This document shows, one piece after another, positions 1 to 64,000 of a stretch of DNA of 64,000 nt. The translations under genes and the position numbers were made by a program. Below the pieces are notes generated by a model. The model saw only the letters and a list, made by a program, of their open reading frames with translations, ran no database searches and had not been told where the DNA came from. Position 1 is the first letter of the stretch, and each line of letters starts with the position of its first letter. The stretch comes from Lachnospiraceae bacterium (GTDB lineage Bacteria > Bacillota > Clostridia > Lachnospirales > Lachnospiraceae), in contig JAFSIS010000070.1 of NCBI GenBank assembly GCA_017439665.1, forward strand, positions 186,001 through 250,000, in the 5' to 3' direction.

Positions 1-2
1 CA

Positions 3-1652
3 GAGGTAATTCTTGCAGCCTATTTGGAATGGGGAGAGGACTGTGTAAAGCAGTTTAATGGGATGTTTGCTCTGGCCATTTATGACAGGCAGGAGGAAAG
101 CCTTTTTCTGGCAAAGGATCCCATCGGAAAAAAACCTCTCTATTATTGGCTGGGTGAAGAGGGACTGGTCTTTGCTTCGGAATTAAAGCCCATTATGGCC
201 TGCCCGGGATTTGCAGGGGAAATCCGGCAGGAGCTTCTGGCAGGCTATCTGACCAAGCAGCATCTGCTGGCACCGGATACCATTTTTACTGATGTGTATC
301 AGCTGGAGCCGGGAACAGCCATGGTATACCGGCCAAAAGAAATACCGGGGAGAAAAGCCCTTGGGCCGTTGACAACCGGTGAAGAAGGTACAGAAAGTGT
401 AGAAGGAAAAGAGGAACTGCGAAAGTGGAAGTACTGGGATGTGGCCAAGCGTTACGGGAGTTTAAAGGGCAGCTTTGCCGGCAGCTTCGAAGAGGCTAAG
501 GAGGAGTTAAGGGAGAGGCTGAAAAGGGCAGTCAGCCTCAGAATGATCGCAGATGTTCCGTTAGGGACTTTTTTGAGTGGTGGATACGATTCCTCCCTGA
601 TCACAGCCCTTGCCGCAGAATGCAGCAGTAAGCCGGTACAGACCTTTTCCATCGGTTTTGAAGATCCGGCTTATAATGAAGCAGTCTATGCAAAAGAGGT
701 AGCGGATCATCTGGGCTGCGATCATCATGAGATGTATGTCAGTAAAGAAGATATGTTTTCTTTGGTGGAGGACCTTCCCATCTGGTATGATGAGCCCTTT
801 GCCGACAGCTCTCAGATTCCCTCCATGCTGGTAGCAAAGCTGGCCAGACAGGAGGTAACGGTGGCACTTTCCGGTGACGGAGGAGATGAATTTTTCTGCG
901 GCTACAATAACTATCGGATGCTTGCTGATATGCAGAAGCTTGATGCTCTGGGGGCAGCTGTCTATGGAATCTGCCATCTGCCGGGACTTGGGCAGGCAGG
1001 ACTGATGGATCGCCTGCCGGGCAGGGTACAGGCAGTGGCAGCCAATCGGAGGAAGGAATATCAGGTACAGCCCTTTGACTATTTAAAGGGAAAAAAAGCC
1101 CTGAGCCTGCTGAAAAAAGAGCAGAAGGACTATCGCTTTGCAGGAGAAACAGGATATGGGGAAAAGGACTGGCAGATCCGCCGTATGCTTCTGGATATGG
1201 ATACCTATCTGCCGGGGGACATTCTGGTGAAGGTAGACAGGGCATCCATGAAGTATTCTCTGGAAAGCCGCTGTCCCATTCTGGATAAAGAGGTTATGGA
1301 ATTTTCCTTTTGTCTGCCCCATTCTTATAAATATGAAAAGGGAAATAAGAAGCGTATCTTAAAGGAATTAGCCTATGATTATATTCCTGAAATGCTTCTT
1401 AACAGACCAAAAACCGGTTTTTCCGTTCCTCTGGATCAATGGCTGAGGGGCCCTTTAAGGGAACAGCTTTTGGATTACAGCAGCAAAGAGTTTCTGGAAC
1501 GTCAGGATATCTTCCGGGAAGAGGCCACAGCCGGCTTTATCCGCGAGTATCTTAAGACCGGTGACAAGGGAGCCGGTACGGGAGAAAATTACTCCCGTAT
1601 GGTTTGGGCCTATTTTGTGTTCCAAAAGTGGTATGAAAGGTACATGATGTGA
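3..1652 (+). CDS. asnB: Asparagine synthase (glutamine-hydrolysing) family protein, 5' end cut by window
   Basis: The reading frame is open from base 3, so the true start lies before the window; the TTG at 24 is internal. The visible part begins inside the glutaminase (class II amidotransferase) domain, with the typical FNGMFALAIYD block. The synthetase domain follows, with an ATP-pyrophosphatase loop (LSGGYDSS, about bases 573-596), an SGDGGDE block near 873-893 and a VDRASM/SRCPILD block near 1231-1287. The protein transfers ammonia from glutamine to a carboxylate activated by ATP. Inside polysaccharide loci such homologues are known or proposed to amidate sugar uronic acids (WbpS/WbmE type), and that role is inferred here rather than free asparagine synthesis. 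It overlaps the next gene by 4 bases (GTGA). A second homologue lies at 4640-6580. Confidence 0.93.
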   Translation, partial: EVILAAYLEWGEDCVKQFNGMFALAIYDRQEESLFLAKDPIGKKPLYYWLGEEGLVFASELKPIMACPGFAGEIRQELLAGYLTKQHLLAPDTIFTDVYQLEPGTAMVYRPKEIPGRKALGPLTTGEEGTESVEGKEELRKWKYWDVAKRYGSLKGSFAGSFEEAKEELRERLKRAVSLRMIADVPLGTFLSGGYDSSLITALAAECSSKPVQTFSIGFEDPAYNEAVYAKEVADHLGCDHHEMYVSKEDMFSLVEDLPIWYDEPFADSSQIPSMLVAKLARQEVTVALSGDGGDEFFCGYNNYRMLADMQKLDALGAAVYGICHLPGLGQAGLMDRLPGRVQAVAANRRKEYQVQPFDYLKGKKALSLLKKEQKDYRFAGETGYGEKDWQIRRMLLDMDTYLPGDILVKVDRASMKYSLESRCPILDKEVMEFSFCLPHSYKYEKGNKKRILKELAYDYIPEMLLNRPKTGFSVPLDQWLRGPLREQLLDYSSKEFLERQDIFREEATAGFIREYLKTGDKGAGTGENYSRMVWAYFVFQKWYERYMM

Positions 1653-3427
1653 AAAATCTAACGAGAAAAGAAAAAAAAGAAATTTTGTTGGGAGCTTTTG
1701 TCTTTTTGGTCATCGTTCTGGGCTTTTACCTGTATTTGTTCAGAAAGTATGACCCCATTTACGGAATCAACGATGACTGGACCCTCTATATGGTGATTTC
1801 CGGCAGCTATCTGGGATATCCCGAGCCCCGGGTGACCTATATGCTATATCCTCTGGCCTGGCTGCTTTCTGGCCTTTATGGATTGACAACAGAAATTCCC
1901 TGGTATGCACTTATGCTCCATGGATCCTGTATGCTCTGTGGCCTGGCCCTGTATGCCGGATTTTTCTTTCGGATCAGGCCCTTCGTCAAACGGCTGGTTT
2001 TCAGTGGGGGAGCCCTGGTAATCTTTTTACTCTCCAATATCCGGATATTGCTATTTATTCAGTATACACAGGTTGCAGCTATGTGCGGAGCCGCTGCGAT
2101 CTTCCTTTTTTTAACGGCAGAAACAAAAAAAGCAAGTGGAAAACAGTATCTGATCAGGAATATTCCAACAATAGCTATGGCAGTTCTGGCGCTGAATATC
2201 CGACAGAATGCCCTCTATATGTGCCTTCCCGTGGGAGGGATGATTTTTCTGGGAAAATGGTTCCTGGAAGATCGTAGAGTCAATAAGAAAGTTTTGCAAA
2301 AATATGCTGGTTTTCTGGCGGCAGCAGCCGGAAGCATCGGGGGGATGCTTTTGTGCCATCAGGTCGCCTATTCTGCTCCGGAATGGAAAGAATACATCAA
2401 GGTAAACGATATCTGGACGGAATGTGTGGATTACTATGGAATGCCTTTATATGAAGAGATCAAAAACGCAGTAGATGCCAATGGAATGACCCAGGAAGAT
2501 TATGAAATCAGCCTGATCCATCAGACCTATTATCATGGTGAGATGGAGTATTCGGATTTCTTAAGGATCATGGCAGATACGGCAAAGGAAAAATATGATG
2601 AGGCCCATCCCTTTTCGGTAAAATTAAAGGATTCCACTGTAGCGATTTGGAATTCGCTGTTTACACCGGACATGCAGCCCCAGAATCTTCTGGTCTGCCT
2701 TATGGGAATTCTGGTTGTCCTGCTATTGCTCCTGCAGAAGAATAAAGAGGGTCTGATCCTGGGTCTTTGCTATCTGTTCGGCCGCTTTTTTGCCTGGTAC
2801 TATCTGTTGTTTGCCGGCCGGTTTCCTACCCGTATTCCCCAGGGATTATTTATGGCAGATCTGATGGTGCTGTTTGGCTTCTTCCTCTATTTTGGATTGG
2901 GAAACTTCGATACCAGATACAAAAACAGGAAGATTTCCCAGATCATTATAGCCATCTGTGCCATTGCGGTGATCCCCATCACGCTTCAGGGGCTGAAATA
3001 TGTAGGAAGTGACAGTGACTATGTGGAAATTCATCAGGATAGATGGTATGGAATCAAAACATATTGTATGGCTCATCCTGAGAATCTTTATGCCATGAGT
3101 GGAGGATCCCAGACCCTGTTTTATTTTAGCGACAATATTTTGGAAACAGAAACTATCGGTAAGCCACAGAATTATTATACGAACACGAATTTCGACAGCC
3201 CCAGCCCCAATTTCTATCAAAAGCTGGGAATCGGCCGGGATGAGGATATGGCTGAAAAAGTGCTGGAACTGGAAAATCATTACTGGATCTACGAGACAGG
3301 CTGTTTTTCACCGGAAGCAGACATTATCAAGTATTACCAATACCGGTATGACAGCTTTGGCTATGAACTGGTGGATACCTTTGCCACCCAAACCTCTTCT
3401 TTTGAGGTCTATCGTTTTTACAAATAA
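1649..3427 (+). CDS. Polytopic membrane protein, GT-C-like glycosyltransferase candidate
   Basis: 592 residues from a GTG start that overlaps the previous stop as GTGA. A first membrane helix (about residues 12-30) is followed by an acidic loop containing NDDW, then roughly nine more hydrophobic segments to about residue 460, and a soluble C-terminal part. One short helix, an early acidic loop and many helices resemble lipid-phosphate-sugar-dependent GT-C enzymes, but I cannot name a family. The likely role is addition of a sugar from a polyprenyl-phosphate donor outside the membrane, or another transport or assembly step. It lies between an amidotransferase and a GT4, apparently in one operon. 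Confidence 0.8.
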   Translation: MKNLTRKEKKEILLGAFVFLVIVLGFYLYLFRKYDPIYGINDDWTLYMVISGSYLGYPEPRVTYMLYPLAWLLSGLYGLTTEIPWYALMLHGSCMLCGLALYAGFFFRIRPFVKRLVFSGGALVIFLLSNIRILLFIQYTQVAAMCGAAAIFLFLTAETKKASGKQYLIRNIPTIAMAVLALNIRQNALYMCLPVGGMIFLGKWFLEDRRVNKKVLQKYAGFLAAAAGSIGGMLLCHQVAYSAPEWKEYIKVNDIWTECVDYYGMPLYEEIKNAVDANGMTQEDYEISLIHQTYYHGEMEYSDFLRIMADTAKEKYDEAHPFSVKLKDSTVAIWNSLFTPDMQPQNLLVCLMGILVVLLLLLQKNKEGLILGLCYLFGRFFAWYYLLFAGRFPTRIPQGLFMADLMVLFGFFLYFGLGNFDTRYKNRKISQIIIAICAIAVIPITLQGLKYVGSDSDYVEIHQDRWYGIKTYCMAHPENLYAMSGGSQTLFYFSDNILETETIGKPQNYYTNTNFDSPSPNFYQKLGIGRDEDMAEKVLELENHYWIYETGCFSPEADIIKYYQYRYDSFGYELVDTFATQTSSFEVYRFYK

Positions 3428-3457
3428 ATTCGGTAACTTTGCTGAAAGGGGATTCTC

Positions 3458-4609
3458 TTGAAAAAGAAAAAAATTATTTTTTATTGCGGAACCTTAACCA
3501 AAGGTGGTGCAGAAAGGGTGATTATCAATCTGGCCGGGGCATTACTGAAATCAGGCCATGAGGTAGTGCTGGTCACCTCCTTCAGGGCAGAAGAGGAATA
3601 TCCTCTTCCTAAAGGGGCCAGAAGGATCATCACCTATGAGCATCTGGAGGAGAAGGGGAAAAACAGGATTTTTAATTTTTTCAATCGTTTCAGTCTTCAA
3701 CGGAAGGTATGGAAGGAAGAGAAACCGGATATTATCGTCTCCTTTATCGGAAAGAATAATGCTCTGGCTCTGCTCACCTCCTGGGGACTGCATATTCCCG
3801 TGCTGGTATCGGTACGGGGAGAACCCCATGAAGAATACTGCAATACACCGTTGAAGCTTTGCGCAAAATATCTCTTTCCCAGGGCTTCCGGTATCATTTT
3901 ACAGACGGAGGACAGCAAGGACTTTTTTGTGCCCGCGGTGGTAAAAAAAGCGGTGGTGCTTTCAAACCCCTTAAATCCCATTTTTGTGGAAGGTGAACCG
4001 GCAGACTGTATGAGAAAAGACAGGCAGGAGCTGACCGGGGGGGAAGCTGTGCCTGGAAAGGATAAGGGGCAGAGGTGTATCATCATGGTAGGCAGGATCG
4101 ATGCCAATAAAAACCAGAGGCTGGCAATCGATGCCTTCAGCCGCCTGGCAGACCGGTTTCCGGAATACCTTCTGGAGATTTGGGGTGAGGGAGAAGACAG
4201 AGAAAGCCTGCTTACTTATGTGAAAGAGCTGGGACTGGAAAAGAGGATCCTTCTTCCTGGAGCCACTGAGGATGTAAAGGCTAAGCTGAAGGAGAGCAGT
4301 CTCTTTATTCTTTCCTCCAATACAGAGGGTATGCCCAATTCTTTAATGGAAGCCATGGCTATGGGTCTGCCGGTGATCTCTACGGACTGTCCCTGCGGGG
4401 GACCGAAGATGCTGATCGAAAATGGGGTCAATGGTCTTTTGGTACCGGTGCAGGATGTGGGAGCTATGGCAGAGGCTATGGAGAAGCTGATGGCAGATGA
4501 AAAGCTGGCAGAAAAGCTGGGGAAAAAGGCTCTTAAGATCAGGGACAGACTGAATCCCCAAAAAGTAAATACCCAGTGGGAAGACTATATTTTATCGAAA
4601 TGCAGATAA
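3458..4609 (+). CDS. Glycosyltransferase family 4 protein
   Basis: 383 residues from a TTG start preceded by GAAAGGGG. The N-terminal half has the GT-B opening motif TKGGAERVIINLA (about residues 11-23). The C-terminal GT4 donor-binding domain starts near IIMVGRID and carries the retaining E-x7-E motif (E290 and E298, in TEGMPNSLMEA). GT4 enzymes transfer a sugar from a nucleotide donor with retention; this one is probably cytoplasmic and acts on a lipid-linked intermediate. Donor and acceptor cannot be read from the sequence. It follows the GT-C-like gene by 30 bases and precedes the second asparagine-synthase-like gene. Confidence 0.92.
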   Translation: MKKKKIIFYCGTLTKGGAERVIINLAGALLKSGHEVVLVTSFRAEEEYPLPKGARRIITYEHLEEKGKNRIFNFFNRFSLQRKVWKEEKPDIIVSFIGKNNALALLTSWGLHIPVLVSVRGEPHEEYCNTPLKLCAKYLFPRASGIILQTEDSKDFFVPAVVKKAVVLSNPLNPIFVEGEPADCMRKDRQELTGGEAVPGKDKGQRCIIMVGRIDANKNQRLAIDAFSRLADRFPEYLLEIWGEGEDRESLLTYVKELGLEKRILLPGATEDVKAKLKESSLFILSSNTEGMPNSLMEAMAMGLPVISTDCPCGGPKMLIENGVNGLLVPVQDVGAMAEAMEKLMADEKLAEKLGKKALKIRDRLNPQKVNTQWEDYILSKCR

Positions 4610-4639
4610 GGCTGCTAAAGCAGCAGAATGAGAGGTAGC

Positions 4640-6580
4640 ATGTGCGGAATAGCCGGATTTTGTAACTGGCAGCCGGCCCCCGAAAGACAGTTTAAGAAAG
4701 AGCATCGGGACGGGCTGATCAGTACCATCGAAAAAATGAATCAGAGAATGCTCCACAGAGGTCCCGACGGCGGCGGATACAGTCTGGAGGATGAAGGAGA
4801 AGTGGTTCTGGGGCACAGAAGACTTTCCATCGTGGATCTGTCAGAGACCGGTACCCAGCCCATGGAATCTCACAGCGGCCGCTTCTGTATGGTATTTAAT
4901 GGAGAAATCTATAATCACAGAAGTTTAAGGCAGAAGCTGTTGACAGAAAAGAAGGTAACAGATTTCAGGGGAACCTCGGATACAGAGGTGCTGCTGGAGC
5001 TTTTTGAGGCCTATGGAATTCATGAGGCCATCAGCCTCTGTAAAGGGATGTTTGCCATTGCCCTCTTCGACCGGAAGGAAAAGCTTCTGTATCTGCTCAG
5101 GGACAGAATCGGTGAGAAGCCCTTATACTATGGATTTTTACAAAATAAGACTGGAGATAAGGAGGAAAGAAGCACCTTCGTTTTTGCCTCGGAGCTGGGC
5201 TGTATTTCCTCTATGGAAGGCTTTTCCAATCCCCTTAACAGGGCCGTTCTGCCCATTTATTTTATTCATGGATATATTCCTGCTCCCTATTCAGTTTACG
5301 AAGGAATCTACAAGCTGGAGCCGGGAACCGTTCTGACCATGAAGGCTCCTTATCAGGAGTTTACGATGGAAAGCTACTGGTCCATAAAGGAAGCGGCCAG
5401 AGCCGGAGAAAAGAATCCGTTTACCGGTTCGGAAGAAGAGGCCACAGATGAACTGGAGAGGCTGTTAAAGGATGCCATCCGTGACCAGATGGTGGCAGAT
5501 GTACCCATCGGTGCCTTTCTTTCTTCGGGGATTGACAGTACCACCATCGTTTCCCTGATGCAGTCCTTAAGTGACAGACCTGTCAAAACCTTTACCATAG
5601 GCGTAGAGGACCCGAAATACAACGAAGCCGGGGTGGCAGAGCAGATTGCCAGGCATTTGGGTACGGAACATACCCAAATGTATATTAGTGAGGAGGATGC
5701 CAAGGCGGTTATCCCGAAGCTTAGCTATATTTATGGTGAGCCCTTTGCCGACAGCTCCCAGATACCTACCTACCTGGTCAGCAAGCTGACCAGACAGCAG
5801 GTGACCGTTTCCTTAAGCGGAGATGGTGGAGATGAACTGTTCTGCGGTTATTCCAGTTATGATTCCATAGAGCGGATCTGGGGAAAGATGAAGGCTGTCC
5901 CCTATCCCATCCGAAAGCTGGCAAGCAGCCTGATCCTGCATGCGCCCCTAAAGCTGTCTACGGTGCAGGAGACGAAGGCCCATCTGCTGGCAGCCAGGGG
6001 AGCCGAAGGGCTCTACGAGTTGTCCAACGAACAGGAACCTCTGGCGAAGGAGATCTGTCTGGAAAACAGGCTTCCGTCTTTTAAATACAGTGAGTATAAA
6101 CCGGGATTTTTAAAAGAGGTACGCCACAACATTATGCTGATGGATATGCTGATGTATCATCCGGACGATATTCTGGTAAAGGTGGACCGGTCCGGAATGG
6201 CAGTATCCCTGGAATCCCGTATCCCCATGCTGGATAAGGATGTGGTGGAATTTGCCTGGAGACTTCCCCTTCAGTATAAATATCAGGATGGGGTAAGTAA
6301 GAAGATCTTACGAAATATTCTGTATAAATATGTACCTAAAGAATTGATGGATCTGCCGAAACGTGGCTTTGCCATTCCTGTTTCCAAATGGCTGAAGGAG
6401 CCGGGGCTTCGTGCCTGGGCGGAAAGCCTGATCGAGAGAAAAACTCTTAAGCAGCAGGGGGTTTTAAACCCGGATGTGGTCTGGAAGATCTGGGAGGATT
6501 ATGCGGAAAGGGACCAGTGGAGAGTCCAGATCTGGTATATTCTGATGTTCCAGCAGTGGATGTGTGAAGGAAGATGTTAA
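4640..6580 (+). CDS. asnB: Asparagine synthase (glutamine-hydrolysing)
   Basis: The start is set at ATG 4640, not the upstream in-frame ATG 4628. Only this start gives MCGIAGF, where Cys2 becomes the N-terminal nucleophile of the glutaminase after Met removal; AGAGG lies just before it. The 646 residues match complete AsnB size. The glutaminase domain (about 1-220) has HRGPDGGG, GHRRLSIVD and FNGEIYN. The synthetase domain has the PP-loop SSGIDS near residue 295, SGDGGDE, and the VDRSGM/SRIPMLD block. Both active sites look intact. In this context it probably forms an amide on a sugar acid of the polymer (inference). It overlaps the next gene by 7 bases. Confidence 0.95.
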   Translation: MCGIAGFCNWQPAPERQFKKEHRDGLISTIEKMNQRMLHRGPDGGGYSLEDEGEVVLGHRRLSIVDLSETGTQPMESHSGRFCMVFNGEIYNHRSLRQKLLTEKKVTDFRGTSDTEVLLELFEAYGIHEAISLCKGMFAIALFDRKEKLLYLLRDRIGEKPLYYGFLQNKTGDKEERSTFVFASELGCISSMEGFSNPLNRAVLPIYFIHGYIPAPYSVYEGIYKLEPGTVLTMKAPYQEFTMESYWSIKEAARAGEKNPFTGSEEEATDELERLLKDAIRDQMVADVPIGAFLSSGIDSTTIVSLMQSLSDRPVKTFTIGVEDPKYNEAGVAEQIARHLGTEHTQMYISEEDAKAVIPKLSYIYGEPFADSSQIPTYLVSKLTRQQVTVSLSGDGGDELFCGYSSYDSIERIWGKMKAVPYPIRKLASSLILHAPLKLSTVQETKAHLLAARGAEGLYELSNEQEPLAKEICLENRLPSFKYSEYKPGFLKEVRHNIMLMDMLMYHPDDILVKVDRSGMAVSLESRIPMLDKDVVEFAWRLPLQYKYQDGVSKKILRNILYKYVPKELMDLPKRGFAIPVSKWLKEPGLRAWAESLIERKTLKQQGVLNPDVVWKIWEDYAERDQWRVQIWYILMFQQWMCEGRC

Positions 6581-8448
6581 AACCAAAAATTTCAGTAATT
6601 GTCAGTATCTATAATATTCAGGAATATCTGCCCAAGGCTGTAGACTCCATTCTGGAGCAGAGCTACACGGGCCTGGAGATTATTCTTGTGGATGATGGTT
6701 CTACCGACAGCAGTGGAAAGATCTGTGACGACTATGCTGCCAGGGATGAAAGGATAAAGGTCATTCACCAGAAAAACCGTGGACTGTCGGGAGCACGCAA
6801 CGCTGGCATCCGGGAGGCAACAGGGGAATATATTGCCTTTGTGGACGGGGATGACTGGATCGATCCCACCATGTATGAGGACATGCTTAAGGCCATGGAG
6901 AAACATAATGCTCCTCTGGCCATCTGTAATTACAAAGAAGTCAGTGAGAGCGGAGTATGGGACGGCTCCACGGATGAGATCACCGTCTGGGAAGGCAGGG
7001 AAGCCCTGAAGGTTTTTGTGGAGGAGGATGAACGTTATCAGATCCAAAATGCGGCCTGGAATAAGCTGTACACCAGGAAGCTTATGGGAAACCTTCGTTT
7101 TCCGGAAGGAAAGCTGTTTGAGGATATCGTCTATACCACAAGGCTGATCGCTGCCAGTGAAAAAACGGTGTATCTGAACCGGGCCTATTACAACTATGTG
7201 ACGGACCGGGGCAGCAGCATTATGAACAGCAAAAAGGTGGAGAAGATCCTCACCGATCAGGTACCAGCCTATCAGGAAAAGGGTGCTTTTTTAAAGGAGA
7301 TCGGAGAAGAGGAGCTGCTAAGAACCCATCAGTATTTTTTTATGAAACGGATGCTTCTGCATTATCGTGAGGCCGGAGAAAGAAAGCCGGAGGGGTATCA
7401 GGAGTTTTTGAAAGGCTTAAGGGAGTTGATCTTAAAGGAAGTGGACTGGGCGGTCTATGAAGGATATTCCTCCCGAAAGGGGGAGTATGTCCGGATGAAG
7501 CTGTTTGTCCATTCTCCCCGGGCCTACCTGTGTTTTATTCAGCTCAATGAGAATCTTATCATCCCCATGAAGCAGAGGAAGGGCTTTGGAGATAAGAAGC
7601 AGATCATCATCGTACTTTCCGGAGGACTGGGGAATCAGATGTTCCAGTATGCTCTTTATCTGTATTTTCAGGCAAAGGGCGTAGAGGTAAAAATGGATGA
7701 TACTACCGAATACCTCCATGAAAAGAAGAGAAAGCCCCAGCTGGGGATATTTGGGATCCGCTATGAAAGGGCCACGCCGGAGGAGATTCGCCACTACACC
7801 GATTCCTATATGGACCTGCCCTCCAGAGTGAGAAGAAAGCTGTTTGGAAGAAAGAGTCGGCTGTATATGGACGGCTACCATTTTGATCCGGCAGTACTGG
7901 ACATGGAGGACGGCTACCTCTACGGCTGGTGGCAGAGTGAAAAGTATTTTCAGGAAGTGGCCAATCAGGTTCGTCAGGCATTCGTTCTGCCTCAAAGGCT
8001 TCTGACGGGGGAAAATCGGGCTTATGGAATACGGCTTCAGGAATGTGAATCCGTAGGGGTTCATATCCGCCGGGGAGACTATCTGGAGGTGGACGAGTTG
8101 TACGGCGGTATCTGTACCGAGGAATATTACCGGAAGGCTATGGAAAAAATGCGCCGGCAGGTTCCCGGCTGCAGCTTCTTTATTTTTACCAATGATCCTG
8201 ACTGGGCCAGAGAGCATATGCAGGGAGAGGATATTCATATCGTGGAGGAAAATGACGAAGCCCACGGCTATCTGGATCTCTATCTGATGAGCCGGTGCAG
8301 ACACAATATCATTGCCAATTCCTCCTTCAGCTGGTGGGCAGCCTGGTTGAACGAAAATCCGGCAAAGAAGATCATTGCCCCTTCCCGATGGGTAAACGGC
8401 AGAGAAATGCCCGATATTTACACAAAAGAGATGGATACTTGCATTTAA
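6574..8448 (+). CDS. Bifunctional glycosyltransferase: GT2 domain fused to GT11 alpha-1,2-fucosyltransferase domain
   Basis: 624 residues holding two complete transferase domains. Residues 1 to about 330 are GT2 (GT-A fold): VDDGSTDSSG near 40 and the metal-binding VDGDDW at 90-95. After a linker near 330-345, the GT11 domain begins with SGGLGNQMFQYAL (349-361), has the GDP-fucose-binding HIRRGD at 497-502, and ends with the NSSFSWWAAWLN block. GT11 enzymes add L-fucose alpha-1,2 to a terminal galactose-type residue. The fusion suggests two successive sugars are added by one polypeptide, the GT2 product being the fucose acceptor (inference). It is the last gene before a terminator-like hairpin. 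Confidence 0.93.
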   Translation: MLKPKISVIVSIYNIQEYLPKAVDSILEQSYTGLEIILVDDGSTDSSGKICDDYAARDERIKVIHQKNRGLSGARNAGIREATGEYIAFVDGDDWIDPTMYEDMLKAMEKHNAPLAICNYKEVSESGVWDGSTDEITVWEGREALKVFVEEDERYQIQNAAWNKLYTRKLMGNLRFPEGKLFEDIVYTTRLIAASEKTVYLNRAYYNYVTDRGSSIMNSKKVEKILTDQVPAYQEKGAFLKEIGEEELLRTHQYFFMKRMLLHYREAGERKPEGYQEFLKGLRELILKEVDWAVYEGYSSRKGEYVRMKLFVHSPRAYLCFIQLNENLIIPMKQRKGFGDKKQIIIVLSGGLGNQMFQYALYLYFQAKGVEVKMDDTTEYLHEKKRKPQLGIFGIRYERATPEEIRHYTDSYMDLPSRVRRKLFGRKSRLYMDGYHFDPAVLDMEDGYLYGWWQSEKYFQEVANQVRQAFVLPQRLLTGENRAYGIRLQECESVGVHIRRGDYLEVDELYGGICTEEYYRKAMEKMRRQVPGCSFFIFTNDPDWAREHMQGEDIHIVEENDEAHGYLDLYLMSRCRHNIIANSSFSWWAAWLNENPAKKIIAPSRWVNGREMPDIYTKEMDTCI

Positions 8449-8461
8449 GCAGGGATTTTAG

Positions 8462-8516
8462 TACACTATTGATGAGTATGTCCAGATGGACAGCTTGACA
8501 ATAGTGTATCTTTTTT
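8462..8516 (+). terminator. Strong terminator-like hairpin between the GT2-GT11 gene and an ABC exporter
   Basis: A 10-bp perfect inverted repeat (TACACTATTG at 8462-8471 with CAATAGTGTA at 8499-8508) encloses a second small hairpin (TGTCC/GGACA, 8479-8492). It is followed by TCTTTTTT. This is the form of a Rho-independent terminator. It lies within a run of same-strand genes, so it either ends the first transcription unit or acts as a partial terminator. Confidence 0.7.
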
Positions 8517-8530
8517 AAAGGAAGCAAATT

Positions 8531-10267
8531 ATGCTGAAGAAACTGAATTATATTTTAGACAGAAAACAAAAACAAGGACTTTTCTTTCTGGGAGTACTGT
8601 TGTTCATCAACGGTTTCCTGGAAACACTGAGCGTATCCGCGATTCTTCCGGTGGTCTCCGTTCTGCTTGATCCGGAAAAGCTGGCCGACTATACCATCGT
8701 TCAACAGGCTATGGAAAGGCTGGGAATGGAGGATCCTCTTCAGCTGATCCTTCTGCTTTTGGGCTCCCTGATCGTTATTTTTGTAGTAAAAAGTCTGTTT
8801 TCCCTCTTTGTGGTAAGGCAGCAGAGCCAATTTATTGCCATCAACCGAAATCGGATGATCAGCAGGGTTTTACGGGAATTTTTAAACCGGCCCTATGAGT
8901 TCTATCTGGACGCAGACATCCCTACGGTTTTTCGAATCACCGACAGTGATATCCCTACCGTATTCCAGCTGCTTCTGGTGTTGATTCAGCTGACCTCTGA
9001 GATCATCGTTGCGGTCTGCCTGTGTGTAGTCATCCTGGTGACCGACTGGCAGATGGCTATGAGCCTGATCGTGGTTTTCGGTGTTATCACCCTGCTGGTG
9101 ACGAAGATCTTAAAGCCCCGTTTGAACAAACTGGGTAGGAAGAATCAGGATATCCAGTCCAGAATTGCCAAATGGCGGATTCAGGCCATCTACGGAATAA
9201 AGGATGTAAAGGTTCTCCACAGGGAAGAATTCTTTGCTTATAATTATGAAAACACAGGAAAATATGGAGCAAAGCTGTCCCAGCGTTATTCCGTATTGAA
9301 TAATATCCCAAGGCTTCTGATTGAGACCGTATTTATGGTATTTTTGCTGGGATATATTATGATCTATGTGATGCAGGGAAAAGATATCAGCAATCTGATC
9401 AGTGTTCTGGCTGTTTTCGGTGTGGCGGCTATCCGTCTGCTGCCCTCGGCCAACAGGATCAATACCTATCTGACAGAGGTTGCCTATGCTGAGCCCTGTC
9501 TGAATTACCTCTATGAAAATCTTCACTTGAATGTGGAGATGATGAAGATAAATCCCATGCTGCGGGATAAGAAAGAGAAGAAGCTTGAACTTAGGGATAA
9601 GATTGAGCTGAAAGGGATCACCTATGCCTATCCCCACACGGAAAAGAAGATCTTCGATCAGGCAGATATGGTCATTCCTTATTCCAAATCCGTGGGAATT
9701 ATGGGAAGCTCCGGTGCCGGAAAGTCTACCATAGTGGACATTCTGCTGGGACTTCTGACCCTCTACGGAGGTACCATTACCTGTGACGGAGTGAACGTAT
9801 TTGAACACTACGAATCCTGGCTTGCCCAGATCGGTTATATTCCCCAGGCAATCTATCTGATCGACGAATCCATCAGAAGGAATATTGCTTTTGGTATTGC
9901 CGATGAAGAGATCGATGATGAACGGATCTGGGAGGTATTAAAGGAAGCACAGCTAAAGGAGTTCGTAGAATCCCTGCCTGAGGGCCTGGACACTACTATT
10001 GGTGACAGGGGAATCCGTATTTCCGGCGGACAGAGACAGAGGATCGGTATTGCCAGGGCTCTCTATCACAACCCTGAAATTCTGGTCTTTGATGAAGCTA
10101 CCTCTGCTCTGGATAATGAAACGGAAAAAGCGGTTATGGAAGCGATCAACAGCTTCCATGGAAGAAAGACCATGGTGATCATTGCCCATCGTTTAAATAC
10201 CATTGCAGGCTGTGACTATATTTATAAAGTGGAAAATCAGAAGATTGTCCCTGCGACCATAGATTAA
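8531..10267 (+). CDS. ABC transporter ATP-binding protein/permease (PglK-type lipid-linked oligosaccharide flippase)
   Basis: 578 residues in the half-transporter layout: six-helix membrane domain (about 1-325) then nucleotide-binding domain. The ATPase motifs are intact: Walker A GSSGAGKST at 392-400, Q-loop region YIPQAIYLID, signature SGGQRQR from 498, Walker B ILVFDEATSALD near 518-529, and the H-loop histidine in AHRL. Size and motif spacing match the MsbA/PglK group that flips undecaprenyl-diphosphate-linked oligosaccharides outward. It is one of three related exporters in the window (others at 45468 and 58426). AAAGGAAG lies before the ATG. Moving a sugar-lipid rather than a drug or peptide is inferred from context. 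Confidence 0.92.
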   Translation: MLKKLNYILDRKQKQGLFFLGVLLFINGFLETLSVSAILPVVSVLLDPEKLADYTIVQQAMERLGMEDPLQLILLLLGSLIVIFVVKSLFSLFVVRQQSQFIAINRNRMISRVLREFLNRPYEFYLDADIPTVFRITDSDIPTVFQLLLVLIQLTSEIIVAVCLCVVILVTDWQMAMSLIVVFGVITLLVTKILKPRLNKLGRKNQDIQSRIAKWRIQAIYGIKDVKVLHREEFFAYNYENTGKYGAKLSQRYSVLNNIPRLLIETVFMVFLLGYIMIYVMQGKDISNLISVLAVFGVAAIRLLPSANRINTYLTEVAYAEPCLNYLYENLHLNVEMMKINPMLRDKKEKKLELRDKIELKGITYAYPHTEKKIFDQADMVIPYSKSVGIMGSSGAGKSTIVDILLGLLTLYGGTITCDGVNVFEHYESWLAQIGYIPQAIYLIDESIRRNIAFGIADEEIDDERIWEVLKEAQLKEFVESLPEGLDTTIGDRGIRISGGQRQRIGIARALYHNPEILVFDEATSALDNETEKAVMEAINSFHGRKTMVIIAHRLNTIAGCDYIYKVENQKIVPATID

Positions 10268-10275
10268 GGGAACAG

Positions 10276-10343
10276 GTGAAAATCTTCGATTTTCACTTTT
10301 GGATTCAGGCAGTACCGCAGGCAAGGCTTGCGATATGCAGGGG
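10276..10343 (+). repeat. Two-hairpin intergenic element, copy A
   Basis: First hairpin: GTGAAAATC (10276-10284) pairs with GATTTTCAC (10288-10296). Second hairpin: 10309-10338, with a bulged G near its base, one C-A mismatch and an AAG loop. The element ends in GGGG and is followed at once by AGGAGAAAAGG and the ATG at 10359. Copies B (15284) and C (24790) share the order, spacing and bulge. Function unknown. Confidence 0.75.
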
Positions 10344-10358
10344 ATATAGGAGAAAAGG

Positions 10359-11156
10359 ATGAAAAAAACGAGTAATTTTTTTGTTATCCATAATTTTAAT
10401 ACCATACCGGAGTATCTGCTGGAATATTGTGAAGATTATCTCATTTATGACTGCTCGACGGATGAGAAAACGGTGGAGGAGTTAACCAAAAGAAACTATA
10501 ATTTTCGTCGGATCCCTAACACAGGGCATAACATTACCACCTATTTTCAGTATTTTGCAGAATGTTATGAGAATCTGCCTCAGGTGGTCTGTCTCTGTAA
10601 GGGAAATATGATCCCACGCCACCTTTCCAAAGAGTTTATGGACAGGGTGTATCAAAACACATATTTTACTTATCTGTTTGATGAAAAGGAGATTGCCAAT
10701 AAGGAGCTTCTGTTAAGGGAAAATATGTTTATTGAGGATAACAACGACTGGTATGTGGAATCTCCCAGCCATCCCCACCGATATTTTGACAGCTACAATT
10801 CCCTGCTGAGCTTTATCTATAGGGATCCTGTTTTTCCCAAATACCATATTTTTGCGCCGGGAGCCTGTTATATCGTCAGACGGGAGCAGATTAAAAAGCA
10901 TAGTCCACAGTTTTATCTGAATCTGAATAAGATTATGAATTATGGCCTGGATCCGAATTTCCCCTCAGAGGCTCATCAGATTGAACGGATGCTGCCTACG
11001 ATCTTTGAAGCTAATTATCGTGAACAGGAATGGATGAATGATGAGAAAGCCTTTGAACTAAAGCTTGAGGAGCAGCTTCCTTTGATCCGGGCAAATGATG
11101 CCTTGCGGGGAAAACGGTTTAAGTCCATAAGAAGGCTGCTTAAGCGATACGATTAA
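10359..11156 (+). CDS. Uncharacterised protein, possible glycosyltransferase (weakly DUF3431-like)
   Basis: 265 residues, soluble, with ATG preceded by AGGAGAAAAGG. I cannot place it with certainty. The N-terminal half reads like a nucleotide-sugar-binding fold: an early hydrophobic strand, YDCSTD near residue 29, then a PNTGHN...YENLP...CKGN pattern (about 49-80). That pattern resembles the NxGREGxxYL...LPD...QGD pattern of DUF3431, a family of suspected glycosyltransferases. There are no membrane segments. Its position directly after a flippase and before transferases favours an enzyme of sugar assembly. The repeat element copy A occupies its leader. Confidence 0.7.
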   Translation: MKKTSNFFVIHNFNTIPEYLLEYCEDYLIYDCSTDEKTVEELTKRNYNFRRIPNTGHNITTYFQYFAECYENLPQVVCLCKGNMIPRHLSKEFMDRVYQNTYFTYLFDEKEIANKELLLRENMFIEDNNDWYVESPSHPHRYFDSYNSLLSFIYRDPVFPKYHIFAPGACYIVRREQIKKHSPQFYLNLNKIMNYGLDPNFPSEAHQIERMLPTIFEANYREQEWMNDEKAFELKLEEQLPLIRANDALRGKRFKSIRRLLKRYD

Positions 11157-11171
11157 CATGAAACTCATGCT

Positions 11172-11200
11172 CATAACTGTGAGGGGACTGGACAGTTATG
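11172..11200 (+). other. Perfect 9-bp hairpin in a leader
   Basis: CATAACTGT (11172-11180) pairs perfectly with ACAGTTATG (11192-11200) around an 11-base loop containing GAGGGGA. No T-run follows, so it is not a standard terminator. It lies 31 bases before the next start and may act on the mRNA, for instance as a stabiliser; this is speculative. Confidence 0.5.
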
Positions 11201-11231
11201 TTGAAGCTTTATCAGACGGTTGGGAGAGAAG

Positions 11232-12266
11232 ATGATCGGAACAGAACTATTGCAGGGGCAGGGACTTGGAAATGCCCTCTTTTGCTACATTACCACCAGA
11301 TGTATTGCCCTGAAGCAGGGATGTGATTTCGGGATTCTGGGCAGAGAGGTTCTGGAAGGAATTTCCGGTAAAAATAATGGTCTGTATTTTATGGACCTGG
11401 ATTTTGGACTTCCCGCCATAAAAGAGGATTTTAACACGATTTATCAGGAAAAAGAGGACAGGCTGTTTTTGGGAAATTCCCGCCATGACTGCCGCATCGG
11501 CTGCTATGTAACGGGGGCTGACAAGGGGCTGCCAGAGGCAGAAGACGGCAGCCTGTTATATGGAAATATGCAGGCAGAGGAGTATTTTCTTCCTTACCGG
11601 AAAGAAATCAAAGAATGGCTTAAGATAAAGCCGGAATATGACAGCCATGAATTTACCAGAGATAATCTGTGTATCATCAACATCCGAGGAGGAGAGTATA
11701 CGGGCAGTCCCGAGCTTTTTGTGAACCGGAAATACTGGCTGAAGGGAATGCGGTATATGCGTTCCCTCCGGCCGGATATGGAATTTATGGTGGTGACCGA
11801 TGATGTGGCTTCGGCCCGGCGGATTCTGCCGGAGGTAGAGGCCTTCCATTTCACCCTGGATAAGGACTATGTCACCATAAAAAATGCCAGGTATCTGCTT
11901 TTGTCCAATTCTTCCTTTGCTTTTTTTCCGGCCTTTACCAGTGAGACGGTGCAGGAGATCGTGGCACCTAAATTCTGGGCAAGGCATAATGTATCCGACG
12001 GCTACTGGGCATCGGAACAGAATATCTATACCGGCTGGAGGTATATGGACAGGACAGGGCGGTTATTCACAGCAGAAGAATGCCGAAAAGAGCTGGCAGA
12101 GTACAAAGAAAAAAGCCCACGCTACAAAAAACTGAACCAGAAACCTGCAGGCCTGGCACTGAAGCTTATGCAGACGGAGAGCGAGCTGTACTATGGATTG
12201 TCCTGGATAAAGCGGGTGTTTGCTTCCTTAAGGAGGCGTATATGCACCGCCCGCAAAAACGGATAA
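11232..12266 (+). CDS. GT11-like glycosyltransferase (alpha-1,2-fucosyltransferase-related)
   Basis: The start is set at ATG 11232 (344 residues), with GGGAGAG just upstream; a TTG at 11220 in the same frame has no ribosome site. The opening GQGLGNALFCY matches the GG-LGNQ-FQY start of GT11. The middle motif, HxRRGD in the family, is here NIRGGE (150-155), so the usual His and second Arg are missing. SNSSFAFFPAF near 226-236 matches the family's NSSFSWW block. It therefore looks like a diverged GT11-type GT-B enzyme whose donor may no longer be GDP-fucose. The C-terminal 60 residues are basic and may touch the membrane. Confidence 0.75.
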   Translation: MIGTELLQGQGLGNALFCYITTRCIALKQGCDFGILGREVLEGISGKNNGLYFMDLDFGLPAIKEDFNTIYQEKEDRLFLGNSRHDCRIGCYVTGADKGLPEAEDGSLLYGNMQAEEYFLPYRKEIKEWLKIKPEYDSHEFTRDNLCIINIRGGEYTGSPELFVNRKYWLKGMRYMRSLRPDMEFMVVTDDVASARRILPEVEAFHFTLDKDYVTIKNARYLLLSNSSFAFFPAFTSETVQEIVAPKFWARHNVSDGYWASEQNIYTGWRYMDRTGRLFTAEECRKELAEYKEKSPRYKKLNQKPAGLALKLMQTESELYYGLSWIKRVFASLRRRICTARKNG

Positions 12267-12314
12267 GGCCGTGGTGCAGGTTTTGAGAGGGAAAGCGAAA
12301 GGAAGGAAAAATTG

Positions 12315-12334
12315 AGGTAACGATAAGCTTACCT
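12315..12334 (+). other. Small hairpin in the 133-base gap before the DUF5672 gene
   Basis: AGGTAA (12315-12320) pairs with TTACCT (12329-12334) around an 8-base loop. The rest of the gap (12267-12399) shows no promoter or reading frame I can support. Confidence 0.3.
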
Positions 12335-12399
12335 GGTTTGATTTCACCAATTCGCAGGGCCCTGAACAGACAAAAAATTGAAAGTTTGAATAGAAACCT

Positions 12400-13164
12400 A
12401 TGGAAAAGATTAACGGACGGCTGCAATTATCCAATGTGACTCTCTGTGCCATGACCAGTGTTCTGGTGGAAGAAACCATCAAGGCTATGGAATACAGCAT
12501 GCGGGAAATTGATTTTGGGGCGGCAGTGATCATCACCCACAAGAAGCCAAGGCGGCTTCCTGAGGGGATTACCTATAAATATATTGATGAGCTGACGGAT
12601 ATTGACTGCTTTAACTATAAAACGGTGTATGAGATGGGGGATTATATCGATACGGATTTTGCCCTGCTGGTACATTATGACGGTTTTGTGGTCAATCCGG
12701 ATATGTGGAGAGATGAATTTCTGGATTACGACTATATCGGCTCTCCCTGGCCGCTTCCTAAGGAGGGAGATACCACCACCTACCGGGATATCCACGGGAA
12801 TCTCTGTCGGGTGGGAAACAGCGTATCCATCCGCAGCAAACGGCTGATGGATTTTCCCAGACAGGCGAAGATCCCCTGGACACCAGAAAAAGGCTGGTTT
12901 AATGAGGATGGCTTCATCTGCTGCAGGAACAAGCATCTGTTTGAAGAGGCGGGAATGCGGTTTGCCCCTCTGGAGCTGGCGATTTATTTCGGTCATGAAA
13001 ATATGATACCGGAGATTGAAGGAAAGGGAATCCGCCCCTTCGTTTTCCATAAATGGATGGGAACCAACGCCCAGTATCCGGATTTTCGTCCCAGGCGGCC
13101 TTTAAAGCAGGCCTGGACAGGACTCAAGGTCTGGGTGTGGAATTTATTGCATCCTGAAAAGTAA
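12400..13164 (+). CDS. DUF5672 family protein, putative glycosyltransferase
   Basis: 254 residues. The pattern fits DUF5672: VTLCAMTSVLVEETIKAMEYS near the start, a HYDGFVVNPDMW block near residues 90-101 that likely binds metal or nucleotide, DYDYIGSPWP, a VGNSVSIRSK block and a late FGHEN and FHKWMG. DUF5672 proteins occur in surface-polysaccharide loci and are thought to be GT-A-type transferases. No membrane segment is visible. The ribosome site is weak, so the exact start is less certain than the family. Confidence 0.82.
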   Translation: MEKINGRLQLSNVTLCAMTSVLVEETIKAMEYSMREIDFGAAVIITHKKPRRLPEGITYKYIDELTDIDCFNYKTVYEMGDYIDTDFALLVHYDGFVVNPDMWRDEFLDYDYIGSPWPLPKEGDTTTYRDIHGNLCRVGNSVSIRSKRLMDFPRQAKIPWTPEKGWFNEDGFICCRNKHLFEEAGMRFAPLELAIYFGHENMIPEIEGKGIRPFVFHKWMGTNAQYPDFRPRRPLKQAWTGLKVWVWNLLHPEK

Positions 13165-13256
13165 GCAATTCCTAAAATGGAGTTTTGAACCGTTATGAAT
13201 TTAATGAGGACTGTTCCGGGAAAAGTCAAAAGATCGGGGCAGTGGAGTAAGAAAGT

Positions 13257-14210
13257 ATGATATACGATTGTTTTCAATTTTTTAATGAACTGGATATTCT
13301 CTATCTTCGGATGAAGATTATGGATTCTATTGTAGACCGGTTTGTGGTCAGTGAGGCTACCACCACCTTTTCCAGCCTTCCCAAGCCCCTGTATTTTCAG
13401 GAGAACCGGGAGATGTTTAAGGAATTCGAGGAAAAGATCATCCATGTGGTGGTGGAGGATACGCCTCCCGGAGATACCCATGTGCGGGATACCTTCCAGA
13501 AAAGTGCGGTAGGACGGGGCTTAAAAGACTGCAGGGATGATGACATTATTATCTTCAGTGATCTGGATGAGATTCCCAATCCGGAAAAGATCAAAGAGAT
13601 CCTGCCCAACTTTCAGGATGATAAGATTTACCATTTTGCCCAGAGGCTGTTCTACTGCTACCTGAATATGGAAGAGGTATCCGGTAAGCTCCTGTCTTAT
13701 GCAGGAGAGTTTGAAGGGGTGGAAAAAAAGCAGTGGATCGGCAGCAAGATGTGCCGGTATAAGCTGTTGAAGGATCAAAATCTCCAGCTGGGAGATCTGC
13801 GTTTTCCTGAACGGAAGGCCTGTGGAATCCGGGTAGCAGAGGGAGGCTGGCATTTTGGTTATATGGGCGGCAAGGGAGAAACGGATATCCGGAAAAGGGT
13901 GCAGACCAAGGTGATCTCCGCAGCCCATCAGGAGTATAACAATAAAGAGGTTCTAAACGATGTGGCTGATAAGATCAAGGACGGAAAGGATATTTTCGGC
14001 CGGGATGCCCGGTTCGTATTGAGAACCATTGATGAAACCTATCCGGAATATATCCGTACCCATCAAAAAGAGCTGGCCCACCTGATCATGCAGGAGGAGT
14101 CTGCGGGCGAGAAGGCAAAGCGCCAGAGAAAGCGGCAGCTTCGTAAGGTGGGCGAGAAGGCCGTAAGAGGGGTAAAAAAGATCGGAAGGATCGTTACCGG
14201 AAGAAACTAA
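13257..14210 (+). CDS. Glycosyltransferase family 17 protein
   Basis: 317 residues. The first 170 residues match GT17 (the eukaryotic beta-1,4-GlcNAc-transferase III family and its bacterial relatives): MIYDCFQFFNELDILYLRM at the start, VVSEATTTFSS, then a FSDLDEIPNPE acidic block near residues 99-109. WHFGYMGG near 200 fits the family's C-terminal block. GTGGAG lies upstream of the ATG. The C-terminus is very basic, as in peripheral membrane transferases. The probable role is addition of a branch or chain sugar; the substrate is unknown. Confidence 0.87.
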   Translation: MIYDCFQFFNELDILYLRMKIMDSIVDRFVVSEATTTFSSLPKPLYFQENREMFKEFEEKIIHVVVEDTPPGDTHVRDTFQKSAVGRGLKDCRDDDIIIFSDLDEIPNPEKIKEILPNFQDDKIYHFAQRLFYCYLNMEEVSGKLLSYAGEFEGVEKKQWIGSKMCRYKLLKDQNLQLGDLRFPERKACGIRVAEGGWHFGYMGGKGETDIRKRVQTKVISAAHQEYNNKEVLNDVADKIKDGKDIFGRDARFVLRTIDETYPEYIRTHQKELAHLIMQEESAGEKAKRQRKRQLRKVGEKAVRGVKKIGRIVTGRN

Positions 14211-14225
14211 GATAGAAAAGGATGC

Positions 14226-14258
14226 TGCGTTGTAACGATTTAGTTACGCTGCTTTTTT
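14226..14258 (+). terminator. Terminator-like hairpin between GT17 and GT2 genes
   Basis: GTAAC and GTTAC pair around a GATTTA loop. The stem extends outward by weaker G-T and G-C pairs through GCG/TGC, and TTTTTT follows at 14253-14258. The next gene's ribosome site (GGAGGGA) starts 14 bases later. This may be a partial terminator inside the operon. Confidence 0.5.
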
Positions 14259-14280
14259 GCAGATATCCTGTGGAGGGACT

Positions 14281-15192
14281 ATGGCAAAGGTATCCATCTG
14301 CATACCTACCTATGAAAATGCCGAAGAGGTGAAGCGGCTTCTGGCTTCCATAAAGGAACAGACCTTTCAGGATGTAGAGATCATCATCACCGATGACTCC
14401 AAAGGTAAGGAGATAGAGGCGCATATTACCGAACTGAAGGCAGAAGAGAATGGGATAGGGCAAAAGATCAACTATACCCACAATGAAAAGCGGCTGGGTC
14501 ATATCTTCAACTGGAATGCAGCTATAGAGAAGGCCGGAGGCGAATATATCAAGGTTATGTTCAGTGATGACTGGTTTACCGATCCGGAGAGCCTGGAAAA
14601 GCTGGTCAATTTACTGGACTCAAATCCTGAAGCGGGGATGGCCTTCAGCGGCAGTATGCAGGTTTCCCCAAAAGAAGCCTATGCCAGACAGCCCCAACCT
14701 GGGTACACGGAAAGGTTGAAAGCGGACTATCGTTATATTTTTATCAGCAATCAGATCGGTGCACCCAGCGATACCTTGTATCGGAACAGGCCGGGAATTG
14801 GTTTTGATGAAAAGAGCAACTGGGCCTCGGATGTCTTTTTATATATGGAAATTTTGAAAAGAAACCCTGTCTTTGCCTATACGCCAGAGCCCTTGATCTC
14901 CATCGGAATCCATGAGAATCAGTATACGGAAAGCTTCGGGGAGAAGGATGACAGGATCTATCAGGACTACCGCTATCTTTTTCAAAAATATGAGCTGGCA
15001 GAAAGCAGGGCCTGCAGGGAATATTTTCTTGAGAAGTATATTATCCGCTTTTCAAAGGGAAAGAAGGAAGCCCTGGAAAACGGATATACAGCGGGAGAAT
15101 ATCGAAAGGCACTTTTTCAGTATTATTTCAAAGAGGTTCTGCCCTGTTATAAGTATGCAGTGCTCAGAAGGCTGGGCTGCCGGGATTGTTGA
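14281..15192 (+). CDS. Glycosyltransferase family 2 protein
   Basis: The start is set at ATG 14281 because GGAGGGA ends four bases before it; an earlier in-frame codon at 14257 falls next to the terminator. The 303 residues open with the GT2 signature SICIPTYENAEEV, then ITDDSKGK near residue 38, and the metal-binding FSDDWF near 95. GT2 enzymes are inverting GT-A transferases. No membrane segment, so a cytoplasmic enzyme acting on a lipid-linked chain is likely. Specificity cannot be read. Confidence 0.93.
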   Translation: MAKVSICIPTYENAEEVKRLLASIKEQTFQDVEIIITDDSKGKEIEAHITELKAEENGIGQKINYTHNEKRLGHIFNWNAAIEKAGGEYIKVMFSDDWFTDPESLEKLVNLLDSNPEAGMAFSGSMQVSPKEAYARQPQPGYTERLKADYRYIFISNQIGAPSDTLYRNRPGIGFDEKSNWASDVFLYMEILKRNPVFAYTPEPLISIGIHENQYTESFGEKDDRIYQDYRYLFQKYELAESRACREYFLEKYIIRFSKGKKEALENGYTAGEYRKALFQYYFKEVLPCYKYAVLRRLGCRDC

Positions 15193-15232
15193 CCATTGAA
15201 ATAACTGTGCTGTTATATCAGGACTGAATTTA

Positions 15233-15260
15233 TCTGTATGCTGCGAGGCAGGAATACAGA
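15233..15260 (+). other. Hairpin upstream of repeat copy B
   Basis: TCTGTAT (15233-15239) pairs with ATACAGA (15254-15260). It lies between the GT2 stop and the repeat element at 15284. No T-run follows. Function unknown. Confidence 0.4.
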
Positions 15261-15283
15261 ATAAAGGGAATAATAGACATGGT

Positions 15284-15353
15284 GTGAAAAATCAAAGATT
15301 TTTCACTTATCTGTTTAAGCAGTATCGCAGGCAAAGCTTGCTATATGTATGGG
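15284..15353 (+). repeat. Two-hairpin intergenic element, copy B
   Basis: First hairpin: GTGAAAAATC (15284-15293) with GATTTTTCAC (15297-15306), ten perfect pairs around AAA. Second hairpin: 15319-15348, with the same bulged G as copies A and C, one C-T mismatch and one terminal G-T pair. It ends in GGG at 15351-15353, in ribosome-site position for the ATG at 15360. Confidence 0.78.
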
Positions 15354-15359
15354 AATGAT

Positions 15360-16550
15360 ATGAAGGAAAATTTACTCGTAAACCGATATAACTCAATATG
15401 GGAGGGGAAGACCGGATTATGGATGGGCAGAATTTCAGGAATCACCTTCTTTCTGGGCCTTCTGATCGAACTGACCATCGTGATCCTGGACAAGAGTGCC
15501 TATACCATCCAGTATGAGGGACAGTGGTTTCGGGTGACCTTTCTGCTCTTTGGCATCAGCCTGATCACTACCAGGCACAGCCTGAAGGAATGGGTCGGGC
15601 TGTTTTTGCTGGCAATTCTGGGGCTTATCTCCTACCGTGCCACGGGCCGAAATGAAATCTTAAGGTGTCTGGTCTTTATCTGGGCCTGTGTAGGCAAGGA
15701 TATGCGAAAGACCATGAAGTTTACCTTCTGGTATACCACGGCAGGCTGCGGTATGCTGATCCTTTTGTCCATACTGGGAATCGCAGGTCAGGTGGCGCAG
15801 ACGGCTGTTTATCGATATGATATTGTTGAACACAGATATTGTTTTGGCATGGGACATCCCAATGCCTTTCATTGTATGATGCTGGCCATCACCCTTTTGG
15901 GGATGTATTGCTATTATGAGAAGATCAGATGGTGGGGATATGGCGGGATCACCATCTTTCATCTTATTGTTTTTTTTCTGACCAAGTCCCGCTCCAGCTT
16001 TATGGTCTCCATGGGGGCAATTTTACTGGTTGTACTCCTTCGTTACTGTAAATTTTTACAGAAATGGGCCGGAAGTTATCTTCTGGGAATTTTGATCATA
16101 GCAGGAGCCGTATGGTTTTCTGTTTTCATGGCACGTTTCGGAGTCAGTAATCCCTTTTTATATAAATTGGATCCCTACCTGTCCGGACGGATCAGCACAT
16201 TAAACTGGGATTCCTTAAATCAGGAAGGGATGCTCCATACCTGGTCGCTCTGGTCCGTAGCCAGAAATAATTATTTTTTTGACCTGGGCATTGTGCGGGT
16301 ATTTTACTGGTTTGGCATCATTCCGGGAGCAGTCTATTTTCTTGCCCAGTGCAGGCTGATCTGGTGCGGATACAGGGCAAAGGATTTTCTGCTGCTGGCA
16401 GTGATGATCTCTATTACCATATATACGGTTTTTGAGGCTCACTATGTGTCTGATTATATCGGTCGAAATTATATCTTCTTTTTTATGGGAATGTATTTGA
16501 CCAGGATGCTGGGAGTAAAAAAGAAAGAGGAGACTTCAAATGGACAATAG
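15360..16550 (+). CDS. O-antigen ligase/polymerase family membrane protein (Wzy-like)
   Basis: 396 residues from ATG 15360. An in-frame ATG at 15345 falls inside the repeat element's second hairpin and is less likely. About ten hydrophobic segments run through the protein, with a longer hydrophilic loop around residues 265-305, typical of Wzy polymerases and WaaL-type ligases. The motif FGMGHPNAFHC near 161-171 matches the HPN motif common in Gram-positive Wzy-like proteins. The likely role is joining exported repeat units outside the membrane. It is one of three such proteins in the window (others at 30096 and 34222). It overlaps the next gene by 11 bases. Confidence 0.82.
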   Translation: MKENLLVNRYNSIWEGKTGLWMGRISGITFFLGLLIELTIVILDKSAYTIQYEGQWFRVTFLLFGISLITTRHSLKEWVGLFLLAILGLISYRATGRNEILRCLVFIWACVGKDMRKTMKFTFWYTTAGCGMLILLSILGIAGQVAQTAVYRYDIVEHRYCFGMGHPNAFHCMMLAITLLGMYCYYEKIRWWGYGGITIFHLIVFFLTKSRSSFMVSMGAILLVVLLRYCKFLQKWAGSYLLGILIIAGAVWFSVFMARFGVSNPFLYKLDPYLSGRISTLNWDSLNQEGMLHTWSLWSVARNNYFFDLGIVRVFYWFGIIPGAVYFLAQCRLIWCGYRAKDFLLLAVMISITIYTVFEAHYVSDYIGRNYIFFFMGMYLTRMLGVKKKEETSNGQ

Positions 16551-17571
16551 GCCTTTGATCAGTGTCATCATTCCGGTTTATAATGTGGAGAGCTATCTGG
16601 ATAAATGTATAAACAGTGTCCTGAATCAGACCTATCCGGATCTGGAGATCATTCTTGTAGATGACGGTTCCACGGATAGCAGCGGCAGACTCTGTGATGA
16701 CTATGGGAAAAAAGACGGTCGTGTCAGGGTGATCCATAAAAAAAACGGCGGCCTGATGTCAGCATGGATGGCGGGAGTCCGGGAAGCAAAGGGAGAATAT
16801 TTTTCTTTTGTAGACAGTGATGACTGGATAGAGCTGAATATGTTTGAGGAGCTGGCGGCTTTACTTTCAGGGAATGCAAAAGAAATGGTATGCAGCAACT
16901 ATCTGATTGAAAAACCGAACGCATCTGTTCCCGTGATCCAGTCCATGAAGCCTGGAGTCTACGAGCGGAAGGCCATTGAAGAAGAGCTTTTTCCCCATCT
17001 TCTGGGGGAGGAAGTAAGACGGATCCATAGTTCCCGCTGTATGAAGCTGATCTCCCGGGACCTGATCCTGGAGAATTTGAAATTCTGTAACCCGGCATTG
17101 ACCATGGGGGAGGATATGAATATCATTCTTCCAGCGATTTTAGATGCCGAAAGGATCGTGGTGATGGAAAAGGGACTCTATTATCACTATCGTTTTGTGG
17201 ATTCTTCCATGGCACACAAATATAATCCCCGCTTATATGAAAAGGTTTATCTGCTGTATTACACCCTTCAGAAGGTTCTGGAGGGGAAGAAGGCAGAAAA
17301 GCAGATGCTCAAGAACCTGAAAAAGGAGTACATCTTCCTTCTTTTTCTGGTCATGAAAAATGAATTAAGAGGGCCGAAAGAGGGCTGCAATGAGCGGTTA
17401 AAGGAGATGATTGAGGAAGCCAGGGAGGAAGAAGAGTTAAGAAGGATCAGGGTAAGTATAAGGGGGAAGGCCAATCTCCTCCTCTATTTTATCTGGAAGA
17501 ATCCTTCTCCTTTTCGAATCGCTTTGGGCAGACGTGCAATTGAAATTTTTGACGGAAGGACAAAGGGCTGA
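16540..17571 (+). CDS. Glycosyltransferase family 2 protein
   Basis: 343 residues, ATG preceded by GAGGAGA inside the previous gene. The GT2 N-terminal domain shows SVIIPVYNVESYL (about 7-19), VDDGSTDSSG near 39 and the DxD-type VDSDDW near 90. The helical C-terminal region is typical of the capsular GT2 group that includes EpsJ/CpsI-like enzymes. It adds one sugar to the growing unit in the cytoplasm; donor unknown. It overlaps the following GT14 gene by one base. Confidence 0.94.
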   Translation: MDNRPLISVIIPVYNVESYLDKCINSVLNQTYPDLEIILVDDGSTDSSGRLCDDYGKKDGRVRVIHKKNGGLMSAWMAGVREAKGEYFSFVDSDDWIELNMFEELAALLSGNAKEMVCSNYLIEKPNASVPVIQSMKPGVYERKAIEEELFPHLLGEEVRRIHSSRCMKLISRDLILENLKFCNPALTMGEDMNIILPAILDAERIVVMEKGLYYHYRFVDSSMAHKYNPRLYEKVYLLYYTLQKVLEGKKAEKQMLKNLKKEYIFLLFLVMKNELRGPKEGCNERLKEMIEEAREEEELRRIRVSIRGKANLLLYFIWKNPSPFRIALGRRAIEIFDGRTKG

Positions 17572-18419
17572 TGAAACATGCATTCTTGATTACTGCATAT
17601 GAAGATTTTGACTGGTTGAAGCAAACAGTGGAAATTTACGCAAAAGCAGTAGACTGCTATATTCATATTGATAAAAAAGCTGCGATCCCAAAGGAATTTG
17701 TCGACTGGGCCAGCCAGAGAGATGGGGTGCATATCTATTCCCGGTATAAGATCAACTGGGGAAGCTATAAGCATATCAGTGCCATACTTTTTTTGCTTAA
17801 GGAAGCGGTAAAAACAAAAAAATATGATTATTTTCATATTATCAGTGCCAATTCCTTTATCACCCGGTCCATGGACAGGATTTTGGAATATTTTGATCGA
17901 GAGCCGGAAAAGAATTATCTGGAAGTGATTGATCTGGATGAAACGGATAAGGACAGGGTAATTGAACCCTGGTATATCTACTATCATTTTCTGCACCTGT
18001 ATAATAAGCGAAGTAAGTTTGGAAATAATTTTGATTATTATTTTTGTAAGGTTCAAAAAAAGCTGGGTATTCGAAGAAAGCTGCATTATCGTTACAAAGG
18101 GCTGGTGTACTGCCAATTATCCGGAAAAGCAGTAAGCTATATTTTTGAGTATTTAAAAAAGAATCCGGTGTATTTTAAACGATTGAAAACCTGCAATATT
18201 GCTGAAGAATTTTTCTTTCAGAATATTTTAATGAATTCAGAATTCAGGGAAACTGTATGCACAAACCGATTGTTATACGATAAATGGAATGGTGGGGGTA
18301 TTGCCTGCTTTTTGACTGAAGAAGATTATCCGGCAATTAGGGAAGGAAATTATCTCTTTGCCAGAAAGTTCGGAAAGGAGAGTCATGCTCTTTTTGAGAA
18401 AATCTGTAGAGAAATATAA
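17571..18419 (+). CDS. Beta-1,6-N-acetylglucosaminyltransferase family protein (GT14)
   Basis: 282 residues. Features of GT14 (core-2/I-branching enzymes and bacterial relatives): HAFLITAYEDFDWLKQ at the start, a YIHIDKK block near residues 27-33, a WGSYKHI block near 63-69, then IISANSFITRSMDRI near 90-104, matching the family's hydrophobic-S-x-x-D/F-P/I-x-S region. Such enzymes make beta-1,6 branches, usually of GlcNAc, or act as xylosyltransferases. A branch-forming role is inferred. Its start overlaps the previous stop by one base, with GGAAGGA upstream. Confidence 0.87.
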   Translation: MKHAFLITAYEDFDWLKQTVEIYAKAVDCYIHIDKKAAIPKEFVDWASQRDGVHIYSRYKINWGSYKHISAILFLLKEAVKTKKYDYFHIISANSFITRSMDRILEYFDREPEKNYLEVIDLDETDKDRVIEPWYIYYHFLHLYNKRSKFGNNFDYYFCKVQKKLGIRRKLHYRYKGLVYCQLSGKAVSYIFEYLKKNPVYFKRLKTCNIAEEFFFQNILMNSEFRETVCTNRLLYDKWNGGGIACFLTEEDYPAIREGNYLFARKFGKESHALFEKICREI

Positions 18420-18440
18420 GGTTATAAAAGGGGTATTAAG

Positions 18441-19529
18441 TTGATTAGCATCATTATTCCTGTTTATAATGCAGAAAACTATATAGAAGACTGTGTGAAC
18501 AGTGTTTTGTGCCAAAGCTTTATCGACTGGGAGCTGATCCTGATCAATAATGGTTCAACAGACAAAAGCCCCGAAATCTGCCGGCGACTGGCAGAAGGTG
18601 ATGCACGTATCCGTTTTTTTCATCAGGAGGTGAATGCCGGAGTATCTGTCGCCCGAAATCTGGGCATGGAACAGGCAGAAGGAGAGTGGATCACCTTTGT
18701 GGATGGAGATGATCTGATCAAACCGGATTTTCTGGAAGTACTGTGGAAGCTTAGGCAGGAAGTGGAGGCAGACATGGTGGTCTGCGGCTATGAGAAGATC
18801 AGAAGCCTGGACAGGAAAGAAGGTGGAAAGCTTCCTTTTGCGACATTAGAAGGAAGCGAAAAGCTCACTGCGTTGGAAATGGAAGAAAACAGAAATGGAG
18901 CTTCCCCGGAAGTGGCAAGAAGAGGGAAGAAACAGCCTTCATCGGAGGAGGATTTACTTAACTATAGGATATATGGGATCAAAGAATATCTGGAAAGTTA
19001 TCTTCTGGAGGGCAATACCCACTGCTGGGGAGTGCTCTATAAGAAGGAGCTGCTTACAGGAATACAGTTTCCGGGGGGACTGTCCATCGGAGAGGATCTT
19101 CTGTTTTTGATCGATGCGGCCCTGGCGGCAGAGAAGATCGCAGTGACAGACTATAGTGGATATTGCTATTTTATCAATATGGCAGGAGCTATGGAAAGAC
19201 CCTTTACCCCTTCCTATGTGGATCAGATTACCTGCTGGCAGCAGGCCGGGGAGAAGCTTCTTAGCCTGTACCCACAGCTGAAACTGAAGTTGGAGAGTAT
19301 TCTTCTGGTATCGGTTCTTCTGGTGGCAGGAAAGCTGGCCGGTCTGTCGAAAGAAGAGAGGAAGAAATACCAAAAAGAGCAGGCTTACTGCCATTCTTTG
19401 GTAAAAGAATACAGTAAAGATAAGGCAGTATTTTCTTATCTGCCCTCAGGCTATCCGGTCAAGGTGAGGCTGTACCGCTGGCTGCCTGATGTGTATATGG
19501 CACTCTATGGTCTGTGGAAAAGCTCTTGA
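18441..19529 (+). CDS. Glycosyltransferase family 2 protein
   Basis: 362 residues from a TTG start with AAAGGGG upstream; MISIIIPVYNAENYI follows directly, which fixes the start. NNGSTDKSP near residue 38 and VDGDDLI near 90 are the nucleotide- and metal-binding motifs. A low-complexity charged stretch (about 120-170) lies between the catalytic core and the C-terminal helices. It is the last gene before the 367-base non-coding gap. Confidence 0.93.
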   Translation: MISIIIPVYNAENYIEDCVNSVLCQSFIDWELILINNGSTDKSPEICRRLAEGDARIRFFHQEVNAGVSVARNLGMEQAEGEWITFVDGDDLIKPDFLEVLWKLRQEVEADMVVCGYEKIRSLDRKEGGKLPFATLEGSEKLTALEMEENRNGASPEVARRGKKQPSSEEDLLNYRIYGIKEYLESYLLEGNTHCWGVLYKKELLTGIQFPGGLSIGEDLLFLIDAALAAEKIAVTDYSGYCYFINMAGAMERPFTPSYVDQITCWQQAGEKLLSLYPQLKLKLESILLVSVLLVAGKLAGLSKEERKKYQKEQAYCHSLVKEYSKDKAVFSYLPSGYPVKVRLYRWLPDVYMALYGLWKSS

Positions 19530-19896
19530 AAAGGGCGGTGCAATCCCACTGGCTTTAGGAAGTGGTCAGTTCCCAGAAAAAAGAATGGAAATATGACTGA
19601 TAGATATTTACAAATGAATTCAATGGGCATATACAAATTTTTTTATCTTTGACACCCCGGATGGAAGAGTAGTTGGGGCATAGGATGCAAATTTTTTCCT
19701 ATGTGCCCACAATAAATAAAATTGAAGCTAAAATAAAGAAAAATCAGGGTGAATTGGGTATACAGCAGCAATTTTTTGCTATATGCCCCTGAAAGCGATT
19801 GGGGAAAGTGCCTTAGAACAAGGCCGTCGGAGAGATGTCACGAACTGTCCCGAGACAACCATCCTGAAGAATAGAATTTTCAAATAAGAAGAGAGA
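19530..19896. other. 367-base non-coding gap with degenerate hairpin repeats
   Basis: No reading frame or convincing promoter is visible. A TTGACA at 19649 has no -10 at the right distance. The centre holds three related hairpin units listed separately. The last 100 bases contain nothing I can name apart from an AAGAAGAGAG ribosome site for the gene at 19897. Confidence 0.6.
19625..19789 (+). repeat. Three degenerate 34-base inverted-repeat units
   Basis: Units lie at 19625-19658, 19675-19708 and 19756-19789. Each begins with GGG(T/C)ATA or GGGGCATA, has a central CAA(A)TTTTTT, and ends in CCC or CCCC. In unit 2, CATAGGA pairs with TCCTATG and GGG with CCC. Unit 3 pairs AGCA with TGCT and GGGTATA with TATGCCC, using G-T pairs. 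Unit 1 is mostly degraded. The spacing is irregular (50 and 81 bases). Confidence 0.5.
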
Positions 19897-21072
19897 ATGA
19901 GAATGGAAGAGAACAAGGTCGTACTCTATGCCCATGCGGGCAGCGGAAATCATGGTTGTGAGGCTCTTGCCAACACCATATGCAAGCTGATCAAAAAACC
20001 GGTCAGGCTGATTACCAACAGTGTAGAAGAGGATGAGAAATATTCCCTGAATGGTCTGTGTGAGATTCTGCCGGAAAAAAATATCCGTGCCAATAAGCTG
20101 GCCCATATCGGATACTACGGCTACAGAATGCTCAGCAAGGATCAGGAATCCTTTCAGCGATACCGCTTTAAAAATGCTCTGAAGGAAAACAGCTGTAAAT
20201 GGAATATTTCCATAGGCGGGGATAATTATTGCTATGATATTATGATCAAGGATCTGATCCTGGCCAACAGCATGTTTAACCGAAATGGCGGGAAGACCAT
20301 CCTCCTGGGAGCCTCCATCGAGCCGGTGCTTTTGGAAAAAGAGGAGATTCTGGCAGACATGAATCAGTATACGGCTATTTTTGCCAGAGAGTCCCTTACC
20401 TATGAGGCGTTAAAAAAAGCCGGGATTCAGGCAGAGCTCTATCTTTATCCGGACACTGCATTTACACTGGAGAGGAAGCTGCTTCCCCTGCCGGAAGGCT
20501 TTCAGGAAGGGAATACGGTGGGGATCAACATCAGCCCCATGATCGTGGAAAATGAGATGACTCCCGGAATCACCATAAAGAACTATCGGGCACTGATCGA
20601 ATATATTCTGGAATATACGGATATGAGTGTTGCCCTGATCCCCCACGTGGTCTGGGACAGAAATGATGATCGGAAAACGATAGACGAGCTGTATGATCCT
20701 TTTCGTTATGAACCGAGGGTAGTCCGCATTGGGGATCACAGCTGTGAGGAGCTGAAGGGTTATATTTCCCGATGCCGTTTCTTCATTGGGGCCAGAACCC
20801 ATGCCACCATAGCGGCTTATTCCAGCCAGGTTCCTACGCTGGTGGTAGGCTACTCCATTAAAGCAATGGGGATTGCAAGGGATTTGTTTGGCACCTATGA
20901 AAATTATGTGATCTCTGTACAGAGTCTGGAAGAAAAGCGTCAGCTGATCCGGGCATTTGAATGGATGCTGGAGGATGAGGACAGCCTGAAAGAGGAATTG
21001 GCAAGGGTGATACCGCCCTATATAGAAAGAGCCTTTGCTCTGGGAGAAAAATTAGAGGAAATTCTGCAATGA
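19897..21072 (+). CDS. Polysaccharide pyruvyl transferase family protein
   Basis: 391 residues. The N-terminal GSGNHGCEALANTI (about 14-27) is the family's glycine-rich opening. The C-terminal ARTHATIAAYSSQVPTLVV block with GYSIKAMG (about 300-325) is the CsaB/WcaK/AmsJ-type donor site, with the conserved His and Lys. Members transfer pyruvate from phosphoenolpyruvate to a sugar as a ketal, giving the polymer negative charge; some relatives act as glycosyltransferases. ATG 19897 is used, and ATG 19903 is equally possible. It overlaps the next gene as ATGA. Confidence 0.9.
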   Translation: MRMEENKVVLYAHAGSGNHGCEALANTICKLIKKPVRLITNSVEEDEKYSLNGLCEILPEKNIRANKLAHIGYYGYRMLSKDQESFQRYRFKNALKENSCKWNISIGGDNYCYDIMIKDLILANSMFNRNGGKTILLGASIEPVLLEKEEILADMNQYTAIFARESLTYEALKKAGIQAELYLYPDTAFTLERKLLPLPEGFQEGNTVGINISPMIVENEMTPGITIKNYRALIEYILEYTDMSVALIPHVVWDRNDDRKTIDELYDPFRYEPRVVRIGDHSCEELKGYISRCRFFIGARTHATIAAYSSQVPTLVVGYSIKAMGIARDLFGTYENYVISVQSLEEKRQLIRAFEWMLEDEDSLKEELARVIPPYIERAFALGEKLEEILQ

Positions 21073-22094
21073 CACAAATGATAGAAAGTTTAATCGAAGA
21101 AGCCGGAAACCAACTGTTTCGTTATCCGGAAACCACAAAAAAAGAAGATGCAAAATATGTGTTGAAAAAAGTGCTGAGACCTGCATCCGCTCCCAGAAGG
21201 GATTCGTTTTTCTGGCCCCATGCCCTGCTGACTCAGGCTTTGGAAGCAGCAGGGGACACTGCTACTTTAAAAAAATTCTATGAAGGATGGCTGAATAAGG
21301 GACTGCCCGTATATCAGCCGGACACGGTGATGAACGGTTATTCCCTTCTCTACCATTATGAGCAGAGTCAGGATGCCAATATGCTGGAAGCGGGAAAAGC
21401 CCTCTTCAACTATATGGCCAGATATAAGACAGAGATGGGGGGAACGATGCCCTATCGTAAGCATCATCCTACCCATATCTATGTAGATCTGCTGGGAATG
21501 ACAGCTCCTTTCCTTGCCCGCTACGGCAGCATGACAGGGAAGGCAGAAGCCGGTATTCTGGCAATAGAACAGATGGACCTTTTTTTGAAAAAAGGTATGG
21601 ATGAGACTACTGGCCTGCCCTACCATGGCTATGATACGCAGACCGGGGAAAAAATGGGAATCATCGGCTGGGGAAGGGCCGTGGGCTGGCTTCTGCTGGC
21701 ATTGGCAGACAGTCTGGAATTTCTTCCCGCAGACAAGGAGAAAATGAAGCTGACAGAAGACTTTGCAAGGGTGGTAGAGACAGTAATGCAATGGCAGAGA
21801 GAGGATGGCTATTTTTCCTGGCAGCTGCAGGCTGTAGAAGGTCCCAGGGATACTTCGGCAACGGCCATGATCGCCTATGCGGTTCAAAAGGGAAGTAATA
21901 TCGGGGCCTTGGTAGAGGATTACGATGGCCGGCTGGAGAAAATGGAAAAGGCCATTGTAAGCTCCGTCAGGGAAGGAAAAATATATGACTGTTCCGGAGA
22001 GTGTGAGGGCTTTAGCCAATATCCCCAGGTATATGGGGCCTATCCCTGGAGCCTTGGTCCGGGCCTCAGATTTTTACTGGAGAGACAGAAATGA
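21069..22094 (+). CDS. Glycoside hydrolase family 88/105 protein (unsaturated uronyl hydrolase type)
   Basis: 341 residues with no signal peptide. The GH105 pattern is clear: FFWPHALLTQAL (about 46-57), NGYSLLYHYE, HIYVDLLGMTAPFLARYG with D140 in the position of the catalytic Asp of YteR-type enzymes, GWGRAVGWLLLAL, and RDTSATAMIAYAV. Known members remove unsaturated uronic acid or similar residues from lyase products inside the cell, a breakdown function. Here the gene is joined by 4-base ATGA overlaps to a pyruvyl transferase upstream and a fucosyltransferase downstream, so it is made with biosynthetic enzymes. An editing or recycling role is conceivable but unproven. Confidence 0.88.
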   Translation: MTQMIESLIEEAGNQLFRYPETTKKEDAKYVLKKVLRPASAPRRDSFFWPHALLTQALEAAGDTATLKKFYEGWLNKGLPVYQPDTVMNGYSLLYHYEQSQDANMLEAGKALFNYMARYKTEMGGTMPYRKHHPTHIYVDLLGMTAPFLARYGSMTGKAEAGILAIEQMDLFLKKGMDETTGLPYHGYDTQTGEKMGIIGWGRAVGWLLLALADSLEFLPADKEKMKLTEDFARVVETVMQWQREDGYFSWQLQAVEGPRDTSATAMIAYAVQKGSNIGALVEDYDGRLEKMEKAIVSSVREGKIYDCSGECEGFSQYPQVYGAYPWSLGPGLRFLLERQK

Positions 22095-23107
22095 TCATCG
22101 TTGAACTGAACGGCGGACTGGGAAACCAGCTGCAGCAGTATGCTTTATCTGAAAAACTGAAGAGTCTGGGTAAAGAGGTAAAGCTGGATATCAGCTGGTA
22201 TGCTGCCAGAGGGGAAGAGGTGACTACGATCAGAGATCTGGAGCTTGATTATTTTCCGGGTGTGGATTACGAGGTGTGTACGGCTGATGAGAAAAAGAAG
22301 CTTCTGGGAAGTGACAGCTTTTTGGCCAAAGCCGGACGGAAGCTGGGGCTTGTGCCAAAGGGAAGATATACAGAGCATCAGATGTATGACGAAGGGATAT
22401 ATGCACTGGACAACCGGGTGCTGAGCGGTTATTGGGCCTGTGAAGCCTACTATGCTGATATTCTTCCTGTACTTCGCCAAAAGCTTGTTTTTCCTCCATC
22501 GGATAACCCGCAGAATGAAGTGATTAAGAAGCAGATGAAAGAAACCAATTCTGTCAGCGTGCACTTAAGAAGAGGAGATTACCTCACTGGTGACAATCAG
22601 AAAATGTTTGGCGGAATCTGCACGGATGAATATTATGCGGCTGCAATCCAGTATATCAAAGAAAGAGTGGAGACTCCGCATTTCTACCTGTTTTCTGATG
22701 ATCCGGAATACGCCCGGACATATATGGAGGGGATGGACATCGGGACACATGTGGCAGAAAGGGATGCCGGGGCGCATATGGCAATAAACTATACCATCAT
22801 CGACATTAACCATGGTAAAGACAGCTTCTATGATATTGAACTGATGAGCTGTTGCAGGCACAATATCTGTGCTAACAGTACCTTTAGCTTCTGGGGTGCA
22901 AGGCTGAACAACAATCCGGATAAGATCATGATCAGACCCTTAAAGCAGAAGAATGGTGTGGACTGGTATCAGCCGGATATGATGAAGCAGCTCTGGAAAG
23001 GATGGACCTGCCTTGATGAAATGGGGCAGGCCTATCAAGGCCTCAAAGGTGACAAGTCTTATGGAAGCTCGCAAACAGGCCTGAAAAGTAAAACATCGTA
23101 TGAGTGA
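22091..23107 (+). CDS. Alpha-1,2-fucosyltransferase (GT11)
   Basis: 338 residues. NGGLGNQLQQYAL (about 7-19) and HLRRGDYL at 158-165 are the GT11 signatures; the Arg residues bind GDP-fucose. CANSTFSFWGARLN near 258-271 is the third family block. It transfers L-fucose in alpha-1,2 linkage, usually to galactose. The start overlaps the GH105 stop by 4 bases and the end overlaps the next gene by 8 bases. Base composition is less AT-rich than the GT11 gene at 52180, so the two are not a recent duplication. Confidence 0.94.
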   Translation: MIIVELNGGLGNQLQQYALSEKLKSLGKEVKLDISWYAARGEEVTTIRDLELDYFPGVDYEVCTADEKKKLLGSDSFLAKAGRKLGLVPKGRYTEHQMYDEGIYALDNRVLSGYWACEAYYADILPVLRQKLVFPPSDNPQNEVIKKQMKETNSVSVHLRRGDYLTGDNQKMFGGICTDEYYAAAIQYIKERVETPHFYLFSDDPEYARTYMEGMDIGTHVAERDAGAHMAINYTIIDINHGKDSFYDIELMSCCRHNICANSTFSFWGARLNNNPDKIMIRPLKQKNGVDWYQPDMMKQLWKGWTCLDEMGQAYQGLKGDKSYGSSQTGLKSKTSYE

Positions 23108-24785
23108 AAAAATGAAGCAACCCGTCAGAGGAAATACAAATCAAACTTTATATATCGTATTGAAGGCAGGATTTCTCATCAGTCTTATTCCGATAATAGT
23201 TCTGGCCTTTTTTAACTATCCGGCAGCGGATGACCTTTCCGCAGGAGATACCGCATACTGGGCCTGGAGGGATACCGGCTCCATCCTGGAAGTAGTGAAA
23301 GCCGCCTGGGAAAATGTGGAATATAACTACGAAAACTGGTCAGGGGTATTTGCTTCGGTATTCTGGACCTCCCTGCAGCCGGGGATCTTTGGGGAACGGT
23401 TTTATGGAATGACGACGGTGATCACAGTGCTGCTGCTACTTCTGGGAGGCTTTTCTTTAGGAAAGACGCTGGGACGGGAGTATCTCAAGGCAGACTGGTA
23501 CACGCTAGGCTGCATCGTCCTTCTTTATCTATTCACGACTATCCATTTGATGCCAAACGGAAATGAAGGCTTGTTCTGGCATGCCGGAGTTGCAAATTAC
23601 ACCTGGGGATTTGCTTTTTTACTCCTTCTTCTGGGGGAGATACTCTCTCTTCAAAAAGAGCAAAAGGAAGCAAAGCGGATGGTCAAACTGATCAAAGCAT
23701 GTGTACTTGCTGTACTGGTTGGAGGAGGAAACTATATTACGGCCCTGCAGGGTACTTTGTGGTTGGGTATGCTGACAGTTTTCTTCTGTTTCGCAGACGG
23801 AAGAAAGGCGAGCAGAGATAGGATGAAAATTGCCTCTGCAGACGGAAGAAAGGCGAGCAGAGATAGGTTGAAAACTGCCTTTGCAGATGAAAAAAAGGCA
23901 GATAAGGATACTACGAAGACAAGAATAAGACAGAGCCCCATAAAGCTTGTACTGAAAAAGAACTGGCCAGTGATCCTATGTACTCTGGTAGTAATAGCGG
24001 CTTTTGCAGCCAGTGTGCTGGCACCGGGAAATGCTGTCCGCATGGGAATGAGTGAGGGAATGGGCCCTGTGGAGGCCATTTTACAATCCTTTGTGTACAG
24101 TATTAGGTTTCCGGTAAAGGAATGGACAAGGTGGCCTGTTATTGCCCTTTTACTGGTTGCCATTCCATTGATGTGGGATATTGCGGACAGGATGCAATTT
24201 GGTTTTTCCTGTCCGGCTGCGGTTGTCGCATTGGCCTATTGCCTGGTATCGGCGGGATTTACCCCTTCATTATACGCCCAGGGCTCTGTAGAAGCAGGAA
24301 GATTACAGGATACGGTCTATTTTCTCTATATTCTGGCCTTATATGCGTCAGCCTTTTATCTTGTGGGATGGATAAACAGGTGTTACAGGAAAATGCAGGT
24401 GGAAAAAGCAGCCGTGGAAGAAAAACACCAGACTGGAAAATCAACCAAAGAAACTATGGGAAGAAAAATAGGAAAAAAACTTACCTGGATATTATTGGCA
24501 TGCTTTATCCTTGCCTCCGGAATCCATCTGAGTATAAACAGAAACCTCTATATCGGAACGGAGGCAGCGGTGGTTCTGTTATCCGGCCAGGCAAAAATCT
24601 ATAGACAAGAGAATGAGGAGCGCTTACAATTACTGAAAGATTCCACAGTTAAAGATGTGGCAGTAAAGCCCTTCTCTGATCCGCCGAAGCTGCTGCTGTT
24701 TCAGGATATCTCTTTTGACAGCGGGGAGTGGATCAACACGGTAGTGGCAGAGTATTATGGAAAAGAAAGTGTAAAAGTTGAGTAG
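23100..24785 (+). CDS. DUF6056 family membrane protein
   Basis: 561 residues with about ten hydrophobic segments. The first helix is followed by FNYPAADDLSAGD (about 38-50), the acidic first loop typical of DUF6056. The layout resembles GT-C enzymes, which use polyprenyl-phosphate sugars. A cytoplasmic loop (232-276) consists of three 15-residue repeats rich in Lys, Arg and Asp. A soluble tail follows the last helix. A paralogue lies 78 bases downstream of its end, separated by repeat copy C. Function unproven; probably adds or transfers a sugar outside the membrane. Confidence 0.87.
   Translation: MSEKMKQPVRGNTNQTLYIVLKAGFLISLIPIIVLAFFNYPAADDLSAGDTAYWAWRDTGSILEVVKAAWENVEYNYENWSGVFASVFWTSLQPGIFGERFYGMTTVITVLLLLLGGFSLGKTLGREYLKADWYTLGCIVLLYLFTTIHLMPNGNEGLFWHAGVANYTWGFAFLLLLLGEILSLQKEQKEAKRMVKLIKACVLAVLVGGGNYITALQGTLWLGMLTVFFCFADGRKASRDRMKIASADGRKASRDRLKTAFADEKKADKDTTKTRIRQSPIKLVLKKNWPVILCTLVVIAAFAASVLAPGNAVRMGMSEGMGPVEAILQSFVYSIRFPVKEWTRWPVIALLLVAIPLMWDIADRMQFGFSCPAAVVALAYCLVSAGFTPSLYAQGSVEAGRLQDTVYFLYILALYASAFYLVGWINRCYRKMQVEKAAVEEKHQTGKSTKETMGRKIGKKLTWILLACFILASGIHLSINRNLYIGTEAAVVLLSGQAKIYRQENEERLQLLKDSTVKDVAVKPFSDPPKLLLFQDISFDSGEWINTVVAEYYGKESVKVE
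23793..23927 (+). repeat. 45-base in-frame tandem repeat inside the DUF6056 gene
   Basis: Units start at 23793, 23838 and 23883. The first two share their first 30 bases exactly and differ at 3 of the last 15; the third is degenerate. Each encodes 15 residues beginning ADGRKASRDR (third: ADEKKADKDT). The repeats extend one hydrophilic loop without breaking the frame. Confidence 0.9.
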
Positions 24786-24789
24786 TAAG

Positions 24790-24856
24790 GTGAAAAAAGA
24801 TTTTTCACTTGCTCATTTAGGCAGTATTGCAAACATAGTTTGCAATATGCATGGGG
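24790..24856 (+). repeat. Two-hairpin intergenic element, copy C
   Basis: First hairpin: GTGAAAAA with TTTTTCAC (24790-24808). Second hairpin: 24821-24850, thirteen perfect pairs with one bulged G and an ATA loop. It ends in GGGG at 24853-24856, where it can serve as ribosome site for the GTG at 24863. Compared with copies A and B, a G-C pair and a C-G pair of the second stem have become A-T and T-A, so pairing is kept. Confidence 0.8.
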
Positions 24857-24862
24857 ACTAAG

Positions 24863-26446
24863 GTGAAACTAAGATATAAAAAGATCGTTGATTTTTGGGA
24901 TGCAAAAAAAGTTGGGATTACGGTGGCTGTGATTTTTTTCCTCAGTTTACTTCCGATCATCTATGTGGGTTTTTTCAATTATGCTACGGGAGATGACTAC
25001 TGGTACGGTATCCATACCTACAGGGGATTGGTGGAGGAAGGAATTGTGGGAGCCCTGAAAGGATCCCTGCAGACGGTGGCCGAATTTTATCAGAGCTGGC
25101 AGGGGACCTGGTTTACCATGTTTCTGTTTACCCTGTCGCCCAATCATTTTTGGGAGCATGGTTATGTGAGCGTAGTATTTCTGGCTCTGTTTCTTTTGAT
25201 TGGAAGTGTGGTCTGCCTGGGGAGATGCTTCCTGGTCAAAAAACTGGGATTTTCTAAAGGCGCAGTAAGTGCTATTGTCTGCATGATCCTGTATCTTATG
25301 CTTCAGTACATCCCCAGTACGGCCTCCGGAATTTACTGGTTCAACGGAATTATTCATTATCTCGTCCCCTTTTTCCTGGGAGCACTTGCTGTAGTTTATA
25401 CGCAGAAATGGGTGGAGGAAAAGAAAAAAAAGGATTTTCTGATCCTGTTTATCTGCTTTACCCTGCTGGGAGGAGGCAGCTATCTGGTACCGCTCTCTGC
25501 CACTCTTGCAGCCTGTCTCATCCTGACCAGCAGGCTGGAAATACAGGAATTCAGTATCAAAGAAAAGAAGATCAGGCTGGCATATGACTGGCATAATCTT
25601 TGGATATTGACTGCATTTGCAGCTGAGGGAGCAGGCCTCTTATGCAGCTTTCTCTCTCCCGGCAACAGTATCCGGGGAGGAGAGGAATTTGGTTTCAGCC
25701 TGAAATGGGCCCTGGAATGCATCTATTATGCCATAGACAGGGGAATTTATCTGGGAGAGGATTATTTTAAGCTGAATCCGGTTACCACGATCATTTATCT
25801 TCTGCTGGCAGTGATCCTGTGGCAGCAGATGTGGAAGGTAGATAAAGAGAAATATAAATTCCGGTTTCCGCTGTTGTTTGTCATCTATCTGAATGGCATA
25901 TACTGGGCCGGTTACGTTCCTGAGATCTATTCCAGATCTGATGTATCCGGCGGGGTTCCCAATACCTATTTTCATCTTTTTTTGTTGGTGACTTTGGGGA
26001 ATATGATCTATGTTCACGGGTGGCTCCAGAGGAAGCTGTGGATAGGCTGGAAAAAGAAAGCAGCTTCCCGGGGAATAGATGTAGAAGAGTATGCAAAGAC
26101 AAAATGGCTGTATGGGGATAGATTCAGATATTTTGTCAGTTTTCCTGTAATTCTTGCAGGAATCCTTGCTCTGGTGGCAACAACACAGGTGTGGGAAGTA
26201 AGGACAACCAGTGAGTACTGCCTGGAGGCCATCGCCGGTGGTCAGCTGGAAAAATATGCCGATGTGCGCCGTGAGCAGCACAGTATCCTGTCCTCATCCA
26301 CGAAGGAAGCAGAAACTGTTCCGGAAATGGAAGCACCATATCCGCTGCTCAATATGCTGCTGTCCGAGTCGGAAGAGGGATCTCATAATATTGACAGGGA
26401 ACTGTATTATCAGATAAAAAGTATATCAACTTATCGGGTGGATTAA
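24863..26446 (+). CDS. DUF6056 family membrane protein, paralogue of the preceding gene
   Basis: 527 residues from GTG 24863 (MKLRYKK...). An in-frame ATG at 24851 overlaps the end of repeat copy C, whose GGGG is well placed as ribosome site for the GTG. The first helix leads into FFNYATGDDYWYG, matching the acidic loop of the upstream paralogue. About ten hydrophobic segments and a WQGTWF block near 85 follow. It lacks the 15-residue repeats. As for its neighbour, a GT-C-like role at the outer membrane face is inferred. Confidence 0.87.
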   Translation: MKLRYKKIVDFWDAKKVGITVAVIFFLSLLPIIYVGFFNYATGDDYWYGIHTYRGLVEEGIVGALKGSLQTVAEFYQSWQGTWFTMFLFTLSPNHFWEHGYVSVVFLALFLLIGSVVCLGRCFLVKKLGFSKGAVSAIVCMILYLMLQYIPSTASGIYWFNGIIHYLVPFFLGALAVVYTQKWVEEKKKKDFLILFICFTLLGGGSYLVPLSATLAACLILTSRLEIQEFSIKEKKIRLAYDWHNLWILTAFAAEGAGLLCSFLSPGNSIRGGEEFGFSLKWALECIYYAIDRGIYLGEDYFKLNPVTTIIYLLLAVILWQQMWKVDKEKYKFRFPLLFVIYLNGIYWAGYVPEIYSRSDVSGGVPNTYFHLFLLVTLGNMIYVHGWLQRKLWIGWKKKAASRGIDVEEYAKTKWLYGDRFRYFVSFPVILAGILALVATTQVWEVRTTSEYCLEAIAGGQLEKYADVRREQHSILSSSTKEAETVPEMEAPYPLLNMLLSESEEGSHNIDRELYYQIKSISTYRVD

Positions 26447-26448
26447 TT

Positions 26449-27969
26449 TTGGGTAGAATTCAATATGCAGCAAAAAATATAGCCTTCGGCTACATAGGAA
26501 ATATAACCTCAACCGTTCTGGGCTTCGTTCTCAGAACGGTATTTATCGTAAAGCTGGACGAGACGCTGTTGGGAGTAAACGGACTGTACAGCGGAATTCT
26601 GACCATGCTGTCACTGGCTGAGCTGGGCATAGGCACCGCCCTGAATTTCAGCCTCTATGCCCCGGTGGCTCAGGGAAATCTGGAAAAGGTCAAATCCTAC
26701 ATGCTTTTTTATAAAAAGGCATACAGGGCGATTGCCGGAGTGGTGACAGTCATCGGAATCCTCCTGATCCCTTTTCTGAAATATTTTATCAGGGATCCGG
26801 GAGAATATGGAATCCGTGAGCTGACGATCTATTATCTGATCTTTCTGTTCAATACGGTCAGCACCTATTTTGTGGCTTATAAATACAGTCTGGTGAATGC
26901 CCAGCAGAAGAATTATATCCAGACCAATGTGCTCACCCTGACCAAGCTGGCTACCACCATCGTACAGATCGTCGTTTTGCTGCTTACAGGAAATTTCCTT
27001 CTGTATTTACTGGCAGCAGCGGCAATAGAGCTTTTACAGAAAATCTGTGTCAGCAGCTATTTAAATAAACTTTATCCTTATTTACGGGATAAAGATGTGG
27101 TTCCTCTGGATAAAGAAGAAAGAAAGGAGATTGCGGAGAAGACGAAGGCTCTGGTCTTTCACAAGGTGGGGGATGTGGCAAGGCTGCAGACGGACAGCAT
27201 CATTATTTCTTCTTTTATCAGAGTGTCTCTGGTGGGAATCGTTGACAACTACAATATGGTCATCAATTCCATTTCCGGCTTTGTCAACATCATTTTTAAT
27301 TCTGTGATCTCCAGCTTCGGGAATCTGATCGCCACGGAATCCAGCCAGAAGCAGTATGAGATGTTTAAGGTATACCGCTTTGTGGCCAACTGGATATACG
27401 GCTTGTCTGCGGTAGGGTTTTACATTCTCCTTTCTGCTCTGATCCAGCTGCTGTGGGGAGGCGAGTGGGTGCTGGCGGATACGGTGGTCGCCCTGATCCT
27501 GATCAATTATTACTTCAAAGGGGACCGGATCGTACTGTCCAATTTTAAAACGGCGGCCGGTGTCTTCGAGCAGGATAAATTTCTGGCCCTAATCCAGGGA
27601 ATAGTGAACCTGGTCATTTCCATCGTTTTGGTCCAGATCATCGGGCTGTCTGGTGTATACATCGGAACCATTATCTCCGGCCTTATCGCCAATGTGACGA
27701 AGCCCTTCATCATTTATCGGGTATGCTTTGGAAAAAAAGCCGGGGAGTATTTCAGGGAGACAGGGAAGAATCTGCTGGTACCCATAGGGACACTGGTAAT
27801 TATGACAGTGCTGAAAAAATATTCCCTGGCAGAGGTTAATATCCTTTCTTTTTTCCTCACAGGCATTTTAGTTGTGGTGATATATAACCTGCTGTTTCTA
27901 CTGCTCTTTGGCAGGACGAAGGAGGTCGTCTATCTGATCGGACTGGTGAAAAAAAGAGTAAAAAGATAA
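26449..27969 (+). CDS. Oligosaccharide flippase family protein (Wzx-like)
   Basis: 506 residues, hydrophobic throughout with about 12-14 helices. It has the opening arrangement of the polysaccharide-transport (MVF/MATE-related) superfamily: NIAFGYIGNITSTVLGFVLR then LGVNGLYSGILTMLSLAELGIG. It flips undecaprenyl-diphosphate-linked repeat units in Wzy-dependent pathways. The TTG start lies two bases after the previous stop. It is the last gene of the first long run and is followed by a strong terminator. The window also holds three ABC flippases, so it may serve only one module. Confidence 0.9.
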   Translation: MGRIQYAAKNIAFGYIGNITSTVLGFVLRTVFIVKLDETLLGVNGLYSGILTMLSLAELGIGTALNFSLYAPVAQGNLEKVKSYMLFYKKAYRAIAGVVTVIGILLIPFLKYFIRDPGEYGIRELTIYYLIFLFNTVSTYFVAYKYSLVNAQQKNYIQTNVLTLTKLATTIVQIVVLLLTGNFLLYLLAAAAIELLQKICVSSYLNKLYPYLRDKDVVPLDKEERKEIAEKTKALVFHKVGDVARLQTDSIIISSFIRVSLVGIVDNYNMVINSISGFVNIIFNSVISSFGNLIATESSQKQYEMFKVYRFVANWIYGLSAVGFYILLSALIQLLWGGEWVLADTVVALILINYYFKGDRIVLSNFKTAAGVFEQDKFLALIQGIVNLVISIVLVQIIGLSGVYIGTIISGLIANVTKPFIIYRVCFGKKAGEYFRETGKNLLVPIGTLVIMTVLKKYSLAEVNILSFFLTGILVVVIYNLLFLLLFGRTKEVVYLIGLVKKRVKR

Positions 27970-27990
27970 GAGAATAGGGATCGAATCAAG

Positions 27991-28031
27991 AGAGCTGCCG
28001 TATAAAAGACTTTGATACGACAGCTCTTTTT
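27991..28031 (+). terminator. Rho-independent terminator ending the first gene run
   Basis: AGAGCTG...CGTAT (27991-28003) pairs with ATACG...CAGCTCT (28015-28027), with a single C-A mismatch and an 11-base loop, then TTTTT (28027-28031). The stem lies between convergent genes. The T-run favours termination of + strand transcription from the Wzx side. Confidence 0.88.
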
Positions 28032-28034
28032 AGG

Positions 28035-29924
28035 TTAAGAGATGGGTCTGGCTTGATCTGTTCCCAGGAAAATAACCGGGAACAGAGACAGGGCGATGGG
28101 CAGGAGATAGCGGTAAACGGTTCCTCCCACAGGGCCGGCAAAGCATACAAAAAGCTGAAAAATTACAGGGATGAGCAGCAATAGCGCAGTCCGATTCTGC
28201 TTTTTAAGGAAATAAAACAGGCCAAGCAGGGTGATCCATAAATAAAACCAGGCATCCGAGATTACCGAGATGATGGGTAATCGGCAAAATACTTCTGCGG
28301 CTTTTTCAAAAAGTGTTCTGAATAGACTGAGGGCTTCAGGATGGTGGAAATTGGCCTTTTTCTTTTCAGAAAGAAGTTCATTTGCCCGATTCATCAGCTT
28401 TATACTGTCCTCGTAAGGAACCTTTTCCATACCATCAGAATCAGGATAGAAAAATTTATACACCTGATTCAGAGTGGCATCAAAATAGACCTGGGGATGT
28501 TTTAAAAACATCTGAAACCAGACGGAAAAATATTCTTTCATTTCCTGACCGGTGGCCTGTTCATTGAATGTACTTTTTACATGACACATTTCAGGGGTAT
28601 ACAGGGAAGCCAGTTCATCATAGCTCAAAATTGCGGCAATGGCCTGCTTTTCTTTCGGAGTGACCTCCTCGGGATAGGTTTTGACGTATCTTGCCGTCTG
28701 CTGGAAGGGAATGGAAAGCATTTCCTTTTTACTGCCGGGGGTAATGGAAAATAAAGGAAAGATTACCTGTTGCAGGACGAAAAGGATTAATGCGATTGAA
28801 CCCAGAGTAAAAAGAGCATTTTTTCGTATCTTTTTAGCAAGCAGGATGGAGCACAACATAGTGATCGTCAGGATATATATTCCTTCGTTTCGAAACAGGA
28901 CCATGCCCAGCCCGGAAAGAAACAAAACAAAAGGAAGCTTACCGGTTCCTTTATTTACCAATTTATGGATGATTATGCGGTGGAGTGTCAGAATAAAAAG
29001 GAGCATGAAACCACTGTAGAAAATATCCTTTGTCACCAGGAACATGTGGTTTTGTAACCGTGGTGAGAAAGAAAAAAAGCAGAACAACAGCAGAAGCCAC
29101 TGCCTTGCAATCCCCTGTCTGTACAGATAATATATGGTGTAGGTCATTACAGAAAGCATAAAAGCAAATTGGAATAAGATATAAAGAAATATGCCGATGT
29201 TAAATGAGCCCAAGACCGTATCGCCAATGACCAGGAAGAAATGGATTAACAGGGTATGGGTCACCGGATGATGATTATTTAATTTGACATCTTCGGAGAT
29301 CAGATTTAGATGATTGGAGGTTTCTTCACTGAGATTGTAGGCCTGGGCGATCTGGGAAGGCGTATCTCCCCAGAATATGGCAGGATAAGAAACGATCATT
29401 GCAGGCAGATAAAGCAGGATGAACAGGCAGAAAGTCAGAAGAACAGGATGCTTTTCCCAGATCAGCCATAGTTTATTTACGACAGAAGAAGCCCTGCCGG
29501 TAAATTGGAGCTTAAGGGAAGGGAGCTTTTCAAAAAAAGAATATATCCATATAATGCAGTGATAGAGCAAAACGGCATAGGCAAGAAATACTAAAATGGT
29601 CATAAAAATCTGGGAAGGGCTGCCGATAATAAGACTCAGGCTTCCTGCTTTTTCAAAGGAGTAGCCAATAACCATAAACAAAGAAAAAAGAAGAGAAGGA
29701 AAAATCACACAGAACCGACTGAACCTATTTGTACATATCTCTTTTTTCTTATTGCATGTATGAAGAAAAAAACAGAATAACAGAGGGGTGAGGATGACAA
29801 GCAGCAGATCATAATGGAAGAAATCAAATATTTCTGTAAAACCTCCCATCTCTATCTTCAGACTCAGTCCCAGCATGACCAGCACCGTTGCCAAAAAAGC
29901 AGTTGTTTTCTCTCTAATCGTCAT
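28035..29924 (-). CDS. DUF6020 family membrane protein
   Basis: 629 residues on the - strand. The start is ATG at 29924 (MTIREK), with GAGGGAT at the right distance, rather than the TTG 15 bases earlier, which lies in that ribosome site. About twelve hydrophobic segments. The central PAIFWGDTPSQIAQAY and NHHPVTHTLL blocks (about residues 180-225) are diagnostic of DUF6020. The charged first large loop and later soluble part suggest a GT-C fold. It has its own near-consensus promoter and is transcribed away from the downstream run. The substrate is unknown; a lipid-phosphate-sugar transferase for cell-surface glycans is a reasonable guess. Confidence 0.9.
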   Translation of the reverse strand: MTIREKTTAFLATVLVMLGLSLKIEMGGFTEIFDFFHYDLLLVILTPLLFCFFLHTCNKKKEICTNRFSRFCVIFPSLLFSLFMVIGYSFEKAGSLSLIIGSPSQIFMTILVFLAYAVLLYHCIIWIYSFFEKLPSLKLQFTGRASSVVNKLWLIWEKHPVLLTFCLFILLYLPAMIVSYPAIFWGDTPSQIAQAYNLSEETSNHLNLISEDVKLNNHHPVTHTLLIHFFLVIGDTVLGSFNIGIFLYILFQFAFMLSVMTYTIYYLYRQGIARQWLLLLFCFFSFSPRLQNHMFLVTKDIFYSGFMLLFILTLHRIIIHKLVNKGTGKLPFVLFLSGLGMVLFRNEGIYILTITMLCSILLAKKIRKNALFTLGSIALILFVLQQVIFPLFSITPGSKKEMLSIPFQQTARYVKTYPEEVTPKEKQAIAAILSYDELASLYTPEMCHVKSTFNEQATGQEMKEYFSVWFQMFLKHPQVYFDATLNQVYKFFYPDSDGMEKVPYEDSIKLMNRANELLSEKKKANFHHPEALSLFRTLFEKAAEVFCRLPIISVISDAWFYLWITLLGLFYFLKKQNRTALLLLIPVIFQLFVCFAGPVGGTVYRYLLPIALSLFPVIFLGTDQARPIS

Positions 29925-29966
29925 CTTTTTATCCCTCAATTCTTTTTGGTATAATCAATATCTTTA

Positions 29967-29994
29967 ATTATAATTGTCTATATTTAATTGTCAA
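29967..29994 (-). promoter_or_regulatory. Promoter for the DUF6020 gene
   Basis: On the - strand, TTGACA (29994-29989) and TATAAT (29972-29967) are separated by 16 bases. Both hexamers are perfect consensus. The expected transcript begins near 29960, giving a leader of about 36 bases. Confidence 0.85.
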
Positions 29995-30014
29995 ACAAAA
30001 ATATGGCTTGTTCA

Positions 30015-30043
30015 TTGGCATAACCATACTTTTGGTGTATAAT
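30015..30043 (+). promoter_or_regulatory. Promoter for the second long gene run
   Basis: TTGGCA (30015-30020) and TATAAT (30038-30043) with a 17-base spacer match a housekeeping-sigma promoter closely. Transcription would start near 30050 and read into the gene at 30096. I see no terminator on this strand between here and 64000, so it may drive a very long transcript. Confidence 0.85.
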
Positions 30044-30050
30044 AGCATAT

Positions 30051-30066
30051 TGGCATTATCATGCCA
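30051..30066 (+). promoter_or_regulatory. Palindrome at the expected transcription start, possible operator
   Basis: TGGCAT (30051-30056) and ATGCCA (30061-30066) form a perfect inverted repeat around TATC. It starts about where the promoter at 30015 should initiate, so it could be an operator or a 5'-terminal mRNA hairpin. No regulator gene is visible nearby. Confidence 0.4.
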
Positions 30067-30095
30067 TAATCATTAAGAAATGCGGGATTTTATTG

Positions 30096-31580
30096 ATGAA
30101 TAGTACAGTACAGCAACAAAAAAATGCGGGTACACTTACAGTTGCAGAGCTCACCTATCTGATCTACTTTGCCATTATGTTTGGGGCAAGGGCAGCAGGA
30201 TTATACGAAGGAATGCTGCTCTACAACCTGACTCTGGTGGCGGGTATGCTTGTTTTTGCCGTGAAAGTGGCCATGACCAGACATACCGTATTGGAGTATC
30301 TCCTGATGGGCGGGCTGCTTCTGCTTTCCCTGATCGTCTATAAAAATACGGGAGAAAAGGGGTTGCTGCTCTATTTCACCATGTTTTTGGGGATGAAAGG
30401 GCTGTCGGTAAGACGGATCTTCAAATGGGCGACGATGATTCTGGGAACCTGCTTTCCTGTGCTGGTATTCCTATCGGTGACAGGGGGGATTCAGGACATT
30501 TATTATATCCATCAGAGAGCGGGATTTGGGGAGGTCATGCGGCGGTCCCTGGGCTATCCTTATCCCAATACCCTTTTTACCACCTATATTGTCCTGATGG
30601 TACTGGTGATGTATATGCTGGGCAGGCAGAAGCCAAAAAACCTTCTCATTACCAGTTTTCTGATGTTGATCGGCATCGTCTATTTATACATCTATAGCTG
30701 CAGCAATACGGGGCTGATCGTATCTGTCTTTTATCTTTGTGTAAACATCTACCTTCAGCTTCGGCCCAGATTGACGGCTGTGGAAAAAACAGGACTCTTT
30801 CTGATCTATCCGGCCTGTCTTCTGATTTCCATTGTGGGCCCTCTGGCGGCAAAGGGTACATTGTTTACCTTATTGGATAAAATTTTGCATAACCGCGTAG
30901 CTTACTCCTATTATTATCTGACCACGGAGCCGGTGACCCTGTTCGGAACCAGATTTAAAGAACCGCCTAACACCAACTATCTGATCGACAGCTCCTTTCT
31001 CTATTCCTTTTTACAGATTGGAGTGGTGGCTTTTGTCATTCTGACCGGCCTGTTTATCTACATGATCTACTCCAATATCAAGGAGGAAAGAAAGCCGGAG
31101 CTGGCCATTATAGCAGCCTTCTGTCTGCTGGGCTTATCGGATCCCTTTTTCTTTAATCTTTCTTATAAAAACCTGATGTTTTTGTTTGTGGGAGAGGTAT
31201 ATTACCGAAGGCTGGCTGAAGGAAAGGGAAAGCTGCCGGAATTGTTCGGAAAAGAGATCCAGCTGCTTTCTATCGGAAATAAAGAAATTTCTTACCGACG
31301 TGGGATATATGCCCGGCTGGCTGATCTGGGAAACAGGATCGCTGCTGCCGTGGCAGCACATACTCTGCCTGCCCTGGGGGTATATGTTTTGTCCTCAGCA
31401 CTGTTGATTTTGGCAGGCTTTCTGGTAAGCGGAGGGGGCTCCATAACCGGAGCGGTAGACCAGATAGAAGAGTGGGTGTATGTAAGGGCTGTACTCAGCT
31501 TCGGACTCTGGGGCAGTATCCTTACAGCAGGCATTTTCCTATGGATTATGGAAAGAAGAAAAGCAGGTAAGCATGTATAA
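30096..31580 (+). CDS. O-antigen polymerase-like membrane protein (Wzy candidate)
   Basis: 494 residues from ATG 30096 (an adjacent in-frame TTG at 30093 is less likely). About twelve hydrophobic segments. A hydrophilic stretch around 265-300 corresponds to the large external loop of Wzy proteins, and RRSLGYPYPNTLF near 149-161 sits where Gram-positive Wzy-like proteins have their HPN motif. A further hydrophilic region (about 370-410) precedes the last two helices. It is the first gene after the strong promoter. It overlaps the acetyltransferase gene by 8 bases. Confidence 0.78.
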   Translation: MNSTVQQQKNAGTLTVAELTYLIYFAIMFGARAAGLYEGMLLYNLTLVAGMLVFAVKVAMTRHTVLEYLLMGGLLLLSLIVYKNTGEKGLLLYFTMFLGMKGLSVRRIFKWATMILGTCFPVLVFLSVTGGIQDIYYIHQRAGFGEVMRRSLGYPYPNTLFTTYIVLMVLVMYMLGRQKPKNLLITSFLMLIGIVYLYIYSCSNTGLIVSVFYLCVNIYLQLRPRLTAVEKTGLFLIYPACLLISIVGPLAAKGTLFTLLDKILHNRVAYSYYYLTTEPVTLFGTRFKEPPNTNYLIDSSFLYSFLQIGVVAFVILTGLFIYMIYSNIKEERKPELAIIAAFCLLGLSDPFFFNLSYKNLMFLFVGEVYYRRLAEGKGKLPELFGKEIQLLSIGNKEISYRRGIYARLADLGNRIAAAVAAHTLPALGVYVLSSALLILAGFLVSGGGSITGAVDQIEEWVYVRAVLSFGLWGSILTAGIFLWIMERRKAGKHV

Positions 31581-32115
31581 ATTATTGTTGAAGTTGACCA
31601 AAGTTGCATATGGAAAAAAGTTAAAGCTGAAAGGCATACCGGTGATCGTAAATAAAAAAGGGGCCAGACTCAGCCTGGGAGATAACTGTATCATCAAAAG
31701 CTCCCTTCTGTCTAATCTGGTGGGTCTGTATTCCCGGACGATCATCGTCACCAGAGTGGAAGGAGCTTTCATTGAAATCGGAAACAATGTGGGGATTTCC
31801 GGGGCAACCATCTATGCCAGAAGCGGAATCACCATAGGAGATCATACGAACATCGGCGGAAATGTGAAGATTCTGGACAATGATTTTCATCCTATTGAAG
31901 TGGAGGCCAGGCTTGCAGACGATAAGAGGAAAATCGGAACGGCACCTATTACCATCGGGAAGAACTGTTTTATCGGCTGTAATGCCATCATCTTAAAAGG
32001 AAGCGAGCTGGGAGACAACTGTGTAGTGGGAGCAGGAGCCGTGGTCAGCGGCAAATTTGAGGCAAATAGTGTGATCGCCGGGAACCCTGCGAAAGTGATC
32101 AGGAAGTTGACATGA
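31573..32115 (+). CDS. Acyltransferase with left-handed beta-helix (hexapeptide) fold
   Basis: 180 residues with imperfect hexapeptide repeats (IGNNVGISGATIYARS, then ITIGDHTNIGGNV) and the C-terminal PITIGKNCFIGCNAIILKG block. It ends with the typical AGNPAKVIRKL tail of the maltose/serine O-acetyltransferase group. The catalytic His is in the NDFHPI segment near residue 103. It transfers acetyl from acetyl-CoA to a sugar or sugar-lipid in the cytoplasm. It could O-acetylate the repeat unit, or serve as the N-acetyltransferase of the 3-amino sugar pathway at 35387-36929; the sequence does not decide. It overlaps neighbours by 8 and 4 bases. Confidence 0.9.
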   Translation: MYKLLLKLTKVAYGKKLKLKGIPVIVNKKGARLSLGDNCIIKSSLLSNLVGLYSRTIIVTRVEGAFIEIGNNVGISGATIYARSGITIGDHTNIGGNVKILDNDFHPIEVEARLADDKRKIGTAPITIGKNCFIGCNAIILKGSELGDNCVVGAGAVVSGKFEANSVIAGNPAKVIRKLT

Positions 32116-34130
32116 GTAAAACCTTAAAAAAACCATTTACCAATCGCATATTGGGGGTGAATATCGCCGTCACCAATATGCAGGAAAGTGTAAAGTTAAT
32201 ATTGTCCCAGCTGGAGGAGATCCGGGGAGAGTTTATCTGCCTGTCCAATGTCCATACCACAGTGATGGCAAAGGGAAATGAAGAGTACCGCCATATTCAG
32301 AACTCTGCTTTTTTGGCCCTGCCGGACGGCAGCCCGCTGGCTCTGGTCCAGCGGCTGAGAGGATATAAGACAGCAGAGCAGGTTCCGGGTCCGGATCTTA
32401 TGCCAGAATTATGGAAGGCCACAGAAAATACAGAGATAAAACATTATTTCTACGGAAGCAGCCCTGAAACCATAGAAGCCCTGAAAAAAAAGCTGAAAGA
32501 AGCTTATCCGGCCTTGAAGATCGTAGGAATGGAATCACCGCCATTCAGACCCTTGACGAAGGAAGAAGACAGGGAGGCTGTGGAGAGGATCAACGCCTCC
32601 GGTGCGGATATCCTCTGGGTAGGACTTGGTGCACCCAAGCAGGAAGAATGGATGTACAACCATCGGGGCAGGGTGAATGCGGTTATGCTGGGGGTTGGTG
32701 CCGGATTCGACTTTCATGCGGGGACGGTTAAGCGGGCACCGGAGTGGATGAGAAACCACTATCTGGAATGGCTCTACCGCCTGATCCAGGATCCGAAACG
32801 ATTGTGGAAACGGTATGTGGTCACCAATGCCAAGTTCGTCTTTCTCTCCATTGGAGACGCCTTTACCTGGAAAAAATATGTGGATTCCTCCAGGAAGAAT
32901 CTGCTGATCTATGCCCATTATTATTATCCGGATGTGGCTTCCACGGGACAGATCCTGACGGAGCTGGCGGAAGGGTTAAAGGACAGCTTTCATACCACGG
33001 TTATCTGTACCGTTCCTTCTTATACGGGAAAAATAGACCGCTATTATCGTAAGCATAAATATTACTATGAAAATATCAACGGAGTGGATGTGCTTCGGAT
33101 ACGGGTGCCGGAGTTTCGTAAAAACTTTGCCCTCAGCCGGATTCTGAACATCATCTCCTATTTTTTCTCGGCCATCTTTGCCACCTTCCGGGTGGAGAGA
33201 CAGGACTATGTTTTCACCATTTCCCAGCCTCCCGTCCTGGGCGGACTACTGGGAGTAGTGGGGAAATGGATCAAAAAGGCAAAATTTATCTATAATATCC
33301 AGGACTTTAATCCTGAACAGGTAAAAGCGGTGGAATTTACTAATAATCAGCTTATTTTGCGTACCATGATGGCTCTGGATAAATTCAGCTGCAGGCAGTC
33401 GGACAGGGTGATCGTAGTAGGCAGAGATATGATCGAAACCTTAAAGGCCCGTTTTCCCAGAAAGGTTCCCGCCTATGCCCATATCAATAACTGGATCAAT
33501 GAGCAGGAGATCATTCCTCTTGACAGGAATCATCCCCGGGTAATTCAGTTTAAGGAAAAGTACGGGCTGTCAGGCAAGTATGTAATCATGTATTCCGGAA
33601 ATATCGGCTTATACTATGATCTCATCAACATCGTCCAGATCATCGCCAAATTTCAGGAAGAAAAGGATGTGGTCTTTGCCTTTGCCGGCGGGGGTTCCAT
33701 CTGGGAAGAGCTGGATCAACTGGTGAAAAAAGAAAAGATCCAGAATGTGGTATTCATCCCCTATCAGGAAAAAAGTGAACTGGTCTACAGCCTGAATGCA
33801 GGTGATGTACACTTTGTGGTAAATGCCAAGGGAATTAAAGGGGTTTCTGTCCCCAGCAAGCTTTATGGGGTAATGGCAGCAGGGAAGCCGGTATTGGGCA
33901 TCCTGGAAAAAAACGCGGAGGCGCGGCTCATTGTAGAGGAGGCGGAATGCGGAATCAGCGTGGAACCCGGAGATTATGAGCAGATCGAAAAGCTGATCCG
34001 GCAGTTTATTGCTTTAAAAGGAACAGGAGAGCCGGAGGAGATGGGCAAAAGAGGAAGAGATTATCTGACACAGTATCTGACGAAGGATGTTTCCATTCAG
34101 AAATACAGGGATGAAATCCTGTCCTGTTAA
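32112..34130 (+). CDS. Fused WecG/TagA/CpsF (GT26) and GT4 glycosyltransferase
   Basis: 672 residues. Residues 1 to about 255 are GT26: SNVHTTVMAK near 45-54, LPDGSPLALVQRLRG with the likely catalytic Asp, and GVGAGFDFHAGTVKRAPEWM near 196-215. Members add the second sugar, often ManNAc or a ManNAc derivative, to undecaprenyl-diphosphate-GlcNAc. From about 262 a full GT4 domain follows (AHYYYPDVASTGQILTELA, then VIMYSGNIGLYYD, then VPSKLYGVMAAGKPVL), of the WcaI-like type. The C-terminal end of GT26 normally binds the membrane, so the fusion would fix the GT4 next to the lipid acceptor. It suggests steps two and three of assembly in one protein (inference). Confidence 0.92.
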   Translation: MSKTLKKPFTNRILGVNIAVTNMQESVKLILSQLEEIRGEFICLSNVHTTVMAKGNEEYRHIQNSAFLALPDGSPLALVQRLRGYKTAEQVPGPDLMPELWKATENTEIKHYFYGSSPETIEALKKKLKEAYPALKIVGMESPPFRPLTKEEDREAVERINASGADILWVGLGAPKQEEWMYNHRGRVNAVMLGVGAGFDFHAGTVKRAPEWMRNHYLEWLYRLIQDPKRLWKRYVVTNAKFVFLSIGDAFTWKKYVDSSRKNLLIYAHYYYPDVASTGQILTELAEGLKDSFHTTVICTVPSYTGKIDRYYRKHKYYYENINGVDVLRIRVPEFRKNFALSRILNIISYFFSAIFATFRVERQDYVFTISQPPVLGGLLGVVGKWIKKAKFIYNIQDFNPEQVKAVEFTNNQLILRTMMALDKFSCRQSDRVIVVGRDMIETLKARFPRKVPAYAHINNWINEQEIIPLDRNHPRVIQFKEKYGLSGKYVIMYSGNIGLYYDLINIVQIIAKFQEEKDVVFAFAGGGSIWEELDQLVKKEKIQNVVFIPYQEKSELVYSLNAGDVHFVVNAKGIKGVSVPSKLYGVMAAGKPVLGILEKNAEARLIVEEAECGISVEPGDYEQIEKLIRQFIALKGTGEPEEMGKRGRDYLTQYLTKDVSIQKYRDEILSC

Positions 34131-34192
34131 AGAAACGCTGATTAAAGTGTTTTCTTAAATCGTAGAAGGTGGAAAGCTATGATTTTCGTTTT

Positions 34193-34204
34193 CTGCCCGG
34201 GCAG
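34193..34204. other. 12-base perfect palindrome
   Basis: CTGCCCGGGCAG at 34193-34204 lies 17 bases before the next start in an otherwise AT-rich gap (34131-34221). It could be a protein-binding site or chance. No promoter or terminator is seen in this gap. Confidence 0.3.
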
Positions 34205-34221
34205 TAACAAGTGGGGTGTAT

Positions 34222-35343
34222 ATGAGTTTCTTTTTGTTTGTTAAACAGTTCGTAGATATGCTCTATCTCCATCGGATATTAGACTATCTGATGGTGGGTC
34301 TGGTTCTGTTCATGCTGGTTTACCAGGTTTTACTGGTAAGGCCCGATATCCGCAGTCAGTTTACGGTTATCGACGGAATTGTGCTGCTGTTGGGGCTGCA
34401 GTTGACCCTGCAATTTGTCCGAAATCCGGGCAGCTATGAGATCTATTTTAAAGTATTGTCAGCCTTTCTCATTTATTTTATGGGAAGGGTGTATTACGAC
34501 AGGATTCTGGAATCCCAGGGAGCACTGGTTACAGCCTCCTACCTCATCGTCTATCTGAATCTGGGAAGCCGGATCCTGCATTTTGGATTTTCACTGCTGG
34601 AAGTAACCAATGCAGGGGGAGATCTGTACTATTACGATACGGACATGGCCTTTGCCATGATCCTGGGGCTGATATTTATTACCATGTTCGGGAAAAACTC
34701 CATATTTAAGCTGGTCACCATTTTTGTTACCTGTCCCTATATGGTCTTTTTCTCTGATGCAGGAATCCAGAAGATTCTGCTGCTTGTGGTTTATGGGATC
34801 ATCCTGATCTATATTGCAGAGCTGATCCTTCGAAAGCCCAGGCTGACGGGAGGATTGCTTGCTGTGGTCATTCTGGTGCTGCTGGCCGTTATCGTCCTGA
34901 TCTATCTTCCGGTAATGGGCATTATGGATGCTGAGACGGTGGTCGAACTGTTCAGGGGCAGGTTTCTTGACAGTGAGACCATGTACAGCCGCTATAATCA
35001 GTGGGCCGGAATCATTGCTGAGTGCCAGAATAACGGCACGCTTGCCCAGTGGTTTGGCAGTGGGCTGATATCAGGAGTCTATGATGATAGCCTGTATATC
35101 CAGCTGTTTTTCAGCCTGGGCTACACAGGAATCATTTTAGGGCTTCTTTTAATTATCAATCTGGTTTATTATGTGGTAAAGGTTGAGGATAGAAAAACCT
35201 TCTACCTGATGGTGAGCTTACTGGTACTCCTTCTGGGAAGCGGAGTTGCCATCAACAGTATGGAGACGGTACAGATGAGCTGGTTCCCCTTTTTATTTGC
35301 GGGTATGGTGGTGTCGTCGGTAAGGGCGGAAGGGAGAAGCTGA
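34222..35343 (+). CDS. O-antigen polymerase-like membrane protein (Wzy candidate)
   Basis: 373 residues from ATG 34222. The GTG at 34216 in the same frame is part of the GTGGGG ribosome site. About ten hydrophobic segments and a hydrophilic region (about 230-285) with FRGRFLDSETMYSRYNQW, resembling the external loop of EpsG/Wzy-like proteins. There is no enzymatic motif to prove polymerase activity, but size, topology and position between the GT26-GT4 fusion and sugar genes fit. It is the third polymerase candidate of the window. Confidence 0.75.
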   Translation: MSFFLFVKQFVDMLYLHRILDYLMVGLVLFMLVYQVLLVRPDIRSQFTVIDGIVLLLGLQLTLQFVRNPGSYEIYFKVLSAFLIYFMGRVYYDRILESQGALVTASYLIVYLNLGSRILHFGFSLLEVTNAGGDLYYYDTDMAFAMILGLIFITMFGKNSIFKLVTIFVTCPYMVFFSDAGIQKILLLVVYGIILIYIAELILRKPRLTGGLLAVVILVLLAVIVLIYLPVMGIMDAETVVELFRGRFLDSETMYSRYNQWAGIIAECQNNGTLAQWFGSGLISGVYDDSLYIQLFFSLGYTGIILGLLLIINLVYYVVKVEDRKTFYLMVSLLVLLLGSGVAINSMETVQMSWFPFLFAGMVVSSVRAEGRS

Positions 35344-35386
35344 TGGAGGCCGAATCGGTAAAACGTTTGATGAGGAGGATAAGAAA

Positions 35387-36481
35387 ATGAAGATTATGCC
35401 TAATCGTATGGACAGAAGTTTCTATAAATATCAGTGTGAGTTAGAAGATAAGGCACTGGAGGTACTGCGATCAGGCTGGTATATCCTGGGAGAAGAGGTA
35501 AGTAAATTTGAAGAAGAGTTTGCAAGGTATACCAAAGCTCCCTATTGTGTAGGGCTGGCAAGCGGGCTGGATGCATTGTGGATCGCTTTTCGTCTTTTAA
35601 ATATAGGAAAAGGTGATGAAGTAATTGTTCAGGGAAATACCTATATAGCAAGTGTTATGGGAATCACGATGAACGGAGCAATACCGGTCTTTGTGGAGCC
35701 GGATGAATATTACAGTATTGATGCAGATAAAATTGAGGAGAAAATTACGGATAGAACCAAGGCTGTCCTGGTCGTTCATCTCTATGGGCTGCCTTGCCAA
35801 ATGGATAAAATCGTTTCTTTGTGCAAGAAGTATAATCTTCGTTTGGTAGAAGACTGTGCACAGTCCCATGGGGCTCTTTTTCAGGGACAAATGACAGGAA
35901 CCTTCGGGGATGTAGGCTGCTTTTCCTTTTATCCCTCAAAAAATCTTGGTGCTTTTGGTGATGCAGGGGCAGTAGTAGTAAAAGATGAGCAGCTGGCAAA
36001 TGATTTTAAGGTGTTTCGAAATTATGGCAGTGAAAAACGATATTATAATAAAATAGTAGGTGCAAATTCCAGACTGGATGAAATGCAGGCAGGACTTTTG
36101 CGAGTCAGGCTCAAGTATCTGGATGAGCTCAATGCAGAAAAAAAAGAAATTGCAGATCGATATAGCCGGGAGCTTCATCAGAATAAAATTATTTTACCGC
36201 AGGTCAGACCTGATTCAAGCTGTGTATGGCATCAGTATGTGGTGCGATGTAAAGATCGGGACCGGTTGATCAACTATCTTAATGAAAATGGGATAGGTAC
36301 GATTATTCATTATCCGATACCGCCACATTTATCGGAGGCATATCAGTATCTTGGACATGGAAAGGGGTTTCTGCCACGGACCGAAGAATATGCAGACACC
36401 GTTCTTTCTATTCCCATGTATAATGGGATGACAGAAAAAGAGCAGGATATGATCATTGATGCAATAAACGGTTTTGCATGA
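35387..36481 (+). CDS. DegT/DnrJ/EryC1/StrS family sugar aminotransferase
   Basis: 364 residues, ATG with a perfect GAGGAGG eight bases before it. A PLP-dependent aspartate-aminotransferase fold: CVGLASGLDALWIAF (about 51-65), DCAQSHGA near 160-167, and K185 in FYPSKNLGAFGDAG as the internal aldimine lysine. Members transaminate 3- or 4-keto nucleotide sugars. The next gene is an FdtA/QdtA-type isomerase, so this is most likely an FdtB/QdtB-type enzyme making dTDP-3-amino-3,6-dideoxy-hexose (Fuc3N or Qui3N); that assignment rests on context. Confidence 0.92.
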   Translation: MKIMPNRMDRSFYKYQCELEDKALEVLRSGWYILGEEVSKFEEEFARYTKAPYCVGLASGLDALWIAFRLLNIGKGDEVIVQGNTYIASVMGITMNGAIPVFVEPDEYYSIDADKIEEKITDRTKAVLVVHLYGLPCQMDKIVSLCKKYNLRLVEDCAQSHGALFQGQMTGTFGDVGCFSFYPSKNLGAFGDAGAVVVKDEQLANDFKVFRNYGSEKRYYNKIVGANSRLDEMQAGLLRVRLKYLDELNAEKKEIADRYSRELHQNKIILPQVRPDSSCVWHQYVVRCKDRDRLINYLNENGIGTIIHYPIPPHLSEAYQYLGHGKGFLPRTEEYADTVLSIPMYNGMTEKEQDMIIDAINGFA

Positions 36482-36518
36482 GTATAATGCTATGATTTAT
36501 AGCAGAATGAGAGGATGT

Positions 36519-36929
36519 ATGGGTTTACGAGAAAAATGCCCTATTCTCCATTTTGGAGATCTGGGAGATGAAAGAGGAAAACTGGTTGTAATTGAGGGAG
36601 AAGAGGATATTCCTTTTGAAATTAAGCGTGTATTTTATATCTACGAATCGGATGATACTGTAGTGCGGGGGCAGCATGCCAACAGGGAATCAGAGTTTGT
36701 GCTGATCAATGTGGCAGGAACGAGCAAAGTCAGAATTACAGATGGGAAGGAAGAATTTGTAGTAGAATTAAATCAGCCTATGATGGGAGTATATATTCCC
36801 AAAATGATCTGGAAAGATATGTATGATTTTTCCAGAGATTCTATTTTGCTGGTACTGGCCAGCACGCACTATGACGGAAATGAATATATCCGTGAATATG
36901 AGGATTATTTAAAAGAGGTTTCAGAATAG
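36519..36929 (+). CDS. Sugar 3,4-ketoisomerase (FdtA/QdtA/WxcM cupin family)
   Basis: 136 residues from ATG 36519, preceded by GAGAGGA. The longer frame back to 36474 would overlap the previous gene and exceed the family's roughly 135-140 residues. LGDERGKLVVIE (about 13-24) and VVRGQHANRESEFVLINV are the family signatures, with H53 in the active-site position. The enzyme converts dTDP-4-keto-6-deoxyglucose to its 3-keto isomer, the substrate of the upstream aminotransferase. dTDP-glucose synthesis genes (rmlA, rmlB) are not in the window. The stereochemistry (FdtA or QdtA) cannot be told by eye. Confidence 0.9.
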   Translation: MGLREKCPILHFGDLGDERGKLVVIEGEEDIPFEIKRVFYIYESDDTVVRGQHANRESEFVLINVAGTSKVRITDGKEEFVVELNQPMMGVYIPKMIWKDMYDFSRDSILLVLASTHYDGNEYIREYEDYLKEVSE

Positions 36930-37940
36930 ATGATGATATTTTGTACGCTGTTTGACAGTTATTATCTGGATAAGGGGCTTGCCCTTTATCGATCTTTGGA
37001 AGCATGTTGTGATAATTTCAAGTTATATATTTTCTGCTTTGATGATAAATCCTTTGGGGTTTTGTCTGATTACAAGCTTTCTCATGCAGTGGTCATTCAT
37101 CATACACAGATTGAAAATGAAGAATTGCTGGAGTTAAAAAAAGAAAGATCAAAGGCAGAATATTGCTGGACATGCACTCCGGTGATCATTGAATATGTTC
37201 TGGATAAGTATAATGAAGAAAGCTGCACCTATATAGATGCAGATTTGTATTTTTTCAGTGATCCACGTCAACTGTTTGAAGAAATAAAAGAGGCAGAAGC
37301 GAATATTGTGATCACAGAACATCGTTTTAAAGATGACTGGAATGGGAGAAGACTGTGTAAACGGAGTGGAAAATACTGTGTAGAGTTTAATTATTTTGAC
37401 CAGTCTGAGAATGCTGTGGAAGCTCTCAGGTGGTGGAAGGAGCGATGTTTTGAATGGTGCTACCACCTTTATGAACCGGAGCGAATGGGTGATCAGAAGT
37501 ATCTGGAAAAATTCCCTATATTATTTAAGGGAGTACATGAGCTTAAGCATCTCGGAGGAGGTGTGGCACCCTGGAATTTGGGGCAGTATAAGCTGGTTGA
37601 GGTGAAAGGAGCGCTGCCTGTCCTGGAGGAAACAGAGACGGGAAGGGTTTTTCCTCTGATTTTTTATCATTTTCAGAACCTCAGATATTTGAGTGAACAA
37701 AAAGTAAATATCAGTTCGGGAACTCGTGATAAAAAGGTAAAAGATGCCATCTACAGACCCTATTTGAAGGCTATTGAGGAGTGTCGTGGTGAGCTGCAAA
37801 GATACGATGTCAGCTTTAGTGTCAAAAAAACCTATTCCAGTAATCCCTTGATTGCCTTTTTACAGGGGAATATATTACGATTTAAGGTTAAAAGCCTATC
37901 CGATATATATGATCTGAAGCAGTTAAGAACGGAGAAATAA
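36930..37940 (+). CDS. Glycosyltransferase, GT-A fold (GT8-like nucleotide-diphospho-sugar transferase)
   Basis: 336 residues, starting at the base after the previous stop. FCTLFDSYYLDKGLALYRSL at the start resembles GT8-type enzymes, and TYIDADLYFFSDP near residues 94-106 is the DxD metal-binding site. A late HLGGGVAPWNL block near 208-218 fits the acceptor side of such folds. There is no membrane segment. It probably adds a sugar with retention, but family placement is by pattern only. Confidence 0.8.
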   Translation: MMIFCTLFDSYYLDKGLALYRSLEACCDNFKLYIFCFDDKSFGVLSDYKLSHAVVIHHTQIENEELLELKKERSKAEYCWTCTPVIIEYVLDKYNEESCTYIDADLYFFSDPRQLFEEIKEAEANIVITEHRFKDDWNGRRLCKRSGKYCVEFNYFDQSENAVEALRWWKERCFEWCYHLYEPERMGDQKYLEKFPILFKGVHELKHLGGGVAPWNLGQYKLVEVKGALPVLEETETGRVFPLIFYHFQNLRYLSEQKVNISSGTRDKKVKDAIYRPYLKAIEECRGELQRYDVSFSVKKTYSSNPLIAFLQGNILRFKVKSLSDIYDLKQLRTEK

Positions 37941-37948
37941 AAGAAAAG

Positions 37949-39112
37949 ATGAAAATTGTTCATATTTGTCTTGCTGGCGGTTACACAGAAGGGCTAAATT
38001 ATCAGGAAAATATTATCATCAAATATCAGGCTATGGATGGGCATGAGGTATCCCTGATTACGACGGATTACTGTTTTACGGAAGGCGTATGGGGACTTTG
38101 TCAGACAGAAAGTGACTATATCAACCCCCAGGGAGTGCGGATCATCCGGCTTCCTTTTGCCTGTCCACTGCCCTATAATTTCAATCGGCATATCGGTATA
38201 TTTAAAGGAACTTACAGGCTTTTGGAAGAACTGCAGCCGGATACGATTTTTGTCCATAACGTTCAGTTTCAGGATTTACGAACCATTGTAAGATACAAGA
38301 AGAAGCATAGAGAAGTAAAAATCTATGTAGATAATCACAGTGATTTTTCCAACAGTGCCAGAAACTGGTTCACCCGCAATACCCTATATCGATTCTGGTG
38401 GAAGCCCTGTGCCAAAGCTATGGAGCCGTGGGCAGAGGTTTTTTGGGGAGTAATGCCTTCCCGGGTGGATTTTCTGCAGAATATATATGGGATCAGTAAG
38501 CAAAAGACAGACCTGCTGGTTATGGGAGCAGATGATGAAAGTGTCGAAAGAGCTTCTGACCCGAAAGTACGTAAATCGATAAGGGAAAAATATGGTATTA
38601 ACGAAAGGGATTTTCTCTTGGTCACCGGTGGGAAGATCGATGCTTTTAAAACGCAGACACTGCTGTTGCAGGAAGCAGTAGGAGAGATTGAGGATCCGGA
38701 GATCAAGCTATTGATTTTTGGTTCCGTAGATGAGGAGTTAAAAGAAAAGCTTCTTTCTCTTTGTGATGAACAGAAGGTCCGGTATATCGGCTGGGCAAAA
38801 GGAGAAGAAGCCTATAGCTACGTTGCTGCTGCCGATCTGGTAGTTTTTCCCGGAAGACATTCAGTCTATTGGGAACAGGTTGTGGCGCAGGGAATTCCCA
38901 TGATCTGTAAATATTGGGAGGGAACTACTCATGTGGATATTGGAGGAAATGTAGAATTTCTCAGGGAAGATTCTGTGGACCTGATCAAGAAGACGCTTTT
39001 AAAAATCAGAAATCATCCCGATCAATATGAGAAGATGCTGAAAGCAGCACAGGGACCCGGTAAAGAGGATTTTTCCTATAAAACAATTGCCAGAAAATCC
39101 GTAGGTCTATAG
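37949..39112 (+). CDS. Glycosyltransferase family 4 protein
   Basis: 387 residues, GT-B fold. The N-terminal domain contains GYTEGLNYQENII and a VHNVQF block near residue 94. The C-terminal domain has LLVTGGKIDAFKTQTLLLQ (about 227-245), the family's start of the donor-binding half, IFGSVDEELKEKL, YIGWAKGEEAYSYVAAADLVVFPG and a degenerate HSVYWEQVVAQGIP segment in place of the usual E-x7-E. The first Glu of that pair appears to be missing, so donor binding may differ from classical GT4 enzymes. Cytoplasmic. Confidence 0.82.
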   Translation: MKIVHICLAGGYTEGLNYQENIIIKYQAMDGHEVSLITTDYCFTEGVWGLCQTESDYINPQGVRIIRLPFACPLPYNFNRHIGIFKGTYRLLEELQPDTIFVHNVQFQDLRTIVRYKKKHREVKIYVDNHSDFSNSARNWFTRNTLYRFWWKPCAKAMEPWAEVFWGVMPSRVDFLQNIYGISKQKTDLLVMGADDESVERASDPKVRKSIREKYGINERDFLLVTGGKIDAFKTQTLLLQEAVGEIEDPEIKLLIFGSVDEELKEKLLSLCDEQKVRYIGWAKGEEAYSYVAAADLVVFPGRHSVYWEQVVAQGIPMICKYWEGTTHVDIGGNVEFLREDSVDLIKKTLLKIRNHPDQYEKMLKAAQGPGKEDFSYKTIARKSVGL

Positions 39113-39150
39113 CATTTGCCAATGAGATAAAAAAAGAAGCGGGGATTAGG

Positions 39151-40059
39151 ATGATTGCTTTTTTCTATAATATGGTGGTGGACCTTAAGAAACGGGGAAA
39201 GCCTTACTGGCCTCTGGCCTATAAAGTGAATAAGCTATTGCTGAATCTTTTTTATCCCTGGCTGAACTGGGGATATCACAAAACAGGGATAGATAGAAAC
39301 AGCCCTATCATTGTTTCTCTGACCACATATCCGGCCAGGATTAATACAGTGTGGATTACAGTCACCTCTTTGTTGAGACAGACAATGAAGCCGTGTAAAA
39401 TAATCTTATATTTGGCAGAAGAACAGTTTCCGGATAAGAAACTGCCCGGATCTCTGGACAGGCTGATGGAATACGGATTGGAAATAGTCTATGTTGAAGA
39501 TTTAAAGCCTCATAAAAAGTACTTTTATGTAATGCAGGAATATCCGGAGCACTATATTGTGACAGCCGATGATGATATTTTCTATCCGGAGGATCATCTG
39601 GAAAAGCTTTGGAAGGGACATGAGAAATATCCTGATACGATCGTGTGTCACTGGAGCCACCGGATTATGCCGGATGAAAGAAAAAATATCGCTGAGTACA
39701 ATCAGTGGGAAGACAATTGTGAGGAGGTTCCCTGTCTGGCTACGATGGCAGTAGGATGCAATGGAGTTCTGTATCCTCCGGGCTGCCTTCCGGCCAGAGC
39801 CTTCAATCAAAAAAAGCTTACTGAGCTGGCCTTGTATACAGATGATCTCTGGCTTAAATGCATGGAGATTATAAACGACTATAAAACGGTCAACTGTAAT
39901 GAGACGATTTTAATCTACTACAATATTGTCAAAACGAAAAAAAGTGGGCTTTGGCAAAAAAATACCGGTCAGGCCGGAAGAAATGATCTGGTATGGACCA
40001 GGCTTATGGAAGCTTTTCCGGAAGTGAAGGAGAAGCTTTTAATGGAATTAAACGGATAA
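39151..40059 (+). CDS. Glycosyltransferase (GT-A fold, unassigned family)
   Basis: 302 residues, with GGGGATTAGG before the ATG. PIIVSLTTYPARINTVWITV (about 51-70) followed by LLRQTMKPCKIILYL is a common opening of a small bacterial transferase group, and VTADDDIFYPEDHLEKL near 140-156 is the metal-binding acidic motif. YTDDLWLKCMEI near 230 is a second conserved-looking acidic segment. The acceptor and donor are unknown. It sits between a GT4 and a GT2 in the same operon. Confidence 0.82.
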   Translation: MIAFFYNMVVDLKKRGKPYWPLAYKVNKLLLNLFYPWLNWGYHKTGIDRNSPIIVSLTTYPARINTVWITVTSLLRQTMKPCKIILYLAEEQFPDKKLPGSLDRLMEYGLEIVYVEDLKPHKKYFYVMQEYPEHYIVTADDDIFYPEDHLEKLWKGHEKYPDTIVCHWSHRIMPDERKNIAEYNQWEDNCEEVPCLATMAVGCNGVLYPPGCLPARAFNQKKLTELALYTDDLWLKCMEIINDYKTVNCNETILIYYNIVKTKKSGLWQKNTGQAGRNDLVWTRLMEAFPEVKEKLLMELNG

Positions 40060-40069
40060 GGACAGGAGA

Positions 40070-40819
40070 ATGGGATCTGTAAAAGAAAACATACTGGTTT
40101 CCATTATTACAGTATGCTATAACAGTGAAAAAACGATTGAACGTACAGTAAAGAGTATGCTTTCCCAAAGCTACAGCAATTATGAATATTTGATCGTTGA
40201 CGGAAAATCAACGGATAAGACCTTGGATATTGTTCGTCAATATGAACCGCTGTTTCAGGGGAGGATGCGTGTCATATCTGAAGCTGATCAGGGGATATAT
40301 GATGCCATGAATAAGGGGATCAGTCTTGCCAGTGGGGAGTTGATTGGAATGATCAACAGTGACGACTACTATGAGGCTGATGCTTTGGAAATCATGGTTG
40401 GAGAATATCTGAAGAAAAGGGAGCCTCATATGATTCTTTATGGTTTCCAGAGGAATTTTCAGGGAGAAAGAGAAAAGAGTACGGTGTTGTTCCACCATGA
40501 TTTTTTGGTAGAACAGATGATTACCCATCCTACCTGCTTTGTTACGAAGAAGGTCTATGAGGATTTTGGTAAATTTGATCTTTCCTATCGAAGCTCTGCG
40601 GACTATGAATTCATGCTGCGCCTTTATCAGAAGCAAAAAGTGGTTTTCCATCCTGTATATAAAGTAATTGCTAACTTCCAAATGGGAGGAATGTCCAGCA
40701 GTCAGGTTGGCTACAGGGAAACTCTGGGTCTGCAGTATCAATATGGAGGAATGACGAAGGGCAGATATCTGAAGCTTAAGCTGAAGAGTCATCTTTATGA
40801 GCTGTTGCATGGACGATGA
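40070..40819 (+). CDS. Glycosyltransferase family 2 protein (WcaA-like)
   Basis: 249 residues. SIITVCYNSEKTIERTVKS (about 11-29), VDGKSTDKTLD near 44 and GMINSDDYY near 92-100 place it in the short GT2 group that includes WcaA. HPTCFVTKKVYEDFGKFD (about 153-170) and SADYEFMLRL are the acceptor-side blocks of the group. A close relative of the same group is at 49385. The last 44 bases overlap the tail of the small antisense gene at 40776-40997. Confidence 0.93.
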   Translation: MGSVKENILVSIITVCYNSEKTIERTVKSMLSQSYSNYEYLIVDGKSTDKTLDIVRQYEPLFQGRMRVISEADQGIYDAMNKGISLASGELIGMINSDDYYEADALEIMVGEYLKKREPHMILYGFQRNFQGEREKSTVLFHHDFLVEQMITHPTCFVTKKVYEDFGKFDLSYRSSADYEFMLRLYQKQKVVFHPVYKVIANFQMGGMSSSQVGYRETLGLQYQYGGMTKGRYLKLKLKSHLYELLHGR

Positions 40820-40997
40820 GGCGAATAAGATCAAAGCTGGCGACGAGAAAGCCACAGATAAGACCATATATGGTTGCTGTAGTTGTTAAATGTCTTAATA
40901 GAGGAAAAAGACAGCGGCTTACAGCAAAAACTACAATAAAAGTGATTATAGGATGAATGAGAAGCTTCCATTTAGGAAATGAGGTATTCTGGTGCAT
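40776..40997 (-). CDS. Small two-helix membrane protein on the opposite strand
   Basis: 73 residues. A perfect AAGGAG (41009-41004) lies six bases before its ATG, and a good promoter lies just upstream. Two hydrophobic segments (about 12-31 and 41-63) separated by a short basic loop predict a small inner-membrane hairpin protein. The C-terminus is short and polar. Its last 44 bases overlap, tail to tail, the GT2 gene at 40070. I do not recognise a family. It is the only - strand gene besides the DUF6020 gene, and independent expression inside a long operon suggests a separate function or regulation. Confidence 0.72.
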   Translation of the reverse strand: MHQNTSFPKWKLLIHPIITFIVVFAVSRCLFPLLRHLTTTATIYGLICGFLVASFDLIRLIVHATAHKDDSSA

Positions 40998-41023
40998 GTG
41001 CGTCTCCTTATTCGTTTATGAGT

Positions 41024-41052
41024 ATTATGCAAAAATTAAAATTGAAAGTCAA
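41024..41052 (-). promoter_or_regulatory. Promoter for the small antisense membrane protein
   Basis: On the - strand, TTGACT (41052-41047) and CATAAT (41029-41024) are 17 bases apart, each one mismatch from consensus. The expected start near 41018 leaves a leader of about 20 bases that contains the AAGGAG ribosome site. Confidence 0.7.
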
Positions 41053-41079
41053 CATCTTACGAAAAATGAGGATTAGATA

Positions 41080-42252
41080 ATGTATAAAAAAATTGTGAAT
41101 ATAAGTTTTATTTTCCTCTTTATGTTAATGTGCATTCTTCCATTGGCATTTTCTAATCTTGTACCGGAAACAGTTTCCGAAATGGAAAAACGCAAGCTCC
41201 GTAATGTGGCAAAGCTGGTTAAGGAAGATGGCACCATTAATACAGAGGTATTTGATAATTTTAGTGGATGGATAGATGATAATATCGGACTTAGAACAAA
41301 CGCTGTGGCCATGAATGCCAGGATTCAGTTCTATGGTTTTGAGCGATTTGCCAATAACAGTAACCTGGGTTTGGGATCAAAGGGAGAGATTAGCCAAATT
41401 CCGGAGGATGAATTACTTGAATATCAGCATCTGAATCTTAAGACGGAAGAGGAATTAGAGGAAATTGCAAGGGCATTTCAAATCATTTCTGATTATTTAA
41501 AAGAACAGGATATACAATACTACTATGTGCAGTGCTATGACAAGTTCAGTTTTTATCCGGAGCAAATGCCACTTCATATTAACCAATATGGAGATATGTC
41601 CAAGACCGATCAGGTTGCAAAGGTTTTAAAAGAAAAAACGGATATCCAATTTATAGACCTGAAAGATAAATTAATGGAAATGAAAGAGGAGTATCAAATA
41701 TTCAGCAGATTTGGAGATCCCGGACATTGGACGCAAAGGGGAGGATATCTGGGATATAAAGCGATTATGGATGAAATCAACCGCTGTAATAGTGAACGTT
41801 TTCTGGTTCTGGATGAGGAGGATTATGAAATTAATCTTACTGATCAAGGCTCCGATCTATTTGGTGGTATCCATCTGGAAGATTTTTTAGAAGAATTTAT
41901 CATACGGGAAAAGCAGGCTGAGCCAACCAGTGAAAAGCTCGGCAGTCCAAACATATCTAATCCGGATGGCTTTTTTAATAATGATGTAAGTGCTCAGTTT
42001 TTTACAAATGAAACGGTAGATAACCGGACAAGAGTGCTTGTATTGGCAGATAGTTATTTTCATATGTTTATTCTGGATGATTTAAGTGAAAGTTTTCATG
42101 AAATGGTTTATGTACATGCAGACTCTACCATGGACTTCCCGATCCTGATAGAGTACTATCAGCCGGATATAGTTATTCATGAAAATGCACAACGTGCTGA
42201 TCGATATGATCTTATCGTAGAAATGGCAAAATTAATTTCTACAGGCAGCTGA
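41080..42252 (+). CDS. DHHW/AlgJ-AlgX-like protein, polysaccharide O-acetylation partner
   Basis: 390 residues. One N-terminal hydrophobic segment (about 4-25) works as signal anchor, and the rest is outside the membrane. The SGNH-hydrolase-like pieces are present: DPGHW at 213-217 (the D-x-x-H pair of AlgJ/AlgX proteins) and LADSYF at 322-327 with the probable nucleophile S325. In alginate-type systems such proteins pass acetyl groups from a membrane MBOAT protein to the exported polymer. The next gene is exactly such an MBOAT. GAGGATT lies before the ATG. Confidence 0.85.
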   Translation: MYKKIVNISFIFLFMLMCILPLAFSNLVPETVSEMEKRKLRNVAKLVKEDGTINTEVFDNFSGWIDDNIGLRTNAVAMNARIQFYGFERFANNSNLGLGSKGEISQIPEDELLEYQHLNLKTEEELEEIARAFQIISDYLKEQDIQYYYVQCYDKFSFYPEQMPLHINQYGDMSKTDQVAKVLKEKTDIQFIDLKDKLMEMKEEYQIFSRFGDPGHWTQRGGYLGYKAIMDEINRCNSERFLVLDEEDYEINLTDQGSDLFGGIHLEDFLEEFIIREKQAEPTSEKLGSPNISNPDGFFNNDVSAQFFTNETVDNRTRVLVLADSYFHMFILDDLSESFHEMVYVHADSTMDFPILIEYYQPDIVIHENAQRADRYDLIVEMAKLISTGS

Positions 42253-42327
42253 GCAGAAAAGAGAGCATATGGATTTGGAATACGGTAAAAGGTTTTATTT
42301 TCAAATCGGATATAGGGGAATAATAAA

Positions 42328-43734
42328 ATGGTTTTTAGTTCAAATGCTTTCATCTTCTTTTTCCTTCCATTGACTATATGGGGCTACTTTTTTCTGGGAG
42401 AGAAATTCAGGAATAGTTTTCTTTTACTGATGAGTACAATATTTTTTGCCTGGTCCCAGCCGCACTACTTATGGATTATCATCTTAAATATTATTATAAA
42501 TTATAGCTGTGCATTGTTTTTGGGAGAACGGGTAAAGTGGCAAAGGAAGCTTACTCTGGTTATTGCGGTTATTTTAAATATAGGAATACTTATTTATTTT
42601 AAATATTTTAATTTTATAGTTGATTCCATTAATGATTTTCTGAAAGCAGATATAGCCATTAAACAGATTGTCCTTCCGGTTGGCATTTCTTTTTTTACCT
42701 TTCAGGGACTTTCTTATGTAATTGATGTGTACCAAAGAGAGGTAAGTATACAAAAAAATCCATTTAAAGTAGCACTCTACATCCTCTTTTTCCCACAGCT
42801 CATTGCCGGGCCCATTGTTAGATATGGAGATATAGAGGCAGAGATAGACAGAAGAAAAATCAGTCTGGAAGATTTTTCGGATGGTCTTCAACGGTTTATC
42901 ATCGGACTGGGGAAAAAAGCAATTCTGGCTAATTCCTTAGCTACACTAACGGATAGCATCTGGAATCGTGGAGTAGAAGAAAATACGGTAGCCATAGCCT
43001 GGCTGGGATGTATAGCTTATTCTCTTCAGATTTATTTTGATTTTGCAGGCTATAGTGATATGGCTATAGGTTTGGGAAGAATCTTCGGTTTTCATTTTAA
43101 TGAAAATTTTAACCATCCTTATATCTCCAAAAGCATAACAGAATTTTGGCGGAGGTGGCATATTTCTCTTTCTACATGGTTTCGTGAATATGTCTATATT
43201 CCTTTAGGAGGAAATAGAAAGCATGTCTACATCAATCTGATCGTAGTTTTCCTGCTTACCGGAATCTGGCATGGGGCTGCGTGGAATTTCATCTTATGGG
43301 GAATCTGGCATGGATTCTTTATCATAGCTGAACGGATAGTAAAAAATTGCGGAATTAAGATACCTGAATGGGCAGGCAACAGTTTAGGAAGGGTATATAC
43401 TCTTGGCATAGTTGCCATCGGTTGGGTACTCTTTCGTGCGGCAAATATCGGTGAGGGAATAGATTACCTTAAGACCATGTTTGGTATAGGACTTGGAGAA
43501 AAGCCAGGATTTGATGTTTTATGGTATCTGGACAGGTGGAATGTGATGATATTGGGCATTAGTATAGCTTTGTCCAGTGGGATACCACAAAAACTTGCGG
43601 CAAAAGCCGGAGAGAAATGTAAAGCGGAGAAGTGGTTAACTATTCAAAGAGTGGCAGCCCTTACATTACTTTACTTTTCCATGATTCGAATTATGGCCGG
43701 GACCTATAACCCATTTATTTATTTCCAATTTTAA
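42328..43734 (+). CDS. MBOAT family O-acyltransferase (AlgI/DltB-like)
   Basis: 468 residues with about eleven helices. The MBOAT core is clear: FPQLIAGPIVRY near 150-161, DFAGYSDMAIGLGRIFGF near 239-256, FWRRWHISLSTWFREYVYIPLGG, and the catalytic GIWHGAAWNF with H315, followed by a second His at 328. It moves acyl (acetyl) groups across the membrane to the partner protein encoded just upstream. ATAGGGGAA lies before the ATG. The 75 bases before it (42253-42327) hold nothing else I can name. Confidence 0.94.
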   Translation: MVFSSNAFIFFFLPLTIWGYFFLGEKFRNSFLLLMSTIFFAWSQPHYLWIIILNIIINYSCALFLGERVKWQRKLTLVIAVILNIGILIYFKYFNFIVDSINDFLKADIAIKQIVLPVGISFFTFQGLSYVIDVYQREVSIQKNPFKVALYILFFPQLIAGPIVRYGDIEAEIDRRKISLEDFSDGLQRFIIGLGKKAILANSLATLTDSIWNRGVEENTVAIAWLGCIAYSLQIYFDFAGYSDMAIGLGRIFGFHFNENFNHPYISKSITEFWRRWHISLSTWFREYVYIPLGGNRKHVYINLIVVFLLTGIWHGAAWNFILWGIWHGFFIIAERIVKNCGIKIPEWAGNSLGRVYTLGIVAIGWVLFRAANIGEGIDYLKTMFGIGLGEKPGFDVLWYLDRWNVMILGISIALSSGIPQKLAAKAGEKCKAEKWLTIQRVAALTLLYFSMIRIMAGTYNPFIYFQF

Positions 43735-43771
43735 AGTGACAGCAAATTACTATATTAAAAATAGAGGAAAA

Positions 43772-44494
43772 ATGGTTGCAATAATTACAGGCACAATTAA
43801 GCCTGACAATGGTGTCAGGCAGCTTTCATTAAGGAATGCAGATGAACGACTGGAGCAGTACAGAGAGAGCCTTAAATTTTTTCTTGAATCCGGAGCATTT
43901 TCCAAGATTATTTTCTGTGAAAACAGTAATCAGGGTGAAGGAGTGTTTTCGGACCTGTTCGAGAAGGCAGAGAAGCATCAGGTACAGCTGGAGCTGCATT
44001 CTTTTCAGGGAGATACCCAAAAAGCAGGGATCCATGGAAAGGGCTATGGAGAAGGGGAAATCATGAACTATGTGATGGAGCATAGTAAGCTCCTTCAGAG
44101 AGAAAGATTTTTCGTTAAGATTACAGGCAGACTGAAAATAGACAATATACGGGAAATTGTGTTACGATTGAAAGAGGACAGGCTATACTTCAATGTTCCC
44201 AATGTTACCCGTAAGGATATCTATGATACCAGATTCTACGGAATGCCGGTCAAACAGTTTGAACAATTTTTCCGGGATAAATATAGTGAAATCATGGATG
44301 ATGAGGGAGTATTTTTAGAAACGGTGTATACACGGATCATATTGGATCATCAAATAAAAATATCCAATTTCCCTAAATATCCAAGAATAGTCGGGATGTC
44401 CGGCTCCAGTGGTGCAGCCTATGGATATACGGAGTGGAAATGCAGGATAAAGGATATGATCAGTATGTTAGGAGGATACAAGGTTAAGGGATGA
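43772..44494 (+). CDS. Uncharacterised protein, possible glycosyltransferase
   Basis: The start is moved to ATG 43772 (240 residues), which has AGAGGA upstream and gives a hydrophobic first strand (MVAIITGTIKP); the earlier GTG at 43736 has no ribosome site. SKIIFCENSNQG near 44-55 and FFVKITGRLKIDN near 117-129 look like nucleotide-sugar-binding strands, and the end is a conserved-looking GMSGSSGAAYGYTEWK block. I do not recognise the family with confidence. Transferase function is inferred from the fold pattern and neighbours. It overlaps the next gene as ATGA. Confidence 0.7.
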   Translation: MVAIITGTIKPDNGVRQLSLRNADERLEQYRESLKFFLESGAFSKIIFCENSNQGEGVFSDLFEKAEKHQVQLELHSFQGDTQKAGIHGKGYGEGEIMNYVMEHSKLLQRERFFVKITGRLKIDNIREIVLRLKEDRLYFNVPNVTRKDIYDTRFYGMPVKQFEQFFRDKYSEIMDDEGVFLETVYTRIILDHQIKISNFPKYPRIVGMSGSSGAAYGYTEWKCRIKDMISMLGGYKVKG

Positions 44495-45444
44495 ATATTA
44501 ATAGTAAAGGTTCTGCCTTGCTTCATAAAGTTGAAGTACGTTTTCATAAACAGAATAGGCTTAACAGCAAGTATCTGATCATAAAGAGGGAATGTGGCAG
44601 TTCGCCGTTAGGCCTGTTTGCCTACTATATTACTACCCTTGGCTGGATAGAATATGCGATAAGAAATGGCATGATCCCAGTGGTTGACATGAAAAATTAT
44701 TATAATACTTTTCACCAAAAGGGAGAGGTGGGCAAGATCAATACGTGGGAGTTATTTTTTGAGCAGCCTTGCAATATCTCTCTTGAAGAAGCACTTAAAT
44801 CTAATCAGGCACGATATGTCTGGGGAGATATTCCCGAATATCAGCCTAATGAGAGTCTGGATTTTTTATATAATGATCGTATTGTTAAGTATTATCATCA
44901 GTTAGCAAAGAAATACATACGCTTTCAGCCGAATGTATTTGAGATATTAAAGAACAAAGAAGAAAAGATTCTGGGTAGAGATAAAGGTGAACGGATTCTG
45001 GGTGTGTTGGCACGGGGAACGGACTATACCTCCTTAAAACCATATTTTCACCCCATCCAGCCTGATATAGAAGCTTTATCCAAGGCTATTGATGAATACA
45101 GCAGGAGGTTTTCCTGTGGCAAAATCTATGTTGCTACAGAGGATATGGAAGTGCTGGAGAAGCTTAGTGCCATTTATGGGGAAAGGCTTTTGTATACCGA
45201 TCAGGTAAGAGTAAAAAAAGTAAGCGGTTATTTAAATCATCATAAGGAATTCAGCGAAAGGGATGCTTTCGAACGGGGGATAGAGTATCTGACTTCAATC
45301 TATCTGTTATCCAGATGTAATGGCCTTGTTGCAGGGAGAACGTCGGGAACGGTTGGGGCATGTTTGCTGGCTGAAGATTATGAATTTAAACACGTATTCT
45401 CTCTGGGAAGGTACGGGATAGAGGATATAATGCTGCAGCATTGA
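44491..45444 (+). CDS. Fucosyltransferase-like GT-B protein
   Basis: 317 residues. ECGSSPLGLFAYYITTLGW near 31-49 resembles the GDP-fucose-superfamily opening, and LGVLARGTDY (about 171-180) takes the place of the HxRRGD/HxRGTD motif of O-fucosyltransferase and NodZ-type enzymes. KIYVATEDMEVLEKL and SRCNGLVAGRTSGTVGACLL match the later donor-side blocks. Donor GDP-fucose is plausible but not proven. ATGA overlap upstream suggests coupled translation with the preceding unknown gene. Confidence 0.78.
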   Translation: MNINSKGSALLHKVEVRFHKQNRLNSKYLIIKRECGSSPLGLFAYYITTLGWIEYAIRNGMIPVVDMKNYYNTFHQKGEVGKINTWELFFEQPCNISLEEALKSNQARYVWGDIPEYQPNESLDFLYNDRIVKYYHQLAKKYIRFQPNVFEILKNKEEKILGRDKGERILGVLARGTDYTSLKPYFHPIQPDIEALSKAIDEYSRRFSCGKIYVATEDMEVLEKLSAIYGERLLYTDQVRVKKVSGYLNHHKEFSERDAFERGIEYLTSIYLLSRCNGLVAGRTSGTVGACLLAEDYEFKHVFSLGRYGIEDIMLQH

Positions 45445-45467
45445 AAGGAATAACAGGAGACCAGGGT

Positions 45468-47222
45468 TTGAAAAAATTTAAAAATTTAGTAAAACAGATA
45501 AAATTTATTTTTGATAAAAAACAAAAAATACAGCTGTTCTATCTTCTTTTGGTGATTATTTTTACCAGCTTTGTTGAGCTTTTGGGAGTAACGGCGATCA
45601 TCCCTCTGATTCAGGTAATGACCGACCCTGAGTCGATCCATTCCATTGTCTATCTGGAATGGGTATACCAGCTATTCCGTTTTGAAAATACCACCTATTT
45701 TCTCATCTTTTTGGCTGTGGTTTTAATTTTGATCTATTGGGTGAAGAATGTTCTGGTGGGAATATCCTATAATTTACAGTTCCACTTTACTTTTAGTAAT
45801 CAGAAAAAAATGGCATATAAAATGCTGGACTGTTATCTCAATCAGCCCTATTATTTTCACCTTGAACACAGCAGTTCTGATCTGATCAGAAACATTAATA
45901 CCGACATTGTTATGATGTATCAGGCTGTTCTGGCTGTGATCCAGCTCTTTGCAGAGTTATTTATGTGTACCGTTCTGGGAGTTTACCTGTTTATTAAGGA
46001 CGTTGAGATTACGTTAATCCTACTGGTATTCATGTTATCCTTTGTCATCTTTTTCATTAAAAAATTCAAGGTTTATTTACGAAAAATCGGGGAAGAAGAC
46101 AGAAAGTATGCAGCCGATATTGTAAAGTGGCTGCAGCAGTCCTTTGGTGGGTTAAAAGAAACTAAGATCATGCATCGGGAAAATTATTTTTTATCCATGT
46201 TTGAACATAATTATTCTCAGTGGGCAAATTTGGAGCAAATATATCGAAACTTGCAGGTTATTCCCAAACCGATCATGGAATCTTTATGTATAACAGCGAT
46301 TATGCTTGCCATTATCATTAAGCTGATAGGGGGTACGGATCAGAGCTATTTTATCACTACCATTTCTGCTTTCGCGGTTGCTGCCTTCAGGTTACTGCCT
46401 TCCTTTAACCGAATTGCCAACTATATCAGTGCGCTGTTGTTTAATTTCTCATCTTTTGAAGCGGTGTATAATGATTTACGACAGGTTGAGGAAATTGCGG
46501 GAAAGAATCGTGCAGAAGAAAGAGAGTGTTCACCGCTGAAGTTTAACGAGGCAATCAAAATCAAGGGTCTTTCTTATCGATATCCATCGGGAGAAGAAAA
46601 TGTTCTGGAAGAGGTGTCGTTTGAAATCCCCAAGAATAAATCCGTGGCACTGATCGGCCCTTCCGGAGCAGGAAAGACAACTCTGGCCGATCTGATTTTG
46701 GGAGCTTTAGAGCCCACATCGGGAAAAATTCTGATAGATAATGCGGATGCTTTTGAGAACCTTTTTTCCTGGCAGGCCAACGTTGGGTACATTCCTCAGA
46801 ATATCTATTTGATGGATGATTCCATAAAAAATAATATTGTGTACGGGGCAGAAAGCGAGATCGATGAAACACGATTAAATCATGCCATTGAAAGGGCACA
46901 GTTGAGAGAGCTTATCGACTCACTGGCAGATGGAGTTGAAACGTCTATAGGTGAGAGGGGAATCCGCTTGTCTGGTGGTCAACGCCAGAGAATAGGTGTA
47001 GCCCGGGCGTTATATAATGATCCTGATGTGCTGGTGCTGGATGAGGCTACCTCTGCATTGGATAATGATACAGAGCAGGCGGTAATGGATGCAATTGAGT
47101 CCCTTGCCGGAAGCAAGACATTAATTATTATTGCCCACAGACTGTCTACAATACAAAACTGTGATATTGTTTTTGAGGTTAAAGACAAAGGGGTACACCG
47201 CACCGAAGCACCGTCGAACTGA
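45468..47222 (+). CDS. ABC transporter ATP-binding protein/permease (PglK-type flippase)
   Basis: 584 residues. The start is set at TTG 45468 because AGGAGA ends seven bases before it; a TTG at 45441 has no ribosome site. The membrane domain covers about 1-330 and the ATPase motifs are intact: Walker A GPSGAGKTT 397-405, signature SGGQRQR from 502, Walker B VLVLDEATSALD and the AHRLS His loop. It is the second of three half-transporters of this type and probably exports a lipid-linked oligosaccharide as a homodimer. Confidence 0.92.
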   Translation: MKKFKNLVKQIKFIFDKKQKIQLFYLLLVIIFTSFVELLGVTAIIPLIQVMTDPESIHSIVYLEWVYQLFRFENTTYFLIFLAVVLILIYWVKNVLVGISYNLQFHFTFSNQKKMAYKMLDCYLNQPYYFHLEHSSSDLIRNINTDIVMMYQAVLAVIQLFAELFMCTVLGVYLFIKDVEITLILLVFMLSFVIFFIKKFKVYLRKIGEEDRKYAADIVKWLQQSFGGLKETKIMHRENYFLSMFEHNYSQWANLEQIYRNLQVIPKPIMESLCITAIMLAIIIKLIGGTDQSYFITTISAFAVAAFRLLPSFNRIANYISALLFNFSSFEAVYNDLRQVEEIAGKNRAEERECSPLKFNEAIKIKGLSYRYPSGEENVLEEVSFEIPKNKSVALIGPSGAGKTTLADLILGALEPTSGKILIDNADAFENLFSWQANVGYIPQNIYLMDDSIKNNIVYGAESEIDETRLNHAIERAQLRELIDSLADGVETSIGERGIRLSGGQRQRIGVARALYNDPDVLVLDEATSALDNDTEQAVMDAIESLAGSKTLIIIAHRLSTIQNCDIVFEVKDKGVHRTEAPSN

Positions 47223-47242
47223 CCTAATACATGAGGTATAAA

Positions 47243-48238
47243 ATGGAGAAAAGAAAAAAATGGATGCTGTACGAGAAGCGGTATCGTTTTCGTGGATTTT
47301 ATTTTCATAAGGCAATAAGAAGACATATATGTGAAAAGTATTTCAATCATGATCCGGTCATGGTGTTTTATGCCAATCGCTGGCTTATGGGGATGAAAAA
47401 AACGAATCGGTTCATTGCTGAAAGGATCCGGTCCGGGGAACCATTTATGGCAGGCAGGTTCGGGAATACGGAATTAACCGTTATGGCTCTGGTCTTAAAA
47501 CGGAGACTGTTTGGAAATACGAAGGAAGTACAGCAGGAGTTTGATTATTGGTTTTCCAGAATGTGCGAAGGAGCCGGTTTTTTCCCGGAATCCCCGAAGC
47601 TGGCAGAAAAATTTACGGATTTAATGGTAGAGTCTGTAAAAGAAGTGGACTTGCTGGCAGCATGGTTTTGCTACATGGATGACTATATGATAACAGAGTA
47701 CATGAAGGGAGCCAGGCTGACTTTTTTAAACTATATTGAGCCATGGAGATGTAAGGATAAGGAGCCCTGGACAAGGGCACTGGAAAATAAAAGGGTTTTG
47801 GTTATTCATCCTTTTGATGAATCCATCCGGGAGCAATATGAAAAACGTAAGGAGTTATTTCCCGGGATACCGGTACTGCCGGAATTTACACTGATCACCT
47901 TAAAGGCAGTACAGACTATTGCAGGTGAAAAGGATGAAAGATTTGCCACCTGGTTTGAAGCATTGGAATATATGTACGAGGAGGCTATGAAAATTGATTT
48001 CGATATAGCCATAATCGGGTGTGGTGCTTATGGATTTCCCCTGGCGGCCAAGCTGAAGCATGCAGGAAAGCAGGTGATCCATATGGGTGGAGCAACCCAG
48101 ATTCTTTTTGGGATCAAGGGCAGACGCTGGGTAGACAATCCCAGAGCGGGTATTTCTTTTAATGATGCCTGGGTATATCCTAAGGAAAGTGAGACTCCCA
48201 GGAATTGTAAAGTAGTGGAGAATAGTTGCTATTGGTAA
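47243..48238 (+). CDS. GT-D fold-like (DUF1792-related) glycosyltransferase candidate
   Basis: 331 residues from ATG 47243, with GAGGT in good position; ATG 47231 in the same frame overlaps that site. GEPFMAGRFGNTELTVMAL (about 60-78) resembles the RFGDGE region of the GT-D/DUF1792 family, with N-x-E in place of D-x-E. VLVIHPFDESIREQYEKR and IAIIGCGAYGFPLAAKLKH near 255-273 are the other typical blocks, the latter Rossmann-like. The end HMGGATQILFGIKG is often found in such proteins. The specificity is unknown. Confidence 0.77.
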   Translation: MEKRKKWMLYEKRYRFRGFYFHKAIRRHICEKYFNHDPVMVFYANRWLMGMKKTNRFIAERIRSGEPFMAGRFGNTELTVMALVLKRRLFGNTKEVQQEFDYWFSRMCEGAGFFPESPKLAEKFTDLMVESVKEVDLLAAWFCYMDDYMITEYMKGARLTFLNYIEPWRCKDKEPWTRALENKRVLVIHPFDESIREQYEKRKELFPGIPVLPEFTLITLKAVQTIAGEKDERFATWFEALEYMYEEAMKIDFDIAIIGCGAYGFPLAAKLKHAGKQVIHMGGATQILFGIKGRRWVDNPRAGISFNDAWVYPKESETPRNCKVVENSCYW

Positions 48239-48249
48239 AAGAGAAGATC

Positions 48250-48999
48250 ATGAGAACTAATGAAGTGTTGATTATTATTCCTGCGTATAATGAAGCAGAG
48301 AATATTGAAAAGGTAGTGGATAATATTATTGAAAATTATCCCCAATATGATTATATAATCGTGAATGACGGGTCTTCTGATTCCACAAGGGATGTGTGCA
48401 GAAAACGCGGATATCAGTATCTTAATTTATCCATCAATTTAGGTATTGGAGGAGCCGTTCAGACGGGATACAAATATGCGAAAGATAAAGGCTATGAGAT
48501 AGCAGTGCAGATCGATGGTGACGGACAACATGATATTGCATACCTGGAAAGGATGCTGCCTTATCTGGAAAATGATGAGGTGGATATTATCATAGGTTCG
48601 CGATTTATTGAAAAAGAAGGATTTCAGTCCTCAACAGCCAGGAGAAGTGGGATTAAGATTTTAAGTATCTTGATAAAATTATGTACAGGATATAAAATCA
48701 AAGATGTTACCAGTGGATTTCGGGCAGTAAACAGGCATTTTATTGATATATACAGTAAAGATTATCCAATAGATTATCCGGAACCGGAAGCAATCGTAGC
48801 TGCTGTTATGCATGGCGGCAGGATAATGGAATATCCGGTAATCATGAGGGAGCGTGAAAGTGGGATAAGCTCCATTAATCTGTTGAAGTCAATTTACTAT
48901 ATGATCAAGGTGACTTTGGCAATTCTCGTCTGTAGATTAAGTTTTGGAATAAGGCGCAGCCCTGATGCTTTAAAGCGAAAAAAAGATTTTTTGGGGTAA
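48250..48999 (+). CDS. Glycosyltransferase family 2 protein (dolichyl/polyprenyl-phosphate sugar synthase-like)
   Basis: 249 residues from ATG 48250; the upstream TTG at 48226 overlaps the previous gene and lacks a ribosome site. LIIIPAYNEAENIEKVV, VNDGSSDSTRD and QIDGDGQHD are the DPM1/ArnC-type GT2 motifs, and GSRFIEKEGFQ near 117 fits. There are no C-terminal membrane helices. It likely loads a sugar on polyprenyl phosphate. The DUF2304 gene that follows is a usual partner. The product could feed the GT-C-like proteins of this locus (inference). Confidence 0.9.
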   Translation: MRTNEVLIIIPAYNEAENIEKVVDNIIENYPQYDYIIVNDGSSDSTRDVCRKRGYQYLNLSINLGIGGAVQTGYKYAKDKGYEIAVQIDGDGQHDIAYLERMLPYLENDEVDIIIGSRFIEKEGFQSSTARRSGIKILSILIKLCTGYKIKDVTSGFRAVNRHFIDIYSKDYPIDYPEPEAIVAAVMHGGRIMEYPVIMRERESGISSINLLKSIYYMIKVTLAILVCRLSFGIRRSPDALKRKKDFLG

Positions 49000-49015
49000 G
49001 AGAGGGATTAATATT

Positions 49016-49378
49016 ATGATACCATCTACACTCAGAATTGTTCTGATTATCGGTGTGGTCATTTATTTTGCAGCGATACTCATGTTTTTAAAAAGAAAAG
49101 AGCTGTCATTAAAGTATACCTTACTTTGGCTGGCAGCAGGCGTTGTTCTGGGGATTATGGTAATCTGGCCGGAGACATTGATCAAATTCATTCGCTTGCT
49201 TGGCATAACCGGCAATATGAATGGTCTCTTTATTATCAGTATAGCTTTTTTGGTGATGATCCTTATGTCCATAACCTCCATAGTTTCCAAACAGGCTGAA
49301 AAAATCAAAAATCTTACACAGACCATCTCCAGAATGGAAAAACGGATCAGGGAGCTGGAAGAAAAGAAGGATATATAG
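49016..49378 (+). CDS. DUF2304 domain-containing protein
   Basis: 120 residues with three hydrophobic segments (about 6-24, 33-52, 69-90) and a C-terminal coiled-coil-like tail rich in Lys and Glu. Size, topology and the KYTLLWLAAG segment fit DUF2304. Such proteins are usually found beside a DPM1-like GT2, as here, and may anchor or regulate it at the membrane. GAGGG lies before the ATG. Confidence 0.9.
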   Translation: MIPSTLRIVLIIGVVIYFAAILMFLKRKELSLKYTLLWLAAGVVLGIMVIWPETLIKFIRLLGITGNMNGLFIISIAFLVMILMSITSIVSKQAEKIKNLTQTISRMEKRIRELEEKKDI

Positions 49379-49384
49379 ATAAAT

Positions 49385-50140
49385 ATGATGGAGAAGGTAT
49401 CACTAATACTCACTACTTTTAACAGTAAAGATAATCTGATACAGACCTTGGAAAGTATAGAAAAGCAGGACTATCCCCTGATCGAGGTAGTGATTAAAGA
49501 TGGAGGATCCGGTGATGGAACCCTTGAGGTGATCAGAGAATACCAGATGAGAAGCCGATATGATGTGGTTTGGCAGTCTAAACCGGATACGGGAATCTAT
49601 GATGCCATGAATCAGGGGTATTCCCTTTCTTCTGGGGATATTATTGTGTTTTTTAATGATAAATTTATAAATTCTGCAGTTATTACACGAATGATTCAAA
49701 AAATAGATGAGATCAATCCAAAAACAGGGAGACCTTATATAGGTTGTCATGCGGATCTTATTTATGCGGATGGAGATCGAATTGTCCGTCGTTGGTGCAT
49801 GGGAAAAGGAAATATATACCAGGGGTGGATGCCAGGGCATCCTACTTTATTCTTAAGAAAAGAAGTTTATGAAAAATATGGTTTATATGAAACAAGCTAT
49901 AGAATTTCTGCGGATTATGAATTTATGATCCGTTTCTTAAAGGATCAGGATAATCAGTTGAATTATCTTCCGGAAACTATCATTTCGATGTATTATGGGG
50001 GAACCAGCAATGGAGGAATAAGTAACTATCTGCTATCCCTGAAGGAAGGGCACAGAGCTTTGAAGAATAACCATATTAAAGGGGCATTTTTTATTGATGT
50101 AAAAAGAATAATCAGGGTAGTGAAACAATTTATGGTTTAA
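49385..50140 (+). CDS. Glycosyltransferase family 2 protein with altered DxD motif
   Basis: 251 residues, the same WcaA-like group as the gene at 40070: SLILTTFNSKDNLIQTLES at the start, IKDGGSGDGTLEV, DTGIYDAMNQGYSLSSGD. At the metal-binding position where the relative has NSDDYY, this protein has FFNDKF near residues 92-97, so the last acidic residue is replaced by Lys. HPTLFLRKEVYEKYGLY and SADYEFMIRF are intact. It may be inactive or use another metal ligand. ATG 49388 is an equally possible start. Confidence 0.9.
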   Translation: MMEKVSLILTTFNSKDNLIQTLESIEKQDYPLIEVVIKDGGSGDGTLEVIREYQMRSRYDVVWQSKPDTGIYDAMNQGYSLSSGDIIVFFNDKFINSAVITRMIQKIDEINPKTGRPYIGCHADLIYADGDRIVRRWCMGKGNIYQGWMPGHPTLFLRKEVYEKYGLYETSYRISADYEFMIRFLKDQDNQLNYLPETIISMYYGGTSNGGISNYLLSLKEGHRALKNNHIKGAFFIDVKRIIRVVKQFMV

Positions 50141-50171
50141 CTATTAGGAAGTACTCATAAAGGGAATAGAA

Positions 50172-51152
50172 ATGAAACTGGTATCGATTATTATACCTTT
50201 ATTTAATTGTGAGTTATATATTGAGAAATGTATTCAGTCTTTATTAAATCAATCTCATAAGGAAATTGAAATAATAATTGTTGATGATGGAAGTACAGAT
50301 AGAAGCGGACAAATTGTAAAAAAATATGAAATGAAGGATGATCGGGTAAATTATTTTTATCAGGATAATCAGGGACCTGGAGTGGCGAGAAATTTTGCTA
50401 TACGTAATTCCAGGGGAAAGTACCTGTTATTTGTCGACGCTGACGATTATCTGAGTAATGATTACATTGAAGCATTGGTTAAAAAGGCAGAAGAAAAAAA
50501 TGCAGAACTGACAATAGGCGGATATACTTTAGTTTATAGTGATGGAAGAAAAAGCAAACAGGTAATACCTCAATTTTATGAAAAAGGGAGAGCAGAAGAG
50601 TGGGCTTATCGGATATCTTCTTCCTGCAGCCGGTTATATCGAAGAGATTTTTGGAATGGACATGAATTGAAATTTAGCGAAACCAGAAATGCTCGGGCAG
50701 AAGATGTACCAGTAGTACTGTATGCTAATGCTATGGCAAAAAATATCAATATAGTTAAAAATCCGGGATATTATTATTATCAACATCCTAAATCTGCAAT
50801 GAATGACAGAACAAAAAGGGTATTATTTGGTTTTCCTTATGACGCTTTTGAGGAAATGTATACTAGAGTGAGAAACTCCCAAATAGAGAATAGTATAGAA
50901 TATTTTGATTTTGGTATTCTTAAATTTTTAGCACATTTTGATCTGGTGATTTATAGAAAAGCAGATAGAGATGAAAAAAACAGACTATATTATTTTCTTT
51001 ATAAATTGATCGCAGTTGATTTTCGTACTATATTGACTAATTGGAAAAAAATTAGAGGGAAGATTGTTTTACCATGGACATATAAAGTTGCAATAAGTAT
51101 TTTTACAAAGAAGATTAATATAGTGATTCAAAAAGGAAATAGTAAAGTTTAA
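50172..51152 (+). CDS. Glycosyltransferase family 2 protein
   Basis: 326 residues; AAGGGAA precedes the ATG. SIIIPLFNCELYIEKC (about 4-19), VDDGSTDRSG near 36-45 and FVDADDYLS near 86-94 are complete GT2 motifs, and the C-terminal part is helical and basic. From here to about 54 kb, codon use is notably AT-rich, unlike the GT2 genes in the first 20 kb, which suggests acquisition from another source. Confidence 0.94.
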   Translation: MKLVSIIIPLFNCELYIEKCIQSLLNQSHKEIEIIIVDDGSTDRSGQIVKKYEMKDDRVNYFYQDNQGPGVARNFAIRNSRGKYLLFVDADDYLSNDYIEALVKKAEEKNAELTIGGYTLVYSDGRKSKQVIPQFYEKGRAEEWAYRISSSCSRLYRRDFWNGHELKFSETRNARAEDVPVVLYANAMAKNINIVKNPGYYYYQHPKSAMNDRTKRVLFGFPYDAFEEMYTRVRNSQIENSIEYFDFGILKFLAHFDLVIYRKADRDEKNRLYYFLYKLIAVDFRTILTNWKKIRGKIVLPWTYKVAISIFTKKINIVIQKGNSKV

Positions 51153-51232
51153 TTAAAGCATATTAGGAAATGATGATAGGATAAGAGGAAAGGATGATGT
51201 TTTAAGAGAAAACATTATATGAGTGAGATAAT

Positions 51233-52183
51233 ATGGACTTGATATCTGTTGTGATGAGTGTATACAATGAAAAAGAGGAATGGGTGCGTAAAAGTATTGA
51301 GTCGATATTGAGGCAGACATATGTAAATATAGAATTTATAATTATATTGGATAATCCTGTAAATACGACTTTAGCCAAAGTTATAGAGACATACCAAATG
51401 GAAGATAACCGTGTAAAATTTCTGGTAAATACTAAAAATGAGGGATTAGTTTATTCATTAAATTACGGGATTTCAGAAGCGAAAGGGAAGTATATTGCAA
51501 GAATGGATGCGGATGATTATTCATCACCGGAACGCTTAGTTAAGGAATACCAATGTATGATAGATAATCAAGTGGATTTTATAATGACGGGAGTAAATTT
51601 TCTTTACGAAGAGAGATATCAAGAGGGGACAAAATATGGGGAATTGGATAGTATAAAATTTGCAGAGTTAATGAAATATGGAAATGTTTCTGTCCATCCC
51701 ACATGGCTTTTTGATAAAGAAATTTACTATGTTTTAAAAGGCTATAGGAATATTTCATATTGTGAAGATCTGGATTTTGTGTTAAGGGCACTTCAGCATG
51801 GATATAAATGTTACCGAATGAAAGAGCATTTACTTGATTATCGCTTTAGAAATAGTGGCATATCAAAAAGTAATGCACTGGAACAGCATCTGAGGGCGAC
51901 TGCTTTACAAAAATTATATATAAAAGGCGAAGATATTGGCTCCATTAATGTAGATTATTTTATTAACATGGAGAAAGAATGTTCAAAGAGGAATAAAGAA
52001 ATATTCTCAGAAGCGGATAAGATGATGGGGGAATTAGTAGAGTATATTAATGAAAAACGAATATTTGCATGTGGAATAAATATTCTAATAGGGCTTGTAT
52101 CAAATAAATATTATAGATTACTTTTTTGTAAAAATGTTAGATTTAGATTAAAACTTGCAGCTTACACGAGGAAACAAATATGA
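51233..52183 (+). CDS. Glycosyltransferase family 2 protein
   Basis: 316 residues. SVVMSVYNEKEEWVRKSIES at the start, IILDNPVN in place of the usual DDGS motif, and ARMDADDYSSPERL near 85-98, which is typical of the GT2 subgroup with R-M-D-x-D-D and P-x-R. The subgroup adds various sugars; donor unknown. The 80 bases before it hold no clear signal and the ribosome site is weak. It overlaps the next gene as ATGA. Confidence 0.93.
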   Translation: MDLISVVMSVYNEKEEWVRKSIESILRQTYVNIEFIIILDNPVNTTLAKVIETYQMEDNRVKFLVNTKNEGLVYSLNYGISEAKGKYIARMDADDYSSPERLVKEYQCMIDNQVDFIMTGVNFLYEERYQEGTKYGELDSIKFAELMKYGNVSVHPTWLFDKEIYYVLKGYRNISYCEDLDFVLRALQHGYKCYRMKEHLLDYRFRNSGISKSNALEQHLRATALQKLYIKGEDIGSINVDYFINMEKECSKRNKEIFSEADKMMGELVEYINEKRIFACGINILIGLVSNKYYRLLFCKNVRFRLKLAAYTRKQI

Positions 52184-53022
52184 TAATAATATGTATCCAA
52201 GGTGGTCTTGGAAACCAAATGTTTCAATATGCGCTTTTTTATAAGCTTAAAACATTAGGAAAGGAAGTAGCCATAGATACCTCGTTATATAAGACGGGTG
52301 TGGAAAAACGAGAGTTTAGATTAAATATTTTTCCTAATATATATTATGAACAAGCAACTATGGAAGTATGTGATAAATTAAGAGGTAAATATGATAATTT
52401 TTTCGAGAAAGTACGAAGAAAATTTGGATTAAGAAAATATTATTTTAGAGAAGTGAGACCTGGATTCTATGATAAAATATATGGATGGAATACTATGTAT
52501 TTAGATGGTTATTGGCAATCAGAAAGATATTTTCGAGAGATCAAAAAAGATATACTGAGACAATTCGAGTTTCCACAAATGTTAGGGGAAGAAAATATTA
52601 AGATGATGAGTTGGATTGTGGGTTGTAATTCAGTTAGTGTTCACATACGACGTGGAGATTACTTGAATAATAAAAAAAGATATGGAAATATATGGGAAAA
52701 TGGATATTATGAGAAAGCAATCAAGTATATTAGAAATAAAGTTGATTCTCCAAAGTTTTTTTTCTTTTCAGATGATATTGAATGGGTAAAGCAGAACTAT
52801 AAGAATGATGATTTTATATATGTAGATAATGAGAAAGAAAATGATTATATCGATATGCAACTAATGAGTATGTGTAAAAACAATATTATTGCAAACAGCA
52901 GTTATAGCTGGTGGGGAGCTTGGTTGAACTCCAGAGAAGATAAAATTGTAGTTGCACCTGCTCAATGGAATTTAGATACTGATAATACAGATATTTTTTG
53001 TGATGAGTGGATAACCATTTAG
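52180..53022 (+). CDS. Alpha-1,2-fucosyltransferase (GT11)
   Basis: 280 residues, a compact complete GT11. QGGLGNQMFQYAL (about 6-18), HIRRGDYL at 155-162 and NSSYSWWGAWLN near 247-258 are all conserved, so the enzyme should bind GDP-fucose and make a Fuc-alpha-1,2-linkage. It is translationally coupled to the upstream GT2 (ATGA) and lies 15 bases before a GT6 gene. This order suggests it makes the H-type Fuc-alpha-1,2-Gal acceptor that bacterial GT6 enzymes use (inference). The gene is very AT-rich. Confidence 0.95.
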   Translation: MIIICIQGGLGNQMFQYALFYKLKTLGKEVAIDTSLYKTGVEKREFRLNIFPNIYYEQATMEVCDKLRGKYDNFFEKVRRKFGLRKYYFREVRPGFYDKIYGWNTMYLDGYWQSERYFREIKKDILRQFEFPQMLGEENIKMMSWIVGCNSVSVHIRRGDYLNNKKRYGNIWENGYYEKAIKYIRNKVDSPKFFFFSDDIEWVKQNYKNDDFIYVDNEKENDYIDMQLMSMCKNNIIANSSYSWWGAWLNSREDKIVVAPAQWNLDTDNTDIFCDEWITI

Positions 53023-53037
53023 GACTTATGGAGAATA

Positions 53038-53916
53038 ATGAAAATAGCAATATTATATATAGCAATAGGGCAGTATACAGTATTTTTTGATTCCTTTTTT
53101 CGGAGCTGTCAAAAATTTTTTATGCCTGATTCTGAAAAGATGTACTTTGTTTTTTCAGACAAAGAGGATGAAAGCTTTACGCATGAGAATGTAAAGGTTT
53201 ATAAAGTAGAAGATATGGGATGGCCGGATAATACATTGAAAAGATTTCATATGTTTACTTCTATAGAAGAAGAATTATGTGAATATAGTTATTGTTTCTT
53301 TTTTAATGCGAATTTAGAATTCAAAGAGAAGGTTGTAGAAAAAATTCTGCCAAAACAGGGGATAGTAGTTGTACAACACCCTGGATATTATAATAAGCAT
53401 ATCAAAACTTTTCCATATGATCATAATCCAGAGAGTTTGGCCTATATTCCTCAAGGGAGAGGAAAAGTTTATGTATGTGGTGGTGTGAATGGTGGATGTA
53501 CAAAAGAATATCTTGATATGTGTAAGGTTTTAAAGGAACGAGTGGATTTGGATTATCAGAATGGAGTTATTGCTCGTTGGCATGATGAATCCCATCTCAA
53601 TCGGTTTATCTTTGATTTAAAAGGAGAAAAATATGTAATCTGGCATCCGGGGTTTTGTTATCCGGATTTTTACCGTATGCCCTTCCCAGATATCTGTCAT
53701 TTGAAAGATAAAAATTATTATATAGATGTTCCTATTCAGAAAAAAGAAAAATTGCCGCTAATATTAAAGCTATATCTTAACTTTTTCTCCAAACAAAATT
53801 TTAAAAATTTGAGAATTCGATATTTTAAAAAAAGATATTTTGAGCTAAAACAAGAGGGGAAAGATTTAGGATATTTTCCGGATAAGGCCGCACGATGTGC
53901 AGATAAAAAGAGGTGA
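53038..53916 (+). CDS. Glycosyltransferase family 6 protein (ABO/alpha-1,3-GalT family)
   Basis: 292 residues. The diagnostic GT6 block WHDESHLNRF starts at W181, virtually the same as in mammalian ABO and alpha-1,3-galactosyltransferases. VCGGVNGGCTKEYL near 145-158 corresponds to the GGFFGG acceptor loop. The metal site DxD of the animal enzymes is replaced by NAN at 90-92, as known for bacterial GT6 proteins, which work without metal. Members add Gal or GalNAc alpha-1,3, the bacterial ones preferring Fuc-alpha-1,2-Gal acceptors. TGGAGA precedes the ATG. Gal or GalNAc specificity cannot be decided by eye. Confidence 0.93.
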   Translation: MKIAILYIAIGQYTVFFDSFFRSCQKFFMPDSEKMYFVFSDKEDESFTHENVKVYKVEDMGWPDNTLKRFHMFTSIEEELCEYSYCFFFNANLEFKEKVVEKILPKQGIVVVQHPGYYNKHIKTFPYDHNPESLAYIPQGRGKVYVCGGVNGGCTKEYLDMCKVLKERVDLDYQNGVIARWHDESHLNRFIFDLKGEKYVIWHPGFCYPDFYRMPFPDICHLKDKNYYIDVPIQKKEKLPLILKLYLNFFSKQNFKNLRIRYFKKRYFELKQEGKDLGYFPDKAARCADKKR

Positions 53917-53919
53917 AAA

Positions 53920-54930
53920 GTGGATCTAATATCAGTTATAGTGCCTGTTTATAATATCGATAAATACATTCGACGCTGTGTTGAGTCAATAGTAAAGCAG
54001 ACCTATCAGAACCTTCAGATTATATTGGTAGATGATGGATCGACTGATCAGTCGGGAAAGATATGTGATGAGCTGGCCAGATGTGATACTAGGATTATGG
54101 TAATTCATCAAAAAAATAATGGAGCATCAGGAGCAAGAAATGCTGGAATTTTGCACGCAGAAGGGAGATATATAGGATTTGTTGATGGTGATGACTATAT
54201 TGAAAAAGAGATGTATGAATGCCTGTATAGTGCTGCTATAGCGCATAAAGCAGACATAGCCTCCTGTGGTTATTATGAGGAAACGGGTGATCAAATTGAA
54301 ATAATGTGCTGTTCTGCATCTACAATAGCTTTAAAAAAAGAAGAGGCATATCGTGCATTATTTGAAAGAAAATCATCTATTGGATGTTCTTGCTGTAATA
54401 AGCTGTTTGATAGGACACTATTTGAGAAAGAAATATTTACTGTTGGGATACAGGGAGAAGATATTGAATTATTATATCGAATTTTACACCATATAAAGAG
54501 GGTTGTATGTGTAAATACAGTAGGGTATCATTATGCCCATAGAGAAGGAAGTACAACTACATGCCCATTCAATATTCGTTATATGGATGTTGTCAATATC
54601 AGCGAAAAAATCATACAGTTTATAAGGGATAATTACCCAGAATTATTATTGGAAGCATATGCTTATCAGTTACCGTGGATTATAGGCGGAATAATAGGAA
54701 TAAACGAATCACCGGAAAGAAAAAAGTATAGTAAAGAAAAAAAATATCTTGCCAGAATAATCAGAAAAAGATTAAAAATTTATTTTAAATGCAGGAATAT
54801 CTATCTTGGAAGCTGGATTATGTTGTGGGGAGCAGTATTAAACATTTCCTTGCCAGTTCAAAAGTGTTTGAATATAGGGGTTAAGGTATACCAAAATACG
54901 TTAAAAAAGTTAATCATAAAGAAAGTGTGA
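53920..54930 (+). CDS. Glycosyltransferase family 2 protein
   Basis: 336 residues from GTG with GAGGTG upstream. SVIVPVYNIDKYIRRCVES, VDDGSTDQSG and FVDGDDYIE near 87-95 form a complete GT2 catalytic core. The C-terminal half is helical and basic with one possible membrane-touching segment near 290. It follows the GT6 gene by 3 bases and overlaps the next as GTGA, so it belongs to the same assembly set. Confidence 0.94.
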   Translation: MDLISVIVPVYNIDKYIRRCVESIVKQTYQNLQIILVDDGSTDQSGKICDELARCDTRIMVIHQKNNGASGARNAGILHAEGRYIGFVDGDDYIEKEMYECLYSAAIAHKADIASCGYYEETGDQIEIMCCSASTIALKKEEAYRALFERKSSIGCSCCNKLFDRTLFEKEIFTVGIQGEDIELLYRILHHIKRVVCVNTVGYHYAHREGSTTTCPFNIRYMDVVNISEKIIQFIRDNYPELLLEAYAYQLPWIIGGIIGINESPERKKYSKEKKYLARIIRKRLKIYFKCRNIYLGSWIMLWGAVLNISLPVQKCLNIGVKVYQNTLKKLIIKKV

Positions 54931-56306
54931 AGCAATTGAAGGTACACGATTTTATATTGGTCTATGAGCATAAAATTAGAGAACTTGAAAGCTTGTGTTT
55001 GCTGAAAATGGAGCTTGAGAAGAGAGGGTATTCTGTTCTTATTAAATGTTTGCATGCCCAGGAGATTTATTTTACTCAAAATCGGATCTGTAAGCCGAAA
55101 TATTTTGCTAAAGTTTTGGGTGTTTTTGCAGGTTACGATACATATACCTTGAGGATATGTGTGCAAAACTGTATTGCTTTTGATAAGATAATCAATTTGC
55201 AATGGGAGCAGATGATTTCCAGAGAACAGGAGGAGAAAGACAGTTTTCAGACTCCTAAGGAATTGGCAAAAGAGATCGTTCATCTGTCATGGGGAGAGCG
55301 AAATGTTGAGCGACTGGTTAATGTTGCCCAGATTGACAGGAAAAAGGTGATAAAATGTGGGAATATATCCCTCGATATGTTAAAAGAGGAATTTGGTGCC
55401 TACTATTTAAGCAGGGATGCAATATGTGAACAATATGGTTTTTCAAAAGAGAAAAAAATCTGTACTCTTTTTGCCAGTTTTGGCTTCACTAATTATACAG
55501 AAGAAGAACTGGAAATCGTGCGAAAAAGAATGGGTGATGAGAAGGTGAAAATGGTTGAAAATGCCACTATAGCTCAAAAAGAGGTGTTGAATTGGTTAAA
55601 AAAAGCAGCAGCTAAGTATCCTGAGTATATTTTTATTTATCGTCCACATCCTGGTGAGAGACTTCCCACTGTATTGAAAGAAATGGAAGAGTTACTCAAT
55701 TTTTATGTTATCAGTGACTATTCCTCCAAACAGTGGATTTTTGTCAGTGATTTTATGTTTTCCTGGCATAGTACAGTAATCGTAGAAGCATTCCTCGCAG
55801 GCAAAACATGCTATTCTCTGGAGCCGGTTTCTTACATCAGGTCCCAGGACTGTGTTGTATTTGAGGGAATGCGGCCAATTGAAGATTATGATACCGTTGA
55901 AAAAATATTGTCGGGTGAAGTAATAGATAATTGTTTGAATGCAGAACTTGTATATCAGTATTTTGGTGACAAGGATGAACGATACAGTTTTGAAAAGGTG
56001 GCAGATGCTTTTGAAAAGGTGTACCATGAAGAATTTTATTCCTTAAAGGATATAGTTAGCCACTATGATTTATATACTAAAGTCTATAAGACGATAAAGG
56101 AACGAATATGGGCAAATCCTATTATAAATAGTATCTATTGGTTATATGTAGACTTTTTTTCAAGATATGATTTTTTACAAAAGCGAAGCCTGTCTTCGCA
56201 GGTATATGCTAAGTATAAGATAATCAAAGAAACTGAAGTGGCATCAGAGGAAGAAATAGAAAAAATACAGGACAAGTTCTCAAAGATATTAAAAGGTAAA
56301 AAATAA
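54927..56306 (+). CDS. Surface carbohydrate biosynthesis protein, GT-B-like
   Basis: 459 residues from GTG overlapping the previous stop. VHDFILVYEHKIRELESLCL at the start, ERNVERLVNVAQ, VIKCGNISLDMLKEEFG (about 141-155), FIYRPHPGE near 234-242 and FMFSWHSTVIVEAFLAGKTC near 275-294 describe a GT-B protein of the surface-carbohydrate group often found next to nonulosonate genes; CDP-glycerol transferase-like proteins share the RPHP block. As the legionaminate module starts at the next gene, it may transfer the nonulosonic acid (inference). Confidence 0.75.
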   Translation: MKQLKVHDFILVYEHKIRELESLCLLKMELEKRGYSVLIKCLHAQEIYFTQNRICKPKYFAKVLGVFAGYDTYTLRICVQNCIAFDKIINLQWEQMISREQEEKDSFQTPKELAKEIVHLSWGERNVERLVNVAQIDRKKVIKCGNISLDMLKEEFGAYYLSRDAICEQYGFSKEKKICTLFASFGFTNYTEEELEIVRKRMGDEKVKMVENATIAQKEVLNWLKKAAAKYPEYIFIYRPHPGERLPTVLKEMEELLNFYVISDYSSKQWIFVSDFMFSWHSTVIVEAFLAGKTCYSLEPVSYIRSQDCVVFEGMRPIEDYDTVEKILSGEVIDNCLNAELVYQYFGDKDERYSFEKVADAFEKVYHEEFYSLKDIVSHYDLYTKVYKTIKERIWANPIINSIYWLYVDFFSRYDFLQKRSLSSQVYAKYKIIKETEVASEEEIEKIQDKFSKILKGKK

Positions 56307-56307
56307 G

Positions 56308-57288
56308 ATGAAAAAAATATTAGTCACCGGTTCAGATGGGTTTATCGGAAGCCATTTGACTGAAGAATTAGTAAAAGCAGGATATAAAGTAAAGGCATTC
56401 GTATATTATAATTCCTTTAATACTTGGGGATGGCTGGATAGTCTTCCCAAAGAAACAATGGAATCTGTGGAAGTGTTTCAGGGGGATGTCCGGGATCCAT
56501 ATGGTGTAAAAGAAGCTATGAAAGGCTGTGATGCTGTATCCCATTTGGCAGCATTGATTGCGATACCATTTAGCTACCATTCACCGGATGCATATGTAGA
56601 TACCAATATTAAGGGAACTCTGAACATATTGCAGGCTGCAAGGGAACTGGATATCAGCCGTGTTCTCATAACATCTACATCAGAGGTGTACGGAACAGCA
56701 CAGTATGTTCCTATTGATGAAAAGCATCCCTTTCAGGGGCAGTCACCATATTCAGCAACTAAAATAGGAGCAGACAGACTGGCAGAATCTTTTTACCGCT
56801 CCTTTAATCTGCCGGTTACAATTGTCCGGCCTTTTAATACCTATGGCCCCAGACAATCAGCGCGAGCTGTTATCCCTACAATTATTATGCAGCTTCTCAG
56901 TGGAAAGGAAGAAATTCAGCTGGGCTCATTGACCCCTACGAGGGATTTTAATTATGTAAAAGATACAGCCAGAGGATTTATTGAGATATATAAAAGTCAG
57001 AGCACCATTGGGGAAGAAATCAATATTGCTACCGGCCAAGAAATTTCCATTGGAAAATTAGCAGAAGAATTAATTGCGCAGATTAATCCAAAGGCGAAAA
57101 TTATCTGTGATGAACAGAGGCTACGTCCGGAAAAAAGTGAAGTCAACCGTTTACTCGGATGCAATAAAAAAATTACAAATCTGACAGATTGGAAACCTCA
57201 GTATACGTTTGAACAGGGGGTGGCTGAGACAATAGCGTTTTTAAAAGAAAATTTATCTAAATACAAAACAGATATATATAATTTATAG
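56308..57288 (+). CDS. legB: NAD-dependent 4,6-dehydratase (LegB-like, SDR family)
   Basis: 326 residues. Extended SDR fold: GSDGFIG at 8-14 binds NAD, the catalytic Y148-x3-K152 is in PYSATK, and TSTSEVYG supplies Ser/Thr and Glu of the dehydratase subtype. RPFNTYGPRQSARAVIP near 169-185 is characteristic of LegB/PseB-neighbouring dehydratases. It would convert GDP- or UDP-GlcNAc to the 4-keto-6-deoxy sugar, the first committed step to legionaminic acid. The PtmE homologue right after it favours the GDP route. The sequence does not rule out a related UDP-sugar dehydratase. Confidence 0.87.
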   Translation: MKKILVTGSDGFIGSHLTEELVKAGYKVKAFVYYNSFNTWGWLDSLPKETMESVEVFQGDVRDPYGVKEAMKGCDAVSHLAALIAIPFSYHSPDAYVDTNIKGTLNILQAARELDISRVLITSTSEVYGTAQYVPIDEKHPFQGQSPYSATKIGADRLAESFYRSFNLPVTIVRPFNTYGPRQSARAVIPTIIMQLLSGKEEIQLGSLTPTRDFNYVKDTARGFIEIYKSQSTIGEEINIATGQEISIGKLAEELIAQINPKAKIICDEQRLRPEKSEVNRLLGCNKKITNLTDWKPQYTFEQGVAETIAFLKENLSKYKTDIYNL

Positions 57289-57337
57289 ATAGTATAATTT
57301 TGATTTTGAAAGCGAAAATTGTCAGGGGATAAAGTAA

Positions 57338-58381
57338 ATGAAGCTGGATAAATACTGTGTTACTTCGGAAGTATCTATTCTGGAGGCAATGAAAAAAATA
57401 AATAATAATGCCAAAGGTATTATTTACATTACGGAAAAGGGTAAGGCCATTGGCGTTGTTACGGATGGGGATATCAGAAGATATATTTTATCTAAAGGGG
57501 ATTTGGAGAATAGTATCCATGTAATTATGAATAAATCTTTCATATGGCTTCCAAGGGGAAAAGAAGAATCTGCTCAAGCCACCATGGTGGAAAAAGGAAT
57601 ATCCTCTTTACCTGTTTTAGATGAAAATCATCAAATCATTAGATTATACTTTAGAAATGAGCGGGTTAAAGAAGAGAAGAGTAAGTTAAATATTCCTGTA
57701 GTTATTATGGCAGGAGGAGAGGGAACACGCTTACATCCATATACACAGATACTACCTAAGCCGCTTATCCCTATAGGGAACAGTACTATTACTGAGCATA
57801 TTATGGAAAGATTTTCCGAGTATGGTTGTAATGACTTTACCATGATCGTTAATTATAAGAAAAATTTTATCAAGTCATATTTTTTGGATTATGATTGCAA
57901 GTATAATGTCAGCTTTGTAGATGAAGAAAAGTTTTTGGGGACGGGTGGAGGTTTAAAGCTTTTAGAACTAAAGTATGGCTCTACCTTTTTTATGACCAAT
58001 TGTGATATTCTTGTTGAAGGCGATTATTCTCAAATTTTGGATTATCATAAGAAGAATAATAACCTGATCACTATGGTATGTGCGGTGAAAAATGTAATGA
58101 TTCCCTATGGAACGGTGGAGGTGAACGAAGAAGGAAAGGTAACAGGATTAAAGGAAAAACCTAAAATGTCTTTTATTACCAATACAGGGATGTATGTTTT
58201 AGAACCGGAATTTATTCATCGGATACCGGAGAATACTTTTATCCATATTACAGACTTAATTCAACAATGCATTGATGAGGGAGAGAATGTAGGTGTTTAT
58301 AAAATTGATGAAGAAAACTGGATGGATATGGGGCAACTGGAAGAGCTTGAAAAAATGAAACGAAAATTAAATGTAGAGTGA
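57338..58381 (+). CDS. ptmE: CBS-domain nucleotidyltransferase (PtmE-like, GDP-GlcN synthesis)
   Basis: 347 residues. Two CBS motifs fill about 1-115 (GVVTDGDIRRYIL near 41-53, SSLPVLDENHQIIRLY near 89-104). A sugar nucleotidyltransferase domain follows from about 120: VIMAGGEGTRLHPYTQILPK, then FLGTGGGLKLLE, then MTNCDILVEGDY. This order matches PtmE/LegX, which joins GlcN-1-phosphate to GTP for the GDP-based legionaminic acid route of Campylobacter. CAGGGG precedes the ATG. The CBS pair may sense nucleotides. Confidence 0.9.
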   Translation: MKLDKYCVTSEVSILEAMKKINNNAKGIIYITEKGKAIGVVTDGDIRRYILSKGDLENSIHVIMNKSFIWLPRGKEESAQATMVEKGISSLPVLDENHQIIRLYFRNERVKEEKSKLNIPVVIMAGGEGTRLHPYTQILPKPLIPIGNSTITEHIMERFSEYGCNDFTMIVNYKKNFIKSYFLDYDCKYNVSFVDEEKFLGTGGGLKLLELKYGSTFFMTNCDILVEGDYSQILDYHKKNNNLITMVCAVKNVMIPYGTVEVNEEGKVTGLKEKPKMSFITNTGMYVLEPEFIHRIPENTFIHITDLIQQCIDEGENVGVYKIDEENWMDMGQLEELEKMKRKLNVE

Positions 58382-58425
58382 TATATAAATAAGAAAATTG
58401 GCTGATATAAATATAGGAGTTAATT

Positions 58426-60204
58426 ATGCAACAGATTGAAAAGTTTTCAGTGCTCTGGAATAAATTTCAGACAATACTCTCTACCTCACAAAAAAAATGG
58501 GGAATAGTTATTTTTCTCATGTCGATTATGGGCGCTATAGTGGAAACATTAGGAGTGTCAGTAATCCTCCCTTTGGTGCAGGTTATGCTGGATCCGAATC
58601 AACTTTTGGAGATTCCTGTTATTAAAGAAATATTTTATTTTACAGGAGTTTCTGATACAAATCAAATGATGATAGTAGTAGCAATAGCAGTTATAATGGT
58701 GTACATTATTAAAAATATCTATATGGCCATACTATCTTATGCACGTGCAAGATACTCCACTAAGGTTCAGCGGGAATTATCAATTCGAATGATGCATTCT
58801 TATATTAAAAGAGGGTATCCATTCTTCAGGGTAAATAATACAGCCACTCTGCTCCGGGGAAGTAATGGGGCGATGGTAGGTGTTTATAGTGTAATCTATA
58901 ATTTTATGCGGATAGTTGCTGAAGCACTTACAATGTTATGTATATTAATATTTATCGTATATACAGATTGGAAGATGGCTGTCAGTATGATTGGTTTGGT
59001 TGGTCTGTGCCTGTTGATCATTTTATTTTTTTTCAAGGGAATTATGCAAAAAGAGGGAGAAAAATATCATTTCTATACGAAGCTGGTACACCAGTGGTCA
59101 TTGCAGCTTTTTTCTGGAATCAAAGAAGTATTGGTTTTGAAAAGAGAGGATTTTTTTGTTAAGAATTATGAAAAGGCATATGCGAATCAACAGAATGCTC
59201 AGATAAAACAGACTGTGGCAGCAGAAACACCTGCATATATTATTGAAGGAACATGCATTGTAGGAATCATTATAGCAGTTTGTATACGCGTGGGGGGAAT
59301 GGAAACACCTGCAGAATATTTTCCACAACTAGCTTCTTTTGCAGTAGCTGCATTTCGGCTCCTTCCTTCTATCGGCAGAGTGTCGTCATATTTTAATGGA
59401 TGTATATTTTATCTTCCAGCAGTAGAAGAAGTGTATGAAAATATTGTAGAGGCTCAGAAGTATGAGGCGGATAATACAATTAAAAAGATAGATGAGGGAG
59501 CAGATATAAATAATCTCTCTTTTGAAAAAGAAATAAAGATTCAGAATATTGTCTGGAAATACCCGGATGGAAAAGAAAATGTTTTGGATCATATTTCGTT
59601 AACAATAAAAAAAGGAGAATCTGTTGCTTTTGTAGGTTCATCCGGTTCAGGAAAGAGTACATTAGCGGATATCATCCTGGGGCTATTTTTGCCTCAGGAA
59701 GGGGAGATATTGATTGATGGGATCAATGTAGTCAATAATCGTAGGGTTCTCTCAAGAATAATCAGCTTTGTGCCTCAAAATGTTTATTTGATCGATGATA
59801 CCATTCGTCGAAATATTGCTTTTGGTATTGAGGACACGGAAATTATGGAAGAAGCTGTGTGGTCGGCCTTGGAGCAAGCACAGATGAAAAGCTTTGTTGA
59901 GGGGCTTCCAGATGGAGTGGATACAATTGTAGGGGAGCGGGGAGTACGATTTTCAGGTGGACAGACACAGCGTCTGGCTATTGCAAGAGCACTTTATACC
60001 AATCCGGATATTTTGGTTCTTGATGAAGCTACATCAGCACTGGATGCAGAAACAGAAACTGCTGTAATGGAAGCGATTGAAGAAATGCAGGGGCAAAAAA
60101 CACTTATTATAATTGCACACAGGCTATCAACAATAAGAAACTGTGACTGCATATATGAGATAGCAGGTGGTAAGATTATCAGGCGGCAATACGAGGAGCT
60201 GTAA
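58426..60204 (+). CDS. ABC transporter ATP-binding protein/permease (PglK-type flippase)
   Basis: 592 residues, the third exporter of this type. Membrane domain about 1-340. Walker A GSSGSGKST at 404-412, signature SGGQTQR from 510, Walker B ILVLDEATSALD and His loop AHRLS are intact. It interrupts the nonulosonate genes between ptmE and neuD and may flip the oligosaccharide that carries this sugar. GGAG lies before the ATG. It is clearly diverged from the other two, so it was not recently duplicated in place. Confidence 0.92.
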   Translation: MQQIEKFSVLWNKFQTILSTSQKKWGIVIFLMSIMGAIVETLGVSVILPLVQVMLDPNQLLEIPVIKEIFYFTGVSDTNQMMIVVAIAVIMVYIIKNIYMAILSYARARYSTKVQRELSIRMMHSYIKRGYPFFRVNNTATLLRGSNGAMVGVYSVIYNFMRIVAEALTMLCILIFIVYTDWKMAVSMIGLVGLCLLIILFFFKGIMQKEGEKYHFYTKLVHQWSLQLFSGIKEVLVLKREDFFVKNYEKAYANQQNAQIKQTVAAETPAYIIEGTCIVGIIIAVCIRVGGMETPAEYFPQLASFAVAAFRLLPSIGRVSSYFNGCIFYLPAVEEVYENIVEAQKYEADNTIKKIDEGADINNLSFEKEIKIQNIVWKYPDGKENVLDHISLTIKKGESVAFVGSSGSGKSTLADIILGLFLPQEGEILIDGINVVNNRRVLSRIISFVPQNVYLIDDTIRRNIAFGIEDTEIMEEAVWSALEQAQMKSFVEGLPDGVDTIVGERGVRFSGGQTQRLAIARALYTNPDILVLDEATSALDAETETAVMEAIEEMQGQKTLIIIAHRLSTIRNCDCIYEIAGGKIIRRQYEEL

Positions 60205-60267
60205 ATAGAAATAATGCTAGAATAACTAAGAAAGAGCATGGAGTGTGTTAAAAATTACACGTAACAT

Positions 60268-60885
60268 ATGGAAAAAATTATTATTTTAGGTATGGGTGGA
60301 CATGCCAAAAGTGTGGCAGATACAATTGAGCGCCAAAGTCTTTATGAGATATATGGATTTGTGGTAAACGAAAAGCTAGCTGATATTGAGCAATATCATT
60401 ATCCTGTGGTAGGGAGTGATGGTGACCTGCAAAAATTGTTCATGAATGGAATAAAGCATGTTGCTATGGGAATAGGTTTTTTGGGAAAAAGTAGGCTAAG
60501 AGAAAGACTGTATTTGCAGTTAAGAGAAATCGGATATTCTTTTCCCATAATTTGTGATCCGTCGGCAATAGTATCCCGATGTACGAGTATTGGTGAAGGG
60601 ACTTTTATCGGTAAAGGGGCAATTGTAAATGTATCAGCTCAAATTGGGAAGATGTGTATTCTTAATGCAGGTGCAATTATCGAGCATGACTGCCATGTAG
60701 GAGATTTTTCCCATGTCTCGGTAGGAACTGTCCTTTGTGGTGAAGTGAAGATAGGGAAAGAATCCTTTATTGGTGCAAATGCCACAGTAATTCAGGGAAG
60801 AAGGATAGGGGACAGCTGTATTGTAGGTGCTGGGGCAACAGTCAGAAAAGATATAGTAGAAAGTAGAACATTTATATATGAGTAA
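60268..60885 (+). CDS. neuD: Sugar O/N-acetyltransferase, NeuD family
   Basis: 205 residues. An N-terminal Rossmann-like strand with IILGMGGHAKSVADTI (about 4-19) binds substrate, and a hexapeptide beta-helix (about 90-195) contains IEHDCHVGDFSHV, with the catalytic His near 130, and SFIGANATVIQG. NeuD/PglD-type enzymes acetylate the amino group of a 4-amino sugar or O-acetylate sialic acid. In the legionaminic route the LegH step acetylates the 4-amino group, which would fit. No clear ribosome site precedes the ATG. The end overlaps neuB by 8 bases. Confidence 0.9.
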   Translation: MEKIIILGMGGHAKSVADTIERQSLYEIYGFVVNEKLADIEQYHYPVVGSDGDLQKLFMNGIKHVAMGIGFLGKSRLRERLYLQLREIGYSFPIICDPSAIVSRCTSIGEGTFIGKGAIVNVSAQIGKMCILNAGAIIEHDCHVGDFSHVSVGTVLCGEVKIGKESFIGANATVIQGRRIGDSCIVGAGATVRKDIVESRTFIYE

Positions 60886-61876
60886 TGTATTTATTATTGC
60901 AGAGGCGGGAGTAAATCATAATGGAGATTTAGACACAGCAAAGAAGCTTATCGATGCAGCTGCCTGTGCTGGGGTAGATGCAGTAAAATTTCAAACCTTC
61001 AGAGCAGATAGCCTGGTATCAGAAGATGCTCAAAAAGCAGATTATCAAATAGCTGCTACCAATAATACAGAAACTCAATATCAAATGCTCAAAAAGCTGG
61101 AATTATCAGAGACGATGCATAATATCTTAAAGGAATATTGTGCGCAAAAAGGGATACTATTCTTATCTACACCGTTTGATCTGGAAAGCATTGATTATCT
61201 AAATCAATTAGGTCTTCCCCTTATGAAGGTTCCTTCCGGAGAAATAACCAATTATCCGTATTTAAAAAAAATAGGACAAACTGGAAAGCCTGTAATCCTA
61301 TCGACTGGAATGGCAACGCTGGAAGAAGTAAAAGCTGCAGTAAAGGTTTTATGGGATAATGGAAGCAGGGAAATTACGGTATTGCATTGTAATACGGAAT
61401 ATCCGACACCTGTGCAGGATGTAAATCTTAAGGCGATGGATATTTTAAGACAAGAGCTGGGGGTTAAAGTTGGATATTCCGACCATACATTGGGAATCGA
61501 AATTCCTATTGCGGCAGTAGCCATGGGTGCAGTAGTTATTGAAAAACATTTTACTTTAAGCAGAAACTTAGAAGGGCCGGATCATAAGGCCAGTTTGGAG
61601 CCGCTGGAGCTTAAAGAGATGGTTGAAGCGATCCGTAATGTAGAAAAAGCATTTGGAACAGGGAAAAAAGTGCCTTCTGAGTCTGAAAAGAAAAATATTG
61701 AGGTTGCACGAAAGAGTATTGTAGCCAAAAGGGATATTGAAGAAGGCGAGATATTTTCAGAAGAAAATTTGACAGCTAAACGTCCGGGAAATGGGATATC
61801 ACCAATGCGCTGGGAGAATATTATCGGGAAAAAGGCAAGAAGAAGCTTTAGAAAAGATGAGTTGATCGAGGAATGA
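60878..61876 (+). CDS. neuB: N-acetylneuraminate/N,N'-diacetyllegionaminate synthase
   Basis: 332 residues. The TIM-barrel domain (about 1-260) has FIIAEAGVNHNGDLDTAKK and VDAVKFQTF, then LMKVPSGEITNYPYL, LSTGMATLEEV, LHCNTEYPTP and GYSDHTLGIE, all NeuB landmarks. The C-terminal SAF (antifreeze-like) domain covers about 275-332 with RKSIVAKRDIEEGE and NIIGKKARR. It condenses phosphoenolpyruvate with a 6-carbon amino sugar to the nine-carbon acid. With LegB and PtmE homologues nearby, legionaminic acid (LegI role) is more likely than sialic acid. The start overlaps neuD by 8 bases. Confidence 0.94.
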   Translation: MSNVFIIAEAGVNHNGDLDTAKKLIDAAACAGVDAVKFQTFRADSLVSEDAQKADYQIAATNNTETQYQMLKKLELSETMHNILKEYCAQKGILFLSTPFDLESIDYLNQLGLPLMKVPSGEITNYPYLKKIGQTGKPVILSTGMATLEEVKAAVKVLWDNGSREITVLHCNTEYPTPVQDVNLKAMDILRQELGVKVGYSDHTLGIEIPIAAVAMGAVVIEKHFTLSRNLEGPDHKASLEPLELKEMVEAIRNVEKAFGTGKKVPSESEKKNIEVARKSIVAKRDIEEGEIFSEENLTAKRPGNGISPMRWENIIGKKARRSFRKDELIEE

Positions 61877-63042
61877 AAAAAATATGTGTGGTAACTGCAA
61901 CCAGAGCTGAATATGGTCTTTTAAGGCCTGTGATTGATAAGCTGGCTTCTTCAGAAGATATAGAGCTTCAACTGGTTGTTACAGGTATGCATCTGTCACC
62001 GGAGTTTGGATTGACATACCGGGAGATAGAGGAAGATGGATATCCTATAAGAAAAAAAATAGAAATGTTGTTAAGTTCAGATACAGAACCAGCAATAACA
62101 AAATCCATGGCAGTTGCCCTTATGGGATTTGCGGATTTTTTTGCAGATGACAGACCGGATATAGTGGTGATTCTTGGTGATCGATATGAAATGCTGATGA
62201 CAGCCACTGCTGCGATGATCGCAAAAATTCCTATTGCGCATATCCATGGTGGAGAATTAACTGAGGGAGCATATGATGATGCTATACGCCATTCTATTAC
62301 AAAAATGAGTCAGCTTCACTTTGCCTCTACAGAAGAATATCAAAGGCGTATTATTCAGTTAGGTGAGTGCCCGGAGAGAGTTTTCAATGTAGGTGCATTA
62401 GGAGTAGAGAGTATTAAAAAAATAAAGTTATTATCAAAGGAAGAACTGGAAAAAAATTTGAATTTTTCAATTCAAGATAATACTTTTGTAGTTACCTACC
62501 ATCCTGTTACCTTGGAAACTTTTTCTTCCGAAGTACAATTTAGTAATTTATTGCAGGTAATAGACCGTCATCAGGAATGGAAGGTTATTTTCACCAAGGC
62601 AAATGCTGATACTGATGGAAGAATTATCAATCGGATGATTGATGAATATGTAGGCAAGCATAATGAGAGATGCATTGCTTTTTCTTCATTAGGACAGCTT
62701 CGATATCTGAGTGTGTTGCAATACTGCAGTGCGGTCGTGGGAAATTCTTCCAGTGGGATTATTGAGGTGCCATCCTTTCATATTCCAACAATCAATATTG
62801 GAAACAGACAACAGGGAAGGATTACCGGAGGATCAGTAATTCACTGTGGATATGAAAGCAGTGAAATTGAAGAAGCTATAAATAAAGCACTGTCATCAGA
62901 ATTCATGGAGATGATTAAAGGATATATGAATCCCTATGAAGGAATAAACACAAGTGAAAAGATTGTAGGGAAGATTAAAGAAGTATTGGCTAAAGGAATA
63001 GATACAAAAAAGAAATTTTACGATATAAAAGTTTCGAATTAA
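61873..63042 (+). CDS. neuC: UDP/GDP-N-acetylglucosamine 2-epimerase (hydrolysing), NeuC/LegG
   Basis: 389 residues. VVTATRAEYGLLRPVIDKL at 5-23, LGDRYEMLMTATAAMI near 102-117, HIHGGELTEGAYDDAIRHSI and VGNSSSGIIEVPSF with INIGNRQQGR are diagnostic of the hydrolysing 2-epimerases (GT-B fold). The enzyme removes the nucleotide and epimerises C2, giving the substrate of NeuB. NeuC acts on UDP-GlcNAc and LegG on the diacetamido sugar; neighbours favour LegG. It overlaps neuB as ATGA. Confidence 0.94.
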   Translation: MKKICVVTATRAEYGLLRPVIDKLASSEDIELQLVVTGMHLSPEFGLTYREIEEDGYPIRKKIEMLLSSDTEPAITKSMAVALMGFADFFADDRPDIVVILGDRYEMLMTATAAMIAKIPIAHIHGGELTEGAYDDAIRHSITKMSQLHFASTEEYQRRIIQLGECPERVFNVGALGVESIKKIKLLSKEELEKNLNFSIQDNTFVVTYHPVTLETFSSEVQFSNLLQVIDRHQEWKVIFTKANADTDGRIINRMIDEYVGKHNERCIAFSSLGQLRYLSVLQYCSAVVGNSSSGIIEVPSFHIPTINIGNRQQGRITGGSVIHCGYESSEIEEAINKALSSEFMEMIKGYMNPYEGINTSEKIVGKIKEVLAKGIDTKKKFYDIKVSN

Positions 63043-63055
63043 ACGAGGGAAAATA

Positions 63056-64000
63056 ATGCAAATTATTGTAATTGGTTTGGGATCCATGGGAAAAAGAAGA
63101 ATCCGTTTGCTTAACCAATATATTGATCAAAAAGCAGAAAATCAAGAAGCATGGAAAATCATTGGCATAGATTCCCAAAAAGGACGCAGGCAGGAATGTC
63201 AGGAATCTTTTGGAATAGACGTATTTTCTTCATTAGAAGAAGCTCTTAATTGCACGGAGCTTGATTGTGCAGTTGTTTCCTCTTCTCCAATGAGCCACGC
63301 GGATATTACCAGTGCCTGTTTAGAAGCTAATCTTCATGTTTTTAGTGAAATCAATTTGATAGATAAAGGATATGAGGATAACCTCAAATTGGCAAGAGAA
63401 AAAAATAAAACCTTATTTCTCTCAGCAATGTTTATCTATAGAAAAGAAATAGAATATATTAAAAAACGAATAAGGGATATTTCTTTTGCAGGAATGTATC
63501 ACTATCATGTGGGGCAATATTTACCGGACTGGCATCCATGGGAAAGCTATAAAGACTATTTTATTGGACATAAGGAAACAAATGGCTGCCGTGAGATATT
63601 AGCTGTTGAATTACCTTGGCTGATCGATACTTTTGGTGCCGTGAAATCTTTTTATAGCAGCCATAAGAAGGTCACAAATCTGGATATAGATTATGATGAT
63701 TGCTATCAGATTTTTTTAGAGCATGAATCAGGTGCAACAGGCTGTCTTATGGTAGATGTTGTTACTCCGAAGGTAGGCAGAAGATTGGAAATGTGGCAGG
63801 AGCATTTTTGCCTGTCCTGGGAGGGGACTCCGGATACATTATGTGAATATGATAAAGGTATGAAAAAAATGATACCAATATCTGTGTATGACAGCTATGA
63901 ACATAAAGAAGGGTATAACCACTCCATTGTTGAAGATGCTTATTACGAAGAATTAGTTAATTTTATTGAAGTCATTAATGGAAAGAATACACCAAGATAT
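63056..64000 (+). CDS. Gfo/Idh/MocA family oxidoreductase, 3' end cut by window
   Basis: The frame is open from ATG 63056 to the window end (315 codons seen). ACGAGGGA precedes the start. IIVIGLGSMGKRRIRLL is the NAD(P)-binding GxGxxG-type strand, VVSSSPMSHADIT the nucleotide-binding block, and VFSEINLIDKGYEDNLKLA matches the E-K/N-P-like segment after it. Family members oxidise or reduce sugars bound to a nucleotide. Homologues sit in nonulosonate clusters, but the reaction here is unknown. The remaining pathway genes (aminotransferase LegC, cytidylyltransferase LegF) are not in the window and may follow. Confidence 0.88.
   Translation, partial: MQIIVIGLGSMGKRRIRLLNQYIDQKAENQEAWKIIGIDSQKGRRQECQESFGIDVFSSLEEALNCTELDCAVVSSSPMSHADITSACLEANLHVFSEINLIDKGYEDNLKLAREKNKTLFLSAMFIYRKEIEYIKKRIRDISFAGMYHYHVGQYLPDWHPWESYKDYFIGHKETNGCREILAVELPWLIDTFGAVKSFYSSHKKVTNLDIDYDDCYQIFLEHESGATGCLMVDVVTPKVGRRLEMWQEHFCLSWEGTPDTLCEYDKGMKKMIPISVYDSYEHKEGYNHSIVEDAYYEELVNFIEVINGKNTPRY

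Follow-up and report, generated by a model that had tools for sequence, protein, structure and literature searches.

What does a fucosyltransferase-like gene placed directly before a relative of the human ABO enzymes do in a Clostridia-type genome, and is imitation of a host the reason for its presence? For natural anti-A and anti-B antibodies, one source that has been proposed is bacteria with ABO-like sugars. In 2014, the bacterial members of glycosyltransferase family GT6 were stated to come from Gram-negative bacteria, with one exception (PMC3961637). The window analyzed here, that is, the whole stretch of 64,000 nucleotides from a Lachnospiraceae bacterium, consists almost entirely of glycan-synthesis genes and encodes four GT11-like proteins, including the one that precedes GT6. 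A preliminary description of this DNA proposed that the GT11-GT6 pair builds an H antigen followed by an A- or B-type cap, as a form of host mimicry. The relevant features of the locus are as follows.

51233..52183, + strand: upstream GT2 gene, overlapping the GT11 start (PF00535)
52180..53022, + strand: GT11 gene, putative alpha-1,2-fucosyltransferase, 280 aa (PF01531, E=1.1e-33)
52201..52218, + strand: GGLGNQ motif of GT11, residues 8-13 (alignment of GT6-linked GT11s)
52642..52662, + strand: HIRRGDY motif of GT11, residues 155-161 (H155, R157 and D160 invariant)
53038..53916, + strand: GT6 gene, putative metal-independent alpha-1,3-GalNAc (or Gal) transferase, 292 aa (PF03414, NF041524)
53305..53313, + strand: NAN of GT6, residues 90-92, replacing DXD (aligned with BoGT6a N95-A96-N97)
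53476..53484, + strand: GT6 donor pocket C147-G148-G149 (corresponding to human GTA L266-G267-G268 and BoGT6a A155-G156-G157)
53578..53601, + strand: WHDESHLN of GT6, residues 181-188 (E184 equivalent to BoGT6a E192 and human E303)
53920..54930, + strand: GT2 gene directly 3' of GT6, same operon-like run (PF00535)
54927..56306, + strand: surface-carbohydrate transferase-like protein, same run (TIGR04396 surf_polysacc, above cut-off)
56308..63042, + strand: nonulosonic-acid genes, legionaminic-acid type, same run (TIGR04180 (LegB), TIGR03570, TIGR03569 and TIGR03568, all above cut-off)

The claim that a complete GT11 gene lies 15 bases (53023-53037) ahead of a GT6 gene carrying both NAN and WHDESHLN is borne out by the coordinates, the Pfam matches and the motifs alike. 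The GT11 start codon shares ATGA (52180-52183) with the stop of the preceding GT2 gene and only 3 bases separate the GT6 stop from the next GT2 gene, so that the four genes are arranged as in an operon, in a run that continues downstream into the legionaminic-acid-type genes (legB, a nucleotidyltransferase, an ABC exporter, a neuD-like gene, neuB and neuC). A promoter scan gave scores no better than those of shuffled sequence. The protein encoded at 54927-56306, for which no Pfam match was found, is a candidate nonulosonic-acid transferase, given its TIGR04396 match and its place beside the legionaminic-acid-type genes.

Several other features of this contig are recorded here in their own right. 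Of the three further GT11-like genes in the window, two score above the Pfam cut-off, and one open reading frame (ORF), at 6574-8448, joins GT2 and GT11 domains in a protein of 624 aa. ABC exporters of the same build occur four times (window 8531-10267, 45441-47222 and 58426-60204, and L008:12089-13840; two were checked with Pfam), and their spacing gives the look of several glycan modules in series. Far upstream on the same contig, additional nonulosonic-acid-like genes were recognized by eye (L008:6083-8511 and L008:8838-9533), coding for a NeuB-type synthase, a PseG-like protein and a cytidylyltransferase.

The assignment of the second protein of the pair to GT6 follows from its scores against PF03414 (E=2.9e-28, 99 bits, cut-off 25) and NCBIfam NF041524 (261.5 bits, cut-off 250). 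Among solved structures it matches best BoGT6a, a metal-independent synthase of the A antigen from Bacteroides ovatus (4ayj, E=4.2e-56, 39-40% identity; human GTA, E=7e-26), on which its AlphaFold model (pLDDT 88.8) superimposes with an rmsd of 1.5-1.6 A. The alignment and the model contain the GT-A fold and the catalytic WHDE with a glutamate at the nucleophile position, and the entire WHDESHLN block is identical to that of human GTA. Both features of the metal-independent type, N90-A91-N92 and the C-terminal lysine K225, are present in the alignment, and we accordingly describe the protein as a putative metal-independent GT6 of the BoGT6a type.

Positions 235, 266 and 268 are among those that distinguish the human A enzyme from the B enzyme, and the letters of the window GT6 at these positions are G, C and G. 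An alpha-3-GalNAc transferase has been proposed to need glycine at 266 or 268 (PMC4692239), and G149 occupies the position of 268. The BoGT6a residues that contact UDP-GalNAc or its products have been reported (PMC3961637); their counterparts Y13, W62, N65, T66, R69, N90, H114, E184 and K225 are kept in the window protein, and I10 and P126 differ from T10 and T134 of BoGT6a, proline being the commonest letter at the latter position in the GT6 set. Because BoGT6a is the closest solved relative, most of the UDP-GalNAc contacts are kept and glycine is found at 268, GalNAc (A-type) is more likely to be the donor than Gal, in a comparison drawn against BoGT6a and the human enzymes.

The first protein of the pair matches PF01531 over nearly the full length of the profile (positions 36-297 of 298, 117 bits, cut-off 23.9) and contains GGLGNQ, HIRRGDY (with the HxRRxD pattern) and NSSYSWWGAWL. 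GGLGNQ is nearly invariant to invariant across 22 GT6-linked GT11 proteins, and HIRRGDY is the motif that binds GDP-fucose in this superfamily. A single-protein sequence search found no solved relative of this GT11, and its AF2 model (pLDDT 92) gave plant FUT1, POFUT1 and FUT8 as best matches, at low TM-scores. We take WbgN, too, to be a GT11 member. Belonging to GT11 does not by itself settle the linkage: HhFT2, a GT11 enzyme, is an alpha-1,3-fucosyltransferase (PMC4202792), and WbgN transfers colitose (PMC12723683).

The genome encodes a supply of donor sugars. On contig C75, gmd (548 bits) lies beside the GDP-fucose synthase gene fcl (499.7 bits, cut-off 500), together with a GMP/PMI-type gene. 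A galE gene scores above its cut-off, and a TviC-like UDP-sugar C4-epimerase, under its family cut-off, is encoded upstream on the same contig as the pair.

GT6 is rare in the relatives of this bacterium, with matches above the cut-off in three of the 397 genomes sampled from the family and, among the 145 nearest relatives, in the window's own genome alone. GT11 was detected in 46 of 299 genomes sampled. The GC content is 30-31% at 51-54 kb, compared with 39-50% across the first 36 kb. Given the rarity of GT6 in the family and the drop in GC around the pair, the GT11-GT6 module appears to have been acquired horizontally.

We then asked how general the association between the two families is. 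GT6 was searched for in 84,980 species genomes and the 80 best of the 209 relatives that were confirmed served as loci, so that the fractions given here describe close relatives of the window GT6; neighbors were taken from called ORFs, and GT11 was detected with an iterated profile. GT6 was called in 76 of the 80 loci, some of which end near GT6, an effect that can only hide GT11 neighbors. In these 76 loci, GT11 is fused to GT6 in six cases; in another 30 it lies on the same strand at a distance of up to 300 bases, and in five it is on the opposite strand. With the window and a few further loci added, grouping at 70% identity left 68 non-redundant clusters, in 36 of which GT11 is fused to GT6 or no more than 300 bases from it. 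GT11 occupies 30 of 131 positions immediately adjacent to GT6 (+-1) but, farther out (+-3 to +-6), seven of 333 (p=4e-12, Fisher test), and is found in none of 30 control loci of the same family anchored on GT8, versus 48 of the 76 GT6 loci over a comparable span. About half of the GT6 loci have no GT11 nearby. The pairs span nine bacterial phyla, and the adjacency occurs in either gene order. The GT11-GT6 pairing is not a matter of chance.

Mapped onto the GT6 tree, pairing shows at least 20 changes of state. The nearest neighbor in the GT6 tree agrees with that in the GT11 tree in 15 of 40 cases (shuffled mean 1.1), indicating that neighboring GT6 and GT11 genes tend to travel together; no correlation was found between whole-tree distances (Mantel r 0.07, Spearman -0.01). 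Six single-ORF fusions, which the GT6 tree traces to three or more events, include both domain orders, GT6-GT11 (L017:6001-7629, L022:2098-3738, L028:5650-7590, L086:4083-5552 and L095:1226-2803) and GT11-GT6 (L058:3870-5363). These proteins, from planctomycetes, Hoeflea, Magasanikbacteria and Gastranaerophilales, are possible single-chain ABO-type synthases; the one from L017 has 543 aa. No report of a systematic GT6-GT11 link was found in the openly readable literature.

Relatives of the GT2 encoded at 51233, whose best PDB match is named GalT1, occur three genes or fewer from GT6 in 22 of 75 GT6 loci; of 25 relatives, 23 lie that close, in a region where other GT2s crowd too. The evidence for GT2, GT11 and GT6 as a three-gene cassette is thus only suggestive. 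One E. coli site matched by this GT2 (H30), which has no annotation, was left out of the comparison.

The association extends to viruses. GT6 is also present in 16 of 80 virus-derived GT11 loci, many with overlaps of about a dozen bases, and the isolated Synechococcus phages B23, Bellamy and DSL-LC02 encode GT11 and then GT6 in overlapping genes (cyanophage and virus-derived overlaps: L256, L258, L259; L137, L144, L157, L172, L176, L177, L183, L187). Since nearly all of the phage and viral GT6 proteins carry DXD, not NXN, pairing with GT11 spans both forms of the enzyme. In ACG-2014f (L257), gmd and an epimerase gene are located close to the GT11/GT6 region.

In our view, the pair is probably a two-step module for a surface polysaccharide, or another lipid-linked glycan, which would make Fuc-alpha1,2-Gal and then cap it with alpha-1,3-linked GalNAc or Gal. 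This reading starts from the observed families, active sites, non-random pairing, fusions and donor genes, from which we infer the linkages, the donor, the acceptor, the order of action and the place in the polymer. A beta-galactose acceptor, possibly put in place by the GT2 encoded at 51233, would receive L-fucose from GDP-fucose in alpha-1,2 linkage through GT11; on the resulting Fuc-alpha1,2-Gal, GT6 would then, with no need of a metal ion, attach GalNAc (more likely) or Gal in alpha-1,3 linkage, and the product would be an A-like (or B-like) trisaccharide branch of the repeating unit. Ordered synthesis of H and then the cap is the best reading because of the pairing and the known specificities of BoGT6a, WbnI and BgtA (PMC3961637, PMC4202792). 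The earlier suggestion that a GT6 of this kind uses Fuc-alpha1,2-Gal agrees with the acceptors for which its relative BoGT6a is known (PMC3961637).

Other readings differ in what they leave of this scheme. That the two genes merely met by chance in a sugar-rich locus, nearly all of it devoted to glycan synthesis and with four GT11-like genes, is barely credible in view of the positional enrichment (p=4e-12), the fusions in at least three events and the phage pairs. It is quite unlikely that GT6 acts on unfucosylated galactose, forming a linear alpha-1,3 link, with GT11 working on another residue and only the locus being shared. Mammalian alpha3GT, itself a GT6, does use unfucosylated Gal, and the window offers three other GT11-like genes; yet GT11 clusters in the positions next to GT6 (+-1) and occurs fused with it, and the GT8-anchored loci lack GT11. 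The change of specificity within GT11 seen in HhFT2, the transfer of colitose by WbgN and the lack of a solved relative in the single-protein search would fit a GT11 that is an alpha-1,3-fucosyl or other GDP-6-deoxysugar transferase and so yields a different branched trisaccharide. We consider this improbable, given that BoGT6a acts on Fuc-alpha1,2-Gal, that a near relative of BoGT6a has a GT11 neighbor and that gmd and fcl are present in the genome.

Host mimicry, that is, a true A or B antigen on the cell that imitates vertebrate mucosal glycans, draws on the enzyme families and the motif common to human ABO and on the legionaminic-acid-type (sialic-acid-like) genes in the same run. The pair is, however, not limited to host-associated lineages: it is found in planctomycetes, Patescibacteria, Chlorobaculum and the phages of free-living marine and lake cyanobacteria, in which no vertebrate is available as a model, so that mimicry is not needed as an explanation and seems to us unlikely. 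The two-enzyme route of the preliminary description gains from the adjacency across phyla, the fusions and the kinship with BoGT6a, and mimicry as its explanation gains no support. Under the preferred two-step reading, the role of the module would most simply be diversification of surface glycans, with any mimicry of a host a by-product.

Of more interest than the single locus in the window are the fusions and how widely the two families are paired. Whether GT11-GT6, often with GT2, is a mobile ABO-determinant cassette of many phyla and cyanophages, existing in metal-independent, metal-dependent and bifunctional fusion forms, is in our judgment evenly balanced. If it is, ABO-type glycans would be widespread as surface structures of microbes, and the human antigens only one example of them. 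The Clostridia-type member, the GT11 pairing and the fusions argue against imitation of vertebrates as the main reason for ABO-type glycans and provide concrete enzymes for gauging how far such glycans have spread.

Among known systems, the window GT6 most resembles BoGT6a (PDB 4AYJ, 4AYL, 4CJ8; PMC3961637), with which it shares the NXN and WHDES motifs, the equivalents of K231 and R73, the glycine at 268 and the fold; it differs in having C at 266 (A in BoGT6a), in its Bacillota-type genome and in a C-terminus that is predicted, with low confidence, to be longer and helical (residues 231-292). The nearest named relative of BoGT6a, from Bacteroides sp. GM023 (L093:6001-6789), has an opposite-strand GT11 gene at a distance of 29 bases. 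In Escherichia coli O86, WbwK (GT11) and WbnI (GT6) belong to the same two families and build H first and an ABO determinant second, although there the product is a blood-group-B O-antigen, WbnI transfers Gal, and both host and locus are different (PMC4202792); a distant DNA search for WbnI gave no match. BgtA of Helicobacter mustelae, a blood-group-A synthase likened here by its description, is a GT6 acting on Fuc-alpha1,2-Gal in a Gram-negative bacterium (PMC4202792). Human GTA and GTB share with the window GT6 the WHDESHLN block, glycine at GTA positions 235 and 268 and the GT-A fold, but are membrane-anchored Golgi proteins with DXD and metal dependence and about 26% identity to it. The cyanophage pairs likewise have GT11 and then GT6, in genes that overlap, and differ in DXD for NXN and in a QGC donor pocket. 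The window pair is a new, Gram-positive and apparently horizontally acquired member of these already known GT11/GT6 systems.
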